From Puniceicoccaceae bacterium (GTDB lineage Bacteria > Verrucomicrobiota > Verrucomicrobiia > Opitutales > Opitutaceae): a DNA stretch of 47,070 nt. Positions 1-47,070 of the stretch are shown here, in pieces. The notes beneath the pieces are model-generated. The model worked only from the letters and a program-made list of their open reading frames with translations. It had not been told where the DNA came from and ran no database searches. A program made the translations under genes and the position numbers. The stretch lies in assembly GCA_007695295.1 (NCBI GenBank), contig REEB01000113.1, forward strand, positions 1 through 47,070, written 5' to 3'. Numbering within the stretch: position 1 is the first letter of the stretch; the number at the start of each line of letters is the position of its first letter.

Positions 1-74
<74 letters not shown>

Positions 75-185
75 AGAGCCTATGAATCTCTGGGATTCAA
101 TGACTACTGGAAGACAGGCTTTCGCCTGCCACCTTGTTTAAAGGATTTGATTAATCGGGGTCCGATCAATCGCACAAAGTAAATT

Positions 186-196
186 TCAAAGAACCA
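186..196 (-). promoter_or_regulatory. boxA-like antitermination word
   Basis: The minus strand reads TGGTTCTTTGA, resembling the boxA consensus TGCTCTTTA found in rRNA leaders, where NusB and S10 bind. It sits about 110 bases upstream of the 16S start and downstream of the candidate promoter, the expected place. The match is imperfect. Confidence 0.4.
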
Positions 197-219
197 AATT
201 GTTTTTGGGAAAGCTTTCG

Positions 220-248
220 ACTAAGCCACATCGCGGCCGCCAAGTCAA
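220..248 (-). promoter_or_regulatory. candidate rrn promoter
   Basis: The minus strand has TTGACT (248-243), a 17-base spacer, then CTTAGT (225-220). The -35 is close to TTGACA. The -10 matches only three of six consensus positions. Start of transcription would be near 213, giving a leader of about 140 bases. The same TTGACT hexamer precedes tRNA-Pro in this window, which adds some support. Confidence 0.35.
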
Positions 249-533
249 GCCTTCCGGAAAAGTTTTTTGGAAATTTTCGAAGAACGTCCCGAGACTCTCG
301 ACCGTTTGTCGGCCACCAGGAACCATCGGGAAGGATCAACCTGAAGATCGCCCGACCCGGATCAAGCCTTTTTGGAGACTTTTTTTCGATGTTAGCCCTT
401 TCCCGGTTCGCCATTAGCCAAACTGCTGGCCTGCGCCCCTCCACCGCATCCGCGGCCGCGGCCGGCCCCGCCCCCGGGCCGGCCTTTCCGGTTTGCTTTT
501 CCCGGACGCGCGAAGAAAACCGGAGGCCGCACC

Positions 534-3464
534 ATGCCGGAAACCCTCGTCACCCTGCCTCCAGCAGCCGCTGCCTGGCTGGCCGCCCAGGAGCCGCGGC
601 ATCCCTGGCGGCAAGCCCTTGCCCCCTCCATTCATTCACCCGCCTTTTTCGCCGCCGATCCACCGGGCCGGCGCCTCGGCTCGGGCGGAGGTACCGTCCA
701 CCTTCTCTGGCGGGCCTGGCTCGACTTCGGCCAGGATGCGTGTCCGGAGGGACCCGTCGCCTGGCTGGGCCAAGGTCCCCAGCGGCTTGTTCTGCACGCG
801 GGCGGAGAGAGTCGCCGCCTGCCGGCCTATGCAGCCCTCGGGAAAGCCCTCCTCCCGCTTCCGAATCTCGGCCACGACCATCCCCAGACTTTCGGCCAAG
901 TCCTGGCCGGGCACCAAATCCCCCGCTATCAACGCGCTCTGGAAGAGGCCGGCCCCGCCTGCCGGCTGCTCCTCGCATCCGGCGATGTCTGGCTGGACTT
1001 CAACCCCCAGGACATTCCCCCGCTCACCTCCGACATCACAGGCATCGGCATGCGGGTTTCTCCGGAAACCGCGGCCCACTTCGGCGTCTTTTTCTCCTCT
1101 CAGGGCAACGGCCTGACCGAACGAGAGCCCCGGCCGGTCGCTTCCTTTCTCCAAAAACCCGATCCAGGCGAAATTCACCGCCGCCTCCGTGACCAAGAGT
1201 GCTTCGTCGACACCGGCCTCTGGTTTTTCTCCTCCTCAGCGCTCGCTTTCCTCTTCCGGCTTTGCGGTTGGGATGATGCCCGCCGCTCCTTTGCCACCAA
1301 GGATGGTCTGCCCCGGACTCTCGATCTCTATTCCGAACTCGGCCCTCACCTGGGCCAGGATGCCAAGCCCCCAAGCTCCCGCCTCTTCAAAGGCTGGACC
1401 AGCCTCGGCCGTTCTGTGCTTCCCCTGCACCGGGCCCGCTTTGTCCATCTCGGCACGAGCCGCCAGCTCTTCGAGGCCGTGGGGGAGATTGCGCGGCAGG
1501 CGCCGGGGCAGGCACACCGTTATTTCATCCACTCGGAAGGCCATGCCTCCTCGGGCACGGAGATCCCTTTTGTCTGGCTGGATTCCTGTGCCGGCCGGCC
1601 AGTCGCTCTCGCCGGGCACAACCTCGTCACCGGCCTGCCTCCGGACCACCAACTGCACTCACTCCCGCGGTTCCTGTGCCTGGACACCCTCCCCATCAAG
1701 GATGCCGGTCATGTGATCCGCGCCTACCACCTCGACGACACCTTCCGGGGAAGCCCGCGGCAGGGCGCCCTCATCTGCGGCCAGCCCGCGACACGCTGGC
1801 TGGAGGCGCGCAAAGCGCTGGATTCCTGGCAGGATGACGATGTCTTCACCCTTCCCATCTACCCGTTGGTCCCGTCGGATGGCCTGACCCAGGATTGGAT
1901 TGACGGCTTCACCGCGCCCTCGCCTTCGCAGGCCTGGATTGAGCGCTGGCTTTCCGCAGCAAGGATTTCCGCGGCGGAAATCCCGTCCCGGGTCGATTTC
2001 GACCGCTATTACGATCACCGCCAGGCCTGCGCATCCACTTACCTCCGGCACATCCTCGATGGCCTCGGGCACGGACGGCAACTCACCCCCGACACCCGGG
2101 ATCTCGACGCCCTGGCCCGCTATTGCCGAGACCAGGCACCCGGACTGAAAAGGCTGCTGCTCCGCCGCTCCTCCACCATCCTCACCGCCGCCTCCCAGGC
2201 GCAGGACCGGTCGCGACTGCTCTTTCTCCTTTCCCGGGTCACCTCCGGCCGCCGCCAATCCACCTATATCAACCACGGGTTCCAAACCCTGCGCGAAGCC
2301 ATCCTCAATGGCAGTGGCAACGACCGCGTCAGTCCCGTCCTAAAACTCAAGGCAGACCAGATTGTCTGGGCGCGAAGCCCCGTCCGCCTCGATCTGGCCG
2401 GCGGCTGGACGGACACCCCGCCTTATTGCTTCGAGCACGGGGGCGCCGTGCTCAACCTTGCGGTCAACCTCAACGGGCAGCCACCGATTCAGGTTTTTGT
2501 CCGCCCGGTCTCCACTCCCTGCCTGCGCATCCGCTCGATCGATCTGGGGTCGTCCGAAACCATTCTCGACTTCCAAACCCTGGCCGGCTTCCGAGACCCC
2601 CATTCCGGCTTCAGCCTGCCCAAAGCAGCCCTAGCTTTGGCCGGTTTTCACCCCGACTTTGCCCGTGACCGCCCGCCCTGTACCCTGCGCAAACTTCTTC
2701 AGCAACTCGGGGGCGGTCTCGAACTATCCCTCCTCTGCGCCGTTCCCAAAGGCTCCGGCCTGGGCACCAGCAGCATCCTCGCAGCCACCCTGCTCGCCGC
2801 TCTCAACCGCGCCTGCGGACTCGGATGGGATACGATCGCACTTTACCGCAAGGTTCTCACCATGGAGCAACTCCTCACCACCGGCGGCGGCTGGCAGGAT
2901 CAGGCCGGCGCCCTCTTCCCCGGCATCAAGCTCATCGAAACCCAGCCCGGCCTCTCCCAGCACCCCATCGTCCGCTACCTGCCGGAAACCCTCTTCGAGC
3001 CAGAGGCCGGCGGCTCCCGCTTCCTGCTCTACTACACCGGCATCACACGCCTCGCCAAAGGCATCCTCCAGCAGATCGTGCACGACATGTTTCTCGGCCG
3101 CTGCGAAACATTCCGCCTCCTCGAGGACATCCGCTCCAACGCCCACCAAATCCATCGCGCCATCCAGCTCGGAGATGCCGGGGAACTCAATCGCTGCATC
3201 GCCCGCTCCTGGCGCTGCAACCGCCGCCTCGACGCCGGCACCACTTCCCCGCGGATCGAGCGCATGATCACCGCCTGCGGCCCCGGACTGGAAGCCTGCA
3301 AGCTCCTCGGCGCCGGTGGAGGCGGTTACCTCTTCATGGCCGCCCGCGATCCCGCCGCCGCCCATGCAATCCGGCGCCGCCTCGAAGCCGATCCGCCCAA
3401 TCCGCTCGCCCGCTTCGTCGATTTCTCCGTCTCCCGCACCGGTCTCCAGGTCACCGTGAGTTGA
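534..3464 (+). CDS. fkp: bifunctional L-fucokinase / GDP-L-fucose pyrophosphorylase
   Basis: This 976-residue protein should phosphorylate L-fucose to fucose-1-phosphate and then form GDP-L-fucose (salvage route), supplying donor for fucosylated surface glycans. The N-terminal half carries the nucleotidyltransferase signature LHAGGESRRLPAYAALGK (residues 87-104). The C-terminal part is a GHMP kinase: PVRLDLAGGWTDTPP from residue 616, the ATP loop GSGLGTSSI at 740-748 and GAGGGGYLF at 926-934. Length and domain order match Bacteroides Fkp (about 950 residues) and plant FKGP. GGAGG at 522-526, seven bases before ATG, supports the start. It is the first plus-strand gene after the rrn operon, 102 bases before accB; no fucose importer or fucosyltransferase is next to it. 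Confidence 0.93.
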   Translation: MPETLVTLPPAAAAWLAAQEPRHPWRQALAPSIHSPAFFAADPPGRRLGSGGGTVHLLWRAWLDFGQDACPEGPVAWLGQGPQRLVLHAGGESRRLPAYAALGKALLPLPNLGHDHPQTFGQVLAGHQIPRYQRALEEAGPACRLLLASGDVWLDFNPQDIPPLTSDITGIGMRVSPETAAHFGVFFSSQGNGLTEREPRPVASFLQKPDPGEIHRRLRDQECFVDTGLWFFSSSALAFLFRLCGWDDARRSFATKDGLPRTLDLYSELGPHLGQDAKPPSSRLFKGWTSLGRSVLPLHRARFVHLGTSRQLFEAVGEIARQAPGQAHRYFIHSEGHASSGTEIPFVWLDSCAGRPVALAGHNLVTGLPPDHQLHSLPRFLCLDTLPIKDAGHVIRAYHLDDTFRGSPRQGALICGQPATRWLEARKALDSWQDDDVFTLPIYPLVPSDGLTQDWIDGFTAPSPSQAWIERWLSAARISAAEIPSRVDFDRYYDHRQACASTYLRHILDGLGHGRQLTPDTRDLDALARYCRDQAPGLKRLLLRRSSTILTAASQAQDRSRLLFLLSRVTSGRRQSTYINHGFQTLREAILNGSGNDRVSPVLKLKADQIVWARSPVRLDLAGGWTDTPPYCFEHGGAVLNLAVNLNGQPPIQVFVRPVSTPCLRIRSIDLGSSETILDFQTLAGFRDPHSGFSLPKAALALAGFHPDFARDRPPCTLRKLLQQLGGGLELSLLCAVPKGSGLGTSSILAATLLAALNRACGLGWDTIALYRKVLTMEQLLTTGGGWQDQAGALFPGIKLIETQPGLSQHPIVRYLPETLFEPEAGGSRFLLYYTGITRLAKGILQQIVHDMFLGRCETFRLLEDIRSNAHQIHRAIQLGDAGELNRCIARSWRCNRRLDAGTTSPRIERMITACGPGLEACKLLGAGGGGYLFMAARDPAAAHAIRRRLEADPPNPLARFVDFSVSRTGLQVTVS

Positions 3465-3566
3465 GTTGGCTACGTTTCCCCGGCCAAGCTTTTCCATTGC
3501 CTTGACCCGGTCGCCCGCCCAAGGTCCTGGCCTACCTTCCAAAGCTACTTCAACGAGGAGAAACCC

Positions 3567-4016
3567 TTGGACCTCAAAGAAATCAAACAGATCATCGACC
3601 TGATGAAACGCTCCGACCTGACCGAGTTCTCGGTCGAGGAACAGGGCTTCAAGCTGCGCATCCGCCGCGGCCCCGCCGGCGCTCCCGTGGCCGTTTCCAG
3701 CCCGGCTCCGGCGCTCCCCCCGCCGGCCGCCCCCTCCGAGCCCGCACCGTCGGCGACCCCGTCCGAAGAGATCGGAGTCGATTACATCACCAGCCCGATG
3801 GTCGGAACGTTCTACCGCGCCCCCGGCCCGGAGACACCTCCGTTCTGCGACGTCAACCAGCTGGTCGAGGAAAACTCCATCGTCTGCATCATCGAGGCGA
3901 TGAAAATAATGAACGAGATCCCCGCCGACAAACGCGGCACCATTCTCGAAATCCTGGTGGAAAACGGCCAGCCCGTCGAATTCGGCCAACGCCTTTTCAA
4001 AATCAAGGCCGGCTGA
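3567..4016 (+). CDS. accB: biotin carboxyl carrier protein of acetyl-CoA carboxylase
   Basis: AccB carries the biotin that AccC carboxylates for malonyl-CoA synthesis. The 149 residues comprise an N-terminal segment starting [20 protein letters not shown], a Pro/Ala-rich linker at about 37-68, and a C-terminal biotinyl domain with EAMKIMNEI, where Lys113 is the biotin acceptor. The start is TTG at 3567; GAGGAG at 3555-3560 lies six bases upstream and the family N-terminus begins here, so the start is well supported. accC follows after 19 bases, certainly one operon. The carboxyltransferase genes accA and accD are not in the window. Confidence 0.95.
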
Positions 4017-4035
4017 AAACCCTCGGCCCCGCCGC

Positions 4036-5394
4036 ATGCAAAAAATCCTCATCGCCAACCGCGGGGAAATCGCTCTCCGCATCGTCCGTGCCTGCCGCGA
4101 GCTCGGCATCAAGACGCTCGCCGTCTACTCCGAGGCCGACGTCGAATCCCTCCACGTCCAGCTCGCCGACGAAGCCATCTGCATCGGTCCCGCCCCGAGC
4201 TCGGACAGCTACCTCAAGGCCGACCGCATCCTCAGCGCCGCCGAGCTGGCCGATGTCGACGCCATCCACCCGGGGTATGGCTTTCTTTCGGAAAACGCCG
4301 ACTTCGCCGAGCAGTGCGAATCCTGCAACATCCGCTTCATCGGCCCCAAGTCCTCCAGCATCCGCATGATGGGCGACAAGGCCGTCGCCAAGGACACTGT
4401 CAAGAAAGCCGGCGTACCCGTGGTCGAGGGCAGTGACGGCCCCGTCACCACCGAAGCCGAGGCGGTCAAGACCGCCAAGTCCATCGGCTATCCCGTCATC
4501 ATCAAGGCCGTCGCCGGCGGCGGCGGCCGCGGCATGCGCATCGCCCACAACGATGTCAGCTTCGCCAAGGAGTTTCACACCGCCCGCAACGAAGCCGAGA
4601 AAGCCTTCGGCAATGGCGCCGTTTACGTCGAAAAATACATCCAGAATCCCCGCCATATCGAGTTCCAGATTCTGGCCGACAGCCACGGCAAAACCCTCCA
4701 CCTCGGAGAACGCGACTGCTCCGTCCAGCGCCGCCACCAGAAGCTCATCGAGGAAGCCCCTTCCCCTTTTGTCACTCCCGACCTGCGCAAACGCATGGGG
4801 CGCGCCGCCATCAAGGCCGCCGTCGCCGCCAAGTACGAAAATGCCGGCACCATCGAGTTCATCGTCGATGAAAAGGGCAACTACTTCTTCCTGGAGATGA
4901 ACACCCGCATCCAGGTCGAACACCCCGTCACCGAGGAGGTCACCGGCATCGATTTGATCAAGGAGCAAATCCGCATCGCCGCCGGCGAAAAGCTCAATCT
5001 CGAGCAGAAGCGCATTACTTTCACCCGGCACGCCATCGAATGCCGGATCAACGCCGAGGATCCCGCCCGCAACTTCACCCCCTGCCCCGGCCTCATCGAT
5101 CTCTACTACGCCCCCGGCGGCCACGGCGTGCGGGTCGATTCCCATGTCTACGGCGGCTATGCCATCCCCCCCCATTACGACAGCATGATCGGCAAGCTCA
5201 TTGCCTACGCCTCCACCCGCGACCTCGCCCTCGACCGCATGTACCGCGCCCTCAGCGAGTATATCATCCGCGGGATCAAAACCACCATTCCGCTCCACCG
5301 GGCCATCGTCAGCGATCCGATTTTCCGGGAAGGCAAGGCCACCACTGCCTTCGTCGCCGAATTTTTAAGTCGAAATCCCGGCGAGCTCAAATAA
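4036..5394 (+). CDS. accC: biotin carboxylase subunit of acetyl-CoA carboxylase
   Basis: This 452-residue protein carboxylates biotin on AccB using ATP and bicarbonate. It begins with the canonical [16 protein letters not shown]. The ATP-grasp glycine loop [15 protein letters not shown] lies near residues 157-171, and [18 protein letters not shown] near 288-305 holds the conserved metal- and bicarbonate-site residues. Length matches E. coli AccC (449). It sits between accB and an Asp23-family gene, an arrangement also known downstream of accBC in Bacillus (yqhY). Confidence 0.97.
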
Positions 5395-5412
5395 CCTCCT
5401 CCGGTTGTGCTT

Positions 5413-5886
5413 ATGTCCACCGATCATCCAGATTCCAACGCCGATAGTCAGGACGAATCCTCCTCCCTGGGCGACATCAAGGTCCACCACAATGTCGTCG
5501 CCAGTATTGTCCGCCTCGCCGCCCTCAAAGTCCCCGGCGTCGTCTCCGTCGGCGGCGGCTTTGTCGACGGCCTCACCGGTTTCTTCAGCAGCAAGGAATC
5601 CGAACGCGGGGTCAGGGTCATCGAAGACAAGGAGCACGACAGTTACGGTTTCGAAATCCGCCTCGTCATGCAGTACGGCGCCGAGCTGGCCAAAACCGCC
5701 TACCAGGTTCAGCTCGAAGTACTCAAACAGGTCCCCGCCATGACCGGCAAAAACGTCTCCCGTGTCGATGTCATGGTCGAGGGCATAAAACTGCAGGAAC
5801 CCAAAAAGGAATCTTCCGCCACCCCCGCTTCCTCCGGCGAAGACGAGGCCGAGTCCTGGATCTCCCACCCGCCGCCGCGCACCTGA
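5413..5886 (+). CDS. Asp23/Gls24 family protein
   Basis: The protein has about 157 residues. The central part, DIKVHHNVVASIVRLAALKV followed by PGVVSVGGG, is the Asp23/Gls24 (DUF322) signature, and the segment ending TAYQVQLEVLKQV with MTGKNVSRVDVMVEGIKL completes the small alpha/beta domain. N- and C-terminal tails are acidic and look disordered. ATG at 5413 is chosen; an in-frame GTG two codons earlier (5407) is possible and neither has a clear ribosome-binding site. Asp23 proteins are soluble and often bind a membrane anchor, which the next gene appears to encode. In Bacillus the relative YqhY is linked to accBC and affects acetyl-CoA carboxylase; a similar role here is inference. Confidence 0.85.
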   Translation: MSTDHPDSNADSQDESSSLGDIKVHHNVVASIVRLAALKVPGVVSVGGGFVDGLTGFFSSKESERGVRVIEDKEHDSYGFEIRLVMQYGAELAKTAYQVQLEVLKQVPAMTGKNVSRVDVMVEGIKLQEPKKESSATPASSGEDEAESWISHPPPRT

Positions 5887-5904
5887 CCCAGCCCCCTCCT
5901 CCCG

Positions 5905-6405
5905 ATGTCTCCCATCTTCATCTTCGCGGCCGCGGTTGCCTTGGTCGGCTTTGTCCTCCTGGTCGTCTTTTTCGGTTTCCTCGCCGTCCGTCCGAAGAAA
6001 AACCTGGCCGCCTTCACCAGCGAAGGCGGCCAGGTCTTCGTCTCGCGCAAGGCCGCCCAGGAGCTCATCCAGGAGTGCTGTCAGGATCTCGACCAAGTCG
6101 CCCGGGCCAAGGCCCGCGTCTCCATCCGCAAGGGCGCCCTCCACACCCGGGTCGATCTCAAAGTTCGCCGCGACTCGCGCCTCAAGGACGTCACCGGCTA
6201 CCTCCAGGAGCGGATCGCACGGGTCCTGCGCGAAAACCTCAATCTCGAAAACGTGGGCGAAATCGAAATCCAAGTCACCGGCATCCTTCCCGGCGGCCCA
6301 AGCCAGGACCGCGCTTTCTCCGTCGTCCCGCCCAAGGATCGGACCGTTTCCGCCGCCGACTCCCCGGAAAACGGCGAAGCCATCCGCCCGCCTCGGGTCG
6401 ACTGA
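5905..6405 (+). CDS. AmaP-like membrane anchor of Asp23 protein
   Basis: This is a 166-residue membrane protein with one strong N-terminal transmembrane segment (about residues 3-27, IFIFAAAVALVGFVLLVVFF) and a cytoplasmic domain of alternating strands and helices (VSIRKGALHTRVDLKVRRDS, then VTGYLQERIARVLRENLNLE). This is the layout of AmaP, the alkaline shock response membrane anchor. It starts 18 bases after the Asp23-family gene, so the pair probably forms one membrane-tethered complex. Assignment rests on topology and context rather than on a decisive motif. Confidence 0.65.
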   Translation: MSPIFIFAAAVALVGFVLLVVFFGFLAVRPKKNLAAFTSEGGQVFVSRKAAQELIQECCQDLDQVARAKARVSIRKGALHTRVDLKVRRDSRLKDVTGYLQERIARVLRENLNLENVGEIEIQVTGILPGGPSQDRAFSVVPPKDRTVSAADSPENGEAIRPPRVD

Positions 6406-6433
6406 TCGGCTCCCGGTCGCCGGCGGCTCCACC

Positions 6434-7108
6434 ATGGCCGATCCTTCCGCCCCCGCCACGGTCGCCCGGGCCCGGTTCTATGCCCTGCTCGACACCGGGT
6501 ACACTGATCCCGGCTCCAACTCTTGGGAAACCACCTGCCAGGCACTCCTCCGCGGCGGCGCGGGCCTGATCCAGCTCCGCGCCAAATCCGAATCCCCCGC
6601 CGAGCGCCGCCGGCTCCTCGAGCGCATCCTTCCGTTCTTTGAACCGGGGAGGATTGTCCCCCGGCCGCCCCCGCTCATCGTCAACGACGACCTCGGGCTC
6701 GCCTGCGCCTTTCCAAATCTCGGCCTCCATGTCGGCCAGGACGACATCCCGCCCGAAGAGGCCCGGCGGAGTCTCGGCCCCGGCCGCATCCTCGGTCTCT
6801 CCACCCACAGCCTCGACCAAGCCCGCGCCGCCCTCGCCCTCCCCCCCGGCACTCTCGACTACTTCGCGGTCGGGCCGGTCTTCCCCACCGCCACCAAGCC
6901 GGACTACCCGAGCGTCGGCCTCGACTTGGTCCGCCGGGTCGCGGCGCTGCAGCCTACCCTCCCCTTCTTCTGCATCGGGGGCATCACCCTCGAAAACGCC
7001 CCCGAGGTCATCCGGGCCGGCGCCCGCGGTCTCGTGGCCGTTTCGACCGTCCTCCAGGCGCCCGACCCGGCCGCCGTCGTCGCCGCCTTCAACCAGCTCC
7101 ACCCATGA
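6434..7108 (+). CDS. thiE: thiamine-phosphate synthase
   Basis: ThiE joins HMP pyrophosphate and thiazole phosphate to thiamine monophosphate. The 224-residue TIM barrel shows QLRAKSES near residue 40, IVNDDLGLAC (pyrophosphate and Mg site) near 79, GLHVGQDDIP near 96, LGLSTHSLDQ near 118, GPVFPTATKP near 145 and GGITLENAPEVIRAG near 185. ATG at 6434 is preferred because it begins just before RFYALLDTGY and because reading upstream runs into the preceding gene. Its stop overlaps the next start (ATGA, 7105-7108), so the two are translationally coupled. No other thiamine gene is nearby and no TPP riboswitch is visible. Confidence 0.9.
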   Translation: MADPSAPATVARARFYALLDTGYTDPGSNSWETTCQALLRGGAGLIQLRAKSESPAERRRLLERILPFFEPGRIVPRPPPLIVNDDLGLACAFPNLGLHVGQDDIPPEEARRSLGPGRILGLSTHSLDQARAALALPPGTLDYFAVGPVFPTATKPDYPSVGLDLVRRVAALQPTLPFFCIGGITLENAPEVIRAGARGLVAVSTVLQAPDPAAVVAAFNQLHP

Positions 7109-8145
7109 ACCTTCCCCGCGTTCTCCTCGTCGGCTGCGGCGGCATGAGCCGCGCCTGGCTCGAAGCCCTCGCCACCACCGATGCCACCGTCGTCGGCCTT
7201 GTCGATCTCGACGAAGCCAACGCCCGCCGCCGCGCCGAGGACTTCGGCCTCAGCGAGGCCTTCATCGGCACCGACCTCGAGGCCGCCCTCGCGCAACTCC
7301 GGCCCGACGCCGTCTTCGATGTCACCATCCCGGAGGCCCACCACGCCGTCACCCTCGCCGCCCTCCGGGCCGGCTGCCATGTCCTCGGCGAAAAACCCCT
7401 CGCCGACACCCTGCCCAAGGCCCGCGAAATGGTCGCCGCCGCCGCCCAGGCCGGCAAAACCTACGCCGTCATCCAAAACCGCCGCTACAACGCCAACATC
7501 CGCACCGTCCTCCGGCTCCTCCGCGAGGGCCGCATCGGCCGCCCCCACACTTTCAACGCCGACTTCTACCTCGCCCCCCGCTTCGGTGGCTTCCGCGAAA
7601 AAATGCGCCATGTCCTCCTCGTCGACATGGCCATCCACACCTTCGATTCCGCCCGCTACCTGAGCGGGAAAAACGCCACCCATGTCTTCTGTCATGAGTA
7701 CAATCCGCCCGGCTCCTGGTACCAGTTCGACGCCTCCGCGATGGCCCTCTTCGAAATGCAGGACGGGGTGGTCTTCAACTACCGCGGGAGCTGGTGCGCC
7801 ACCGGCTCCAAGACCGATTGGTTCGCGCAGTGGCGCATCCTCGGCGACGAGGGCACTCTCCTCTGGGATGGCGGCGCCGGCATTCGCATCTGCCGTCCGC
7901 GGGAAAATCCGGAGAAACCCGCCTTCATGGCCCTCATCGAGGAGCAATCCATCGACCCCCTCCCCTTGGCGCCGGAAGAACGGGGGCACGCCGGCCTCAT
8001 CCGCGAATTTCTTCACTGTATCCGCACCGGCGGCACGCCCATGACCGTTGCCTCCGACAACATTCACAGCCTTGCCATGGTCTTTGGCGCCGTCGCCAGC
8101 GCCGGCCAAAAGCAACGTGTCACCGTGGAAAACGTCGAAGCCTGA
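7105..8145 (+). CDS. Gfo/Idh/MocA family oxidoreductase
   Basis: This is a 346-residue NAD(P)-dependent sugar or cyclitol dehydrogenase-like protein. The N-terminal Rossmann fold opens with VLLVGCGGMSRAWLEAL (residues 6-22). The family catalytic E-K-P is at residues 96-98 (LGEKPLAD). The second half is the alpha/beta substrate domain, with DMAIHTFDSARYLSG containing the conserved HxxD-like segment. The start overlaps the thiE stop by four bases. The substrate cannot be read from sequence; this family is expanded in Verrucomicrobiota and Planctomycetota for polysaccharide sugar catabolism. The convergent rsmE ends 17 bases away. Confidence 0.88.
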   Translation: MNLPRVLLVGCGGMSRAWLEALATTDATVVGLVDLDEANARRRAEDFGLSEAFIGTDLEAALAQLRPDAVFDVTIPEAHHAVTLAALRAGCHVLGEKPLADTLPKAREMVAAAAQAGKTYAVIQNRRYNANIRTVLRLLREGRIGRPHTFNADFYLAPRFGGFREKMRHVLLVDMAIHTFDSARYLSGKNATHVFCHEYNPPGSWYQFDASAMALFEMQDGVVFNYRGSWCATGSKTDWFAQWRILGDEGTLLWDGGAGIRICRPRENPEKPAFMALIEEQSIDPLPLAPEERGHAGLIREFLHCIRTGGTPMTVASDNIHSLAMVFGAVASAGQKQRVTVENVEA

Positions 8146-8162
8146 GCCGGTCGCGCCTCACC

Positions 8163-8948
8163 TCAGCCACCGGCCGGCGGCGCCGCGTGCAGGTGCTGCA
8201 GCTCGTGGCTGAGAATGCTGAGGGCGTAGACGGCCGCCGTCTCGCACCGCAAGACCAGCGGGCCGAGCGTCACCGGAACAAACCCGCAGCTCCGCGACAA
8301 GGCCATCTCCGCAGGCGTGAAATCCCCCTCCGGCCCCACCATCCAGACCACCCGCGCCGGCGCCTGCCCGTCGGTTTCGCGCAGGTGGTTTTCCAACACC
8401 GCCTTCAGTCCCCGGGCGCCGGCGTGCAAGCTCGCGATCAGCCGCAGGTCATAGGCCGGCCCCGGCTCCTGCATGAAGGCCGAGGCCGTCCGCGGTGCTT
8501 CGATCCGCGGCAAAAAGGGGTTGCCGCACTGCTTGGCCGCCTCCACCGCCGCCGCCCGCCACTTCTCCAGCTTGGTTTCCTCGCGCCCTTCCTTCACTTG
8601 GGCGATCGTCCGCTCACTCTCAAGCGGCTGGATCACCGCCACCCCGATCTCGGTCGCCTTGCGGATGATCGACTCCATGTACTTTCCCTTCGGCAGTGCC
8701 TGGGCAAGAGTGATCACATAGGGAAGCGGCCGCGCCTTCTGGTGAAACCGCACTTCCAGCCGGGCTTCATCCCGCCCCGTTTCCGCCAGCCCGCAAACCC
8801 ACTCATTGCCCTCCCCGTCAAAGGCCACTACGGTGTCGCCGGGGCGGGCCCGGTTCGCCTGCACCAGGTGCCGCGTTTCTTCCACGGAAAGCCGGATTTC
8901 GGCGGGATCGAGCGTCGGTGGCCGGCAGTAAGACCTGAAATCAGCCAT
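8163..8948 (-). CDS. rsmE: 16S rRNA (uracil-1498-N3)-methyltransferase
   Basis: RsmE methylates U1498 of 16S rRNA using SAM. The 261-residue protein starts MADFRSYCRPP, typical of the PUA-like N-terminal domain. It ends with the SPOUT knot motifs VGPEGDFTPAEMAL and LGPLVLRCETAAVYAL, corresponding to family GPEGGFS and LGxRILRTETA. GDF instead of GGF is a minor variant. An alternative ATG three codons upstream (8957) is nearer a GGGGGGA stretch, so the start is uncertain by three codons. It is monocistronic, convergent with the oxidoreductase gene, and a terminator for the upstream TonB operon lies just before it. Confidence 0.92.
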   Translation of the reverse strand: MADFRSYCRPPTLDPAEIRLSVEETRHLVQANRARPGDTVVAFDGEGNEWVCGLAETGRDEARLEVRFHQKARPLPYVITLAQALPKGKYMESIIRKATEIGVAVIQPLESERTIAQVKEGREETKLEKWRAAAVEAAKQCGNPFLPRIEAPRTASAFMQEPGPAYDLRLIASLHAGARGLKAVLENHLRETDGQAPARVVWMVGPEGDFTPAEMALSRSCGFVPVTLGPLVLRCETAAVYALSILSHELQHLHAAPPAGG

Positions 8949-8987
8949 GGCCGCCATGGTCCCCCCGCCGGTTTCGCTGGCAAACAG

Positions 8988-9015
8988 AAAAGGCGCCACT
9001 TTCGCGGCGCCTTTC
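8988..9015 (-). terminator. rho-independent terminator of the TonB operon
   Basis: On the minus strand AAAGGCGCC and GGCGCCTTT form a 9-bp stem around an 8-base loop, followed by TTTTCTGTTT. It lies about 180 bases beyond the stop of the TPR gene and just upstream of rsmE, so it should separate these two transcripts. Nothing else is recognisable between 9016 and 9197. Confidence 0.7.
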
Positions 9016-9197
9016 CCGACTTATCAAACTACAAACCAGATCGAAGAAAGAACAGATATTCTGTTCGTGAGAGATAGACGCAGCTCTCCGGTGGCCGTTC
9101 AAAAACACGGCAAAAAAACTCCCCTTTTCTCCAAAAATATCCTCACCGGAATTTCAAACAGCTGAACAACAACGGGTTGCCTCCCGAAAAAATCACT

Positions 9198-10472
9198 TCA
9201 GAGCAGGCCGCGGCCGATTTTTTCCGCCTCCACCGCCCGAATCCACTCCCGCGCCTCTTCCTCGGTGCGCTCATAGCTCTCAGCCCGCCGAAAGGCCTGC
9301 TCCGACTCCTCCAGCCGCCCGCGCTCAAACTCGGCCAGCCCCCAGAGCAGAAACACGGCCCCCGGGTTCGAGATGTCCGTTTCGAAGTCCGGGGCGGCCG
9401 CCACCGCCTCCAGGGCCCGGACCGCCTCCTCCCACCCTTCCCGCTCAATCAGGAGTTGCGCCCGAGTCAGGTCCAGCACCGGCGAGGGTGCCAGAGACGT
9501 GGCCGCCTCGTAGGCCTCGATCGCCCGCCCCGTCTCCCGCGCCGCCATCCAGGCGTTGCCGAGGGCGCGAAGATTTTCGAAGGTTCGCTCCACGATGCCG
9601 CGCTCCATGCCCGCCGCCAGCGCCCGCGCCGCTTTGTACGGCACTTCCTGGTGGCCGTAGAGCTGGGCCAAGGTCCGGTACTCCTCCTCCCGGTCGAGCA
9701 ATCCACGGCGGTACGCGATCTCCAGGGCGGAGAGCGCTTCCGCCGGCTCCTCCAGCATCTGGTGCAGGGCGGAAAGGTTTTTCCAGTACTCCTTGTTGTC
9801 CGGCCAGTGCCGTGCCGCCCGCTGGAGCACTTCGATGCACTCCCGATGGTCGCGGAGCTCATAGTGCAGCGCGATGAGAAACTGATACCATGTCTCCCGC
9901 GGCTCCGAGGCATGATCGATCGCATAGCGAACCCGCGGCACCGCCTCGCGGTATTCATCCAGCTGCACATGGGCGGTCGCGGCCAGCACCGAAGCCTCCG
10001 GAGGCAAGGGCATTTCCAGGGTCGTTTCCCAAAGCCCGAAAAAATACAGACAACCCCGGAAGTCTTCCACCATCGCTTTAAGCTGGGTCACGAGATAGAG
10101 CACGTTGCGGGTCGAGCGCAGGGGTAGGATGTCGGGCCGCAGGGCCGCCAGGAAGTGCCGCAGGGCCTCCCGCTCCCGTCCCTGTTGCAGGAGGATGTTG
10201 CCGTAGGTCTGGTGCGCCACCGCCGTATCAAAGGCATGGCCCCGCGCCTGCTGCAGTAGGATGTCGAGTTGTTGCAACGCTCCCTCCACATCCTCGTCCT
10301 CCATCAGGCGCTGCACCCGGAAGAGCCGCTCATAGGTCCGCTCCTGCAGGAGCTGGCCCCGCTCTTTCTCCAGGTCCACGGTGATGCTTTCGTCCGCCCC
10401 GGCCGCCGGCACGCCGATGCCCAGCGCCACGGCCAGCGCGCATCCGAAAACGATCCATCTCGCTCCGTTCAT
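9198..10472 (-). CDS. TPR-repeat periplasmic protein of the TonB cluster
   Basis: The 424-residue protein has a cleavable signal peptide (residues 1-26, ending PAAGA before DESITVD). The rest is almost all alpha-helical tetratricopeptide-like repeats, for example HQTYGNILLQQGREREALRH, HVQLDEYREAVPRVRYAI and ALGNAWMAARETGRAIEAY. It probably forms a periplasmic scaffold. It is the last gene of the DUF3450-ExbB-ExbB-ExbD-TonB-TPR operon; its ATG shares one base with the tonB stop (TGATG). In marine gammaproteobacteria a TPR protein also closes related TonB2 clusters, so a role in TonB complex assembly is likely but inferred. Confidence 0.85.
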   Translation of the reverse strand: MNGARWIVFGCALAVALGIGVPAAGADESITVDLEKERGQLLQERTYERLFRVQRLMEDEDVEGALQQLDILLQQARGHAFDTAVAHQTYGNILLQQGREREALRHFLAALRPDILPLRSTRNVLYLVTQLKAMVEDFRGCLYFFGLWETTLEMPLPPEASVLAATAHVQLDEYREAVPRVRYAIDHASEPRETWYQFLIALHYELRDHRECIEVLQRAARHWPDNKEYWKNLSALHQMLEEPAEALSALEIAYRRGLLDREEEYRTLAQLYGHQEVPYKAARALAAGMERGIVERTFENLRALGNAWMAARETGRAIEAYEAATSLAPSPVLDLTRAQLLIEREGWEEAVRALEAVAAAPDFETDISNPGAVFLLWGLAEFERGRLEESEQAFRRAESYERTEEEAREWIRAVEAEKIGRGLL

Positions 10473-11092
10473 CAGTCTTCGAGGTTGAAAGTGAGTATCT
10501 GCTCGGCCCGCTGCGCCACCGCCACGCCGCCTTCGATTTTCGGCTGAAACCGCCAGCGCAGGATCGCCCGCAAAGCCGCCGATTCGAAAACCCCGCGCGG
10601 ACTCGACTCCAGCACCCGGGGCTGCTGCACCGTCCCCTCGGGGGTGATGGTGAAACCCACCCGCACCCAGCCTTCGATGCCCTGCACCGCCGCCTGCTGG
10701 GGATACTGGGGCGCCACCCGCACCAAGGGTATCAGGCCGGAGTCGCCCGATCCGCGCTGAACCCCGTAGCCACTGAAGACCGCCCCCCCGGTTCCGCGGA
10801 AGGATAGGTCGATGTTCGGCATTTCCATCCGCAGATCCTGCTGCTGCGGCGTTTCCGCGATGTCCACGTCGAGCTGCGGCGGAGGCGGTGTCTCCGGCGG
10901 CGGAGGCTTCTCCGGGATGCGCCGCTGGATGGTCTGCAAGGGGTCATCCCTCTGCAGGCGGATGAACTCGATCGGCTGCGGCGGGGTGATCTCGAGGGGA
11001 TCGCGACGATCCCCGCTCACCATCATCTGCATCGCCATGAAGAGGCCCAGCACCACGACCAGCGCACCGCAGAGAGATCCGATCAGTCGCAT
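10472..11092 (-). CDS. tonB: TonB-family energy transducer
   Basis: This 206-residue periplasm-spanning protein has an N-terminal transmembrane anchor (residues 3-25), a proline-rich spacer (RRIPEKPPPPETPPPPQLDV, residues 57-76), and a C-terminal TonB domain. In that domain, VAPQYPQQAAVQGIEGWVRV, FTITPEGTVQQPRVLESSP and ALRAILRWRFQPKIEGG are the canonical blocks. It transfers proton-motive energy from the ExbB/ExbD motor to outer-membrane receptors. At about 200 residues it is short, like TonB2-type proteins. exbD lies 14 bases upstream and the TPR gene overlaps downstream. No TonB-dependent receptor gene is in the window. Confidence 0.92.
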   Translation of the reverse strand: MRLIGSLCGALVVVLGLFMAMQMMVSGDRRDPLEITPPQPIEFIRLQRDDPLQTIQRRIPEKPPPPETPPPPQLDVDIAETPQQQDLRMEMPNIDLSFRGTGGAVFSGYGVQRGSGDSGLIPLVRVAPQYPQQAAVQGIEGWVRVGFTITPEGTVQQPRVLESSPRGVFESAALRAILRWRFQPKIEGGVAVAQRAEQILTFNLED

Positions 11093-11106
11093 GCCGTCTC
11101 CCGGGG

Positions 11107-11511
11107 TCAGTTGGTGACTTCGGCCGCGATCGAGATGTCAGTCGCTCCCGCCAGCCGGGCCTGGTCCATCACTTCCACGAAGATGCCGTTGCGGGAGTTG
11201 CGGTCGGCGATGATGACCACGCTGCCTTCCGGATTTTCCGCCCGCATGCGCTCCACATTCGCCCGCACCGCCCGGATGTCGATGCGCTGTTTGTCGATGA
11301 AGATCTCATCGTTGTCGCTGATCGCGATGAGGATGTTGCCGCGCTCCTTGCGCTCCGCGGTGGCCGCATCCGGCCGGTTCACATCGATGCCCGCCTCTTT
11401 CACGAAAGAGGCCGTCACGATGAAGAAAATCAGCATGATGAAGACGATGTCCAGCATCGGGGTGATATCGATGGCGGCGCCTTCGCCTTTGGTGCGGTGT
11501 TTGCGTCTCAT
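11107..11511 (-). CDS. exbD: ExbD/TolR family biopolymer transport protein
   Basis: The 134 residues have a short basic cytoplasmic tail (MRRKHRTKGEG), one transmembrane helix at about 17-37 containing the essential aspartate (Asp21 in IDITPMLDIVFIMLIFFI), and a periplasmic domain ending DISIAAEVTN. The membrane Asp carries protons through the ExbB/ExbD motor. It lies seven bases after the short exbB gene and 14 before tonB, all in one operon. Confidence 0.94.
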   Translation of the reverse strand: MRRKHRTKGEGAAIDITPMLDIVFIMLIFFIVTASFVKEAGIDVNRPDAATAERKERGNILIAISDNDEIFIDKQRIDIRAVRANVERMRAENPEGSVVIIADRNSRNGIFVEVMDQARLAGATDISIAAEVTN

Positions 11512-11518
11512 GGGTTCT

Positions 11519-12040
11519 TCAATAGTGCCGCATGCGGTCGGCGAGTTGGTGCGTTCGCAGTTCAGCCTGTTTTTCCAGCCAAGAGATGAAGGAGAGCCCG
11601 GAGATCGCCACCACGAGGCCGGCCATCGTGGGAAGCGTCGCCCGGGAGATGCCCTCGGCCATCCCGCGTGCGTTGCCGGTGCCGTGAAAGGCCATCACGT
11701 CGAAGACCTGGATCATACCGGTCACTGTGCCCAGGATACCCAGCAGCGGGCAGAGCGCAACCAGCGTCCGGGCCAGGAGCAGAAAACGCCGAAACTGGTG
11801 TCCCGCCTCCGCCAACAGCGCCACCCGGATGCAACGCGCATACCACGAAGTCCGGTCCTCCCGCTGGTGCCAGATCTGCGCCAGCCGCTCCAGCACCGCC
11901 GGTGTCCCCACCCGCAGATACCAGCATCGCTCCAGCAGCAGCGTCCACAGGCAGACCGCGACCACGAAGATCGCCACCAGCACGACGCCGCCGGTTTCCA
12001 GAAAATCCCGCAGAGCCGCCAATGGACCGGGCAGCATCAT
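11519..12040 (-). CDS. exbB: MotA/TolQ/ExbB proton channel family protein (short ExbB)
   Basis: The 173 residues hold three transmembrane helices: about 17-36 (GGVVLVAIFVVAVCLWTLLL), about 88-110 with LVALCPLLGILGTVTGMIQV, and about 128-150 after the GTGNARGMAEGISRATLPTM motif. LLGILGTVTGM and GISRATLPTMAGL are the conserved MotA/TolQ/ExbB channel signatures. It is the stator partner of ExbD. Its ATG overlaps the stop of the longer ExbB-like gene by four bases, so the two channel paralogues are probably made together. Confidence 0.93.
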   Translation of the reverse strand: MMLPGPLAALRDFLETGGVVLVAIFVVAVCLWTLLLERCWYLRVGTPAVLERLAQIWHQREDRTSWYARCIRVALLAEAGHQFRRFLLLARTLVALCPLLGILGTVTGMIQVFDVMAFHGTGNARGMAEGISRATLPTMAGLVVAISGLSFISWLEKQAELRTHQLADRMRHY

Positions 12041-13428
12041 GCCGTCTGCCCCTTTCGCTCCGCGATTTCAGCCACGTAACCCGCACTCTGTTCGTCCAGG
12101 ATCTGGACCAGTCGATCACTCTTTCCGCTCAAGATGCTGTGCAGCAGGACCAGCGGGATCGCCGTCGCCAGCCCCAGGACCGTGGTTACCAGAGCCTGTG
12201 AAATTCCGCCCGCCATCAGCTTGGGATCCCCGGTGCCGAAGAGGGTGATGGCCTGGAAGGTGATGATCATGCCGATCACAGTGCCGAGAAGCCCGAGCAA
12301 CGGTGCGACCGCGGCGAGGATTTTGATCGCCCCGAGGCCGCGCTCCAGCTTGGGCGTGTCTTTCAAAATGGCTTCATCCAACCGCAGCTCCAAGGTCTCG
12401 ACGTCGTCGTTCCTGTTGGCCAGGTAAACCTGCATGATCCGGCCGAGGGGATTGTCCGCCGCAGGCTCGGCGCTGCGGAGCTGGCGCTGCATTCTCCTCC
12501 CCACCAGCCCGAGGAAGATGAACCGCTCCAGGCAGATGAGCAGGCCAATCGGCATGATGACCAGTAGGATGATGTAGCCCACCAGGCCGCCCTGGCGGAT
12601 GCGTTCGATCAGGCTCGGGGTCTGCACGATGAGACCGAGGATCGCCCCCCGCGAGGGGTCCAGCGCCATCGGCGCGAATCCCGCCTCCGCCCGCTGCAGA
12701 TCGCGGGCCAGGCTGCGATAACGCGCGGCCGGCTGGCGCGTGAGCTCGAAGAGCTGACCGCTCTCGGGCAGGTAGCGGAGAAACTTGCCGTCCGCCACTG
12801 CGTTGAACACCCCCACCCGGGTCACGTCCGTTCGGTAGATCCCGCCCGCCGGGGAAACCACTTCGGCCGGGAAGGTCGCCACCCGCCCGGTCTCGCGCAT
12901 TTCGCGCAGGAGTTCGAACCAGAGCCGCTCGAGCTGGGAAATCGCCGGCAGCCGCTGGCTCTCCGCCAGTCCCGCCACAAAGGGGGATCGGCCCGGGATT
13001 TGGGCCGACACCAGCGAAGCATCAAACACCCCGCGGGCATCGCCGGACACTTGCCGCACCGCGCCGAACATTTCACCCATCGTGCCCATCCGCTGGGCCA
13101 GGGTGGTTTCCAGCTCCGCGAGCAGGTTTTCGTTGGCATCAAAGGTCTCCCGCAGCTCGTCGGCCCGGCGCTCCTCCGCCGCCAGCATCGCCCGGGCCTC
13201 CTCCAGCAGCTCGCGCTGGCGGTCCCGCGCAGCCAAGAAGGCTTGTTCGCGTTCCCGATTGATCCGCTGCTCGGTGGCGCGCAGGTCGCGGACCTGCTCA
13301 AGAAGCTCCTCCAGGGTGTCGGGCCGCGGCAGGGCGGTGGCTTCAGCGGTGCGGGGCTGCTCTTGTCCATGCCCGAGGGTGGCGGCCAGGGCCAGGGCCA
13401 CGATCATTCCGAATAGTTTCTTCTTCAT
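12037..13428 (-). CDS. long ExbB-like protein with periplasmic coiled coil (TtpC type)
   Basis: The 463 residues start with a signal peptide (MKKKLFGMIVALALAATLGHG). A long helical coiled-coil region follows (about 35-130), then a periplasmic region. The C-terminal MotA/TolQ/ExbB domain has transmembrane segments near 272-295 (GLVGYIILLVIMPIGLLICL) and near 360-430, with PLLGLLGTVIGMI and GGISQALVTTVLGLATAIPL. A paralogue of the next gene with an N-terminal extension, in this gene order, is the TtpC arrangement of Vibrio TonB2 systems. ATG at 13428 is chosen over upstream starts because the signal peptide begins there and it overlaps the DUF3450 stop by four bases. Confidence 0.85.
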   Translation of the reverse strand: MKKKLFGMIVALALAATLGHGQEQPRTAEATALPRPDTLEELLEQVRDLRATEQRINREREQAFLAARDRQRELLEEARAMLAAEERRADELRETFDANENLLAELETTLAQRMGTMGEMFGAVRQVSGDARGVFDASLVSAQIPGRSPFVAGLAESQRLPAISQLERLWFELLREMRETGRVATFPAEVVSPAGGIYRTDVTRVGVFNAVADGKFLRYLPESGQLFELTRQPAARYRSLARDLQRAEAGFAPMALDPSRGAILGLIVQTPSLIERIRQGGLVGYIILLVIMPIGLLICLERFIFLGLVGRRMQRQLRSAEPAADNPLGRIMQVYLANRNDDVETLELRLDEAILKDTPKLERGLGAIKILAAVAPLLGLLGTVIGMIITFQAITLFGTGDPKLMAGGISQALVTTVLGLATAIPLVLLHSILSGKSDRLVQILDEQSAGYVAEIAERKGQTA

Positions 13429-14201
13429 GGCCGCAGGACCTCCGGAGCCGGCACCGGCAGTTGAATCAGGTCGGGCGCCATCTGGCGGCGCGCGATCTGC
13501 AGGCCGCTGCGAATGGGCAGCTTGTAGCGGGCGGGAAGCGTCTCCCAGCGGCGCGCTTCCTGGTTCCAAACACCGATCTCATCGCCGTCGAGAGTCCGAT
13601 AATAAAGCCCGACCCGCCCGAAACGCAGGAAATCGACCGTCCGATTGCGGCCGCCGGTGTTCAGTTCGTCCCGGTAAGCCTCGATCGTGCGCCCATACTC
13701 CATCTCCACCTGGTAGGCCTCCAGCACCCGGCGGAATTTCTCCGCATTGGTCACATCCGCCCGGTCCATCATCTCCTGCAGGCCTTCCAGCCGGCGGCTC
13801 CGCTCCCCGGGAAGAAAGGGCACATCCAGACGGACGAAGTTCTCCAAGGTGTCGATCATCCGCAGCATCAGCGGCACGACTTCCTGGTTGGTCACTTCCA
13901 ACTGGTCGAGCTGTTCGTGGATGGAGTCGATCTCCTTCTGCTGGGAAGCGATGATCCGCTCAATCTGCGCGTTGTAGGTCCGCAGGCTCTCCACTCGGCG
14001 CATGACCGTGCGGTACTCCGCAAGGAGGCGGTCGGTCTCTTCCGAGAGCGTATCCACCACCTGTTGCGAGCGCGCGGAGACTTCGTTGGTCTCGGCCTGG
14101 AACTGGATCACAGGGTCGAGGGGCGACTCCGCCGCCAGGAAGCCGGACAAAACCGGCCAAACCAGAAGCGGCGGCACAAGGAACACTAAACGTTTCGGCA
14201 T
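13425..14201 (-). CDS. DUF3450 family periplasmic protein
   Basis: This is a 258-residue exported protein: signal peptide MPKRLVFLVPPLLVWPVLSG through about residue 24, then a long coiled coil (about 35-120, including VDTLSEETDRLLAEYRTVMR) and a C-terminal domain with FLRFGRVGLYYRTLDGDEIG. This combination is typical of DUF3450, regularly the first gene of TonB2-type operons. Its molecular role is unknown; coiled-coil length suggests it bridges periplasmic components. ATG at 14201 gives the signal peptide directly; longer in-frame starts are Pro/Arg-rich and unlikely. No strong ribosome-binding site or promoter is visible in the 200 bases upstream. Confidence 0.85.
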   Translation of the reverse strand: MPKRLVFLVPPLLVWPVLSGFLAAESPLDPVIQFQAETNEVSARSQQVVDTLSEETDRLLAEYRTVMRRVESLRTYNAQIERIIASQQKEIDSIHEQLDQLEVTNQEVVPLMLRMIDTLENFVRLDVPFLPGERSRRLEGLQEMMDRADVTNAEKFRRVLEAYQVEMEYGRTIEAYRDELNTGGRNRTVDFLRFGRVGLYYRTLDGDEIGVWNQEARRWETLPARYKLPIRSGLQIARRQMAPDLIQLPVPAPEVLRP

Positions 14202-14403
14202 GAAAGGGTCGGGGACTGGCGGTGAAGGCACCGGGCAAACCGGAGGCTTCCGGGAGCGGCGCACCGGGTCGGAAGGTCCGTCCGGGGCCGCCATGGCCAT
14301 GGCAATGGGGAGCAAAGTTCATGCCGGCTGGCAACGAAAATTCCGCTCCACCAACCGCCCGGACAGCCATTTTTAATCCTCGGTTCCTTCCCGCATTTAC
14401 CTT

Positions 14404-14436
14404 GGAAAAAGCCGCCGATCCCCCGAATTCCGGCGG
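14404..14436 (-). terminator. rho-independent terminator after oleD
   Basis: On the minus strand CCGCCG (14436-14431) and CGGCGG (14417-14412) form a 6-bp G/C stem with a 13-base loop, followed by CTTTTTCC. It starts 21 bases after the oleD stop codon, the right place to end the long minus-strand run. The loop is rather large, so efficiency is uncertain. Confidence 0.5.
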
Positions 14437-14442
14437 GGTTCA

Positions 14443-14461
14443 GTATCCTTTTTACAACTAC
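14443..14461. repeat. GTATY-N9-RATAC dyad, one-mismatch copy (14443)
   Basis: It reads GTATCCTTTTTACAACTAC: left half exact, right half CTAC instead of ATAC. It overlaps the oleD stop codon and lies seven bases from the terminator stem. It is a member of the dispersed family described in the findings. Confidence 0.4.
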
Positions 14462-15495
14462 ATTTCGTCGGGCCAGCCGGCCGTGAGCGTTTTCAGTCCC
14501 TCGGCCATGGTCACCCGCGGGCGGTAGCCCAGACAGCGCTCCGCGGCGGTGATCGAAAACCAGTGATCCTTGGCCAGCTCGGCGGCCACGAAGCGGGTCA
14601 TCGGCGGCTCCCCGCGCAGGCGCAGGACGGCCCAGACCGCCTCCGCCGCCGCGCCGATCCGCCGCGCCGCCTTCAGCGTCAGGCGCCGCGTCACCGGCGG
14701 CAGGCCCGCCCGCGGAAGCAGGTCGTTGATCCACTCCCAGAGCACCACCGGCTCCCCGTTGGTGATGAAAAAGGCTTTCCCTCCGGGGTGATCGTCGCCG
14801 GGCGGACGGTCCAGCGCGGTCTCCGCAAGGAGATGGGCATCGACGGCGTTGTCGATGTAGGTGAGGTCGACCCGGTTTTTCCCCTCCCCCACGATCCGCA
14901 GGCGGCCTTTCCGCGCCCGCTCCAGCACCCGCGGCACCAGGTGCGGATCGCCCGGCCCCCAGATCAGGTGCGGGCGCAGCGCCACCGTCCGGAGGTGACC
15001 GGGAGGCACGTCGTCCGCCTCCCGCACCATCCGCTCGGCCCGGGCTTTGGTCGCGGGATAATGGCAGGGAAAGTCCTTTCCATAAGGCAGGGTCTCGTCC
15101 GACCCGGAGAGGTCGCGGCCGTTGAAGACCACGCTCGGCGTACTCGTGTAAACCAAGCGCCGGACCAGAAAATCGCGGCAGCCGTTCAACACCGCCAGGG
15201 TCCCCTCCACGTTGACTTTGCGGTACTCCGCCGCCGATCCCCAGACCCCGACTTTGGCCGCAGTGTGAAAGACCGTCTCCATGCCTTCGCAGGCCGCCCG
15301 CACCGCGGCGGTCTCGGTCAGGTCGGCCCGCACCAGCTCCACCCCCAGGGCCGTCAGCTCCGGCACCTCCCGCCGCACCAGCGCCCGCACCGGCCGCCCG
15401 GCCGCCATCAGCCGCCGCACCAGCCGGCACCCGAGAAATCCAGTCGCCCCGGTCACCAGCACGGGTCCGGTCAATTGCTCCACAGAGGTGTTCAT
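14458..15495 (-). CDS. oleD: OleD-type NAD(P)H-dependent 2-alkyl-3-oxoalkanoate reductase
   Basis: OleD reduces the 2-alkyl-3-ketoacid made by OleA to the hydroxyacid used by OleC in long-chain olefin synthesis. The 345-residue protein has the nucleotide-binding VLVTGATGFLGCRLVRRL (residues 13-30), the OleD block YTSTPSVVFNGRDLSGSDE and the catalytic Tyr-Lys of HYPATKARAE. It belongs to the 3-beta-hydroxysteroid dehydrogenase/extended SDR group. Its ATG overlaps the oleC stop by four bases. Linkage with an OleC-type ligase makes OleD more likely than a generic sterol dehydrogenase. The last codon and stop are touched by a GTAT/ATAC dyad. Confidence 0.85.
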   Translation of the reverse strand: MNTSVEQLTGPVLVTGATGFLGCRLVRRLMAAGRPVRALVRREVPELTALGVELVRADLTETAAVRAACEGMETVFHTAAKVGVWGSAAEYRKVNVEGTLAVLNGCRDFLVRRLVYTSTPSVVFNGRDLSGSDETLPYGKDFPCHYPATKARAERMVREADDVPPGHLRTVALRPHLIWGPGDPHLVPRVLERARKGRLRIVGEGKNRVDLTYIDNAVDAHLLAETALDRPPGDDHPGGKAFFITNGEPVVLWEWINDLLPRAGLPPVTRRLTLKAARRIGAAAEAVWAVLRLRGEPPMTRFVAAELAKDHWFSITAAERCLGYRPRVTMAEGLKTLTAGWPDEM

Positions 15496-17186
15496 GACAC
15501 TTCCAACGGGGTTTTCCCAGCCAGTCGGCGCGCCAGGGCCAGGCGGTGGATTTTGGCATTGTGGCGCACGTCCACGGGAAAAGAGCGCACAAAGAAAAAC
15601 CGGCGAATCGGCTCGGTCTGCGGCTGTTGCCGCCCCAACGCCCGCAGCTCCCCGGCCAAGCCCAGCCGTCCCGTTCGCCAACGGGGATGGTGGCCGCGCT
15701 CCGGCTCCACCGCCAGCACCGGATGCAGCCGCCCTGCCGCATCGCTCCAGCCGATCAGGGCCGTCCGCGCCACCGCCGGGTGCGGATTGAACACCGCCTC
15801 GCAGCAATCGGTGTGAAAAACCGCGCCTTCCGCCTCGACCGCCTCCACCAGCCGCCCGCAGAACCAAAGGCGGCCGTTCTCATCCAGCCGCCCGAGATCC
15901 CCCATCCGGTGCCACACCTCCTCTCCGTCCATGATCTTGGCCCGCGCCGTCGCCTCCGGCAGCCGGTCATAGCTCCGCGTCACCGAAGGGCCGTGCACCA
16001 CCACTTCCCCCACTTCCCCGGCGGGCAGCACCCGCGCTTCGTTCCAGCTCGGCAAGGGATCGCGGCTGGCCGCCACGATCCGCACCCGCACCCCCTCCAG
16101 GGGCCGGCCCACGCAGGTTCCACGGCCCGCCAGCGTCGCCGCCGCCGTCTCCCCCAAAACTTCCGCCGCCTCGATCGTCGAAACGGGCAGCACTTCCGTC
16201 GCCCCGTAGGGCGAGTGCAGCTCCGCCTTCGGAAAGACCTCCCGCATCACGGCCATCAGCCCCGGCGGCACCGGCGCCCCCGCCATCAGGATCCGCCGCA
16301 CCCCCTCGAAACGCTCCCCGCGCACCCGCGCCGCCGCCGCGATTTTCCGCCACAAGGTCGGCGATCCGAAACTGTTCGTCACCCCGAACTGCCGGATCGC
16401 CCCCAGGATGTTCTCCGGCCGCACCGTCGCCGGCCGGCTCGGATTGATCTCCGGCACCACTGTGGTCATGCCAAGCGCCGGATTGAAGAGCGCAAACACC
16501 GGCAGCATCGGCAGGTCCACTTCGCCGGGCTCGATCCGGTAGGCCTCCCGGATCATCCGCACCTGCGCCTCAAACATGCCATGGGTATAGACGACTCCTT
16601 TGGCCGGGCCGGTCGAGCCGGAGGTGAACAGGACCGCCGCCGTCTCGTCCGCCCGGGTCGGCGCGGGAGCGAAGGGCGCCGGGCGATTAGTATCCAAATC
16701 TGAAATACGCTCGCCGCCGCCCACCCGCACCATCCCGGCGAGACCGGCAAAGCTCCGCCGGAAGAGGCGAGCCAGCACCACCGCCGGCCGAATCCCAACC
16801 AAAAACTCGGGGCCCGTGCGCCGCACCGATCGCAGAAAACCCCGCAGCCCCATCCCGGGATCGATCACCACCGGCACCGCCCCGGTTTTAAAGAGCGCAA
16901 AGCAGAGTGCTATCAACGGCAGCCCCGGCCGCACCATCAGCAGCACCCGGCTGCTCCGCCGGATCCCGGCCGCCTCCAGCCGCCACGCCCAAGCATCCGC
17001 CTCCGCATCCAGCTCCGCAAAACTTAGGTCGAGCGTGCGGATCACCCCACCTGGGCCGCGCCCGCTGGGTACCCGCAAGGCAAGGTTTGCGGGCTGCTCG
17101 CCGGCCACTCGCGGCAGATGCCGGGAGATGTTCGCTGTCTCCCGGGTGCCGGGACCTGCGTCGGACGCGGCGAGCGCTGCGGCCAA
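15492..17186 (-). CDS. oleC: OleC-type AMP-dependent beta-lactone synthetase
   Basis: OleC belongs to the acyl-CoA ligase fold and converts the OleD product to a beta-lactone, which OleB decarboxylates to an alkene. The 564 residues show VPVVIDPGMG (OleC-typical, near 110), the phosphate loop TSGSTGPAKGVVYTHG (near 190), PYGATEVLPVST (near 335) and GDLGRLDENGRLWFCGR (near 425). The start is TTG at 17186, with AGGGGGC about six bases upstream. It begins 10 bases after the small lipoprotein gene. oleA and oleB are absent from the window. One exact GTAT/ATAC dyad lies inside. Confidence 0.87.
   Translation of the reverse strand: MAAALAASDAGPGTRETANISRHLPRVAGEQPANLALRVPSGRGPGGVIRTLDLSFAELDAEADAWAWRLEAAGIRRSSRVLLMVRPGLPLIALCFALFKTGAVPVVIDPGMGLRGFLRSVRRTGPEFLVGIRPAVVLARLFRRSFAGLAGMVRVGGGERISDLDTNRPAPFAPAPTRADETAAVLFTSGSTGPAKGVVYTHGMFEAQVRMIREAYRIEPGEVDLPMLPVFALFNPALGMTTVVPEINPSRPATVRPENILGAIRQFGVTNSFGSPTLWRKIAAAARVRGERFEGVRRILMAGAPVPPGLMAVMREVFPKAELHSPYGATEVLPVSTIEAAEVLGETAAATLAGRGTCVGRPLEGVRVRIVAASRDPLPSWNEARVLPAGEVGEVVVHGPSVTRSYDRLPEATARAKIMDGEEVWHRMGDLGRLDENGRLWFCGRLVEAVEAEGAVFHTDCCEAVFNPHPAVARTALIGWSDAAGRLHPVLAVEPERGHHPRWRTGRLGLAGELRALGRQQPQTEPIRRFFFVRSFPVDVRHNAKIHRLALARRLAGKTPLEVS
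16690..16708. repeat. GTATY-N9-RATAC dyad, exact copy (16690)
   Basis: It reads GTATCCAAATCTGAAATAC inside oleC. Both half-sites are exact. On the coding strand it uses TCA, TTG and ACT where the gene otherwise favours G/C-ending codons. Confidence 0.6.
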
Positions 17187-17196
17187 ATCCGGCCCC

Positions 17197-17463
17197 CTAC
17201 TGGTCGATAATCGTGATCAGCCCCCAGAAGAGGCTGAGTTCGTTGCCCGTGAAGTCGGTCCCCGGATTCACCTCCGAAACCTTCAACCCGATCGTATTCG
17301 GCGGGAGCTGGCGGTAGGAGGCCTCCCGGGTCTCGATCAGCCCGCCAAGGATGGTGGTATGGCGTTTGGCTGCCGCGGGGTGGGACTTGCAGCCAGCCAA
17401 AAAAACGGCGGCGAGAAGGAGTGCGGGGAGCAACAGGGAAGCAAGGAGGCGCTTTGGTTTCAT
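17197..17463 (-). CDS. small lipoprotein, function unknown
   Basis: The 88 residues open with a type II signal peptide: basic MKPKRLL, hydrophobic core, lipobox LAGC with Cys25 as the lipidated residue. The mature part, about 64 residues with ETREASYRQLPPNTIGLKVS and ending LSLFWGLITIIDQ, resembles nothing I can name. It precedes oleC by 10 bases, so it is probably co-transcribed, but a link to olefin synthesis is not shown. About 200 bases separate it from the FkbM gene; I see nothing definite in them. Confidence 0.75.
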   Translation of the reverse strand: MKPKRLLASLLLPALLLAAVFLAGCKSHPAAAKRHTTILGGLIETREASYRQLPPNTIGLKVSEVNPGTDFTGNELSLFWGLITIIDQ

Positions 17464-17665
17464 GTGTGATCAGGGGATGACAAACCTCAACAAATCCACC
17501 CCACCGCCCCGATTCAAGTGGAAAAACCACGCCGCCGCCAACCCCGGCCCCGCAATCGGCCCAGTCCGGTCACTCCGTGCCCGCGAAACAGCTTTGCTTC
17601 GGTTCGCTCCGCGCCCGCTCCCACTCCGCGACCGAGGGGTCGTCCCTCGTGCCTCGGAAACAATT

Positions 17666-18691
17666 TCAGCTTTCAGCGTTTCGGCTCTCAATCCCCCTCC
17701 CCGGCCGCCCGAAAACATGGTGTTGCACCCCCTCCGCCACCTCCGCGCAGGCACGGAGAAAAGACTTGCGGTCGGGCCAGCGGCGCCCGCCCGGCGGGGG
17801 CGGCATCCTCCCCGTCGTCCCACGCTTCCGCCCCTGCATCGTCGGCAGGGGAAAACTCCAATACTCCCAGTCGTAGTCAACGGGCAGCCGCTCCAGCACC
17901 CCCGTGCAGGTATCCCCGAAACGCTCCAGGAGGGCCGGGTGCAGTTCCACAAAAACCCACGGCCGGTGTCGTCCGAGCAGCCCCGCGGCCCCGTCAAGCA
18001 CCCGGCCTTCATACCCCTGGCAATCGATTTTCACCAGTGCCACCTTTTGCTCCGGATCAATCACGTCGTCCAGGCGCACCACCGGCACCGGCATCACCCG
18101 CCGCCCCGAACGGGTCAGGCGCACCTGCCTCCGCTCCGTCTCCGCGACCAGATCACGGATCCGCACCGGCGGCCCCACCTCCCCCTCTTCAGGCAACACT
18201 TCGCCATTGATCCCCAGCCGGAAGAGGACTTCCCCCGACTCCGCTCCGACCGCTTCCTGCCGCGGTTCCACCAAGTCGAGTCCGTTGTGCCGCACGGTGT
18301 CGTGGAGCAGGTCATACAAAACCGGATGAGGCTCAAAGGCCACTTGGGGCCGACCCGTTGCCTGGTGAAAAAACAGCGTGTAAGCTCCCAGGCTCGCCCC
18401 CACATCCACCAGAGCGCCCGCGGGCAGCTCCGCCAGGGATGGCTCCACCACCGCAAACTCCGGGTTCAACCGCCGCGCCCCCAGCGCCAGCACCCCCGCG
18501 GCCTGCCGGCCCCAGCCCGCCGGGTGGATCAACTCTCCGCCCAAGTAGGGCAGGGCCAGCCGTCCCCCGGAGCCGTTCAGCAAACGCACCAGGGCCGCAT
18601 AGCGCCGCCCCAGCGGCAAAATCCGGTGCAGGGACCGCAGCAGTGCCGCGCCTTTCACCCGCCGGAAGGGTCTTGCTCCGTTTGCCGTCAT
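17666..18691 (-). CDS. FkbM family SAM-dependent methyltransferase
   Basis: The 341-residue protein contains the SAM-binding motif GALVDVGASLGAYTLFF (near residues 91-107), the acidic VAFEPHPVLYDLL motif after it, and LVKIDCQGYEGRVLDGA near 220, the conserved FkbM hallmark (KID.EG.E...L.G). FkbM-type enzymes O-methylate sugars or polyketides. Next to Kdo kinase and a glycosyltransferase, methylation of a surface sugar is the likeliest role, by inference. The C-terminal tail (RKRGTTGRMPPPPGGRRW) is basic and probably disordered. It follows holA after 10 bases. Confidence 0.82.
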   Translation of the reverse strand: MTANGARPFRRVKGAALLRSLHRILPLGRRYAALVRLLNGSGGRLALPYLGGELIHPAGWGRQAAGVLALGARRLNPEFAVVEPSLAELPAGALVDVGASLGAYTLFFHQATGRPQVAFEPHPVLYDLLHDTVRHNGLDLVEPRQEAVGAESGEVLFRLGINGEVLPEEGEVGPPVRIRDLVAETERRQVRLTRSGRRVMPVPVVRLDDVIDPEQKVALVKIDCQGYEGRVLDGAAGLLGRHRPWVFVELHPALLERFGDTCTGVLERLPVDYDWEYWSFPLPTMQGRKRGTTGRMPPPPGGRRWPDRKSFLRACAEVAEGVQHHVFGRPGRGIESRNAES

Positions 18692-18701
18692 GAAAAATCG
18701 A

Positions 18702-19820
18702 CTACGAGGTCGCCTCCGAACCGAGGCAGCGCAGAATGAGTCCGCGGATCACGCTTTCCGCTTCATCAGCCCGTCCCAGGATTTCCTCGAAGGCGTCCAC
18801 CATGGCCTGCTGGTGCTCAATCAGGGTGCGCAGGCGGGGCAGTTCGCCCTCCCCCGCGAGCCGCCGCAGGTACCATGGGCTCTGGCTGAAAAGGTGATGG
18901 CTCGATTTGTCCTCGCGCGGATCGAAGAAGCTTCCGAAACGCTCCGCCGCCTTGGCCAGGGAGGGCTCCAGCGACCGCCCCGGTCCACCCGGAAGGGCCC
19001 CGGCGTCCATCAGGGCCCTGAGCTGGATCCTCAGGCGGTTGCGATTCTGCAGGCTGGTCAAGAGGGGCCGCACGTCGTGCCCGGCGAAAAAGTGGCGCCG
19101 CACCGCATCCAAGGCCCAGGCCACGTTGCCCGAGAAAAAAGCCTCCGTCGCCTCGAAAAAATCGCCCTGCCCAAACGCCGGCACCAGCGCAAGCACTTCC
19201 TCCTCCTCCACCGGGCCGTCCTTCCCGTCGCGGTGGGAGGCAAGCTTGTCCAGCTCCAAGACCATTAGGCGGGTGTTGCCCTGGGTCAGCCCCGCCAGAC
19301 GCTCCAGAGCCCCCGGGGTCAGCCGTATTCCGAGCGCGGCGCACTCTTCCTTCACCACCTCCGCCCAGGCCGGCGGCTGACCCCGCTTCGTCTCGCCTTC
19401 GAGATGAAAATCGCTGTGCTTCTCGCACCACTTGGGAAACGACCGCCGCCGGTCCACCGGGTTGGCTGTGATCACCACCCCCACCTCCTCCGGGTTCAGT
19501 CCGGCGAGGATTTCCTGCAAAGCTTCCACCTGCTTCAGTGTCCCCTCGGCCCGGCCCAGCACGGTGTCGGCCAGAAAGGTCACGCCTTTCAGCCACAGAA
19601 CCCGCCGGCCGCCGAAGAGCCCCATCGTCTGTACCGCGCTTCTAAAGCGGTTCACCACTGCTTCCACGTCCGCCACCGTCAGGGCGTCGGCCTCGAGGAT
19701 CTCTTTCGAAAAATCGTCCTCCACCGTCGCCGCCAAGGCGACATAGGCCTCCGCGCCCCGGCGCGCCACCAGGTAGTCGTCGGGTCCGCAGATGTAGGTG
19801 AAGAGGGGCTTGCCGGCCAT
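18702..19820 (-). CDS. holA: DNA polymerase III delta subunit
   Basis: The delta subunit opens the sliding clamp within the clamp loader. The 372-residue protein begins MAGKPLFTYICGPDDYLVAR, the usual HolA start in place of the Walker A motif. It contains GLFGGRRVLWLKGVTFL near 70, GLTQGNTRLMVLELDKLASH (helical delta signature) near 185, and a C-terminal collar domain with LLTSLQNRNRLRIQLRAL. Length is in the normal 330-380 range. ATG at 19820 fits the family; an upstream frame extends into kdkA and is rejected. It lies eight bases after kdkA. The placement among polysaccharide genes probably reflects simple co-transcription. Confidence 0.88.
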   Translation of the reverse strand: MAGKPLFTYICGPDDYLVARRGAEAYVALAATVEDDFSKEILEADALTVADVEAVVNRFRSAVQTMGLFGGRRVLWLKGVTFLADTVLGRAEGTLKQVEALQEILAGLNPEEVGVVITANPVDRRRSFPKWCEKHSDFHLEGETKRGQPPAWAEVVKEECAALGIRLTPGALERLAGLTQGNTRLMVLELDKLASHRDGKDGPVEEEEVLALVPAFGQGDFFEATEAFFSGNVAWALDAVRRHFFAGHDVRPLLTSLQNRNRLRIQLRALMDAGALPGGPGRSLEPSLAKAAERFGSFFDPREDKSSHHLFSQSPWYLRRLAGEGELPRLRTLIEHQQAMVDAFEEILGRADEAESVIRGLILRCLGSEATS

Positions 19821-19828
19821 GAAACGGT

Positions 19829-20602
19829 TTACTTTGGTTCCACTGGCCGCGGCGCGCAAGTCCCGCCCGCCGCCGGCGGCTCCCCGGGCCACCCCAGAGC
19901 CGCCCGGTAGGCCGCTGCCAGCAGCGCCCGCTCCTCCGGGCCGGCCTGAAACCCCGGCCGCCGCGACGCCAGCCGCTTGAGCGAATGACAGAGCCGGCCC
20001 AGCGCCCGCGCCGCCCGCACTGGCGGCACGTCCGCCACCCCGCGGTCGAAGTCGATCAGGTAAACCGCCTCCCCGGCCCCGAGCAGCACGTTGTGTGCGT
20101 TCAGGTCCGCATGAAAATACCGCGCCCTTGTAAAGCGCGCCAAGGCCGCTCCGATCCGCTCCCAGTCTTCCGCCGCCAACGGCGCCCGGCTCAGACGCGC
20201 CGCCAATGTCTCCACATTTGGGATACGTTCGATGAGAATGTCCTGACGGTAGAGCAGACCGCGTCGCCGCACCCCCGCCGCCAGGGGGCGCGGCACCGGC
20301 AGTCCCTCCGCCCGCATCCGGGCCAGCAGCCGCCACTCCCGGAAAGCCCGAGTCCGCTCCAGACCGGCCCAAAAGTACAGATCCTGCGAAATGAACTCCA
20401 CCAGGCCGCCCCGGCGGTAGTGCCGCAGCACGCAGGAGCGCCCCGCAGCCTCCAGGATCCGGATCCGCCCCCGGCCGCCCTCGACGTTCTCAGCCTTGCC
20501 CGCACGCAGCCCCCGGAAAAAATCCGCCCCCGGCCGCTCCATTGCTTCAGGATCCCACAGGATCGACTCCCCGCCCGCAAAGGTCTCCACCCGCCCGATC
20601 AC
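19829..20602 (-). CDS. kdkA: 3-deoxy-D-manno-octulosonic acid (Kdo) kinase
   Basis: KdkA phosphorylates Kdo in the LPS inner core using ATP. The 257-residue protein has the kinase-like catalytic loop RYFHADLNAHNVLLG (residues 161-175: His164, Asp166, Asn171) and the metal-binding DFD at 184-186 (YLIDFDRG). CVLRHYRRGGLVEF (57-70) fits the family N-lobe. Its ATG overlaps the glycosyltransferase stop by four bases. A general LPS (WaaP-like) kinase is the alternative. Its presence implies an LPS outer membrane. A GTAT/ATAC dyad with one change lies at 20208. Confidence 0.85.
   Translation of the reverse strand: MIGRVETFAGGESILWDPEAMERPGADFFRGLRAGKAENVEGGRGRIRILEAAGRSCVLRHYRRGGLVEFISQDLYFWAGLERTRAFREWRLLARMRAEGLPVPRPLAAGVRRRGLLYRQDILIERIPNVETLAARLSRAPLAAEDWERIGAALARFTRARYFHADLNAHNVLLGAGEAVYLIDFDRGVADVPPVRAARALGRLCHSLKRLASRRPGFQAGPEERALLAAAYRAALGWPGEPPAAGGTCAPRPVEPK
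20208..20226. repeat. GTATY-N9-RATAC dyad, one-mismatch copy (20208)
   Basis: It reads GTCTCCACATTTGGGATAC: left half GTCT instead of GTAT, right half exact. It is inside kdkA, where the coding strand uses CCA, AAT, ACA and TTG close together. Confidence 0.35.
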
Positions 20603-21357
20603 AGGTGCTCAGCCAGCCAAGGCGCCGGCCGCATCGGCCGGTACCACTTCGCACCCACCCCCGCCAGCGCCTCCTCCGGCTTCGGCCGGCCGTGGAACAC
20701 CACCACCTTCGCCCCCGGCGGCGGACGCGGCACTTGCCACAGCGACACCGGAAACCACGGCACACAGTCATACTTGTAGCTCACACACCACCCTTTCGGC
20801 CAGTACCGCAGTTCCCCGCGCAGGCGCATGCAATCCGAGAGCAACTCCTGTTCATTGCGGTAGCGGCGCCGCAGCTCCTCCAGCCCCAGCTCCCGCAGCC
20901 GGTCATACACCCCGTAGTCTTTGCCCGCCACGTAGTGAAAGACGGAGGTGTTGCCGGTGAAGCTGTTCCTGACATAGATCCACTTGAAATCCTTCATCAC
21001 GTGGAAGTCCCCGGGCTGCTTGAAAAACGCCTCCAGCGTGCCCGTCAAAACCACGTCGAGATCAAGGTAAAGCGTCGGCCCCCGGATCGCCTTCAGCTCC
21101 GGACTGAAGAGGGTCAGCTTCCGCCAGCCGCGGTTGTACACGTTGTTGCCGATCACCGGCAGGTCCGGGATGGGAAGGACCGTGATCGCCTCGTCGATCC
21201 CGGCCCCGTCATCGGTCACGCAATAAAACCGCACCGGCCCGGGCAGGGCGCCGCTGACGGCCCGGAACAAGCGGTTTACATCGGCGGCGGGAAACTTGTC
21301 CCCCCACTTCATGCAGACCACTTGGTAGGAGGCGCTTTCCGGTTTCGATAGGCTCAT
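20599..21357 (-). CDS. glycosyltransferase-like protein with DxD motif
   Basis: The 252-residue protein begins MSLSKPESASYQVVCMKWGD. LYLDLDVVLTG (97-106) holds the DxD metal/nucleotide-sugar motif (Asp99, Asp101). GWRKLTLFSPELK before it and VVVFHGRPKPEEAL near the C-terminus (a GT8/GT32-like HGxxKP block) support a retaining, GT-A-fold glycosyltransferase. Acceptor and sugar are unknown. It is translationally coupled to kdkA by a 4-base overlap, suggesting action on LPS core or O-chain. ATG at 21357 is preferred; the frame stays open for 61 more codons upstream, but that part is Trp/Gly-rich and unlike a normal N-terminus. The 246 bases up to the SDR stop hold no other feature I can support. 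Confidence 0.75.
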   Translation of the reverse strand: MSLSKPESASYQVVCMKWGDKFPAADVNRLFRAVSGALPGPVRFYCVTDDGAGIDEAITVLPIPDLPVIGNNVYNRGWRKLTLFSPELKAIRGPTLYLDLDVVLTGTLEAFFKQPGDFHVMKDFKWIYVRNSFTGNTSVFHYVAGKDYGVYDRLRELGLEELRRRYRNEQELLSDCMRLRGELRYWPKGWCVSYKYDCVPWFPVSLWQVPRPPPGAKVVVFHGRPKPEEALAGVGAKWYRPMRPAPWLAEHL

Positions 21358-21603
21358 GACAACGGGCACAAGGGCGGATTCGTGAAGTCCGCCATCCTGC
21401 GGCCCACCCTGCTCCAACGCAAACCGGATTTCCCGGCCACCCCAGCAGAACCACCCCTCCCAGGCCTCCACATGGCCGCAGAAACAAGCTGCCCCCCGGG
21501 CCATGCCCAAACCGCAGCTTCCGTCGACAGTCCACCGCAATCTTTACCCACCACACCCGTCTTTCTCTTCAAGCGCAACCGATTCCGACAAGCGGGATCC
21601 CGG

Positions 21604-22365
21604 CTACCGCATTCCCCGATGCTGGGCGCCGTCCACGGAAATGCACTCACCGTTGATCCAGCCGGAACGGGGCGAAGCGAGGAACACCGCCACATCGGCC
21701 ACCTCCTCCGGCGTACCCATCCGCCCTGCCGGGATACCGCCGCGGACCGCTTCGTAAAAATCCGGCTGATGCTGCTTGGCCTGATCCCAGACGCCCCCCG
21801 CAAACTCGATCGAACCCGGCGCGATGGCGTTGACTCGGATGCCCTTCGACCCCAGCAGGACCGCCAGCTTTTTGGCGTAAGCGATCAGGCCGGCCTTCAT
21901 CGCGCTGTAGCTGTAATCCGCCATCGGAAAAGCCTCCAGGCCAGAGATGGAAGCGATGAAAAGGATCGAACCGCCGCCGGTCGCCTCCATCCAGGGCACA
22001 ACCTGATCCACCGCCCTCACCGCTCCCATCATGTCCACCCTGAAACTTGCCTCCCAATCTTTCCGTTCCGGACCGAGGGCAAGGGCGGACGCATTGTGAA
22101 CCAGGACATCCAGACCGCCCAGCTTTTCCCGGGATTGATGGAGGAAGGCCTCCAAAGCCGCTTCATCCGCCAGGTCACACTGCCCGGCATGGACGGTGCG
22201 ACCATGGCGCCTGAGCTCCTCCTCGATCGCCCGCAAGGGCCCTTCGCCGCGGGCGCAGACCGCGACCCCGGCCCCCTCGGCAGCCAGCCCAAGGGCAATC
22301 GCACGCCCGATGCCACGACTCCCTCCCATCACCACGCACTTCCTGTTCTCAAGACTTAGGTTCAT
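21604..22365 (-). CDS. SDR family oxidoreductase
   Basis: This is a classical short-chain dehydrogenase of 253 residues. The NAD(P)-binding motif GGSRGIG sits at residues 14-20 (Gly-Gly-Ser instead of the usual Thr-Gly), NAS at 91-93, the catalytic serine in FIASISG near 139, and YSAMK with Tyr153 and Lys157. IRVNAIAPGSIEF near 176 is the conserved PG segment. It resembles 3-oxoacyl-ACP reductase-like enzymes (FabG type), but the substrate is not readable. AAGGA five bases before ATG at 22365 supports the start over a longer in-frame option. Confidence 0.85.
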   Translation of the reverse strand: MNLSLENRKCVVMGGSRGIGRAIALGLAAEGAGVAVCARGEGPLRAIEEELRRHGRTVHAGQCDLADEAALEAFLHQSREKLGGLDVLVHNASALALGPERKDWEASFRVDMMGAVRAVDQVVPWMEATGGGSILFIASISGLEAFPMADYSYSAMKAGLIAYAKKLAVLLGSKGIRVNAIAPGSIEFAGGVWDQAKQHQPDFYEAVRGGIPAGRMGTPEEVADVAVFLASPRSGWINGECISVDGAQHRGMR

Positions 22366-22478
22366 TGCATCCTTCTTGGTTTGGGGTTGTTTCCGGACGA
22401 ACCGCCGGGAAGTCATTGATGATAATAACCCGGCCAGTGGGATCAAGTCATTGGAACCGGACCCCGGGTTTCGCTCGA

Positions 22479-22745
22479 TCATCCCGACCCCGGCTTCGTG
22501 CGACCCGGGCCAAAGTACTTCTCACTCCGGTAGCGCAGCCAGACCCGCAGCACTTGGGGGATCTGCTCCCTTTGTGCAGGGGTCAGGCTCTCATAGAGCG
22601 CGAGCGCCTTCTCCCGCTCACCGCGGCAGGCGCGGTTGTTGTGCGCATCCCAAAAACCACGCGCCAGCCGGATCCGCCGGCAGGTCTCTTTGACCAGCTC
22701 CGCCTCCGTCGGGGGTCGGTTGCGCTGTTTCTTTTTAGCCGGCAT
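22479..22745 (-). CDS. small basic protein, function unknown
   Basis: The 88 residues begin MPAKKKQRNRPPTEAELVKE and are charged and predicted helical, with ALYESLTPAQREQIPQVLRV and a C-terminal YRSEKYFGPGRTK. There is no signal peptide or membrane segment. I do not recognise the family. It lies 14 bases after the FAD-oxidase stop, so it is likely co-transcribed; 113 bases separate it from the SDR gene downstream. Confidence 0.65.
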   Translation of the reverse strand: MPAKKKQRNRPPTEAELVKETCRRIRLARGFWDAHNNRACRGEREKALALYESLTPAQREQIPQVLRVWLRYRSEKYFGPGRTKPGSG

Positions 22746-22759
22746 GACCGTCTCCGCCT

Positions 22760-24241
22760 TCAGGCGTGGTCCCAGGGCAGCCGCTCGCGCACCGGCCGGC
22801 GTTCCCAGACCGGTAACGGGTCGAAGAGTTTGCCGGGATTGAGAATGCCGTTCGGGTCGAGCGCCCGCTTCACCGCCCGCATCGCCCCGATCTCCGCCTC
22901 CGAGCGTGCCAGCCGCAGAAACGGCGTCTTGGCCAGGCCGATGCCGTGCTCGCCCGAGATCGCCCCTCCCAACGCGGCCACTTTTTTCATCAGCCGGAAG
23001 ACCGCCTTCTCCGCCCGGGCGCACTCCGCCGGATTGTCGCGGTGATACATGATGTTGACATGGAAGTTGCCGTCGGCGGCGTGGCCGAAGGTTGCGATCG
23101 GCAGCCGGGAGGACTTCCGCAGTGTCTCAAGAAAGGCCGCCAGGGTTTCGTAATGGTGCATGGGGACGACGATGTCTTCGTTCAGCTTGGCATCCCCGAG
23201 GGCAAACATCGCCCCCGAGCAGCCGCGCCGCACGCTCCAAAGCACCTCCGCCTCGGCCGGATCGGCCGCTTCGCGACAGGCCATCGCCTCCGCCGCCAGC
23301 CAAGGCCGTACCACCGCCAGTTGGGCTTCCACCTCCGCCGCAGATCCTTCCACTTCCACCAGCATCAACGGTCTGCCCGGCTTCTCCGCAAACAGCCGCT
23401 TGCCGCTCGCCCGCTCCGCACACCGCACGGAATAACGGTCCAGAAACTCCAGAATCGAGGGGAGGATCCGCCGCCCCAAAAGACGCCGGACCGCCCCCAG
23501 CGCCGCCGCTTCATCCGCGAACGCACCCACCAGGGTCGCACGCCGCTCGGGCCGCGGGATCAGCCGCAGCGTCGCCTCCGTAACCACCCCGAGCATGCCT
23601 TCGCTCCCAATCCAGAGGTCGCGCAGGTTGAAGCCACAGGCGTACTTTTTCACGTCCGCACCCCACTGCACGCGCTCCCCGGTGGGCAGGAACCCGCGCA
23701 GGGCCAAGACATAGTCCCGCGTCACTCCGTAGCGCCCGCCGCGCATCCCACCCGCGTTGCAGGCGATCGTCCCCCCGATGGTGCAGTATTTTTTCGAAGA
23801 CGGGTCGGGCGGATAATACCAGCCCGCCTCGGCCGCAGCCTCCTGCACCGCCTCCACCGTCGCCCCCGCCTGCGCCCGGGCCAGCCCCATCTCCGCATCG
23901 ATGATAATCTTCTTCCAGGCGGATAAATCCAGTATCCATCCTCCAAATACAGGTGCAGCCGAACCGGTCAGCGAGGAGCCCGCCCCGCGCACCGTCACCG
24001 GCACCCGGTGGCGGTTGGCCAGCTCGAGCACGGCGGCGATGTCCGCCTCCGTGCGGGGACGGACCACCGCACCGGGCTGGAATGCCAGTTTCATCCCGTC
24101 GAAGGAAGCCCGGTAGCGCTCCGCTTGGGAAAGCCGCACTTTGGTGCCGAGACGTTCCTGCAGCAGGCGCGTCGCCTTCCGGATGCGGGCGACGGGAAAG
24201 GCTTCGTTCGCAATGGGGTTCAGGTTTTCGGTTTCAACCAT
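22760..24241 (-). CDS. FAD-linked oxidase (GlcD/D-lactate dehydrogenase type)
   Basis: This 493-residue flavoprotein probably oxidises a 2-hydroxyacid such as glycolate or D-lactate. The N-terminal PCMH-type FAD domain has VTVRGAGSSLTGSAAP near residue 80, GGTIACNAGGMRGGRYGVTR near 145 and GSEGMLGVVTEATLRL near 205. The C-terminal domain has GHAADGNFHVNIMY near 395 and ISGEHGIGLAKTPFL near 440, with DPNGILNPGKLFDP at the end, all diagnostic of the GlcD/Dld group. No glcE or glcF is next to it, so a single-subunit enzyme is plausible. ATG at 24241 lies 22 bases inside the preceding transporter gene. It contains one exact GTAT/ATAC dyad. Confidence 0.88.
   Translation of the reverse strand: MVETENLNPIANEAFPVARIRKATRLLQERLGTKVRLSQAERYRASFDGMKLAFQPGAVVRPRTEADIAAVLELANRHRVPVTVRGAGSSLTGSAAPVFGGWILDLSAWKKIIIDAEMGLARAQAGATVEAVQEAAAEAGWYYPPDPSSKKYCTIGGTIACNAGGMRGGRYGVTRDYVLALRGFLPTGERVQWGADVKKYACGFNLRDLWIGSEGMLGVVTEATLRLIPRPERRATLVGAFADEAAALGAVRRLLGRRILPSILEFLDRYSVRCAERASGKRLFAEKPGRPLMLVEVEGSAAEVEAQLAVVRPWLAAEAMACREAADPAEAEVLWSVRRGCSGAMFALGDAKLNEDIVVPMHHYETLAAFLETLRKSSRLPIATFGHAADGNFHVNIMYHRDNPAECARAEKAVFRLMKKVAALGGAISGEHGIGLAKTPFLRLARSEAEIGAMRAVKRALDPNGILNPGKLFDPLPVWERRPVRERLPWDHA
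23932..23950. repeat. GTATY-N9-RATAC dyad, exact copy (23932)
   Basis: It reads GTATCCATCCTCCAAATAC inside the FAD-oxidase gene. On the coding strand it gives GTA, TTT, GGA, GGA, TGG, ATA, an island of rarely used codons. Confidence 0.6.
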
Positions 24242-25188
24242 GAGAGCAGCATGCCTCCGAGAAAGAGCTGGATGGGATGGTACAGCATCAGCGGCAGCAA
24301 GACGAGCGCCAGCGCCGGGTGCGAGGCAAAGACCAGGTTCGCCATGGGAACGCCCGCGGCCAGGGTCTTCTGGGGACCGCAGAACAACAGCACCATCCGA
24401 TCCTCCCGGGGAAAACCGATCCGTCGCCCGATGAGGGCTGCCCCACCGGTGGCGACTGCAAACAACCCAAGCGCCAGCAGGCCCGCCCACACCATCACAC
24501 CCGCATCCAAGACCCGCCACACACCCCCGTGGGCCGCGTTGGCAAAAGCCCCGTACACCAGAAAGAGAATCAAGGCACTGCCGCCGTTGGCCAGCAGTTT
24601 GCCCGCACGCTCCGCCCAAGCCCGCACCCACGGCCTCACCACCTGTCCGCACAATAAGGGCACCAGAATGAGCAGGGCCACCTCACCCATCACTGGGGCA
24701 AGACCCCGCTCGGCCGCGGCACCGAACCCCCGCCCCGCCAGCCAGAGCGGCGTGAGCACCACGCCCGCGAAATTGGCCAGGGTGCTGTTGAAGATCGCCG
24801 CGGCTGAGTTACCGCCGGCCAGGGCGGTGTAGACCGCCGAGGAGGCCACGGTGGTGGGGAGAACCGCCAAAAAGAAAAAGCCCACCGCCAGATCCGGCCC
24901 GACCAATGGAGCCAGCCAGCCTTCCACCAGCAGCCAAGCCGCCGGAAACAGCCCGAAAATGAACAACTGCACCAAGAGATGCAGCCTCCACTTCAGTATT
25001 CCTTTTATCAATACATCCGTGGAAAGCTGCAGGCCTTGAAGGAAAAAAATCACCACCACCGCGGCCGGCCCAGTCCACTCCAGCCGCAGGGTCCCGCCCC
25101 GCCGACCGCCCTCCGGCCAGAGCCAAGCCAGCACCACCGCCGCCAAAAGGCCGATCAGAAACCAGTTTTTGCGTGTCCAGGTTCTCAT
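24220..25188 (-). CDS. bile acid:sodium symporter (SBF-like) family transporter
   Basis: The 322 residues are nearly all hydrophobic, with about nine or ten transmembrane helices starting at residue 8 (NWFLIGLLAAVVLAWLWP). VIFFLQGLQLSTDVL near 47, LAVLPTTVASSAVYTALAGGN near 105 and LLFCGPQKTLAAGVPMANLV near 273 are typical of the SBF-like (YfeH/SLC10A7) branch. The transported substrate is unknown. The stop lies 22 bases inside the FAD-oxidase gene and the start overlaps the lnt stop by four bases, so all are one transcript; a hydroxyacid could link transporter and oxidase, but this is speculation. Confidence 0.86.
   Translation of the reverse strand: MRTWTRKNWFLIGLLAAVVLAWLWPEGGRRGGTLRLEWTGPAAVVVIFFLQGLQLSTDVLIKGILKWRLHLLVQLFIFGLFPAAWLLVEGWLAPLVGPDLAVGFFFLAVLPTTVASSAVYTALAGGNSAAAIFNSTLANFAGVVLTPLWLAGRGFGAAAERGLAPVMGEVALLILVPLLCGQVVRPWVRAWAERAGKLLANGGSALILFLVYGAFANAAHGGVWRVLDAGVMVWAGLLALGLFAVATGGAALIGRRIGFPREDRMVLLFCGPQKTLAAGVPMANLVFASHPALALVLLPLMLYHPIQLFLGGMLLSWLKPKT
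24996..25014. repeat. GTATY-N9-RATAC dyad, exact copy (24996)
   Basis: It reads GTATTCCTTTTATCAATAC inside the SBF-like transporter gene. The coding-strand codons are GTA, TTG, ATA, AAA, GGA, ATA, the most striking rare-codon island in the window. Confidence 0.65.
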
Positions 25189-26810
25189 GCGGAGTCCCCT
25201 GCCGCGGACCGAGCTTCCGGCTCGCGCCCGTGGAGCGCTCCATAGCCCAGCAGCACCAGCACTCCGCCCAGCCCCACAAACCAGTCGCCAAAGCGCACAT
25301 AGAAGGTCTCCACCCCGCGCCAGCGTTGGTCCCGCCAGACTTCCGCCACGCTCGCACCGCGAAAGTAGATGCTCCCGTCCGCATCGGTCAGAACGTGACG
25401 AATAACGCCGGACTCGTCGATCCAGCCGCTCCAGCCGGCATTGCCACAACGCAGCACCGGCCGCCGCGTCTCCACCGCCCGCAGCACCGAGTGGGCCGCA
25501 TGCTGGTAAGCGGCGCCCTCTTCCCCAAACCAGGCGTTGTTCGTCACCACCACCAACACGGCCGCCCCCGCCCGGACCGTCTCCCGCGCCAGCCGCGGAA
25601 AGACGTCCTCATAGCAGATCAGCGGGCCCGCCATGATGGTTCGGTCCGCCAAGGCAATCGGCAGCAGCACCGGCTCGGTTCCCGGGGTAAAATCCCCCCC
25701 TATGGGGACAAACTTCTCCAGCCACGGCAGCCAGCGCCGCAGCGGTACGTACTCTCCGAAGGGCACCAGATGGCGCTTTCGGTAGTAGGGCTCCGCGACC
25801 CCCAGGTCCGGCCTCACGAGCAGAGCCGCATTGCGCCAGAGGCTCTCCCCCTCTTCGCGATCCTCCACCGTGATGCCGCCCATCACCACCGGCACACCGA
25901 GCCCGGAGATGGTTTCCTCCACCCAGTGCCGCATCCCCGGGTGCCCCACGACTGCATAGGGGGTCACCGCCTCCGGCCACAGGATCACGTCCGGCTCCAA
26001 CGGCAACAGATGCTGGGAAACCCGGGTCAGCACCGCCAGGATGTCCGGAGCACTCGCCTCCTCCCATTTGATGTCCTGCGGGATGTTGGGCTGCATCAGA
26101 CCCACCCGCAACCACTCCTGTGCCTCTCTTCCGGCACTGTGACGGAAAAATCCGAACGACGCCAGAAACAGCAGCAGCAGCGCGAGATAGAACTCCGGCA
26201 CGAAACGGTTTTTGCGCCGCCGGAAGTAGTCCTCCAATCGACGAAAATATGCCGCCAGCCCCAGGTTAAAGACGATGAGCACAAAGGACACCCCCCAGGC
26301 CCCCGTCCAGGCCGCCGACTGCAGCAGGAGCGGCCGCTCCCACTGGCTCGCCGCCAAAGGCAACCAGGGAAAGCCGGTGAAAAGCCAGCTCCGGATCCAC
26401 TCCAGCACCACCCACAGCCCGGCCAGGCCCAAGGTCGCCGCCAATCGCCGCCCCAACGGCGCCTCCACCATCCTCGGCAGGGCCCAGCGCGCCGCCGCCA
26501 GCCAAGCCAGCGGAAAGAGCGCCAGCACCAGCGACAGCGCCACCATCCCCGCCGGCGTCACATGGCGTAACCAAAATATCAATACAATCCAAGCCGCCCA
26601 CGAGCCCACCCCCACCGCCGGCAAATACCAACGCCAGGGCGCTCCGAAAGCCGCCCAGGCCAGGGCCGGCACCACAAAGATGTAGGCCGCCTCGGCCACG
26701 TTCATCGGGGGGAAGGCCGCCGCCGTCAGCAATCCGGTCGCCACCGCCACCAAGAGGGCGATGCCGGCTTGGCCCGCCCCCCGGAGTCCGGCTGTCAGAC
26801 GCGCGATCAC
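25185..26810 (-). CDS. lnt: apolipoprotein N-acyltransferase
   Basis: Lnt adds the third acyl chain to lipoproteins in the inner membrane, needed for their passage to the outer membrane. The 541-residue protein has about six N-terminal transmembrane helices (to about residue 230) and a C-terminal nitrilase domain. The triad is visible: Glu in ILWPEAVTPYAV (near 278), Lys in YYRKRHLVPFGEYVPL (near 343) and Cys in GPLICYEDVFP (near 398). The start is GTG at 26810, 28 bases after the secA stop. Several lipoproteins in the window are plausible substrates. A one-mismatch GTAT/ATAC dyad lies inside. Confidence 0.95.
   Translation of the reverse strand: MIARLTAGLRGAGQAGIALLVAVATGLLTAAAFPPMNVAEAAYIFVVPALAWAAFGAPWRWYLPAVGVGSWAAWIVLIFWLRHVTPAGMVALSLVLALFPLAWLAAARWALPRMVEAPLGRRLAATLGLAGLWVVLEWIRSWLFTGFPWLPLAASQWERPLLLQSAAWTGAWGVSFVLIVFNLGLAAYFRRLEDYFRRRKNRFVPEFYLALLLLFLASFGFFRHSAGREAQEWLRVGLMQPNIPQDIKWEEASAPDILAVLTRVSQHLLPLEPDVILWPEAVTPYAVVGHPGMRHWVEETISGLGVPVVMGGITVEDREEGESLWRNAALLVRPDLGVAEPYYRKRHLVPFGEYVPLRRWLPWLEKFVPIGGDFTPGTEPVLLPIALADRTIMAGPLICYEDVFPRLARETVRAGAAVLVVVTNNAWFGEEGAAYQHAAHSVLRAVETRRPVLRCGNAGWSGWIDESGVIRHVLTDADGSIYFRGASVAEVWRDQRWRGVETFYVRFGDWFVGLGGVLVLLGYGALHGREPEARSAAGDSA
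26567..26585. repeat. GTATY-N9-RATAC dyad, one-mismatch copy (26567)
   Basis: It reads GTAACCAAAATATCAATAC inside lnt: left half GTAA, right half exact. Coding-strand codons include GTA, TTG, ATA, TTT and TTA. Confidence 0.45.
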
Positions 26811-26838
26811 GGGGTTTCCAGACCGGCCGCCGCCGTCT

Positions 26839-29820
26839 TCACCGGCCGCAGCAGTGCTTGTATTTCTTGCCGCTGCCGCAAGGGCAGGGGTCGTTGCGGC
26901 CGACTTTCGGCACTTGGCGGCGGATTTCCACTTTGGGAAGCTGGACTTCGCGTCCGCCCGACCCCACCCCGGCCATGGCCGGCCGCGAAACCGGCTGCAT
27001 CCCTCCGGAACCGGTCACCGTGCCACCCTCGGCCGCCGCGCCTCCTTCCGACTTCGCCGCCCGCAGCATCATCTGCCGGATGTTCTCGATCGCAACCAAG
27101 TTGGAGGCGGAGCGGAAGAGGGTCGTGCAGAGCCGTCCGCGGATGTTGTTCATCAGCTCCTCGAAATACTTGTAGGCCTCGTTTTTATACTCGACCAAGG
27201 GATCTTTCTGACCATACCCGCGCAGCCCGATGCTGCGGCGCAGCTCCTCCATCTCGGTCAGGTGCTCCTGCCAGTGCGAGTCGATCGAATGCAGCAGGAT
27301 GTAGCGCTCGAGCTGGACGAAGGCTTCCTTGTGATCCGGCGGCTCCTTCAGCCGGTAGGCTTCGCGGACGCGCTCCATCACCATTTCAAGCGCGGCCGCG
27401 GGGTCCTTGCCTTGGAAGTCCTCCTCTTTGAGCGCGATCGGGAAATGCGCATTGATCCACTTCAGCAGGCCTTCGGTGTCGCCCGAGGTGGCGTCCTTGG
27501 TCCCGATGCCGGCGCCCCCGAGGCGCTCCTCCAACTCCTCTTCCACCAGCTCGAAAATCACTTCCCGGGGACTCTCGTGGGCAAGTGCTTCGTTGCGGAT
27601 GCCGTAGATGACTTCACGCTGCTGGTTGAGGACGTCGTCATACTGAAGCAGGCGCTTGCGGATGGAGTAGTTGCGCTGCTCGACTTTCTTCTGCGCCGAC
27701 TCGATCGAGCGGTTGAGCAGCGGGTGGGCCAGCTCCTCGCCGTCCTGCATCGACCGCTCCATGATCCGGCCAAGCGGACCGGCGGAGGCAAAGAGCCTCA
27801 TCAGGTCGTCTTCCAGCGAAATGAAAAACTTGGTCTGGCCCGGGTCTCCCTGGCGCGAACAGCGGCCGCGGAGCTGGCGGTCGATTCGTCGCGACTCGTG
27901 CCGCTCCGTGCCGATGACAAAAAGCCCCCCCAGCTCCCGCACCCCTTCACCGAGTTTGATGTCGGTTCCGCGGCCGGCCATGTTGGTCGCGATCGTGACC
28001 GCCCCGCGCAGGCCCGCACGGGAGATGATCTCCGCCTCCTGCTGGTGAAACTTCGCGTTCAGCACCGTGTGCGGGATGTGGCTGCGCCGCAGCATCCTGC
28101 TCAAAACTTCGGAGGCTTCCACCGAGGCCGTGCCCACCAGCACCGGAATGCCTTTGCGGTGCGCCTCCTCGATTTCCTTGATCGCCGCGTTGTACTTTTC
28201 GCGCCGGGTCTTGTACACCACGTCGTCATGGTCGATCCGGATGCTGGGTTTGTTCGTCGGGATGACGGAGACGTTGAGCTTGTAGATGTCGTGAAACTCC
28301 GTCGCCTCCGTCTCCGCCGTTCCGGTCATGCCGGCAAGTTTCTCATACATCCGGAAGTAATTCTGGATGGTGACGGAAGCGAAGGTCCGGGTCTCGCGCT
28401 CAATGGTGACGTTTTCCTTGGCCTCGACCGCCTGGTGGAGGCCGTCGCTCCAACGCCGGCCGGGCATGGTGCGGCCGGTGTTTTCATCCACGATCACCAC
28501 TTTGCCGTCCTGCACCACGTATTCCACGTCCCGCTCGTAAAGCGAGTAGGCGCGCAGCAACTGGCTGATCGCGTGGATCATCTCGCTGGTGTTTTCAAAG
28601 GACTCCTGGGCTTTCTGCTTGGCTTTGTCCTTCTCCTCGGGCGGCAGGGCGGGGTCCTTGTCGATGTCGATGAACATGCTCGGCAGATCCGGAAGGACAA
28701 AGCCGTCGGGATCGTCGGGACGAAGGAAGAGCCGTCCTTTTTCGGTCAGGTCGGCCTGGTGCTGCTTTTCATCCAACACGTAAAACAGCTCCTCTTTGAG
28801 GGCGAACATGCGCGTTTTGTTCATGTCGCCGTTCATCTCCAGCTCGTACTTGTCGAAGGCTTTCCGGTAGGCGCCGGTTTCGAGCAGGCGGAGGAACTGC
28901 TTGTTTTTGGGCATGCCCAGCTTCACCTGGAGCATGCGGACCAGAGCCTCATTGGTGTCGTCGGGTGAGCCGTCCTTTTCCAGCAGCTCCTTGGCCTCGG
29001 TGATAAGCTGGTTGCAGAGCCGCACCTGCTCGGAAACCAGCCGGGAGACGATCCCTTTGAGTTTGGTGAAGGGCTGCTCGCGCTCGATCGGAGCCGGACC
29101 CGAGATGATCAACGGCGTCCGCGCTTCGTCCACCAGAATGGAATCCACTTCGTCGATGATGACGTAGAAGTGGTCGCGCTGGACTTGGTCCTCCAGGCGC
29201 ATGGCCATGCCGTTGTCACGGAGGTAATCGAATCCGAATTCCGAAGCCGTGCCGTAGGTGATGTCGCACCCGTAGGCTTCGCGGCGCTTGGCCGGGGGCA
29301 TCTGGTTTTGGATGCATCCCACGGTGAGCCCGAGAAACTTGTAGATGTAGCCCATCCACTCCGAGTCGCGGCGCGCCAAGTAGTCGTTGACCGTCACGAG
29401 CTGGACGTTTTTCGAGCTGATGGCGTTGAGGTAGAGCGGCAGGGTGGCCACCAGCGTCTTGCCCTCGCCGGTCCCCATCTCCGCGATCCGGCCTTCATGC
29501 AGCGCGATGCCACCGATGAGCTGGACGTCGAAGTGCACCATGTCCCAGACGAGGTGATGGTCGCAGACGGTGATGGTCTGGCCAACCAGGCGGCGGGAGG
29601 CGTTTTTGACCACCGCGAAGGCTTCGGGAAGGAGGTCGTCCAGGCTTTCGCCCTGCCGGTGGCGCTCGCGGAGTTCCGTGGTTTTCGCCCGCAGGTCGTC
29701 GTTGGAAAGGTTTTGGTAGGTCTCCTCCAGAGCGTTAATCCGCTCCACGATGGGCTGGCACCGCTTGACGAACTTTTTGTGGTGCCGGCCGGAGAACTTC
29801 TTCAGCAAAAAGGAAATCAT
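26839..29820 (-). CDS. secA: preprotein translocase ATPase SecA
   Basis: SecA drives post-translational export through SecYEG. The 993-residue protein has Walker A within [19 protein letters not shown] (near residue 117), [18 protein letters not shown] (helicase DEAD region, near 222), [20 protein letters not shown] (near 500) and [12 protein letters not shown] (near 620). A C-terminal zinc-binding SEC-C motif, [16 protein letters not shown], has four potential ligands Cys-Cys-Cys-His/Cys. It is somewhat longer than E. coli SecA (901) through insertions around 250-330. It is divergent from the DUF1800 gene (181 bases apart) and is the first gene of the run secA-lnt-transporter-oxidase. Confidence 0.97.
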
Positions 29821-30001
29821 GGAAAAGGAATGGGATTAAATCGGGCAGGGGACCCATGGCAACGGACAAATCCCTCCCGCGTTTGCTCCGAAATCGGATA
29901 AAAAGTGCCGACCCTAACCTCCCGTTGTCGCCCTCTCCCGGTTCGTTTATCCAATCCGCCGATCGTAATCCGTGCCCTTTCCGCGGCGTCTGCTTGCCGT
30001 C

Positions 30002-31504
30002 ATGCCCGCGTCCCCGCCGCCGCTCCCCCCGCCCCGGACAGCCTGGGAACCACTTCCTCCTGAAGCGTGGACCGCCGCCACCGCCCGCCACCTTCTCCAT
30101 CGGACCGGCTACGCGGCCCCGCCCTCCCAAATCGAGCGCGCCGTTCGCGAAGGCCTCGCCACCACCGTCGCACGGCTCTTCCGCCCAAGCCCCACCCCGG
30201 AGCGCCCCGATTCCTTCGGCCGCCTCGACGATCTGCGGGCGGAGGTTCTCGCCGCCGCCCGGGCCCATGGCATGTCCCCGGAAGCGCGCCGCGATCTTCA
30301 GCGCGAACTCCGTCAGGCCCGCAACACCGCCCACCAGGATTTCAGCCTCTCCTGGCTGCGCCACGCCGCAGATCCGAAGCACTCCGCCTACGAGAAATTC
30401 ATCCTCTTTCTGGCCAACATCCTCGTCGTCGGACTCGATGGGGTCCGCGATCCCATCCTCCTGCACCGCCACCACCAAATCCTCCGCGAAGGCGGTCTCG
30501 GCCCCTACCCCGATCTCTGCAAAGCCGTCTCCCGCTCCCCGGCGATGCTGGAATACCTCGATCTCCAGCGCAGCCGGCGCGAAAACCCAAACGAGAATTT
30601 CGCTCGCGAACTCTTTGAGCTCTTCATCCTCGGCGAGGGCCGGTACAGCGAGGAAGAGGTCAGAGAGGCCGCCCGTGCCTTCACTGGCTACCGGCGGCGG
30701 GGAGAAGACTTTTTCTTCGCCCGGGGCCAACACGACTCCGGATCCAAAACGCTCTTCGGCCACACCGGAAGTTTCGACGGCGACCAGGTCATTGACCTTG
30801 CCTTCCAACAGCCCGCCGCCCGCCTCCTCCTGCCCTCCCGTCTCATCCGCGAATTTCTCTCCGAAGATCCCCTGCCCGCCCCCTATCTCGAGGAGCTCGG
30901 CAACCACTGGGCTGCCCAGGATTTCCGCATCGAGGCACTCCTGCACCGCTTCTTCTCCAGCCGGATCTTTCACCACCCGGGCCACCGCGGCGCACTCATC
31001 AAAAGCCCCATTCACTTCTACCTCGGGTTGATCCAGGATCTGCACCTCCAGGTTGCACCCTTCCCACGCGGTTCTCTTCCTTTCCTGCGTCAGATGGGCC
31101 AGCCGTTTTTCGAGCCCCCCAATGTACGCGGATGGGTCGGCGGCCGCCTCTGGATCAACGCCTCCACTCTCGCCGCCCGCCGCTCCCTGGTGGATTTTCT
31201 CTTCCGTGAAGACCCCGAGGCCGTCCTCAATGCCGATGAAGCCGCCGCCCTCGACGCTGCCCGCCGGCAGGGGCCGGTCCTTCTCACCGTCGGCCCGCAA
31301 CGGTTTGCCACCTTTGCGGAGTTGCCCGGCGAAATGATCGCCACCCGCCTCGCCACCCGCCTGCTCCCGCTTGATCCCCCGGCTGGCTTTGCCGCCGCGG
31401 CGGCCGCCTTTCTCGACCAGGCTCCGGCCGGCCCGGAACGCAACCGGCGCCTCGCCCTCCTCGCCCGGCGCATCCTCCTCAGTCCCCACTACCAGCTCTG
31501 CTGA
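30002..31504 (+). CDS. DUF1800 domain-containing protein
   Basis: The roughly 500-residue protein matches DUF1800: HLLHRTGYAAPPSQIERAV near the N-terminus, NENFARELFELFILGEGRYS near residue 200 followed by EVREAARAFTGYR, and QPFFEPPNVRGWVGGRLWIN near 365. The function is unknown. DUF1800 genes are almost always followed by a DUF1501 gene, as here after nine bases, and the pair is expanded in Planctomycetota and Verrucomicrobiota. ATG at 30002 is chosen; a GTG ten codons upstream (29972) is possible. No ribosome-binding site decides it, and no signal peptide is evident. Confidence 0.88.
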   Translation: MPASPPPLPPPRTAWEPLPPEAWTAATARHLLHRTGYAAPPSQIERAVREGLATTVARLFRPSPTPERPDSFGRLDDLRAEVLAAARAHGMSPEARRDLQRELRQARNTAHQDFSLSWLRHAADPKHSAYEKFILFLANILVVGLDGVRDPILLHRHHQILREGGLGPYPDLCKAVSRSPAMLEYLDLQRSRRENPNENFARELFELFILGEGRYSEEEVREAARAFTGYRRRGEDFFFARGQHDSGSKTLFGHTGSFDGDQVIDLAFQQPAARLLLPSRLIREFLSEDPLPAPYLEELGNHWAAQDFRIEALLHRFFSSRIFHHPGHRGALIKSPIHFYLGLIQDLHLQVAPFPRGSLPFLRQMGQPFFEPPNVRGWVGGRLWINASTLAARRSLVDFLFREDPEAVLNADEAAALDAARRQGPVLLTVGPQRFATFAELPGEMIATRLATRLLPLDPPAGFAAAAAAFLDQAPAGPERNRRLALLARRILLSPHYQLC

Positions 31505-31513
31505 CCCCCCCCC

Positions 31514-32758
31514 ATGAACGCGCCTCCCGTCCTGCCCTCCACCCGCCGCGAATTTCTCCGCCACGGTCTCCGCGGCGCCGGCCTCCTCGCCTTCAGCCGA
31601 CACCTGCCGTGGTTTCTTGCCGCCTCCACTCTCCGCGGCGCTCCGCGGCCGGAAAAGGACCGCAGCGTACTCGTGCTCGTTCAACTCGCGGGCGGTAATG
31701 ACGGACTGAATACACTCATTCCATTCGACAACGACCACTACCACCGCCTCCGGCCCACCCTCGCCCTCCGTTCCTCCGAGGTTCTCCCCCTCGCCGATGG
31801 CCTCGGGCTCCACCCCGCCCTCGCCCCCTTGCAGCCCCTGCTCGACGCCGGCCACCTCGGTTTGGTCCAGAATGTCGGCTACCCCAATCCCAACCGCTCC
31901 CACTTCCGCGCCATGGAAATCTGGGAAACCGCCGCCGAGAGCGACCATGCCCTCTCCACCGGATGGCTGGGACGCTATTTCGACAACACCTGCTCCGGCG
32001 GGCCCCATGACGAAAGAGCGCCGCGGGGCATTCACTTCGGGGCCGAACTGCCACCGTCCCTGCAAGCCTCCCGGCCCCAGGCCACCTTCGGCGTCACCCC
32101 GGCCATCGGCCGCCGCGGCCTGCGCGGTCCGGAGCGTCGCTTGGCCAAAAACCTCCTCGAAGCGCATCCTGCCGCGCCCGCCAACCTTGGCTTCCTGAGC
32201 CACACCATGATGGACGCCCTCGTCACCGAGGAGCGTGTCGGCCGCATCCTCTCCCGCTACCGACCGGACGCCGACTACCCCGCAAACCGATTTGCCCAAG
32301 CACTCCGCGGCGTCGCCGCCCTCATTCTCGCCGACCTCCCCACCCGCGTCTATTTTGTTTCCCTCGGCGGCTTCGACACCCACAGCAACCAAGCCGCCAC
32401 CCATGCCCGGCTGCTCTCGACCTTCGCCGCGGGCATGCATGCCTTCCAGCACGACCTCCGCCGCCAAAAAGCCGGTGACCGCGTCCTCACCATGACGTTT
32501 TCCGAATTCGGGCGCCGCGCGGCCGAAAACCACAGCGCCGGCACCGACCACGGCACCGCCGCCCCCCTCTTTGTCATGGGCGAATCCCTCCGCGGCGGCC
32601 TCCATGGCCACCCCCCCGACCTCGATCTGCCCCCCGGCGCCGATCCCGTCCACTCCACCGACTTCCGCTGCGTCTACGCCACCGTCCTCGAACGCTGGCT
32701 CGGCTGCCCCGCGACACCGGTCCTCGGCGGTGCCTTCACCCCGCTGGACTTCCTCTGA
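31514..32758 (+). CDS. DUF1501 domain-containing protein, Tat-exported
   Basis: The 414 residues begin with a twin-arginine signal (STRREFLRHGLRGAGLLAFS, Arg11-Arg12), then VLVLVQLAGGNDGLNTLIPF, the DUF1501 hallmark. Further conserved blocks are NPNRSHFRAMEIWETA near 130, FVSLGGFDTHSNQAATHARL near 282 and TFSEFGRRAAENHSAGTDHG near 330. The fold is related to the alkaline phosphatase/sulfatase group, but activity is unproven. It is paired with DUF1800 in one transcript. tatC lies 3.8 kb downstream. A one-mismatch GTAT/ATAC dyad is inside. Confidence 0.9.
   Translation: MNAPPVLPSTRREFLRHGLRGAGLLAFSRHLPWFLAASTLRGAPRPEKDRSVLVLVQLAGGNDGLNTLIPFDNDHYHRLRPTLALRSSEVLPLADGLGLHPALAPLQPLLDAGHLGLVQNVGYPNPNRSHFRAMEIWETAAESDHALSTGWLGRYFDNTCSGGPHDERAPRGIHFGAELPPSLQASRPQATFGVTPAIGRRGLRGPERRLAKNLLEAHPAAPANLGFLSHTMMDALVTEERVGRILSRYRPDADYPANRFAQALRGVAALILADLPTRVYFVSLGGFDTHSNQAATHARLLSTFAAGMHAFQHDLRRQKAGDRVLTMTFSEFGRRAAENHSAGTDHGTAAPLFVMGESLRGGLHGHPPDLDLPPGADPVHSTDFRCVYATVLERWLGCPATPVLGGAFTPLDFL
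31696..31714. repeat. GTATY-N9-RATAC dyad, one-mismatch copy (31696)
   Basis: It reads GTAATGACGGACTGAATAC inside the DUF1501 gene: left half GTAA, right half exact. Nearby codons GGA, ACA, ATT and CCA depart from the usual G/C-ending choice. Confidence 0.4.
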
Positions 32759-32777
32759 AGACATCCCATCACCACGC

Positions 32778-32803
32778 AAAAAAAGCGGCCCAAAAAGGAC
32801 CGC
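32778..32803 (-). terminator. rho-independent terminator of tRNA-Pro
   Basis: On the minus strand GCGGTCC, a TTTTT loop and GGGCCGC form a 7-bp stem (one G-U pair), followed by seven T residues (32784-32778). It starts 12 bases after the tRNA CCA end, ideal for this gene. The convergent DUF1501 gene ends 19 bases beyond it. Confidence 0.85.
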
Positions 32804-32814
32804 TGGCTGGAAAA

Positions 32815-32891
32815 TGGTCGGGGTGAGAGGATTCGAACCTCCGGCCTCTACGTCCCGAACGTAGCGCTCTACCAGGCTAAGCTACACCCCG
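32815..32891 (-). tRNA. tRNA-Pro (anticodon CGG)
   Basis: The 77-nucleotide cloverleaf has acceptor CGGGGTG/CACCCCG, discriminator A, an encoded CCA (32817-32815), anticodon stem CTACG/CGTAG and loop TTCGGGA. Anticodon CGG is at 32857-32855. The T arm contains GGTTCGAATCC. It reads CCG codons, which are abundant in this genome. Confidence 0.96.
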
Positions 32892-32912
32892 AGGTCCGCA
32901 CGTCCGCCACCA

Positions 32913-32941
32913 AGTGACGTCGCGGGCAAAGGCGCAGTCAA
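32913..32941 (-). promoter_or_regulatory. candidate promoter of tRNA-Pro
   Basis: The minus strand has TTGACT (32941-32936), a 17-base spacer and GTCACT (32918-32913). The -35 is identical to that of the candidate rrn promoter; the -10 is poor. It would start transcription about 15 bases before the tRNA. Confidence 0.35.
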
Positions 32942-32978
32942 GGTGGACGGTCCACCGAGCGCAAGGGTAAATTTCCCG

Positions 32979-33008
32979 TTGACCCGCTCCGCTCCGCCGG
33001 GCTATCCA
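32979..33008 (+). promoter_or_regulatory. candidate promoter of tRNA-Lys
   Basis: TTGACC (32979-32984), an 18-base spacer and TATCCA (33003-33008) lie about 50 bases before the tRNA. The -35 is strong; the -10 keeps TAT only. Confidence 0.4.
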
Positions 33009-33057
33009 TCCCGGTTTGATCAACGCGACCACCACCCGGCTCGGAGGACCCGCGCAC

Positions 33058-33132
33058 GGGTCGATAGCTCAACGGTAGAGCAGTTGCCTTTTAAGCAATT
33101 GGTTCAGGGTTCGAATCCCTGTCGACCCACCA
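33058..33132 (+). tRNA. tRNA-Lys (anticodon TTT)
   Basis: The 75-nucleotide cloverleaf has acceptor GGGTCGA/TCGACCC, discriminator A and an encoded CCA (33130-33132). The anticodon stem GTTGC/GCAAT carries loop CTTTTAA with anticodon TTT at 33090-33092. The T arm contains GGTTCGAATCC. It is divergent from tRNA-Pro, 166 bases away. Confidence 0.96.
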
Positions 33133-33272
33133 CCCCGCCCCACCGGCCGTTACGCGAAGGTAAATTCACACCCGGATTCGACTTAGGTTCCCTCCAAAAC
33201 GGCCGACCTATGGGTTAAGCTTTTCGCTGCATGTCATAACCCTAAAAACGAACCTCCCATCCCTCCTCCGTC

Positions 33273-33515
33273 ATGACCCAGGAAGAAACCCGATTCCTCG
33301 CCTGCCTGAAAAACTCCAAGGCTTCCGTACAGGAGAAAATAGCCATCGTGGACGAAATCAAGCAGACCCTCGAGACCGACTACATCCTGGACATTCCGCT
33401 CTCCCAGATCGCGCTGCGCGCCCTCAAGCAGACCGCCTCCAACAAGAAGGAGGACACACGGGTCCGCCAGCGGGCCATGCGCGTCTTCAAGCGCTACGCG
33501 CAGGCCCTGCGCTGA
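33273..33515 (+). CDS. small conserved-looking helical protein, function unknown
   Basis: The 80 residues are charged and mostly helical, for example MTQEETRFLACLKNSKASVQ and ALKQTASNKKEDTRVRQRAM. There is no signal peptide, membrane segment or recognisable motif. The gene stands alone after tRNA-Lys and ends before a strong terminator, and its codon choice is normal for the genome, so I take it as real. The basic C-terminus (VRQRAMRVFKRYAQALR) could bind nucleic acid, but this is a guess. Confidence 0.65.
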   Translation: MTQEETRFLACLKNSKASVQEKIAIVDEIKQTLETDYILDIPLSQIALRALKQTASNKKEDTRVRQRAMRVFKRYAQALR

Positions 33516-33556
33516 GCAACCAACGGCCGCCGCCGGCCGCGTCAATCTTTCGCACG

Positions 33557-33596
33557 AAAAAGCCGGGACCGCAGGGTCCCGGCTTTAAGTTTTTTC
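33557..33596. terminator. bidirectional rho-independent terminator
   Basis: AAAGCCGGGACC and GGTCCCGGCTTT form a perfect 12-bp stem around GCA, followed on the plus strand by AAGTTTTTTC and on the minus strand by TTTCGTG. It sits between the convergent 80-residue gene and ppdK and should serve both. Confidence 0.88.
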
Positions 33597-33609
33597 GGGC
33601 TCCGGCCGC

Positions 33610-36402
33610 TCAACGCTTGGCCGCGAGAGCCGCCTGGGCGGCGGCCAACCGCGCCACCGGCACCCGGAAGGGCGAACAGCTCACGTAGTCAAGCCCCAGC
33701 GTGTCGCAGAAAACCACGCTGGAGGGATCGCCCCCGTGCTCGCCGCAAATACCGAGCTTGATCTTGGGCTTGGTCGCCCGGCCGCGCTCGATCGCCACCT
33801 TCATCAGCTCGCCGACTCCGGCGCGGTCGATCGAGGCAAAGGGGTTGGACGGCACGATGTCCAACTCCTGGTACTGCGGCAGGAACGTCCCGGAATCATC
33901 ACGGCTCATACCCAGGGTGGTCTGAGTCAGGTCGTTGGTCCCGAAGCTGAAGAAATCAGCCGTCTGGGCGATCCGGCCGGCCGCCACACAGGCGCGGGGA
34001 ATCTCGATCATGGTGCCGACCATGTAGTTGAACTTGGTCTTCTTCTCCTTGGCCACTTCGGCGGCCACGCGGTGAATGATCTCCACCTGCAACTCCAACT
34101 CCCGGGCAAACCCGACCAAGGGCACCATGATCTCGGGCCGCACCTTGATTTTCTTTTTCTGGACCACGGCGGCGGCCTCGAAGATCGCCCGGGCCTGCAT
34201 TTCGGTGATTTGCGGGTAGGTCAGGCCGAGGCGGCAGCCCCGGTGACCCAGCATCGGGTTGGCCTCGTGGAGGGCCTTGACCCGTTCGGCCACGATCTCG
34301 CTGGGAATCCCCAGGCGCTCCGCCACGGCATTGCGGGCGGCCGCATCCTGGGGCAGGAATTCATGCAGCGGGGGATCGAGCAAACGGATGGTGGCGGGTT
34401 TGCCCTTCAGCTCGGTGAAGATCCCGATGAAGTCCTCGCGCTGGTAGGGCAGAAGTGCGTCGAGACCGGCTTTGCGCTCCACATTGGTCTCGGCGAGAAT
34501 CATCTGCCGCATCGAGTTGATGCGGTCCCCTTCGAAGAACATGTGCTCGGTGCGGCAGAGGCCAATGCCGGTGGCCCCGAACGCCATCGCCACCGCGGCT
34601 TGGCGGGGATTGTCGGCGTTGGTGCGCACCTGCATCCGGGCCAGCTTCGAGCACCAGGTCATGAGCTTGGCGAAGTTCTGGTAGGAACGGCTCTTTTTCG
34701 GGTCGAGGCTCTTGTCCACCAAGACTTGGATGATCTCGGAATTGGCGGAGGAAACCTCCCCGTCATAGACTTCCCCAGTGGTGCCGTCGATGGAGATATG
34801 GTCACCTTCTTTATAGGTGAAGCCTTCGACTTTGAGGGTCTTCTTCTCGTAGTCGATCTCCAGTCCGCTCGCCCCGCAGACACAGATCTTGCCCATCTGC
34901 CGGGCCACCAGGGCCGCGTGTGAGGAGACGCCACCGCGCGCGGTCAGAATGCCGTCCGCAGCGATCATCCCGCGCAGGTCCTCGGGGCTCGTCTCGACCC
35001 GGACCAGCAGCACCCGGTGACCGCGCTGGCTGGCGGTGACGGCACGGTCGGCATTGAAGTAAATCCGCCCGCAGGCGGCGCCCGGACCGGCCGGCAGGCC
35101 TTTGGCGATGAGTTTGGCCTTCTTGAGTGCGCCCCGGTCGAAGATCGGCGCCAAGACCTGCTCGAGCTGCTCGGCGGGGATGCGCCGGACCGCTTCTTTC
35201 CAGTCAATCAGCTTTTCCCTGACCATTTCCGTGGCAATGCGGACCGCGGCCACGCCGGTGCGCTTGCCGTTCCGGGTCTGGAGCATGAAGACTTCGCCTT
35301 CCTCGATGGTGAATTCGAAATCCTGCATGTCCTTGAAATGCTTCTCAAGGATTGCGCGGATGCGCTCCAGTTCCTTGTGGGCCTCGGGCATGACCTGCTT
35401 CAACTCCTCAACCGGCTGCGGCGTGCGCACCCCGGCCACCACGTCTTCGCCCTGGGCGTTGATGAGAAACTCCCCGTAAAAAACCTTCTCGCCGGTGGCG
35501 GGGTCGCGGGTGAAGGCCACTCCTGAGCCGGAGTTTTCACCGGTGTTGCCAAAGACCATCGCCTGCACATTCACCGCGGTGCCCCACTCGGCGGGAATAC
35601 CGTATTTGCGGCGGTAGACAATCGCCCGATCATTCATCCAGGAGCCGAAGACCGCCCCGATGGCGCCTTCGAGCTGCTTCCAGGGGTCGGTCGGGAATGC
35701 CTTGCCGGTACGGTCTTTGACCAGCTTCTTGAAACGCTTGACCAATTCCTTGAGGGAGGCCGCATCGAGCCGGGTGTCCGACACATCGGGTTGACCCGGG
35801 AACAGCTCATGCTTGAGGCTCTCGATCACCACCTCGAAGGGCTCGTGGTCCTCGTCGGGTGTCTTCTGAACCCCCATGACCACGTCGCCGTACATTTGGA
35901 TGAAGCGCCGGTAGCAATCCCAGGCAAAGCGCTCATTGCCGCTCTGCGCGGCGAGGGCGTCGACCGTCTGGTCATTGAGGCCGAGGTTCAGGATCGTATC
36001 CATCATGCCCGGCATGGAGTCGCGGGCGCCGGAGCGCACCGCCACCAAAAGGGGCTTTTTCAAATCCCCGAAGCTGCGGCCGAGGGCTTTCTCCATCGCT
36101 TCGACGGCGGCCCGGATCTGAGCCTGCAGCTCTTTCGGGTAGGTCCGCTTGTTGGCATAATAATAGGTGCAGACCTCCGTTGTGATGGTGAATCCGGGCG
36201 GCACGGGCAGCCCGATCCGGGTCATCTCGGCGAGATTGGCGCCTTTCCCTCCCAGCAGGGATTTCATGCTCCCATTGCCGTCGGTCTTCTTGCCGAAGAC
36301 ATAGACATACTTGGGGCCTTTTCCGCTCTTGCGGGCGGGAGATTTCTTGGAGGCAGCCTTCTTGGCCGAGGCACCTTTTTTTCCGGTGGATTTTACTGGC
36401 AT
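33610..36402 (-). CDS. ppdK: pyruvate, phosphate dikinase
   Basis: PPDK interconverts pyruvate + ATP + Pi with phosphoenolpyruvate + AMP + PPi, allowing gluconeogenesis or PPi-linked glycolysis. The 930-residue protein has the ATP-grasp N-terminus ([20 protein letters not shown] near residue 45; [20 protein letters not shown] near 122), the swivelling His domain with [18 protein letters not shown] (catalytic His near 496), and a C-terminal TIM barrel with [15 protein letters not shown] (catalytic Cys near 880). About 30 Lys/Ala/Ser-rich residues precede the usual start, an uncommon basic tail. It is monocistronic, with terminators on both sides of its 3' end and tatC diverging 191 bases upstream. 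Confidence 0.97.
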
Positions 36403-36593
36403 CCTGGAGCTTTCTTGATTCGAGGTTAGCAGGTTGAAAGGATTGCGATCGCTTCGAGCGCAAAGGCTGTTTGAAAGCCCATTGGATCGGAGCTGTCAAC
36501 GGATTTGATCCCAGTGTCCCGCAGGCTTGAGCCCAACCGGCCCAACCCGGATTTTCCTTCCCTGTGGTCAACCCGCCGGGATAATCACCGCCC

Positions 36594-37409
36594 ATGGAGC
36601 GCGACTTCAACCCGCCCGACCCAGCCGATGCCGATGCCGCCGAGGAGTCCGGCGGCAAGGCCATGGGCTTCCTCGACCACCTCGAGGAACTGCGCTGGAC
36701 GCTCGCCAAATCCCTCGTCGCCTTCTCCATCGCCTTCGTCGCCATCGCCATCTTCCTGCCCCGGGTCGCCCGCCTGCTGCACTGGCCGCTGGATCGGGCG
36801 ATGCGCGAGCATGAAACGTTCACCGGCCTGGTCACGACGTCGCCGCTCGCTGTCTTCTCGGTCTTTCTGCAGGTCTGTCTGCTCGGGGCGCTGTGCTGTT
36901 CGCTGCCTTTCGCCCTTTTTTTCCTCGGCCGGTTTGTCGCCCCGGCGCTGACCTCCCGCGAGGCCAAGCTGCTCATCCCCGCCTGCCTCGCCACCCTCGG
37001 GCTTTTTCTCTCCGGCGCGGCTCTGGCTTTTTTCTTTCTGCTGCCGGCTGCCATCACCGTCTCGGTCTATTTCAACGAGCTGCTCGGCTATGAACTCATC
37101 TGGGCCGCCGACCGCTACTACAGTCTGCTCGTCTGGATGGTCATCGGCCTCGGCGCCTCTTTCCAGTTTCCGCTCGTCATCCAGATCCTCGTCTATCTTG
37201 GAATTCTGGATACAGCCAAACTGCGGCGGGGCTGGCCCTTCGCCTTGATCGGGTTTTTTGTCATCGCCGCCCTCATCACACCTCCCGATCCGGTCACCCA
37301 GTCCATGGTCGCCGCCCCCCTCATCCTGCTCTACCAAGGCTCCATCATCATGGCCCGGTTCGTCGAGCGCTGGCGCGACCGCCGCCTCGAGGAAGCCCTC
37401 GGGGACTGA
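36594..37409 (+). CDS. tatC: Sec-independent protein translocase TatC
   Basis: TatC is the receptor of the twin-arginine export system. The 271-residue protein has the N-terminal MGFLDHLEELRWTL signature (from residue 24), then six transmembrane helices, including LVAFSIAFVAIAIFLP, FLSGAALAFFFLLPAAITVS and FFVIAALITPPDPVTQ (a conserved TatC block). An acidic tail of about 20 residues precedes the signature. tatA/tatB are not adjacent. The Tat-type signal of the DUF1501 protein upstream gives it at least one local substrate. Confidence 0.95.
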   Translation: MERDFNPPDPADADAAEESGGKAMGFLDHLEELRWTLAKSLVAFSIAFVAIAIFLPRVARLLHWPLDRAMREHETFTGLVTTSPLAVFSVFLQVCLLGALCCSLPFALFFLGRFVAPALTSREAKLLIPACLATLGLFLSGAALAFFFLLPAAITVSVYFNELLGYELIWAADRYYSLLVWMVIGLGASFQFPLVIQILVYLGILDTAKLRRGWPFALIGFFVIAALITPPDPVTQSMVAAPLILLYQGSIIMARFVERWRDRRLEEALGD

Positions 37410-37428
37410 GCCCCGGCGGCCGCCGCCT

Positions 37429-38550
37429 TCAGAATCGACCTGCGATGCTCCCGGTGTAGCCGGTTAGCTCGGCAAAGCCCCGGCCGATCACCCGCCCGTC
37501 CTCATCGAGCACATCCCCGGCGCCTTCCCAGTAGTCGATCCCCCCGGCCCCGCCGGTCAGCTCCTGGGCATCGGCCAGCGGACGAAACTCCAGCCGCCGG
37601 CTCAGGCCCGTCTCCGGATCTTTGCCTTCGAGCGCAAATTGCACCGGATAACGGCCACCGGTCTTCGGACTGCGCCACTCCCGCAGCGGCATCCAACGAA
37701 ACCCGTCCGCCTTCACCTGCTCGACCCGCCCTTCCCGGTCCACCCAGGCCAGGGTCGAAAAGGGATCGTCCGTCCCTTCCTCCCGCCGCAGCCGGTAGGC
37801 CATCACTTCCCGACCGTCCTCGAGCTGCATCGAAACCCAATCCCAACCGACCTGCCCCTCATCGAGCTGGCTGCTGCTGATTTCGTGGTCCATCCAGGCC
37901 TGGCCCCGCACCGGCCGGGCAGCCCCGTCTTCCTGTATCATTTCCCCTGATACTTCCAGCCGAGTGAAGGAGAGGTAGTAGCTGGCCGCCGAGAGGTCGG
38001 CGCTCTTGCGCGAAACGCCGTCCCGCCCAAACCGCACCAGCGGCTTGCGCGGGACCAACCGCAGCCTAAAGGAGACCACATCCCGCACTCCGCCCACCAA
38101 CTCCATCGCCTCTTCGGTTTCGTCCACCATCCGCAGGCGCCAGTTGCCGTTGGCGACATCGAGCCGCCCGACCCGGGCATGCGCATCCCAGCCGTCCCGG
38201 TTGAGGCGCTCCTGGTGGTGAAAGCGCCCCGTCTCCACCTCCAGCCAGGCCATGTGGGCCAGGAAGAGCTGGCTCCGCCCAAAGCCGTCGGCTCCATCAC
38301 CGCCAAGACCGGGGGGCGCCGCCGCCCGCCGGAAGAAGGTCGCCTGAAATCCGAAGCGCGCCCCCGCTTCATCCTCAAGGTGGCCGGTGACATACCACCA
38401 CTCGATCCTGAAGTCGGGGTGGCTGCCATGCCGTTGCGGATGCGGCAGCTCCCGGCCCGGCTCCGGCACTGCGAAGCCCCCCGCCGCCGCCGTCCCCCAG
38501 GACGTAAACACCAACCAGCCCAACAGCCCAATCAGCCTTCGAACAATCAT
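37429..38550 (-). CDS. AttH/CrtC-like secreted lipocalin-type protein
   Basis: The 373 residues start with a signal peptide (to about AAAGG, residue 24). IEWWYVTGHLEDEAGARFGF near 45 is the diagnostic motif of the AttH/CrtC (carotenoid 1,2-hydratase-related, lipocalin-like) family, and GQAWMDHEISSSQLDEGQVG WDW near 215 is its second block. AttH proteins usually sit beside an AttEFG ABC exporter; none is here, so it is an orphan. A lipid- or carotenoid-related substrate is plausible from the family only. ATG at 38550 gives the signal peptide directly. It converges with tatC (19 bases apart) and contains an exact GTAT/ATAC dyad. Confidence 0.85.
   Translation of the reverse strand: MIVRRLIGLLGWLVFTSWGTAAAGGFAVPEPGRELPHPQRHGSHPDFRIEWWYVTGHLEDEAGARFGFQATFFRRAAAPPGLGGDGADGFGRSQLFLAHMAWLEVETGRFHHQERLNRDGWDAHARVGRLDVANGNWRLRMVDETEEAMELVGGVRDVVSFRLRLVPRKPLVRFGRDGVSRKSADLSAASYYLSFTRLEVSGEMIQEDGAARPVRGQAWMDHEISSSQLDEGQVGWDWVSMQLEDGREVMAYRLRREEGTDDPFSTLAWVDREGRVEQVKADGFRWMPLREWRSPKTGGRYPVQFALEGKDPETGLSRRLEFRPLADAQELTGGAGGIDYWEGAGDVLDEDGRVIGRGFAELTGYTGSIAGRF
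37935..37953. repeat. GTATY-N9-RATAC dyad, exact copy (37935)
   Basis: It reads GTATCATTTCCCCTGATAC inside the AttH-like gene, with five-base perfect arms GTATC/GATAC. Coding-strand codons include GTA, TCA, GGG and ATA. Confidence 0.6.
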
Positions 38551-38732
38551 CCCGCCGAACCTATTCGAGCCGGTCCCGCATTCCACCCGAGGAATCGCTT
38601 TTCTATCCTGGGCTGATTCTTGCCCAAAATGGTCAAAACCTACCGCTATCTGCGCACCGGCGGTTGGATGCCATCAAAATCGGCCCACCCATGGTGTTTC
38701 CTGCTTTTCTCCCCCATGCCACTGCCTTCTAG

Positions 38733-41700
38733 TTGAGCTCCAGAGAACCCAACCTTCCCGCTTTGCCCCGCCCCTCGCCACTGATCCACGTCCTCGCGGT
38801 CGCCGCCAAACTTTTCGCCACCGCCGCCTTTCTCCTCGCCTTCATTGTCTTCTGGGCCTGGTTCTTTCGCCCGCCCCAGATCCACGAGGTCCGCGAGCTG
38901 CCGCCCGAAGTCGTCGCCGAAGCCGAGGAGCGGCGCGCCACCCGCCTCGAGGTCGACGATCCACCGGTCCTTCACCGCACGGTCGACTACCGCGAGGGGC
39001 CCGCCGCCGCTTGGTGGCCCCGGCGACAGTCCCCCTTGCTTGATCCACTCGTCGCCGAGGGCAGCCTCCCCCCGGTCGCCGAACGCACCGGCCCGGAACC
39101 CGCCGTCATCGAGGGCATCGACGGCGTCGGTGAATATGGCGGCACCTGGTTCCAGGCCATCGGCTCGGAGTTCGATTTCACGCGCATTCGCGACACGCTC
39201 TCCGGCGGCGCCCTCGTCCGCTGGTCCCCCCACGGTCCGCCCATCGTCCCCCACATCGCCCGCGACTTCGAGGTCTCCGATGACCACCGCGTCTACACCT
39301 TCCACCTCCGCCGCGGGATGCGCTGGTCGGACGGCCACCCTTTCACCGCCGACGACCTCCTCTTCTGGTGGGAGTACGATGTCCTCCAGCCCGATTTCGA
39401 CCTCGCCGGCGACCCGCCCAACTTCATGAAAACCCGCGGCGAATACGGCACCGTCGAAAAAATCGACGACCATACCGTCCGCTTCTCCTTTCCCCACCCC
39501 AACGCCGCCTTTCTCGACCGTATCGCCACCTCTTCCGGTATCGATATGGTCAATACACCCGCCCACTACCTCCGCCGCTACCACCCGGTCACCGGCGATC
39601 CCGACGAGCTGCGGCGAGCCATGCGCGCCCTCCAGCTCCCCAACCCACGCAGCGTCTACGCCCGCATCAAAAACCCCAACAACCCCGAGCATCCCCGGCT
39701 CTGGCCCTGGGTCTACCGCACCCACAAGGCCACCCCGCCCTACGCCTTCGTCCGCAATCCCTACTACTTCGCCGTCGACCCCGAGGGCAACCAGCTCCCT
39801 TACATGGACCGCGTCCTCAAGGACGTTAAATCCGCCCGCATGATCGCCGGCCACGCCGCCGGCGGCGCCTACACCATTCAGCCCACCTACGTGGGATTCA
39901 ACAACTACACCCTCTTCATGACCCAGGGGCCCATCTACGGCTACCAGGTCTACCACTGGTACAACGCCAACGCCTCCGACTACCTCATCAACGTCAACGT
40001 CAACCGCCGCGTCACTCCGGGCGACCGCGAGTCCCGCAACAAGGCCGATCTGCTCAACGAGCGGCGCTTCCGCCAGGCCCTCTCCCTCGCCATCAACCGC
40101 CGCGCCATCATCGAGACCGAGTTCAGCGGTCTCGGCCGGCCCGCCCAAGCCGCCCCGCGCGCGGAATCCCCCTACCACCACCCGGAGCTGGAGGAGTCGT
40201 TCATCCGCTTCGACCCCGCACGCGCCAACCAACTCCTCGATGACCTCGGGCTCACCGAACGCGATCTCGACGGCTACCGGCTCTTCGCCGACGGCGCACG
40301 GATGCACTTTTTCATCAGCGTGGCCGCTTTCTTCAGCGCCGAGGTCGCCCAGCTCATCGCCGACGACTGGCGCGCCGTCGGCGTCCGCGCCACCGTGCGC
40401 GAACGCGCCCGTCAGCTCTTTTACGCCGAACTCGAAGGCCTCCAGCACGACTTCTCCATCTGGGGCAGCAACGATGAGTTCAACCCCGTCGTCCAGCCCC
40501 GCCTCTTCGTGCCCGTGGCCTGGGATTCCGACTTCGCCCGCGGCTGGTCGCGTTGGTACAACGCCGACGGGCTCTACGGCTCCGAGCGCGCCGCCCGCCT
40601 CCCCTTCGGCGGCCCTCCGCCCGAGCACCCGCTCTACGAAACCATGCTCATCTACGAGCAGGTCAAGGAAGCCCCCACCCTCGAAGAACGCATCGAGCTC
40701 ATGGACCGCATCCTCGCGATCGCGGCCGAGAACCTCTGGACGATCAGCATCGCCACCTCCCTGCCCACGCTCTTCATCGTCAGCGACGAGGTCCGCAATG
40801 TCCCCGCCACCGCCCTCTCCGGCTGGAACTACATCACCCCCAGCAACACCGGCATCGAAACCTATTGGCTGACCGAGTCGCGGGACAGCCCGGGAGCGAT
40901 CGCCGCCATGCGCCAGGAAATCCTCGAGGTCACGCCCTGGCCCCACGATGTCACCGGTACCGCCGTACCCCGCTCCCGCTTCGACCTCGCCTGGCTGGTT
41001 CGCTTCCTCATTTACGGCTCGCTCGTGGCCGGCCTCGCCCTCCTCGCCCTCCGCCACCCTTTCGTCCTCCAGCGTCTCGTCATCATGGTGCCGACGCTGC
41101 TCATCATCTCAATTGTCTCCTTCGTCATCATCCAGCTCCCGCCCGGCGATTTCCTCAGTTACCGCATCGTCCAGCTCCAGGAGTCCGGCTCCGAAATGGC
41201 GGAGGCGGAAATCCAGGAGCTGCGCGACCTCTTCCACCTCGAGGACGGTGCCTTCCGCCAGTACCTCCGCTGGATGGGGATGGACTGGTTCCTGACCTAC
41301 GACAAGGCGGACCGCGGCCTTCTCCAAGGCTACCTCGGCCGCTCCATGGATTCGCTCGAGTCGGTCAACATTATCATGGGCGACCGGCTCCTGCTCACCA
41401 TCCTCCTCAGCGCCGCCACCATCATCTTCACCTGGATGATGGCCCTGCCCATCGGAATCTATTCCGCCGTCCGCCAGTATTCGATCGGAGACTACATTTT
41501 CTCACTAATCGGCTTTCTCGGCATGAGCATCCCCGGGTTTCTGCTCGCCATCGTCATGATGTATTTGAGCCTCAAATACTTCAATCTCAACATCTCCGGG
41601 CTCTTCTCCCCCGAATACGCCGGCCAACCCGAGTGGACCTGGGGCAAGTTCGTCGACCTCCTCCAGCACCTCTGGCTGCCCGTCGTCATCATCGGGGTCT

Positions 41701-42086
41701 CCGGGACCGCCGGCATGATTCGGGTCATGCGCGGCAATCTGCTCGATGAACTCAAAAAGCCCTACGTCACCACCGCCCTCGCCAAGGGCGTGCGCCCCAT
41801 CCGCCTGCTCTTCAAGTACCCGGTCCGCATCGCCCTCAATCCTTTCATCTCCGGCATCGGCGGGATTTTTCCCGAGCTCATCGGCGGCGGCGCCATCGTC
41901 TCCCTCGTCCTCAGCCTTCCCACCATCGGCCCGCTCCTGCTCGACGCCCTCATGATGGAGGATCTCTACATGGCCGGCAGCATGCTCATGGTGCTCAGCC
42001 TGCTCGGCGTCATGGGCACGCTCGTCAGCGATCTCCTCCTCCTCGCCCTCGACCCGCGCATCCGGATGGAAGGAGGCACGCGATGA
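38733..42086 (+). CDS. fused oligopeptide-type ABC substrate-binding protein and permease
   Basis: In this 1117-residue fusion, a transmembrane segment (about 17-44) leads to a family 5 extracellular solute-binding domain (about 125-735). DHRVYTFHLRRGMRWSDGHP near 187 and RFRQALSLAINRRAIIETEF near 444 are its hallmarks. An extra helix at about 751-775 precedes a DppB/OppB-type permease (about 777-1117) with IVSFVIIQLPPGDFLSYRIV near 797 and the ATPase-contact region ALAKGVRPIRLLFKYPVR near 1016. The start is TTG at 38733 directly after an in-frame stop; TTG at 38763 is the alternative and neither has a good ribosome-binding site. Its stop overlaps the next permease gene (ATGA). The likely substrate class is peptides or oligosaccharides. 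It contains two exact dyads and one near copy. Confidence 0.9.
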   Translation: MSSREPNLPALPRPSPLIHVLAVAAKLFATAAFLLAFIVFWAWFFRPPQIHEVRELPPEVVAEAEERRATRLEVDDPPVLHRTVDYREGPAAAWWPRRQSPLLDPLVAEGSLPPVAERTGPEPAVIEGIDGVGEYGGTWFQAIGSEFDFTRIRDTLSGGALVRWSPHGPPIVPHIARDFEVSDDHRVYTFHLRRGMRWSDGHPFTADDLLFWWEYDVLQPDFDLAGDPPNFMKTRGEYGTVEKIDDHTVRFSFPHPNAAFLDRIATSSGIDMVNTPAHYLRRYHPVTGDPDELRRAMRALQLPNPRSVYARIKNPNNPEHPRLWPWVYRTHKATPPYAFVRNPYYFAVDPEGNQLPYMDRVLKDVKSARMIAGHAAGGAYTIQPTYVGFNNYTLFMTQGPIYGYQVYHWYNANASDYLINVNVNRRVTPGDRESRNKADLLNERRFRQALSLAINRRAIIETEFSGLGRPAQAAPRAESPYHHPELEESFIRFDPARANQLLDDLGLTERDLDGYRLFADGARMHFFISVAAFFSAEVAQLIADDWRAVGVRATVRERARQLFYAELEGLQHDFSIWGSNDEFNPVVQPRLFVPVAWDSDFARGWSRWYNADGLYGSERAARLPFGGPPPEHPLYETMLIYEQVKEAPTLEERIELMDRILAIAAENLWTISIATSLPTLFIVSDEVRNVPATALSGWNYITPSNTGIETYWLTESRDSPGAIAAMRQEILEVTPWPHDVTGTAVPRSRFDLAWLVRFLIYGSLVAGLALLALRHPFVLQRLVIMVPTLLIISIVSFVIIQLPPGDFLSYRIVQLQESGSEMAEAEIQELRDLFHLEDGAFRQYLRWMGMDWFLTYDKADRGLLQGYLGRSMDSLESVNIIMGDRLLLTILLSAATIIFTWMMALPIGIYSAVRQYSIGDYIFSLIGFLGMSIPGFLLAIVMMYLSLKYFNLNISGLFSPEYAGQPEWTWGKFVDLLQHLWLPVVIIGVSGTAGMIRVMRGNLLDELKKPYVTTALAKGVRPIRLLFKYPVRIALNPFISGIGGIFPELIGGGAIVSLVLSLPTIGPLLLDALMMEDLYMAGSMLMVLSLLGVMGTLVSDLLLLALDPRIRMEGGTR
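39538..39556. repeat. GTATY-N9-RATAC dyad, exact copy (39538)
   Basis: It reads GTATCGATATGGTCAATAC in the solute-binding part of the fusion gene. Codons GAT, AAT and ACA beneath it are unusual for the gene. Confidence 0.6.
41477..41495. repeat. GTATY-N9-RATAC dyad, one-mismatch copy (41477)
   Basis: It reads GTATTCGATCGGAGACTAC in the permease part of the fusion gene: right half CTAC. It lies exactly 85 bases before the next copy, about eight helical turns. Confidence 0.4.
41562..41580. repeat. GTATY-N9-RATAC dyad, exact copy (41562)
   Basis: It reads GTATTTGAGCCTCAAATAC, the most symmetric copy: eight-base perfect arms (GTATTTGA/TCAAATAC would need one loop base fewer; seven bases pair without strain). 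It lies in the permease part of the fusion gene. Confidence 0.6.
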
Positions 42087-43279
42087 CCCTCTCCGCCCAG
42101 ACTCCGCTACCGCCGGACGAGCCCGGCTCCCCGAGCGCCGTCGCCACCGCCCGGGCCGAAGGCCTGGATACCTCCGTCCTCACCCAGTGGCAGCTCATCC
42201 GCCTGCGCTTCCGCCGCCACAAGGTCGCTCTTTTCTCCCTCTACCTGCTTTTCGCCCTTTACCTGCTCGCGCTCTTCGCCGGCTTTTTCGCGCCCTACTC
42301 CCAGAACTGGCGCAATGTCGACTACACCAACTGCCACCCGCTCATCCCCCGCTTTTCCTTCACCGAGGGCTTCCACCTCCTCGGGGTCGAGCGCCACCGC
42401 GACCCGGTTACCCTCCGGGCTGCCTACGTCGTCGACCGTGATGATGCGGTGCCACTCGGCTTTTTCGTTCCCGGAGAACCCTACCAACTGCTCTGGCTCG
42501 TCGAGACCCGGATCCGCTTCTTCGGCGTCGACGAACAGGCTTGGCGGGAACAAACCGGCGCCCCCGCCGACGCCGAGCCTCCCCCGTTTTTCCTCCTCGG
42601 GTCCGACCGCTTTGGCCACGACATCTTCAGCCGCATCGTCCATGGCAGCCGCATCAGCCTCTCGATCGGCCTCGTCTCCATTGTCATCACGTTCCTCATC
42701 GGCGTCACCCTCGGCGGCATCTCCGGCTATGTCGGCGGGCTGACCGACAACATTATCCAGCGCGGCATCGAGATCATCGCCTCCTTTCCCCAGCTCCCGC
42801 TCTGGCTCGCCTTTGGCGCCCTCATGCCCCGGCACTGGACCGCCCTCCAGGGCTATTTCGCCATCACCGTGCTGCTCAGCCTGCTCGGCTGGACCGGGCT
42901 CGCGCGCGTCGTCCGCGGCAAGATCCTTTCTCTCCGCGAGGAGGACTACGCCGTCGCCGCCCGCCTCATCGGCGCCAGCCACACCCGGATCATCTTTCGC
43001 CACCTCCTGCCGGGCTTCAGCAGCCACATCATCGTCAGCCTCACGCTTTCCGTCCCGGGCATGATCCTCGGCGAAACCGCCCTCAGCTTCCTCGGCCTCG
43101 GCCTGCGCCCGCCGATCGTCTCCTGGGGCGTGATGCTGCAGGACTGCATGAACATGGAGGTCGTCGCCAACTACCCCTGGCTGCTCATGCCGGTCGTCTT
43201 CATCATCATCACCGTCCTCGCCTTCAACTTCCTCGGCGACGGCCTCCGCGACGCCGCTGACCCCTACAGCGGCCGCTGA
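42083..43279 (+). CDS. oligopeptide-type ABC transporter permease (DppC/OppC/YejE-like)
   Basis: The 398 residues have a cytoplasmic N-terminus, a first transmembrane helix near 48-69, then an unusually long periplasmic segment (about 70-170) rich in aromatic residues. The canonical core follows: FLLGSDRFGHDIFSRIVHGS near 172 and five more helices. ARLIGASHTRIIFRHLLPG near 293 is the EAA loop that contacts the ATPase, and GETALSFLGLGLRPP is conserved near 330. It pairs with the fused permease just upstream, overlapping by four bases. No ATPase subunit follows; the next gene is convergent. Confidence 0.92.
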   Translation: MTLSAQTPLPPDEPGSPSAVATARAEGLDTSVLTQWQLIRLRFRRHKVALFSLYLLFALYLLALFAGFFAPYSQNWRNVDYTNCHPLIPRFSFTEGFHLLGVERHRDPVTLRAAYVVDRDDAVPLGFFVPGEPYQLLWLVETRIRFFGVDEQAWREQTGAPADAEPPPFFLLGSDRFGHDIFSRIVHGSRISLSIGLVSIVITFLIGVTLGGISGYVGGLTDNIIQRGIEIIASFPQLPLWLAFGALMPRHWTALQGYFAITVLLSLLGWTGLARVVRGKILSLREEDYAVAARLIGASHTRIIFRHLLPGFSSHIIVSLTLSVPGMILGETALSFLGLGLRPPIVSWGVMLQDCMNMEVVANYPWLLMPVVFIIITVLAFNFLGDGLRDAADPYSGR

Positions 43280-43307
43280 GCACGCCTGCTGACCGTTGGC
43301 GCCTTAC

Positions 43308-43335
43308 CCCGCAGTGCCCCCACCACCCCTGCGGG
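43308..43335. other. inverted repeat between convergent genes
   Basis: CCCGCAG and CTGCGGG form a 7-bp stem with a 14-base loop, with no T run on either strand. It may act as a weak transcript end or 3' stabiliser between the permease gene and the Dabb gene; the rest of 43280-43393 shows nothing. Confidence 0.3.
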
Positions 43336-43393
43336 CCGGAGCCAGCCCACTTGCATACAATGAAAAATACGGATGACTTCCCCGCCGCCGTCC

Positions 43394-43699
43394 TCAGGCC
43401 TGTCCGAAGTCGTAGACGACGAAGCGCTTCACATAGGGCTTCACATAGTCGTCGATAAACACTTGGTGGTCCGGGTGGGTCTGGTAGGCATCCGCATCTG
43501 CCTGCGAAGCAAAGGTCATCGAGATGGCGACCGCAAAGCTGTCGTCGACCACGCCGCGCGGGCTCGGCACCGGCGCACCGGTCCGAAATTCCCGCACCCC
43601 GGGGATGCCCCCGAGCAGGGCTTTGGCGCCTTCCAACAACTTGGTCCGGTCCTCGGATCCGGGTTTGTCCGTCCAGAAAATGACAACATGGGTAATCAT
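43394..43699 (-). CDS. Dabb (stress-responsive alpha/beta-barrel) domain protein
   Basis: The 101-residue single-domain protein starts MITHVVIFWTDKPGSEDR, with DDSFAVAISMTFASQADADA and YQTHPDHQVFIDDYVKPYV, the usual Dabb pattern (PF07876-type dimeric ferredoxin-like fold). These small proteins dimerise; function is mostly unknown, with some cyclases or decarboxylases in other organisms. ATG at 43699 begins exactly at the domain; the upstream frame is not protein-like. It follows the methyltransferase gene after 65 bases on the same strand. Confidence 0.88.
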   Translation of the reverse strand: MITHVVIFWTDKPGSEDRTKLLEGAKALLGGIPGVREFRTGAPVPSPRGVVDDSFAVAISMTFASQADADAYQTHPDHQVFIDDYVKPYVKRFVVYDFGQA

Positions 43700-43764
43700 G
43701 CCACCATCATGCCAGCCGGCTGCCGCCATGGCAACCCCCGGCACTCCCGAGCGGGCCGTTTTCC

Positions 43765-44676
43765 TCAGCGCCGCCAGCGGCCGGCCGCATCCGCCAAAGC
43801 CCGGATGTGTGCCGGGGTCGTACCACAGCAACCACCGATGATCCGCGCCCCGGCCTCCACCAAAGCGGGCATAAGCGCGGCCATTTCCTCCGGTGCCTCC
43901 GGGAAAATCGTCCGCTCACCGACCTGCTTGGGCAGGCCCGCATTGGCATGAACCAAGATGGGGACATCCTCCCCAACGGCGCCACGCATCTCCGCCACGA
44001 TCGGCACCATCCGCTCCATCCCGTTGCCGCAGTTCGTGCCCACAATTGTTGCGCCGGCTTCGAGTGCCGCCAAGGCGGCTTCCGCGGGCCGGGTCCCCAT
44101 GAGGGTGCGATACTCACCCTGGGCGGTCCTTTCGAAGGTGAAGGTGCAGATCAGTTCGCAATTGGTGTGCTCGCGCGCCGCCCGCAGCGCCAAGCCCGCC
44201 TCCGCAGGGTCGCTCATCGTTTCAATGCAGAGCGCCTCCGCCCCGCCCGCCGCCAGCGCCTCTGCCTGGATGCGGAAGCCGTCATACAATTCTTCCTCGG
44301 AGACTTCCTCCATCATCAACAAAACCCCGCTGGGGCCGATCGAGGCGATCACCAGTCCTTCCTCCCCGGCAGCCTCACGGGAAAGCACCGCCGCCGCCCG
44401 GTTGAGTTCTGCAGCCCGCTCCGCCAGCCCGTAGTGCGCCAACTTGGACGGCGATCCGCCGAAGGAATTGCTCTCCACCAGATCCGCCCCGGCCTCGCGG
44501 TAGGCCCGCGCCACCGCCGCCACCCGCTCGGGGTGATCCAGGTTCCAGGCTTCCGGGCAAGCCCCGGGCTTCAAGCCTTCGGCCTGCAGGAGCGTGCCCC
44601 AGGCGCCGTCCGAGATCAGAATCGAGCGTTGTCGCAGTTTTTCGGATACGATTGAGAAACGAGTCCGGGCAGTCAT
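43765..44676 (-). CDS. homocysteine S-methyltransferase family protein
   Basis: The 303-residue barrel protein carries the zinc ligands Cys216 (GTNCGNG) and Cys283-Cys284 (GGCCGTTPAHIRAL), and the N-terminal ISDGAWGTLLQAEGL of the Hcy-binding domain of MetH, MMUM and BHMT. ADLVESNSFGGSPSKLAHYG is likewise typical. It would transfer a methyl group to homocysteine or a related thiol. It lacks cobalamin and folate domains, so it may be a stand-alone enzyme or one part of a split methionine synthase. ATG at 44676 is favoured over seven residues of extension. Confidence 0.87.
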   Translation of the reverse strand: MTARTRFSIVSEKLRQRSILISDGAWGTLLQAEGLKPGACPEAWNLDHPERVAAVARAYREAGADLVESNSFGGSPSKLAHYGLAERAAELNRAAAVLSREAAGEEGLVIASIGPSGVLLMMEEVSEEELYDGFRIQAEALAAGGAEALCIETMSDPAEAGLALRAAREHTNCELICTFTFERTAQGEYRTLMGTRPAEAALAALEAGATIVGTNCGNGMERMVPIVAEMRGAVGEDVPILVHANAGLPKQVGERTIFPEAPEEMAALMPALVEAGARIIGGCCGTTPAHIRALADAAGRWRR

Positions 44677-44746
44677 GACACCAGCTTGGCCGTGCACGAC
44701 CGTTTAGACAAACCTTCCCGGAGCGCATCGGGCCGCCGCTTCGCCC

Positions 44747-45478
44747 TCAGCGCTCCTCCGCCGGCATGGGCGGCGGCTCGTCGCGCGCGATCACCATCAA
44801 AAGCAGCACCCACAAGCAGAGCGTCAGGTTCTGCAAGGGCAGCTGCAGCGGCAGCGGCATCAGGTAGATGCAGGTCACCGCCGGTATCCACACCCCCCAG
44901 TTGGCCACCATGATCGGTATCGCCCGACGGCGGTACCAGCCGGGCCGCAGCCGCCGCTTCAACGCCGTCCACCGAAAACCGCCGTCCCGCCACAGGTAGG
45001 CCACCGTCATCGTCGGCACCGCCCAACAGGGCACGTACACCAACTGATCCACCAAGACTTTCTTCGCCAGGGTGGCGGGATCCGTCCCATGTCCGAAGAT
45101 GAAGGCCTGCAGGCGGTACAACAGCTCCACCTCCACCCCTTTCACCGCCCAGAAAACCACCGCAAACACCACCACCCCCGCCGAAACCGACCGACCCCGC
45201 AGCCGCTCAAACAACAGGGGGATCACCCCACCGAACACCGCCGTCGAAACCAGCGCAAAGAGCAGGCCGACTTCCGTCTTCCAGTCCGCCAAACGGGTCA
45301 GCACGACCCGAACCGTATCCACCTGGTAATACGCCAGCACCACCGCCACCGCCACCGCCCACAGCACCAGCCCGGGCGCCAGGTTGACCCGCGCGGCATG
45401 CAGTCCCTGCCGCCAAGGCGGCGGCTCCGGAGCGGCCGGCGGCGGCGGTGCCGGCGCAGGTGGTCGGGGGAATCCCAT
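44747..45478 (-). CDS. multi-pass membrane protein resembling Mpv17/PMP22
   Basis: The 243 residues have a Pro-rich cytoplasmic start, then about four transmembrane segments near 33-51, 69-92, 97-117 and 145-162, plus a C-terminal pair near 187-230. LAKKVLVDQLVYVPCWAVP (137-155) and ANWGVWIPAVTCIYLMPLPL (192-211), with CLWVLLL after it, resemble the two signature regions of the eukaryotic Mpv17/PMP22 family (DQ..xAP; W..WP..Q..NF..VP). The match is by eye and the diagnostic Asn-Phe is Ile-Tyr here. Function is unknown. ATG at 45478 is preferred to a TTG twelve codons upstream. Confidence 0.6.
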   Translation of the reverse strand: MGFPRPPAPAPPPPAAPEPPPWRQGLHAARVNLAPGLVLWAVAVAVVLAYYQVDTVRVVLTRLADWKTEVGLLFALVSTAVFGGVIPLLFERLRGRSVSAGVVVFAVVFWAVKGVEVELLYRLQAFIFGHGTDPATLAKKVLVDQLVYVPCWAVPTMTVAYLWRDGGFRWTALKRRLRPGWYRRRAIPIMVANWGVWIPAVTCIYLMPLPLQLPLQNLTLCLWVLLLMVIARDEPPPMPAEER

Positions 45479-45632
45479 CCGCGCAAGCCAGCCCGGCGCC
45501 TCGCACCGGCGCAAGGCGTTTCTCCGCCCAAACCCGCTCGCTCCCGGTTGACGACGGCGTCAATTCGCCTCAGCGTCGCTTCCATCCCCCGGGAACGCCG
45601 GGCGTTCGTCATCCCCAGTTTCGCTTGCGCTC

Positions 45633-46922
45633 ATGGTTCGCTCTACCCCTTCCCCCTTGGTTTTCACCATCCTCGCCGCCGGCCTTTTCCTCTCCGGCTG
45701 TGGCTCGGATCCTTCCACCCCCGCCACCGATCCCTTCTCCAATCCGTGGGGCCTCGCCTTCACCCCGCACACCGTCGGTGAAGCGGCCACCGGCACCGCC
45801 TGGATCGCCAACCTCCTCGTCATCGACCTCGACGGCGACGGCCGCGACGACATCGTCGCCTGCGACGCCCACCGCAACACCATCGTCTGGCTCCACCAGC
45901 AGCCCGACGGCACCCTCGTCGAAAAGGTCCTCGCCACCGGCATCCCCGCCCCCGCCCACGTCTCCGCCCATGACATGACCGGCAACGGCCACCTTGACCT
46001 CCTCATCCCTTCCATGGGCACGCTCTTCCCCAACGACGAACCCATTGGAGCTGTCTACATCCTCGAAAACGACGGCCGCCAAAACTTCACCCCCCGCCGC
46101 ATCATCGACACCGTCGCCCGTCCCACCGATGTCCAGGCCGCCGACTTCACCGGCAACGGTCTTCCCGACCTCGCCGTCGCCCACTTCGGCTACCACGAGG
46201 GCTATGTCTCCTGGCTCGAAAACCACGGCGACGGCCGCTTCGAGCTCCACCGCCTCCTCGATCTCTCCGGCACCATCCACGCCCGCGTCGGCGACGTCAC
46301 CGGCAACGGCCATCCCGACATCGTCGCCCTCGTCTCCCAGGAGTGGGAGGAAATCCACCTCTTCGAAAATCACGGCGGCGGCCGCTTCGAAGGGCACTTG
46401 CTCTGGGGCTCCGGCAACGAGGACTACGGCCTCAGCCACCTCGTCCTCGTCGACTTCAACCGCAACGGCCGCCTCGACATTGTCTTCTCCAACGGCGACG
46501 GCATGGACTACGGCCCGCCCCACTCCCGCCCCTGGCACGGCCTCCAGTGGCTCGAAAACACCGGCGAGGGCTTCACCTACCACCGCATTGGCGACTACGC
46601 GGGCGTTTACGGCCTCGCCGTCCTCGACCTCACCGGAGACGGCTACCTCGACCTCATTTGCTCCAGTGTATTCAATGACTGGACACGGCCCGACGCTTGG
46701 AGCGTGAAGGCCTTCATCAACGACGGCGCCATGAACTTCACTCCCGTCCCCCTCGCACGCGAGCCCACCCACCTCGTTACCCTCGGCGTGGGCGACTTCA
46801 ACGGCAACGGCCTCACCGACTTCGTCACCGGCACCCTCAACGCCTTCAACCAACCCCACTCCACCACCACTCGTTTCACCCTCTGGGAACGGCTCCCGCC
46901 GCCCCCCGACGGCTCCCCCTGA
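45633..46922 (+). CDS. FG-GAP/VCBS repeat lipoprotein
   Basis: The 429 residues begin with a lipoprotein signal (lipobox LSGC, Cys23). The remainder is about seven beta-propeller blades marked by DLDGDGRDDIVACD, DMTGNGHLDLLIPS, DFTGNGLPDLAVAH, DVTGNGHPDIVALV, DFNRNGRLDIVFSN, DLTGDGYLDLICSS and DFNGNGLTDFVTGT. Each holds the calcium-binding D-x-[TDN]-G-[ND]-G-x-x-D loop. Such proteins are extracellular or outer-membrane binding scaffolds. It diverges from the Mpv17-like gene and is followed after 40 bases by another lipoprotein gene. A one-mismatch GTAT/ATAC dyad is inside. Confidence 0.92.
   Translation: MVRSTPSPLVFTILAAGLFLSGCGSDPSTPATDPFSNPWGLAFTPHTVGEAATGTAWIANLLVIDLDGDGRDDIVACDAHRNTIVWLHQQPDGTLVEKVLATGIPAPAHVSAHDMTGNGHLDLLIPSMGTLFPNDEPIGAVYILENDGRQNFTPRRIIDTVARPTDVQAADFTGNGLPDLAVAHFGYHEGYVSWLENHGDGRFELHRLLDLSGTIHARVGDVTGNGHPDIVALVSQEWEEIHLFENHGGGRFEGHLLWGSGNEDYGLSHLVLVDFNRNGRLDIVFSNGDGMDYGPPHSRPWHGLQWLENTGEGFTYHRIGDYAGVYGLAVLDLTGDGYLDLICSSVFNDWTRPDAWSVKAFINDGAMNFTPVPLAREPTHLVTLGVGDFNGNGLTDFVTGTLNAFNQPHSTTTRFTLWERLPPPPDGSP
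46668..46686. repeat. GTATY-N9-RATAC dyad, one-mismatch copy (46668)
   Basis: It reads GTATTCAATGACTGGACAC inside the FG-GAP gene: left half exact, right half ACAC. Codons AGT, GTA, AAT and ACA cluster here. Confidence 0.4.
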
Positions 46923-46962
46923 GCTTCCGCCGCCACCGCACTCCCCCCGGCCGGATTCAACT

Positions 46963-47070
46963 TTGTCGCGTTTGAAAACCAACCGCCGCAATCTCACTCT
47001 CACCGCCTCGACGGTCCTCTCCGCCGCCCTCCTCGCCGCGGTCCTCTTGCCCGGCTGCAGCCCCGCCACC
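46963..47070 (+). CDS. lipoprotein, N-terminal fragment cut by the window edge
   Basis: An open frame from TTG at 46963 runs to the last base (36 codons). It translates as a type II signal peptide: basic MSRLKTNRRN, hydrophobic LTASTVLSAALLAAVLL and lipobox LPGC with Cys32. TTG at 46972 is an alternative start. The mature protein lies outside the window, so its role cannot be judged. It follows the FG-GAP lipoprotein after 40 bases on the same strand and is probably its operon partner. Confidence 0.7.
   Translation, partial: MSRLKTNRRNLTLTASTVLSAALLAAVLLPGCSPAT

Follow-up and report, generated by a model that had tools for sequence, protein, structure and literature searches.

Dyads in the window

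The window analysed here is a stretch of 47,070 nucleotides from a Puniceicoccaceae bacterium of the order Opitutales (contig REEB01000113.1, positions 1 to 47,070). It carries six full copies of a 19-bp interrupted palindrome, GTAT-Y-N9-R-ATAC, hereafter the dyad, and variant copies in which one half ends in G or A. Register is the reading frame in which the dyad lies within its gene.

14443-14461: variant dyad GTATCCTTTTTACAACTAC, one half GTAG-type, which runs into the 3' end of a minus-strand gene (14458-15495)
16690-16708: full dyad GTATCCAAATCTGAAATAC, register 1, in the gene of an AMP-binding enzyme (15492-17045, minus strand)
23932-23950: full dyad GTATCCATCCTCCAAATAC, register 0, in the gene of a FAD-linked oxidase (22760-24241, minus strand; Pfam FAD_binding_4/FAD-oxidase_C)
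24996-25014: full dyad GTATTCCTTTTATCAATAC, register 0, in the gene of an SBF-like transporter (24220-25188, minus strand)
26567-26585: variant dyad GTAACCAAAATATCAATAC, GTAA-type half, inside an apolipoprotein N-acyltransferase gene; singly may be chance
27172-27190: variant dyad GTAGGCCTCGTTTTTATAC with one GTAG-type half, in secA; singly may be chance
31695-31713: variant dyad GTAATGACGGACTGAATAC with one GTAA-type half, in a DUF1501 gene; singly may be chance
37935-37953: full dyad GTATCATTTCCCCTGATAC, register 0, in a CrtC/lipocalin-type gene (37429-38469, minus strand)
39538-39556: full dyad GTATCGATATGGTCAATAC, register 1, in a transporter gene with solute-binding and permease domains (38763-42086, plus strand)
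41477-41495: variant dyad GTATTCGATCGGAGACTAC with one GTAG-type half; the full copy at 41561 lies 84 bp away
41561-41579: full dyad GTATTTGAGCCTCAAATAC, register 2, in the same transporter gene as the copy at 39538 (38763-42086, plus strand)

The preliminary description had named the copies at 23932, 24996 and 37935; exact dyads lie there, and the codons it read under them were correct: GTA TTT GGA GGA TGG ATA at 23932, GTA TTG ATA AAA GGA ATA at 24996 and GTA TCA GGG GAA ATG ATA at 37935. The copies at 16690, 39538 and 41561 are added here. The genes do prefer G/C-ending codons, as was also claimed (GC content at third codon positions is 0.81 in the sample described below). The statement that the copies sit in different reading frames holds for the element in general, since the 32 intragenic copies of the sample fall into registers 0, 1 and 2 in 8, 14 and 10 cases, but not for the three named copies, all of which occupy register 0 (GTA...ATA) of minus-strand genes.

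Anatomy of the element

The spacer of the dyad is fixed in length and free in sequence. A sample of 409,807 bases from the window's genome holds 34 copies of GTAT-N11-ATAC, against 0-1 at every other spacing from 0 to 30; the contigs of this sample were picked among those listed as carrying sites, so its site density is about 1.5 times the genome average and enrichment ratios obtained from it are inflated by about 1.5. Over the whole genome the N11 spacing gives 280 copies against 24 for spacings 8-16, and the form GTATYN9RATAC occurs 185 times, against a single occurrence of a reversed control.

In the window's genome the fourth base of the half-site may be T, G or A, and C is not enriched. 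By their fourth-base pair, the 83 copies of GTA-N13-TAC divide into 34 T/T, 32 T/G, 11 T/A, 2 G/G and 4 with C, and 79 of them hold at least one perfect GTAT half. When one-mismatch halves were compared with synonymous shuffles of the sample, strong enrichment was found only for changes at position 4 (27 GTAG-type halves vs 2.1, and 11 GTAA-type halves vs 1.6); among the other nine, GTTT was raised a little (5 vs 1.9), all others being near or below expectation. Genomes of the Pelagicoccus group show a mild enrichment of C at position 4 (27 vs 10.9; 44 vs 9.0), so the half-site is less strict there. At position 5 the two halves behave independently.

Selection on the DNA sequence

The preliminary description had offered two explanations of the unusual codons: selection on the DNA sequence, or an element only recently placed within genes. 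The dyads are real, and selection on them at the DNA level is well supported. Synonymous shuffling of the genes in the sample (200 shuffles) left a mean of 1.58 copies and a maximum of 6, against the 32 seen, and in the Pelagicoccus group 129 copies were seen against 10.1; for register 0 the sample holds 8 copies where 0.03 were expected. Codon adaptation in a sliding window, the check proposed with the original claim, was low at the dyads, 20 of the 70 full and variant sites scored falling in the lowest 1% of 7-codon windows against 0.7 expected. Against windows of equal AT content the effect was weaker but persisted: the lowest tenth of such windows holds 38% of the full and 39% of the variant sites, and the median adaptation percentile is 0.12 for full and 0.29 for variant sites.

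The codons under the dyads also resist drift. Among three genomes of the Pelagicoccus group, core bases at third codon positions are identical in 85 of 110 cases (77%), 47.6 (43%) being expected. Variant or full dyads are kept in 85 of 135 aligned comparisons, against 13 of 131 when these halves stand at any of 12 other spacings, counting both directions in species that share ancestry; full sites are still sites in the other genome in 34 of 48 cases, again in both directions. The alignment of the three genomes comprised 54-60 kb per pair, brought to 73-75 kb by an extension that added little because synteny stops. The spacer is conserved somewhat above the flanks in these genomes (81% vs 73%), which the simple picture of a free spacer leaves unexplained.

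Recent insertion, for its part, is not supported: the copies share no 9-base spacer sequence, and no gap was found at the site in 26 one-direction comparisons of sites within aligned blocks. At 23932 the site is absent from 14 of 14 relatives covering the position (of 16 loci), which encode GG-x-V-L there; they have a GTN valine where the window's protein has an ATA isoleucine, so that in this one case the presence of the site coincides with an amino acid change. The 24996 site is absent from all 3 relatives aligned.

Distribution along genes and chromosomes

Full sites are intragenic in 32 of 34 cases in the sample, at 91% coding density. Taking all sites, 6 of 77 are intergenic in the sample, where 9% of the DNA is noncoding, and 53 of 366 (14.5%) in the Pelagicoccus group, where about 13% is; in neither set was there an excess in noncoding DNA or upstream regions. 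When genes were divided into fifths, the sites of the sample were spread flatly (14/13/14/14/16), and those of the Pelagicoccus group were fewer at gene ends (9/24/25/24/14). Along the chromosome the spread is even by the Kolmogorov-Smirnov test among the sites listed, with p = 0.86 for DG1235 (96 sites in the first 3.1 Mb), 0.93 for G013 (43 sites) and 0.53 for G020 (38 sites). The intervals between sites are close to random (CV 0.91, n=159), so nothing in them resembles regular domain boundaries.

Range among the Opitutales

The dyad is enriched in 82 of 233 sampled genomes of the Opitutales and not in the other 151, with losses inside genera; genus g68 includes three species with 1-7 copies alongside five with 49-103, and g61, g62, g27, g22 and g231 are mixed as well. 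Pelagicoccus mobilis KCTC 13126 carries 595 copies, and G003, a single contig of 5,957,605 bases, carries 1. Since many relatives do without the sites, the system is dispensable. Outside the order a single one of 245 sampled genomes passes as enriched, and its palindrome is a different one.

Search for a putative recogniser

A gene with a ParB_N domain was considered as a candidate, as in three Pelagicoccus-group genomes and in G019 its start codon lies exactly where a conserved site ends. It was rejected: in family f1 it occurs in 5 of 12 site-rich genomes (at least 100 copies) and in 2 of 20 site-poor ones (at most 15), five intermediate genomes being set aside. Seven site-rich relatives lack it (G000, G002, G005, G007, G012, G013 and G014, with 118-514 copies each), and it is present in site-poor G006, G026 and G047, the last from another family. 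Noc is a ParB paralogue, and ParB_N paralogues (PF02195) were rejected as well: exactly one match is found in 10 of the 12 site-rich f1 genomes and in 16 of the 20 site-poor ones, so that, unlike in the Noc system, no second ParB-like protein tracks the dyads there. Apart from the ParB_N gene, no recurring DNA-binding gene was seen at site clusters (L052, L053 and L056) or beside intergenic sites when N-termini were read by eye. Several hundred sites would be unusual for LexA. No description of the motif was found in the open-licence literature searched, so its absence from the literature is unproven.

Putative function of the dyads

On balance we favour the reading that the dyads are putative operators of one homodimeric protein of the Opitutales that acts chromosome-wide. 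Each subunit would read one half-site, GTA(T>G>A)Y, the two halves being held on a rigid 19-bp frame with their centres 14 bp apart. The even spread, the use of all reading frames and the lack of enrichment between genes or at gene ends make action on the whole chromosome most likely, and the putative protein may serve nucleoid architecture, segregation or a comparable role rather than single promoters. Sites would come and go by point mutation, the selection that holds them overriding synonymous codon preference, and loss of the putative protein would most likely be followed by their decay, homodimeric binding being likewise the most likely mode. Counting against this reading are the failure of the one candidate, the many relatives that do without the sites, the near-random intervals, the looser fourth base in the Pelagicoccus group and the raised conservation of the spacer. 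We lean towards an undescribed protein-DNA system of this order, in which a putative dimer would occupy gapped 19-bp operators numbering from several hundred to perhaps two thousand, most of them within genes. Selection on these would override the choice of codons and sometimes perhaps that of amino acids, and several lineages would have lost the system whole. Few sequence-specific systems that mark a whole bacterial chromosome are known. This one can be read from the sequence, is kept against codon preference and is found in named strains; as the dyads are present or absent among species of one genus, the protein and its function are open to comparison and deletion tests. The dyads also show that a DNA signal, and not translation, sets part of the intragenic variation in codon usage.

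An unlikely but coherent alternative is that the dyads are operators of a global transcription factor working largely inside genes, by roadblock, antisense transcription or internal promoters. The anatomy does resemble a dimeric operator, mostly intragenic binding has a precedent in PhoB (PMC10294691, in excerpt), and the site abutting the start of the ParB_N-domain gene in four genomes of one genus is a plausible repression site. Nevertheless, neither intergenic DNA nor gene starts are enriched in sites, and ordinary intragenic sites would not be expected to override codons or to exceed the conservation of matched bases.

That the dyads serve natural transformation, as sequences for DNA uptake or self-recognition, is distinctly improbable. 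Like the uptake sequences of Neisseria and Haemophilus (DUS/USS), the dyads occur in hundreds of copies, many of them intragenic, are evenly spread and are lineage-specific with losses (PMC2346458 and PMC1939737, in excerpt). However, by the excerpted account in PMC1939737 known uptake sequences are non-palindromic and commoner in non-coding DNA than expected, whereas the dyads are palindromic and have no noncoding excess. The restriction of strong enrichment among one-mismatch halves to position 4 also speaks against uptake, and the competence channel ComEC, found in 11 of the 12 site-rich f1 genomes and in 16 of the 20 site-poor ones (the same classes as above), does not clearly separate the two.

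We give just as little credence to recognition of the dyad by a DNA methyltransferase or some defence system of bipartite, Type I-like specificity, even though each half of this interrupted palindrome contains an adenine and the presence of the dyad varies among species of one genus, as it does for mobile modification systems. The cyanobacterial HIP1 sequence (GCGATCGC) is also a highly iterated palindrome, low in some relatives and of debated function, and has been linked to methyltransferases; but it is a contiguous octamer tied to GATC/CGATCG methyltransferases (PMC4390886, in excerpt), and the dyad is an interrupted 19-bp element with a free spacer. The dyad motif is, moreover, constant throughout the order. 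Type I specificity changes fast, a site with about ten specified bases would be long for enzymes of this class, and restriction sites tend to be avoided, whereas the dyads are enriched.

That the dyads are inserted mobile or REP-type palindromic elements is highly improbable. REPs spread by insertion, and the dyads show no insertion in orthologue alignments. GTAG-type REP elements have been reported inside genes of Opitutus terrae, but REPs have complementary stems and a family-wide sequence (PMC3733652, in excerpt), and the dyads have neither. The inner four position pairs are complementary slightly more often than expected in the sample (45 of 128 vs 33.4), but in the larger Pelagicoccus-group set they do not exceed chance (128 of 528, with 139.4 expected), and the REP-like genome G110 carries a different, longer palindrome. 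An RNA hairpin or other mRNA-level signal has hardly any probability, since the coding-strand asymmetry that suggested it, the 3' half being mostly the imperfect one (in 33 cases against 6 in the sample and in 124 against 57 in the Pelagicoccus group), is real but accounted for by stop codons and codon use, both orientations being enriched once these are modelled (16.4 (5') vs 10.7 (3') fold; 7.4 vs 6.6), and since C..A pairs at position 5 (3 of 32 in the sample, 20 of 132 in the Pelagicoccus group) and GTAG- or CTAC-type halves are tolerated, although they would break a stem.

The favoured reading, a dimeric protein acting chromosome-wide, has its nearest parallels in Noc/NBS, SlmA/SBS and MatP/matS, which are likewise dispersed palindromic operators of a dimeric protein with a chromosomal rather than a promoter action, but a pair of half-sites 14 bp apart is not known as the motif of any of them. 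The outer TATC...GATA arrangement is shared with the operators of the XRE proteins HipB (TATCCN8GGATA) and lambda cI, although these are few per genome, lie at promoters and have specified inner bases. Sites of the matS type lie within ter (PMC7394560, in excerpt), whereas the dyads are evenly spread and not confined to the terminus. The profile of the dyad fits none of the matS, Noc, uptake, HIP1 and REP sequences.

Other palindromes in distant and site-poor genomes

The distant genome G110, with 51 matches to the motif, was considered as a case of horizontal transfer and rejected because it has a different palindrome of its own with longer matching arms; among 11 dyads in 119 kb, CCGTA-N13-TACGG was counted 8 times and TCCGT-N15-ACGGA 8 times. 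We also looked for a switch of specificity, as opposed to loss, by a de novo dyad search in G003 (100 kb), G384 (about 150 kb) and G113 (64 kb), the last from outside the Opitutales, and no dyad as strong as that of the window's genome was found. The search is weak with such small samples: in about 198 kb of the site-rich congener G209 the dyad itself came no higher than seventh in the ranking of 4-mer dyads (9 copies, 1.3 expected). There, GTA-N13-TAC occurs 32 times against 5-13 at nine other spacings counted, and none was seen in the 150 kb or so of G384. Moderate signals of other kinds were observed in two of the genomes searched, CTGC-N1-GCAG in G003 (30 vs 5.8) and CCCCG-N6-CGGGG in G113 (12 vs 0.7).

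Form and abundance of the dyad

The window holds six full copies of a 19-bp dyad, GTAT-Y-N9-R-ATAC, including the following two:

23932-23950: full dyad, exact match to GTAT-Y-N9-R-ATAC
24996-25014: full dyad, exact match to GTAT-Y-N9-R-ATAC

In the window and loci L017-L036 of the same genome (409,807 bases, hereafter the genome sample), GTAT-N11-ATAC occurred 34 times and every other spacing from 0 to 30 once or not at all. A near-copy with a spacer one base shorter, GTAT-N10-ATAC (GTATCCACCTGGTAATAC), lies at 45315-45332 of the window; this spacing is unenriched in the genome sample (1 copy). Over the whole source genome, GTATN{8,16}ATAC was matched 280 times and its reversed control 24 times; for GTATYN9RATAC the counts were 185 and 1. 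Base 4 of the half-site tolerates G and A in the genome sample, as GTAG was found 27 times (2.1 expected from synonymous-codon shuffles, used for expected counts unless stated), GTAA 11 times (1.6) and GTAC twice (3.8). Among the nine changes at G1, T2 and A3, GTTT was slightly raised there (5 vs 1.9) and the remaining eight were near or below expectation. In strain DG1235 and two Pelagicoccus species (hereafter the Pelagicoccus group), position 4 was also enriched for C (27 vs 10.9 and 44 vs 9.0). The shorter core GTA-N13-TAC was present in 83 copies in the genome sample, against 2 to 17 for each of 11 other spacings tested. At least one perfect GTAT half was found in 79 of them (34 T/T, 32 T/G, 11 T/A and 2 T/C at position 4), the other four being 2 G/G, 1 G/C and 1 A/C. 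The contigs of the sample were picked among those listed with sites and their site density is about 1.5 times that of the genome; corrected for this, the source genome would hold, very roughly, 600 sites. The Pelagicoccus group carries 366 full or variant sites (a variant having another base at position 4 of one half) in 1.1 Mb, where shuffles predict about 36 within genes.

Codon choice and reading frame

The dyads override synonymous codon choice. Synonymous codons were shuffled within each of 315 predicted genes, called by a purpose-written simple codon-usage finder and not taken from published annotation; 200 shuffles gave a mean of 1.58 full copies (maximum 6) against 32 observed, while ten other spacings showed 0 or 1 copy against shuffled means of 0.2 to 0.9. 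The same procedure in the Pelagicoccus group gave 10.1 against 129 observed. The preliminary description quoted correctly the codons under the copies it named, and the coincidence of dyads with minima of codon adaptation that it proposed to check was found for part of the sites: the lowest 1% of windows holds 20 of the 70 scored sites (0.7 expected), and the shift is smaller, yet present, against AT-matched windows (full sites at a median percentile of 0.12, variant sites at 0.29). It also placed the copies in different frames. The three that it cited all share one register, reading GTA...ATA in minus-strand genes, but the 32 intragenic full copies of the genome sample are divided 8/14/10 over the three registers and 16/16 over the two gene strands; the cited register alone has 8 copies where 0.03 are expected. 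Lone GTAT and ATAC words in the genes of this sample are mildly depleted relative to shuffles (GTAT 368 vs 437, ATAC 353 vs 395).

Conservation between relatives

DG1235 and the two Pelagicoccus species are 77-80% identical across the 73-75 kb aligned per pair. Full or variant sites were kept in 85 of 135 cases, whereas control pairs of these halves, set at 12 other spacings, were kept in 13 of 131; full sites persisted in 34 of 48, all counted in both directions (17 of 26 full sites in one direction). The common ancestry of the three species and the two-way counting of pairs make these counts non-independent. A first pass over the inner 100 kb had given 36 of 46 half-sites kept inside dyads and 440 of 1065 outside. 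At third codon positions 85 of 110 core bases were identical, where bases elsewhere, matched for identity and codon position, predict 47.6, an excess that together with the shuffles supports the proposal of selection on the DNA sequence; the corresponding values were 119 of 126 (108.6 expected) at first and 93 of 100 (93.2) at second positions. Identity at full sites was 90% in the core, 81% in the spacer and 73% in the flanks, so either the spacer is partly constrained or the sites lie in better conserved stretches. The other proposal, recent placement of an element inside genes, finds no support in the 26 one-direction comparisons, none of which had an alignment gap at the site; insertion is very unlikely.

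Of the six full sites in the window (16690, 23932, 24996, 37935, 39538 and 41561), the first three were compared with orthologues. Sites 24996 and 16690 are absent from the three relatives aligned. At 23932 the window has ATA (isoleucine), whereas all 14 covering relatives encode valine by GTN (two of the 16 loci do not cover the site).

A signal in DNA

The imperfect half lies mostly 3' on the coding strand (33 vs 6 in the genome sample, 124 vs 57 in the Pelagicoccus group), a bias that suggested an RNA signal. With stop codons and codon use modelled, however, both orientations are enriched, the 5' one 16.4-fold and the 3' one 10.7-fold in the genome sample, and 7.4- and 6.6-fold in the Pelagicoccus group. 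At position 5 the base in one half shows no dependence on that in the other: C-G, T-A and C-A plus T-G pairs numbered 11, 6 and 12 in the genome sample (9.6, 5.3 and 14.2 expected) and 28, 12 and 46 in the Pelagicoccus group (31.0, 14.0 and 41.7). Complementary bases at the inner pairs (6-14 to 9-11) were no commoner than chance in the Pelagicoccus group (128 of 528, 139.4 by chance) and slightly commoner in the genome sample (45 of 128, 33.4 by chance). RNA structure is very unlikely, and the signal is one of DNA, neither RNA nor protein.

Distribution and possible role

Full sites of the genome sample fall in genes in 32 of 34 cases, at 91% coding density, and 6 of its 77 full and variant sites are intergenic; 53 of the 366 Pelagicoccus-group sites lie between genes, noncoding DNA making up about 13% there. 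By fifths of gene length the sites of the genome sample are level, and those of the Pelagicoccus group are fewer in the first and last fifth (9/24/25/24/14), in a set that includes three stretches chosen for site clusters. Sites are spread uniformly along the chromosomes of DG1235 (96 listed sites, first 3.1 Mb) and of genomes G013 (43 listed) and G020 (38 listed). Distances between neighbouring sites are nearly random (CV 0.91, n=159 intervals). Dyads crowd into spans of a few hundred bases to a few kb at L055 (1462 and 1768), L056 (8597 and 8887) and L052 (8243-13146), stretches selected for the clustering itself. One predicted gene of the window, at 38763-42086, combines SBP_bac_5 solute-binding and BPD_transp_1 permease domains, which are usually on separate proteins, and is possibly a fusion.

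Two independent half-sites held at a rigid distance suggest a putative homodimeric protein, which would read each dyad with one half-site per subunit. Since the sites are evenly spread, indifferent to promoters and gene ends, and selected singly, they suggest a function that concerns the whole chromosome. We give lower weight to regulation from inside genes, to DNA uptake and to DNA modification. Among known systems the dyads come closest to nucleoid-occlusion and terminus sites, uptake sequences and HIP1, and they lack at least one defining feature tested of each. They belong among the dispersed chromosome-wide DNA motifs, a kind already known; we know of none with the form and range of the dyad, and our literature search found none among the matches listed, so that form and range appear new.

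Search for the recogniser

In the three compared genomes and G019, all of one genus, a ParB_N-domain gene has a dyad at -19 to -1, abutting its start codon:

L037, 16664-17531: ParB_N-domain gene with abutting dyad
L046, 10515-11382: ParB_N-domain gene with abutting dyad
L047, 13187-14054: ParB_N-domain gene with abutting dyad
L075: ParB_N-domain gene with abutting dyad

This dyad is likely a repression site for the gene. The protein scored below cut-off with Pfam ParB_N (17.2 of 26.3 bits) and with its best NCBIfam model, Noc (19.1 of 315 bits), and its best PDB match had E = 0.13. In family f1 we compared 12 site-rich genomes (at least 100 copies) with 20 site-poor ones (at most 15), setting aside five intermediate. 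The protein occurs in 5 of the former and 2 of the latter and is missing from the window's own genome; given this patchy presence it cannot be the general recogniser, and it may instead be a target of the system. Neither a single ParB_N match (10 of 12 site-rich, 16 of 20 site-poor) nor ComEC (11 of 12, 16 of 20) discriminated between the classes, and presence of these three across f1 genomes did not name the recogniser.

Phylogenetic range

A genome was counted as enriched when it had 20 or more copies and a minimum of 5 times as many as the reversed control. This held for 82 of the 233 genomes sampled in the order, taken to be Opitutales from its named loci; the 82 fall in 10 of 24 families, and the window's own family contributes 29 of its 73 genomes. 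In a phylum sample of 288 genomes, 43 inside the order and 245 outside, a single outside genome, the distant G110, was enriched. Its 51 matches (L069-L074) belong to a different, longer, REP-like palindrome with matching arms around GTATC...GATAC, and congeners of G110 in the sample have few matches. Within genus g68 (genomes of 1.6-2.1 Mb), five species carry 103, 96, 62, 59 and 49 copies (G209, G234, G397, G430 and G456 have dyads) and three carry 7, 6 and 1 (G384, G435 and G460 lack them), which makes this genus a good contrast for finding the recogniser.
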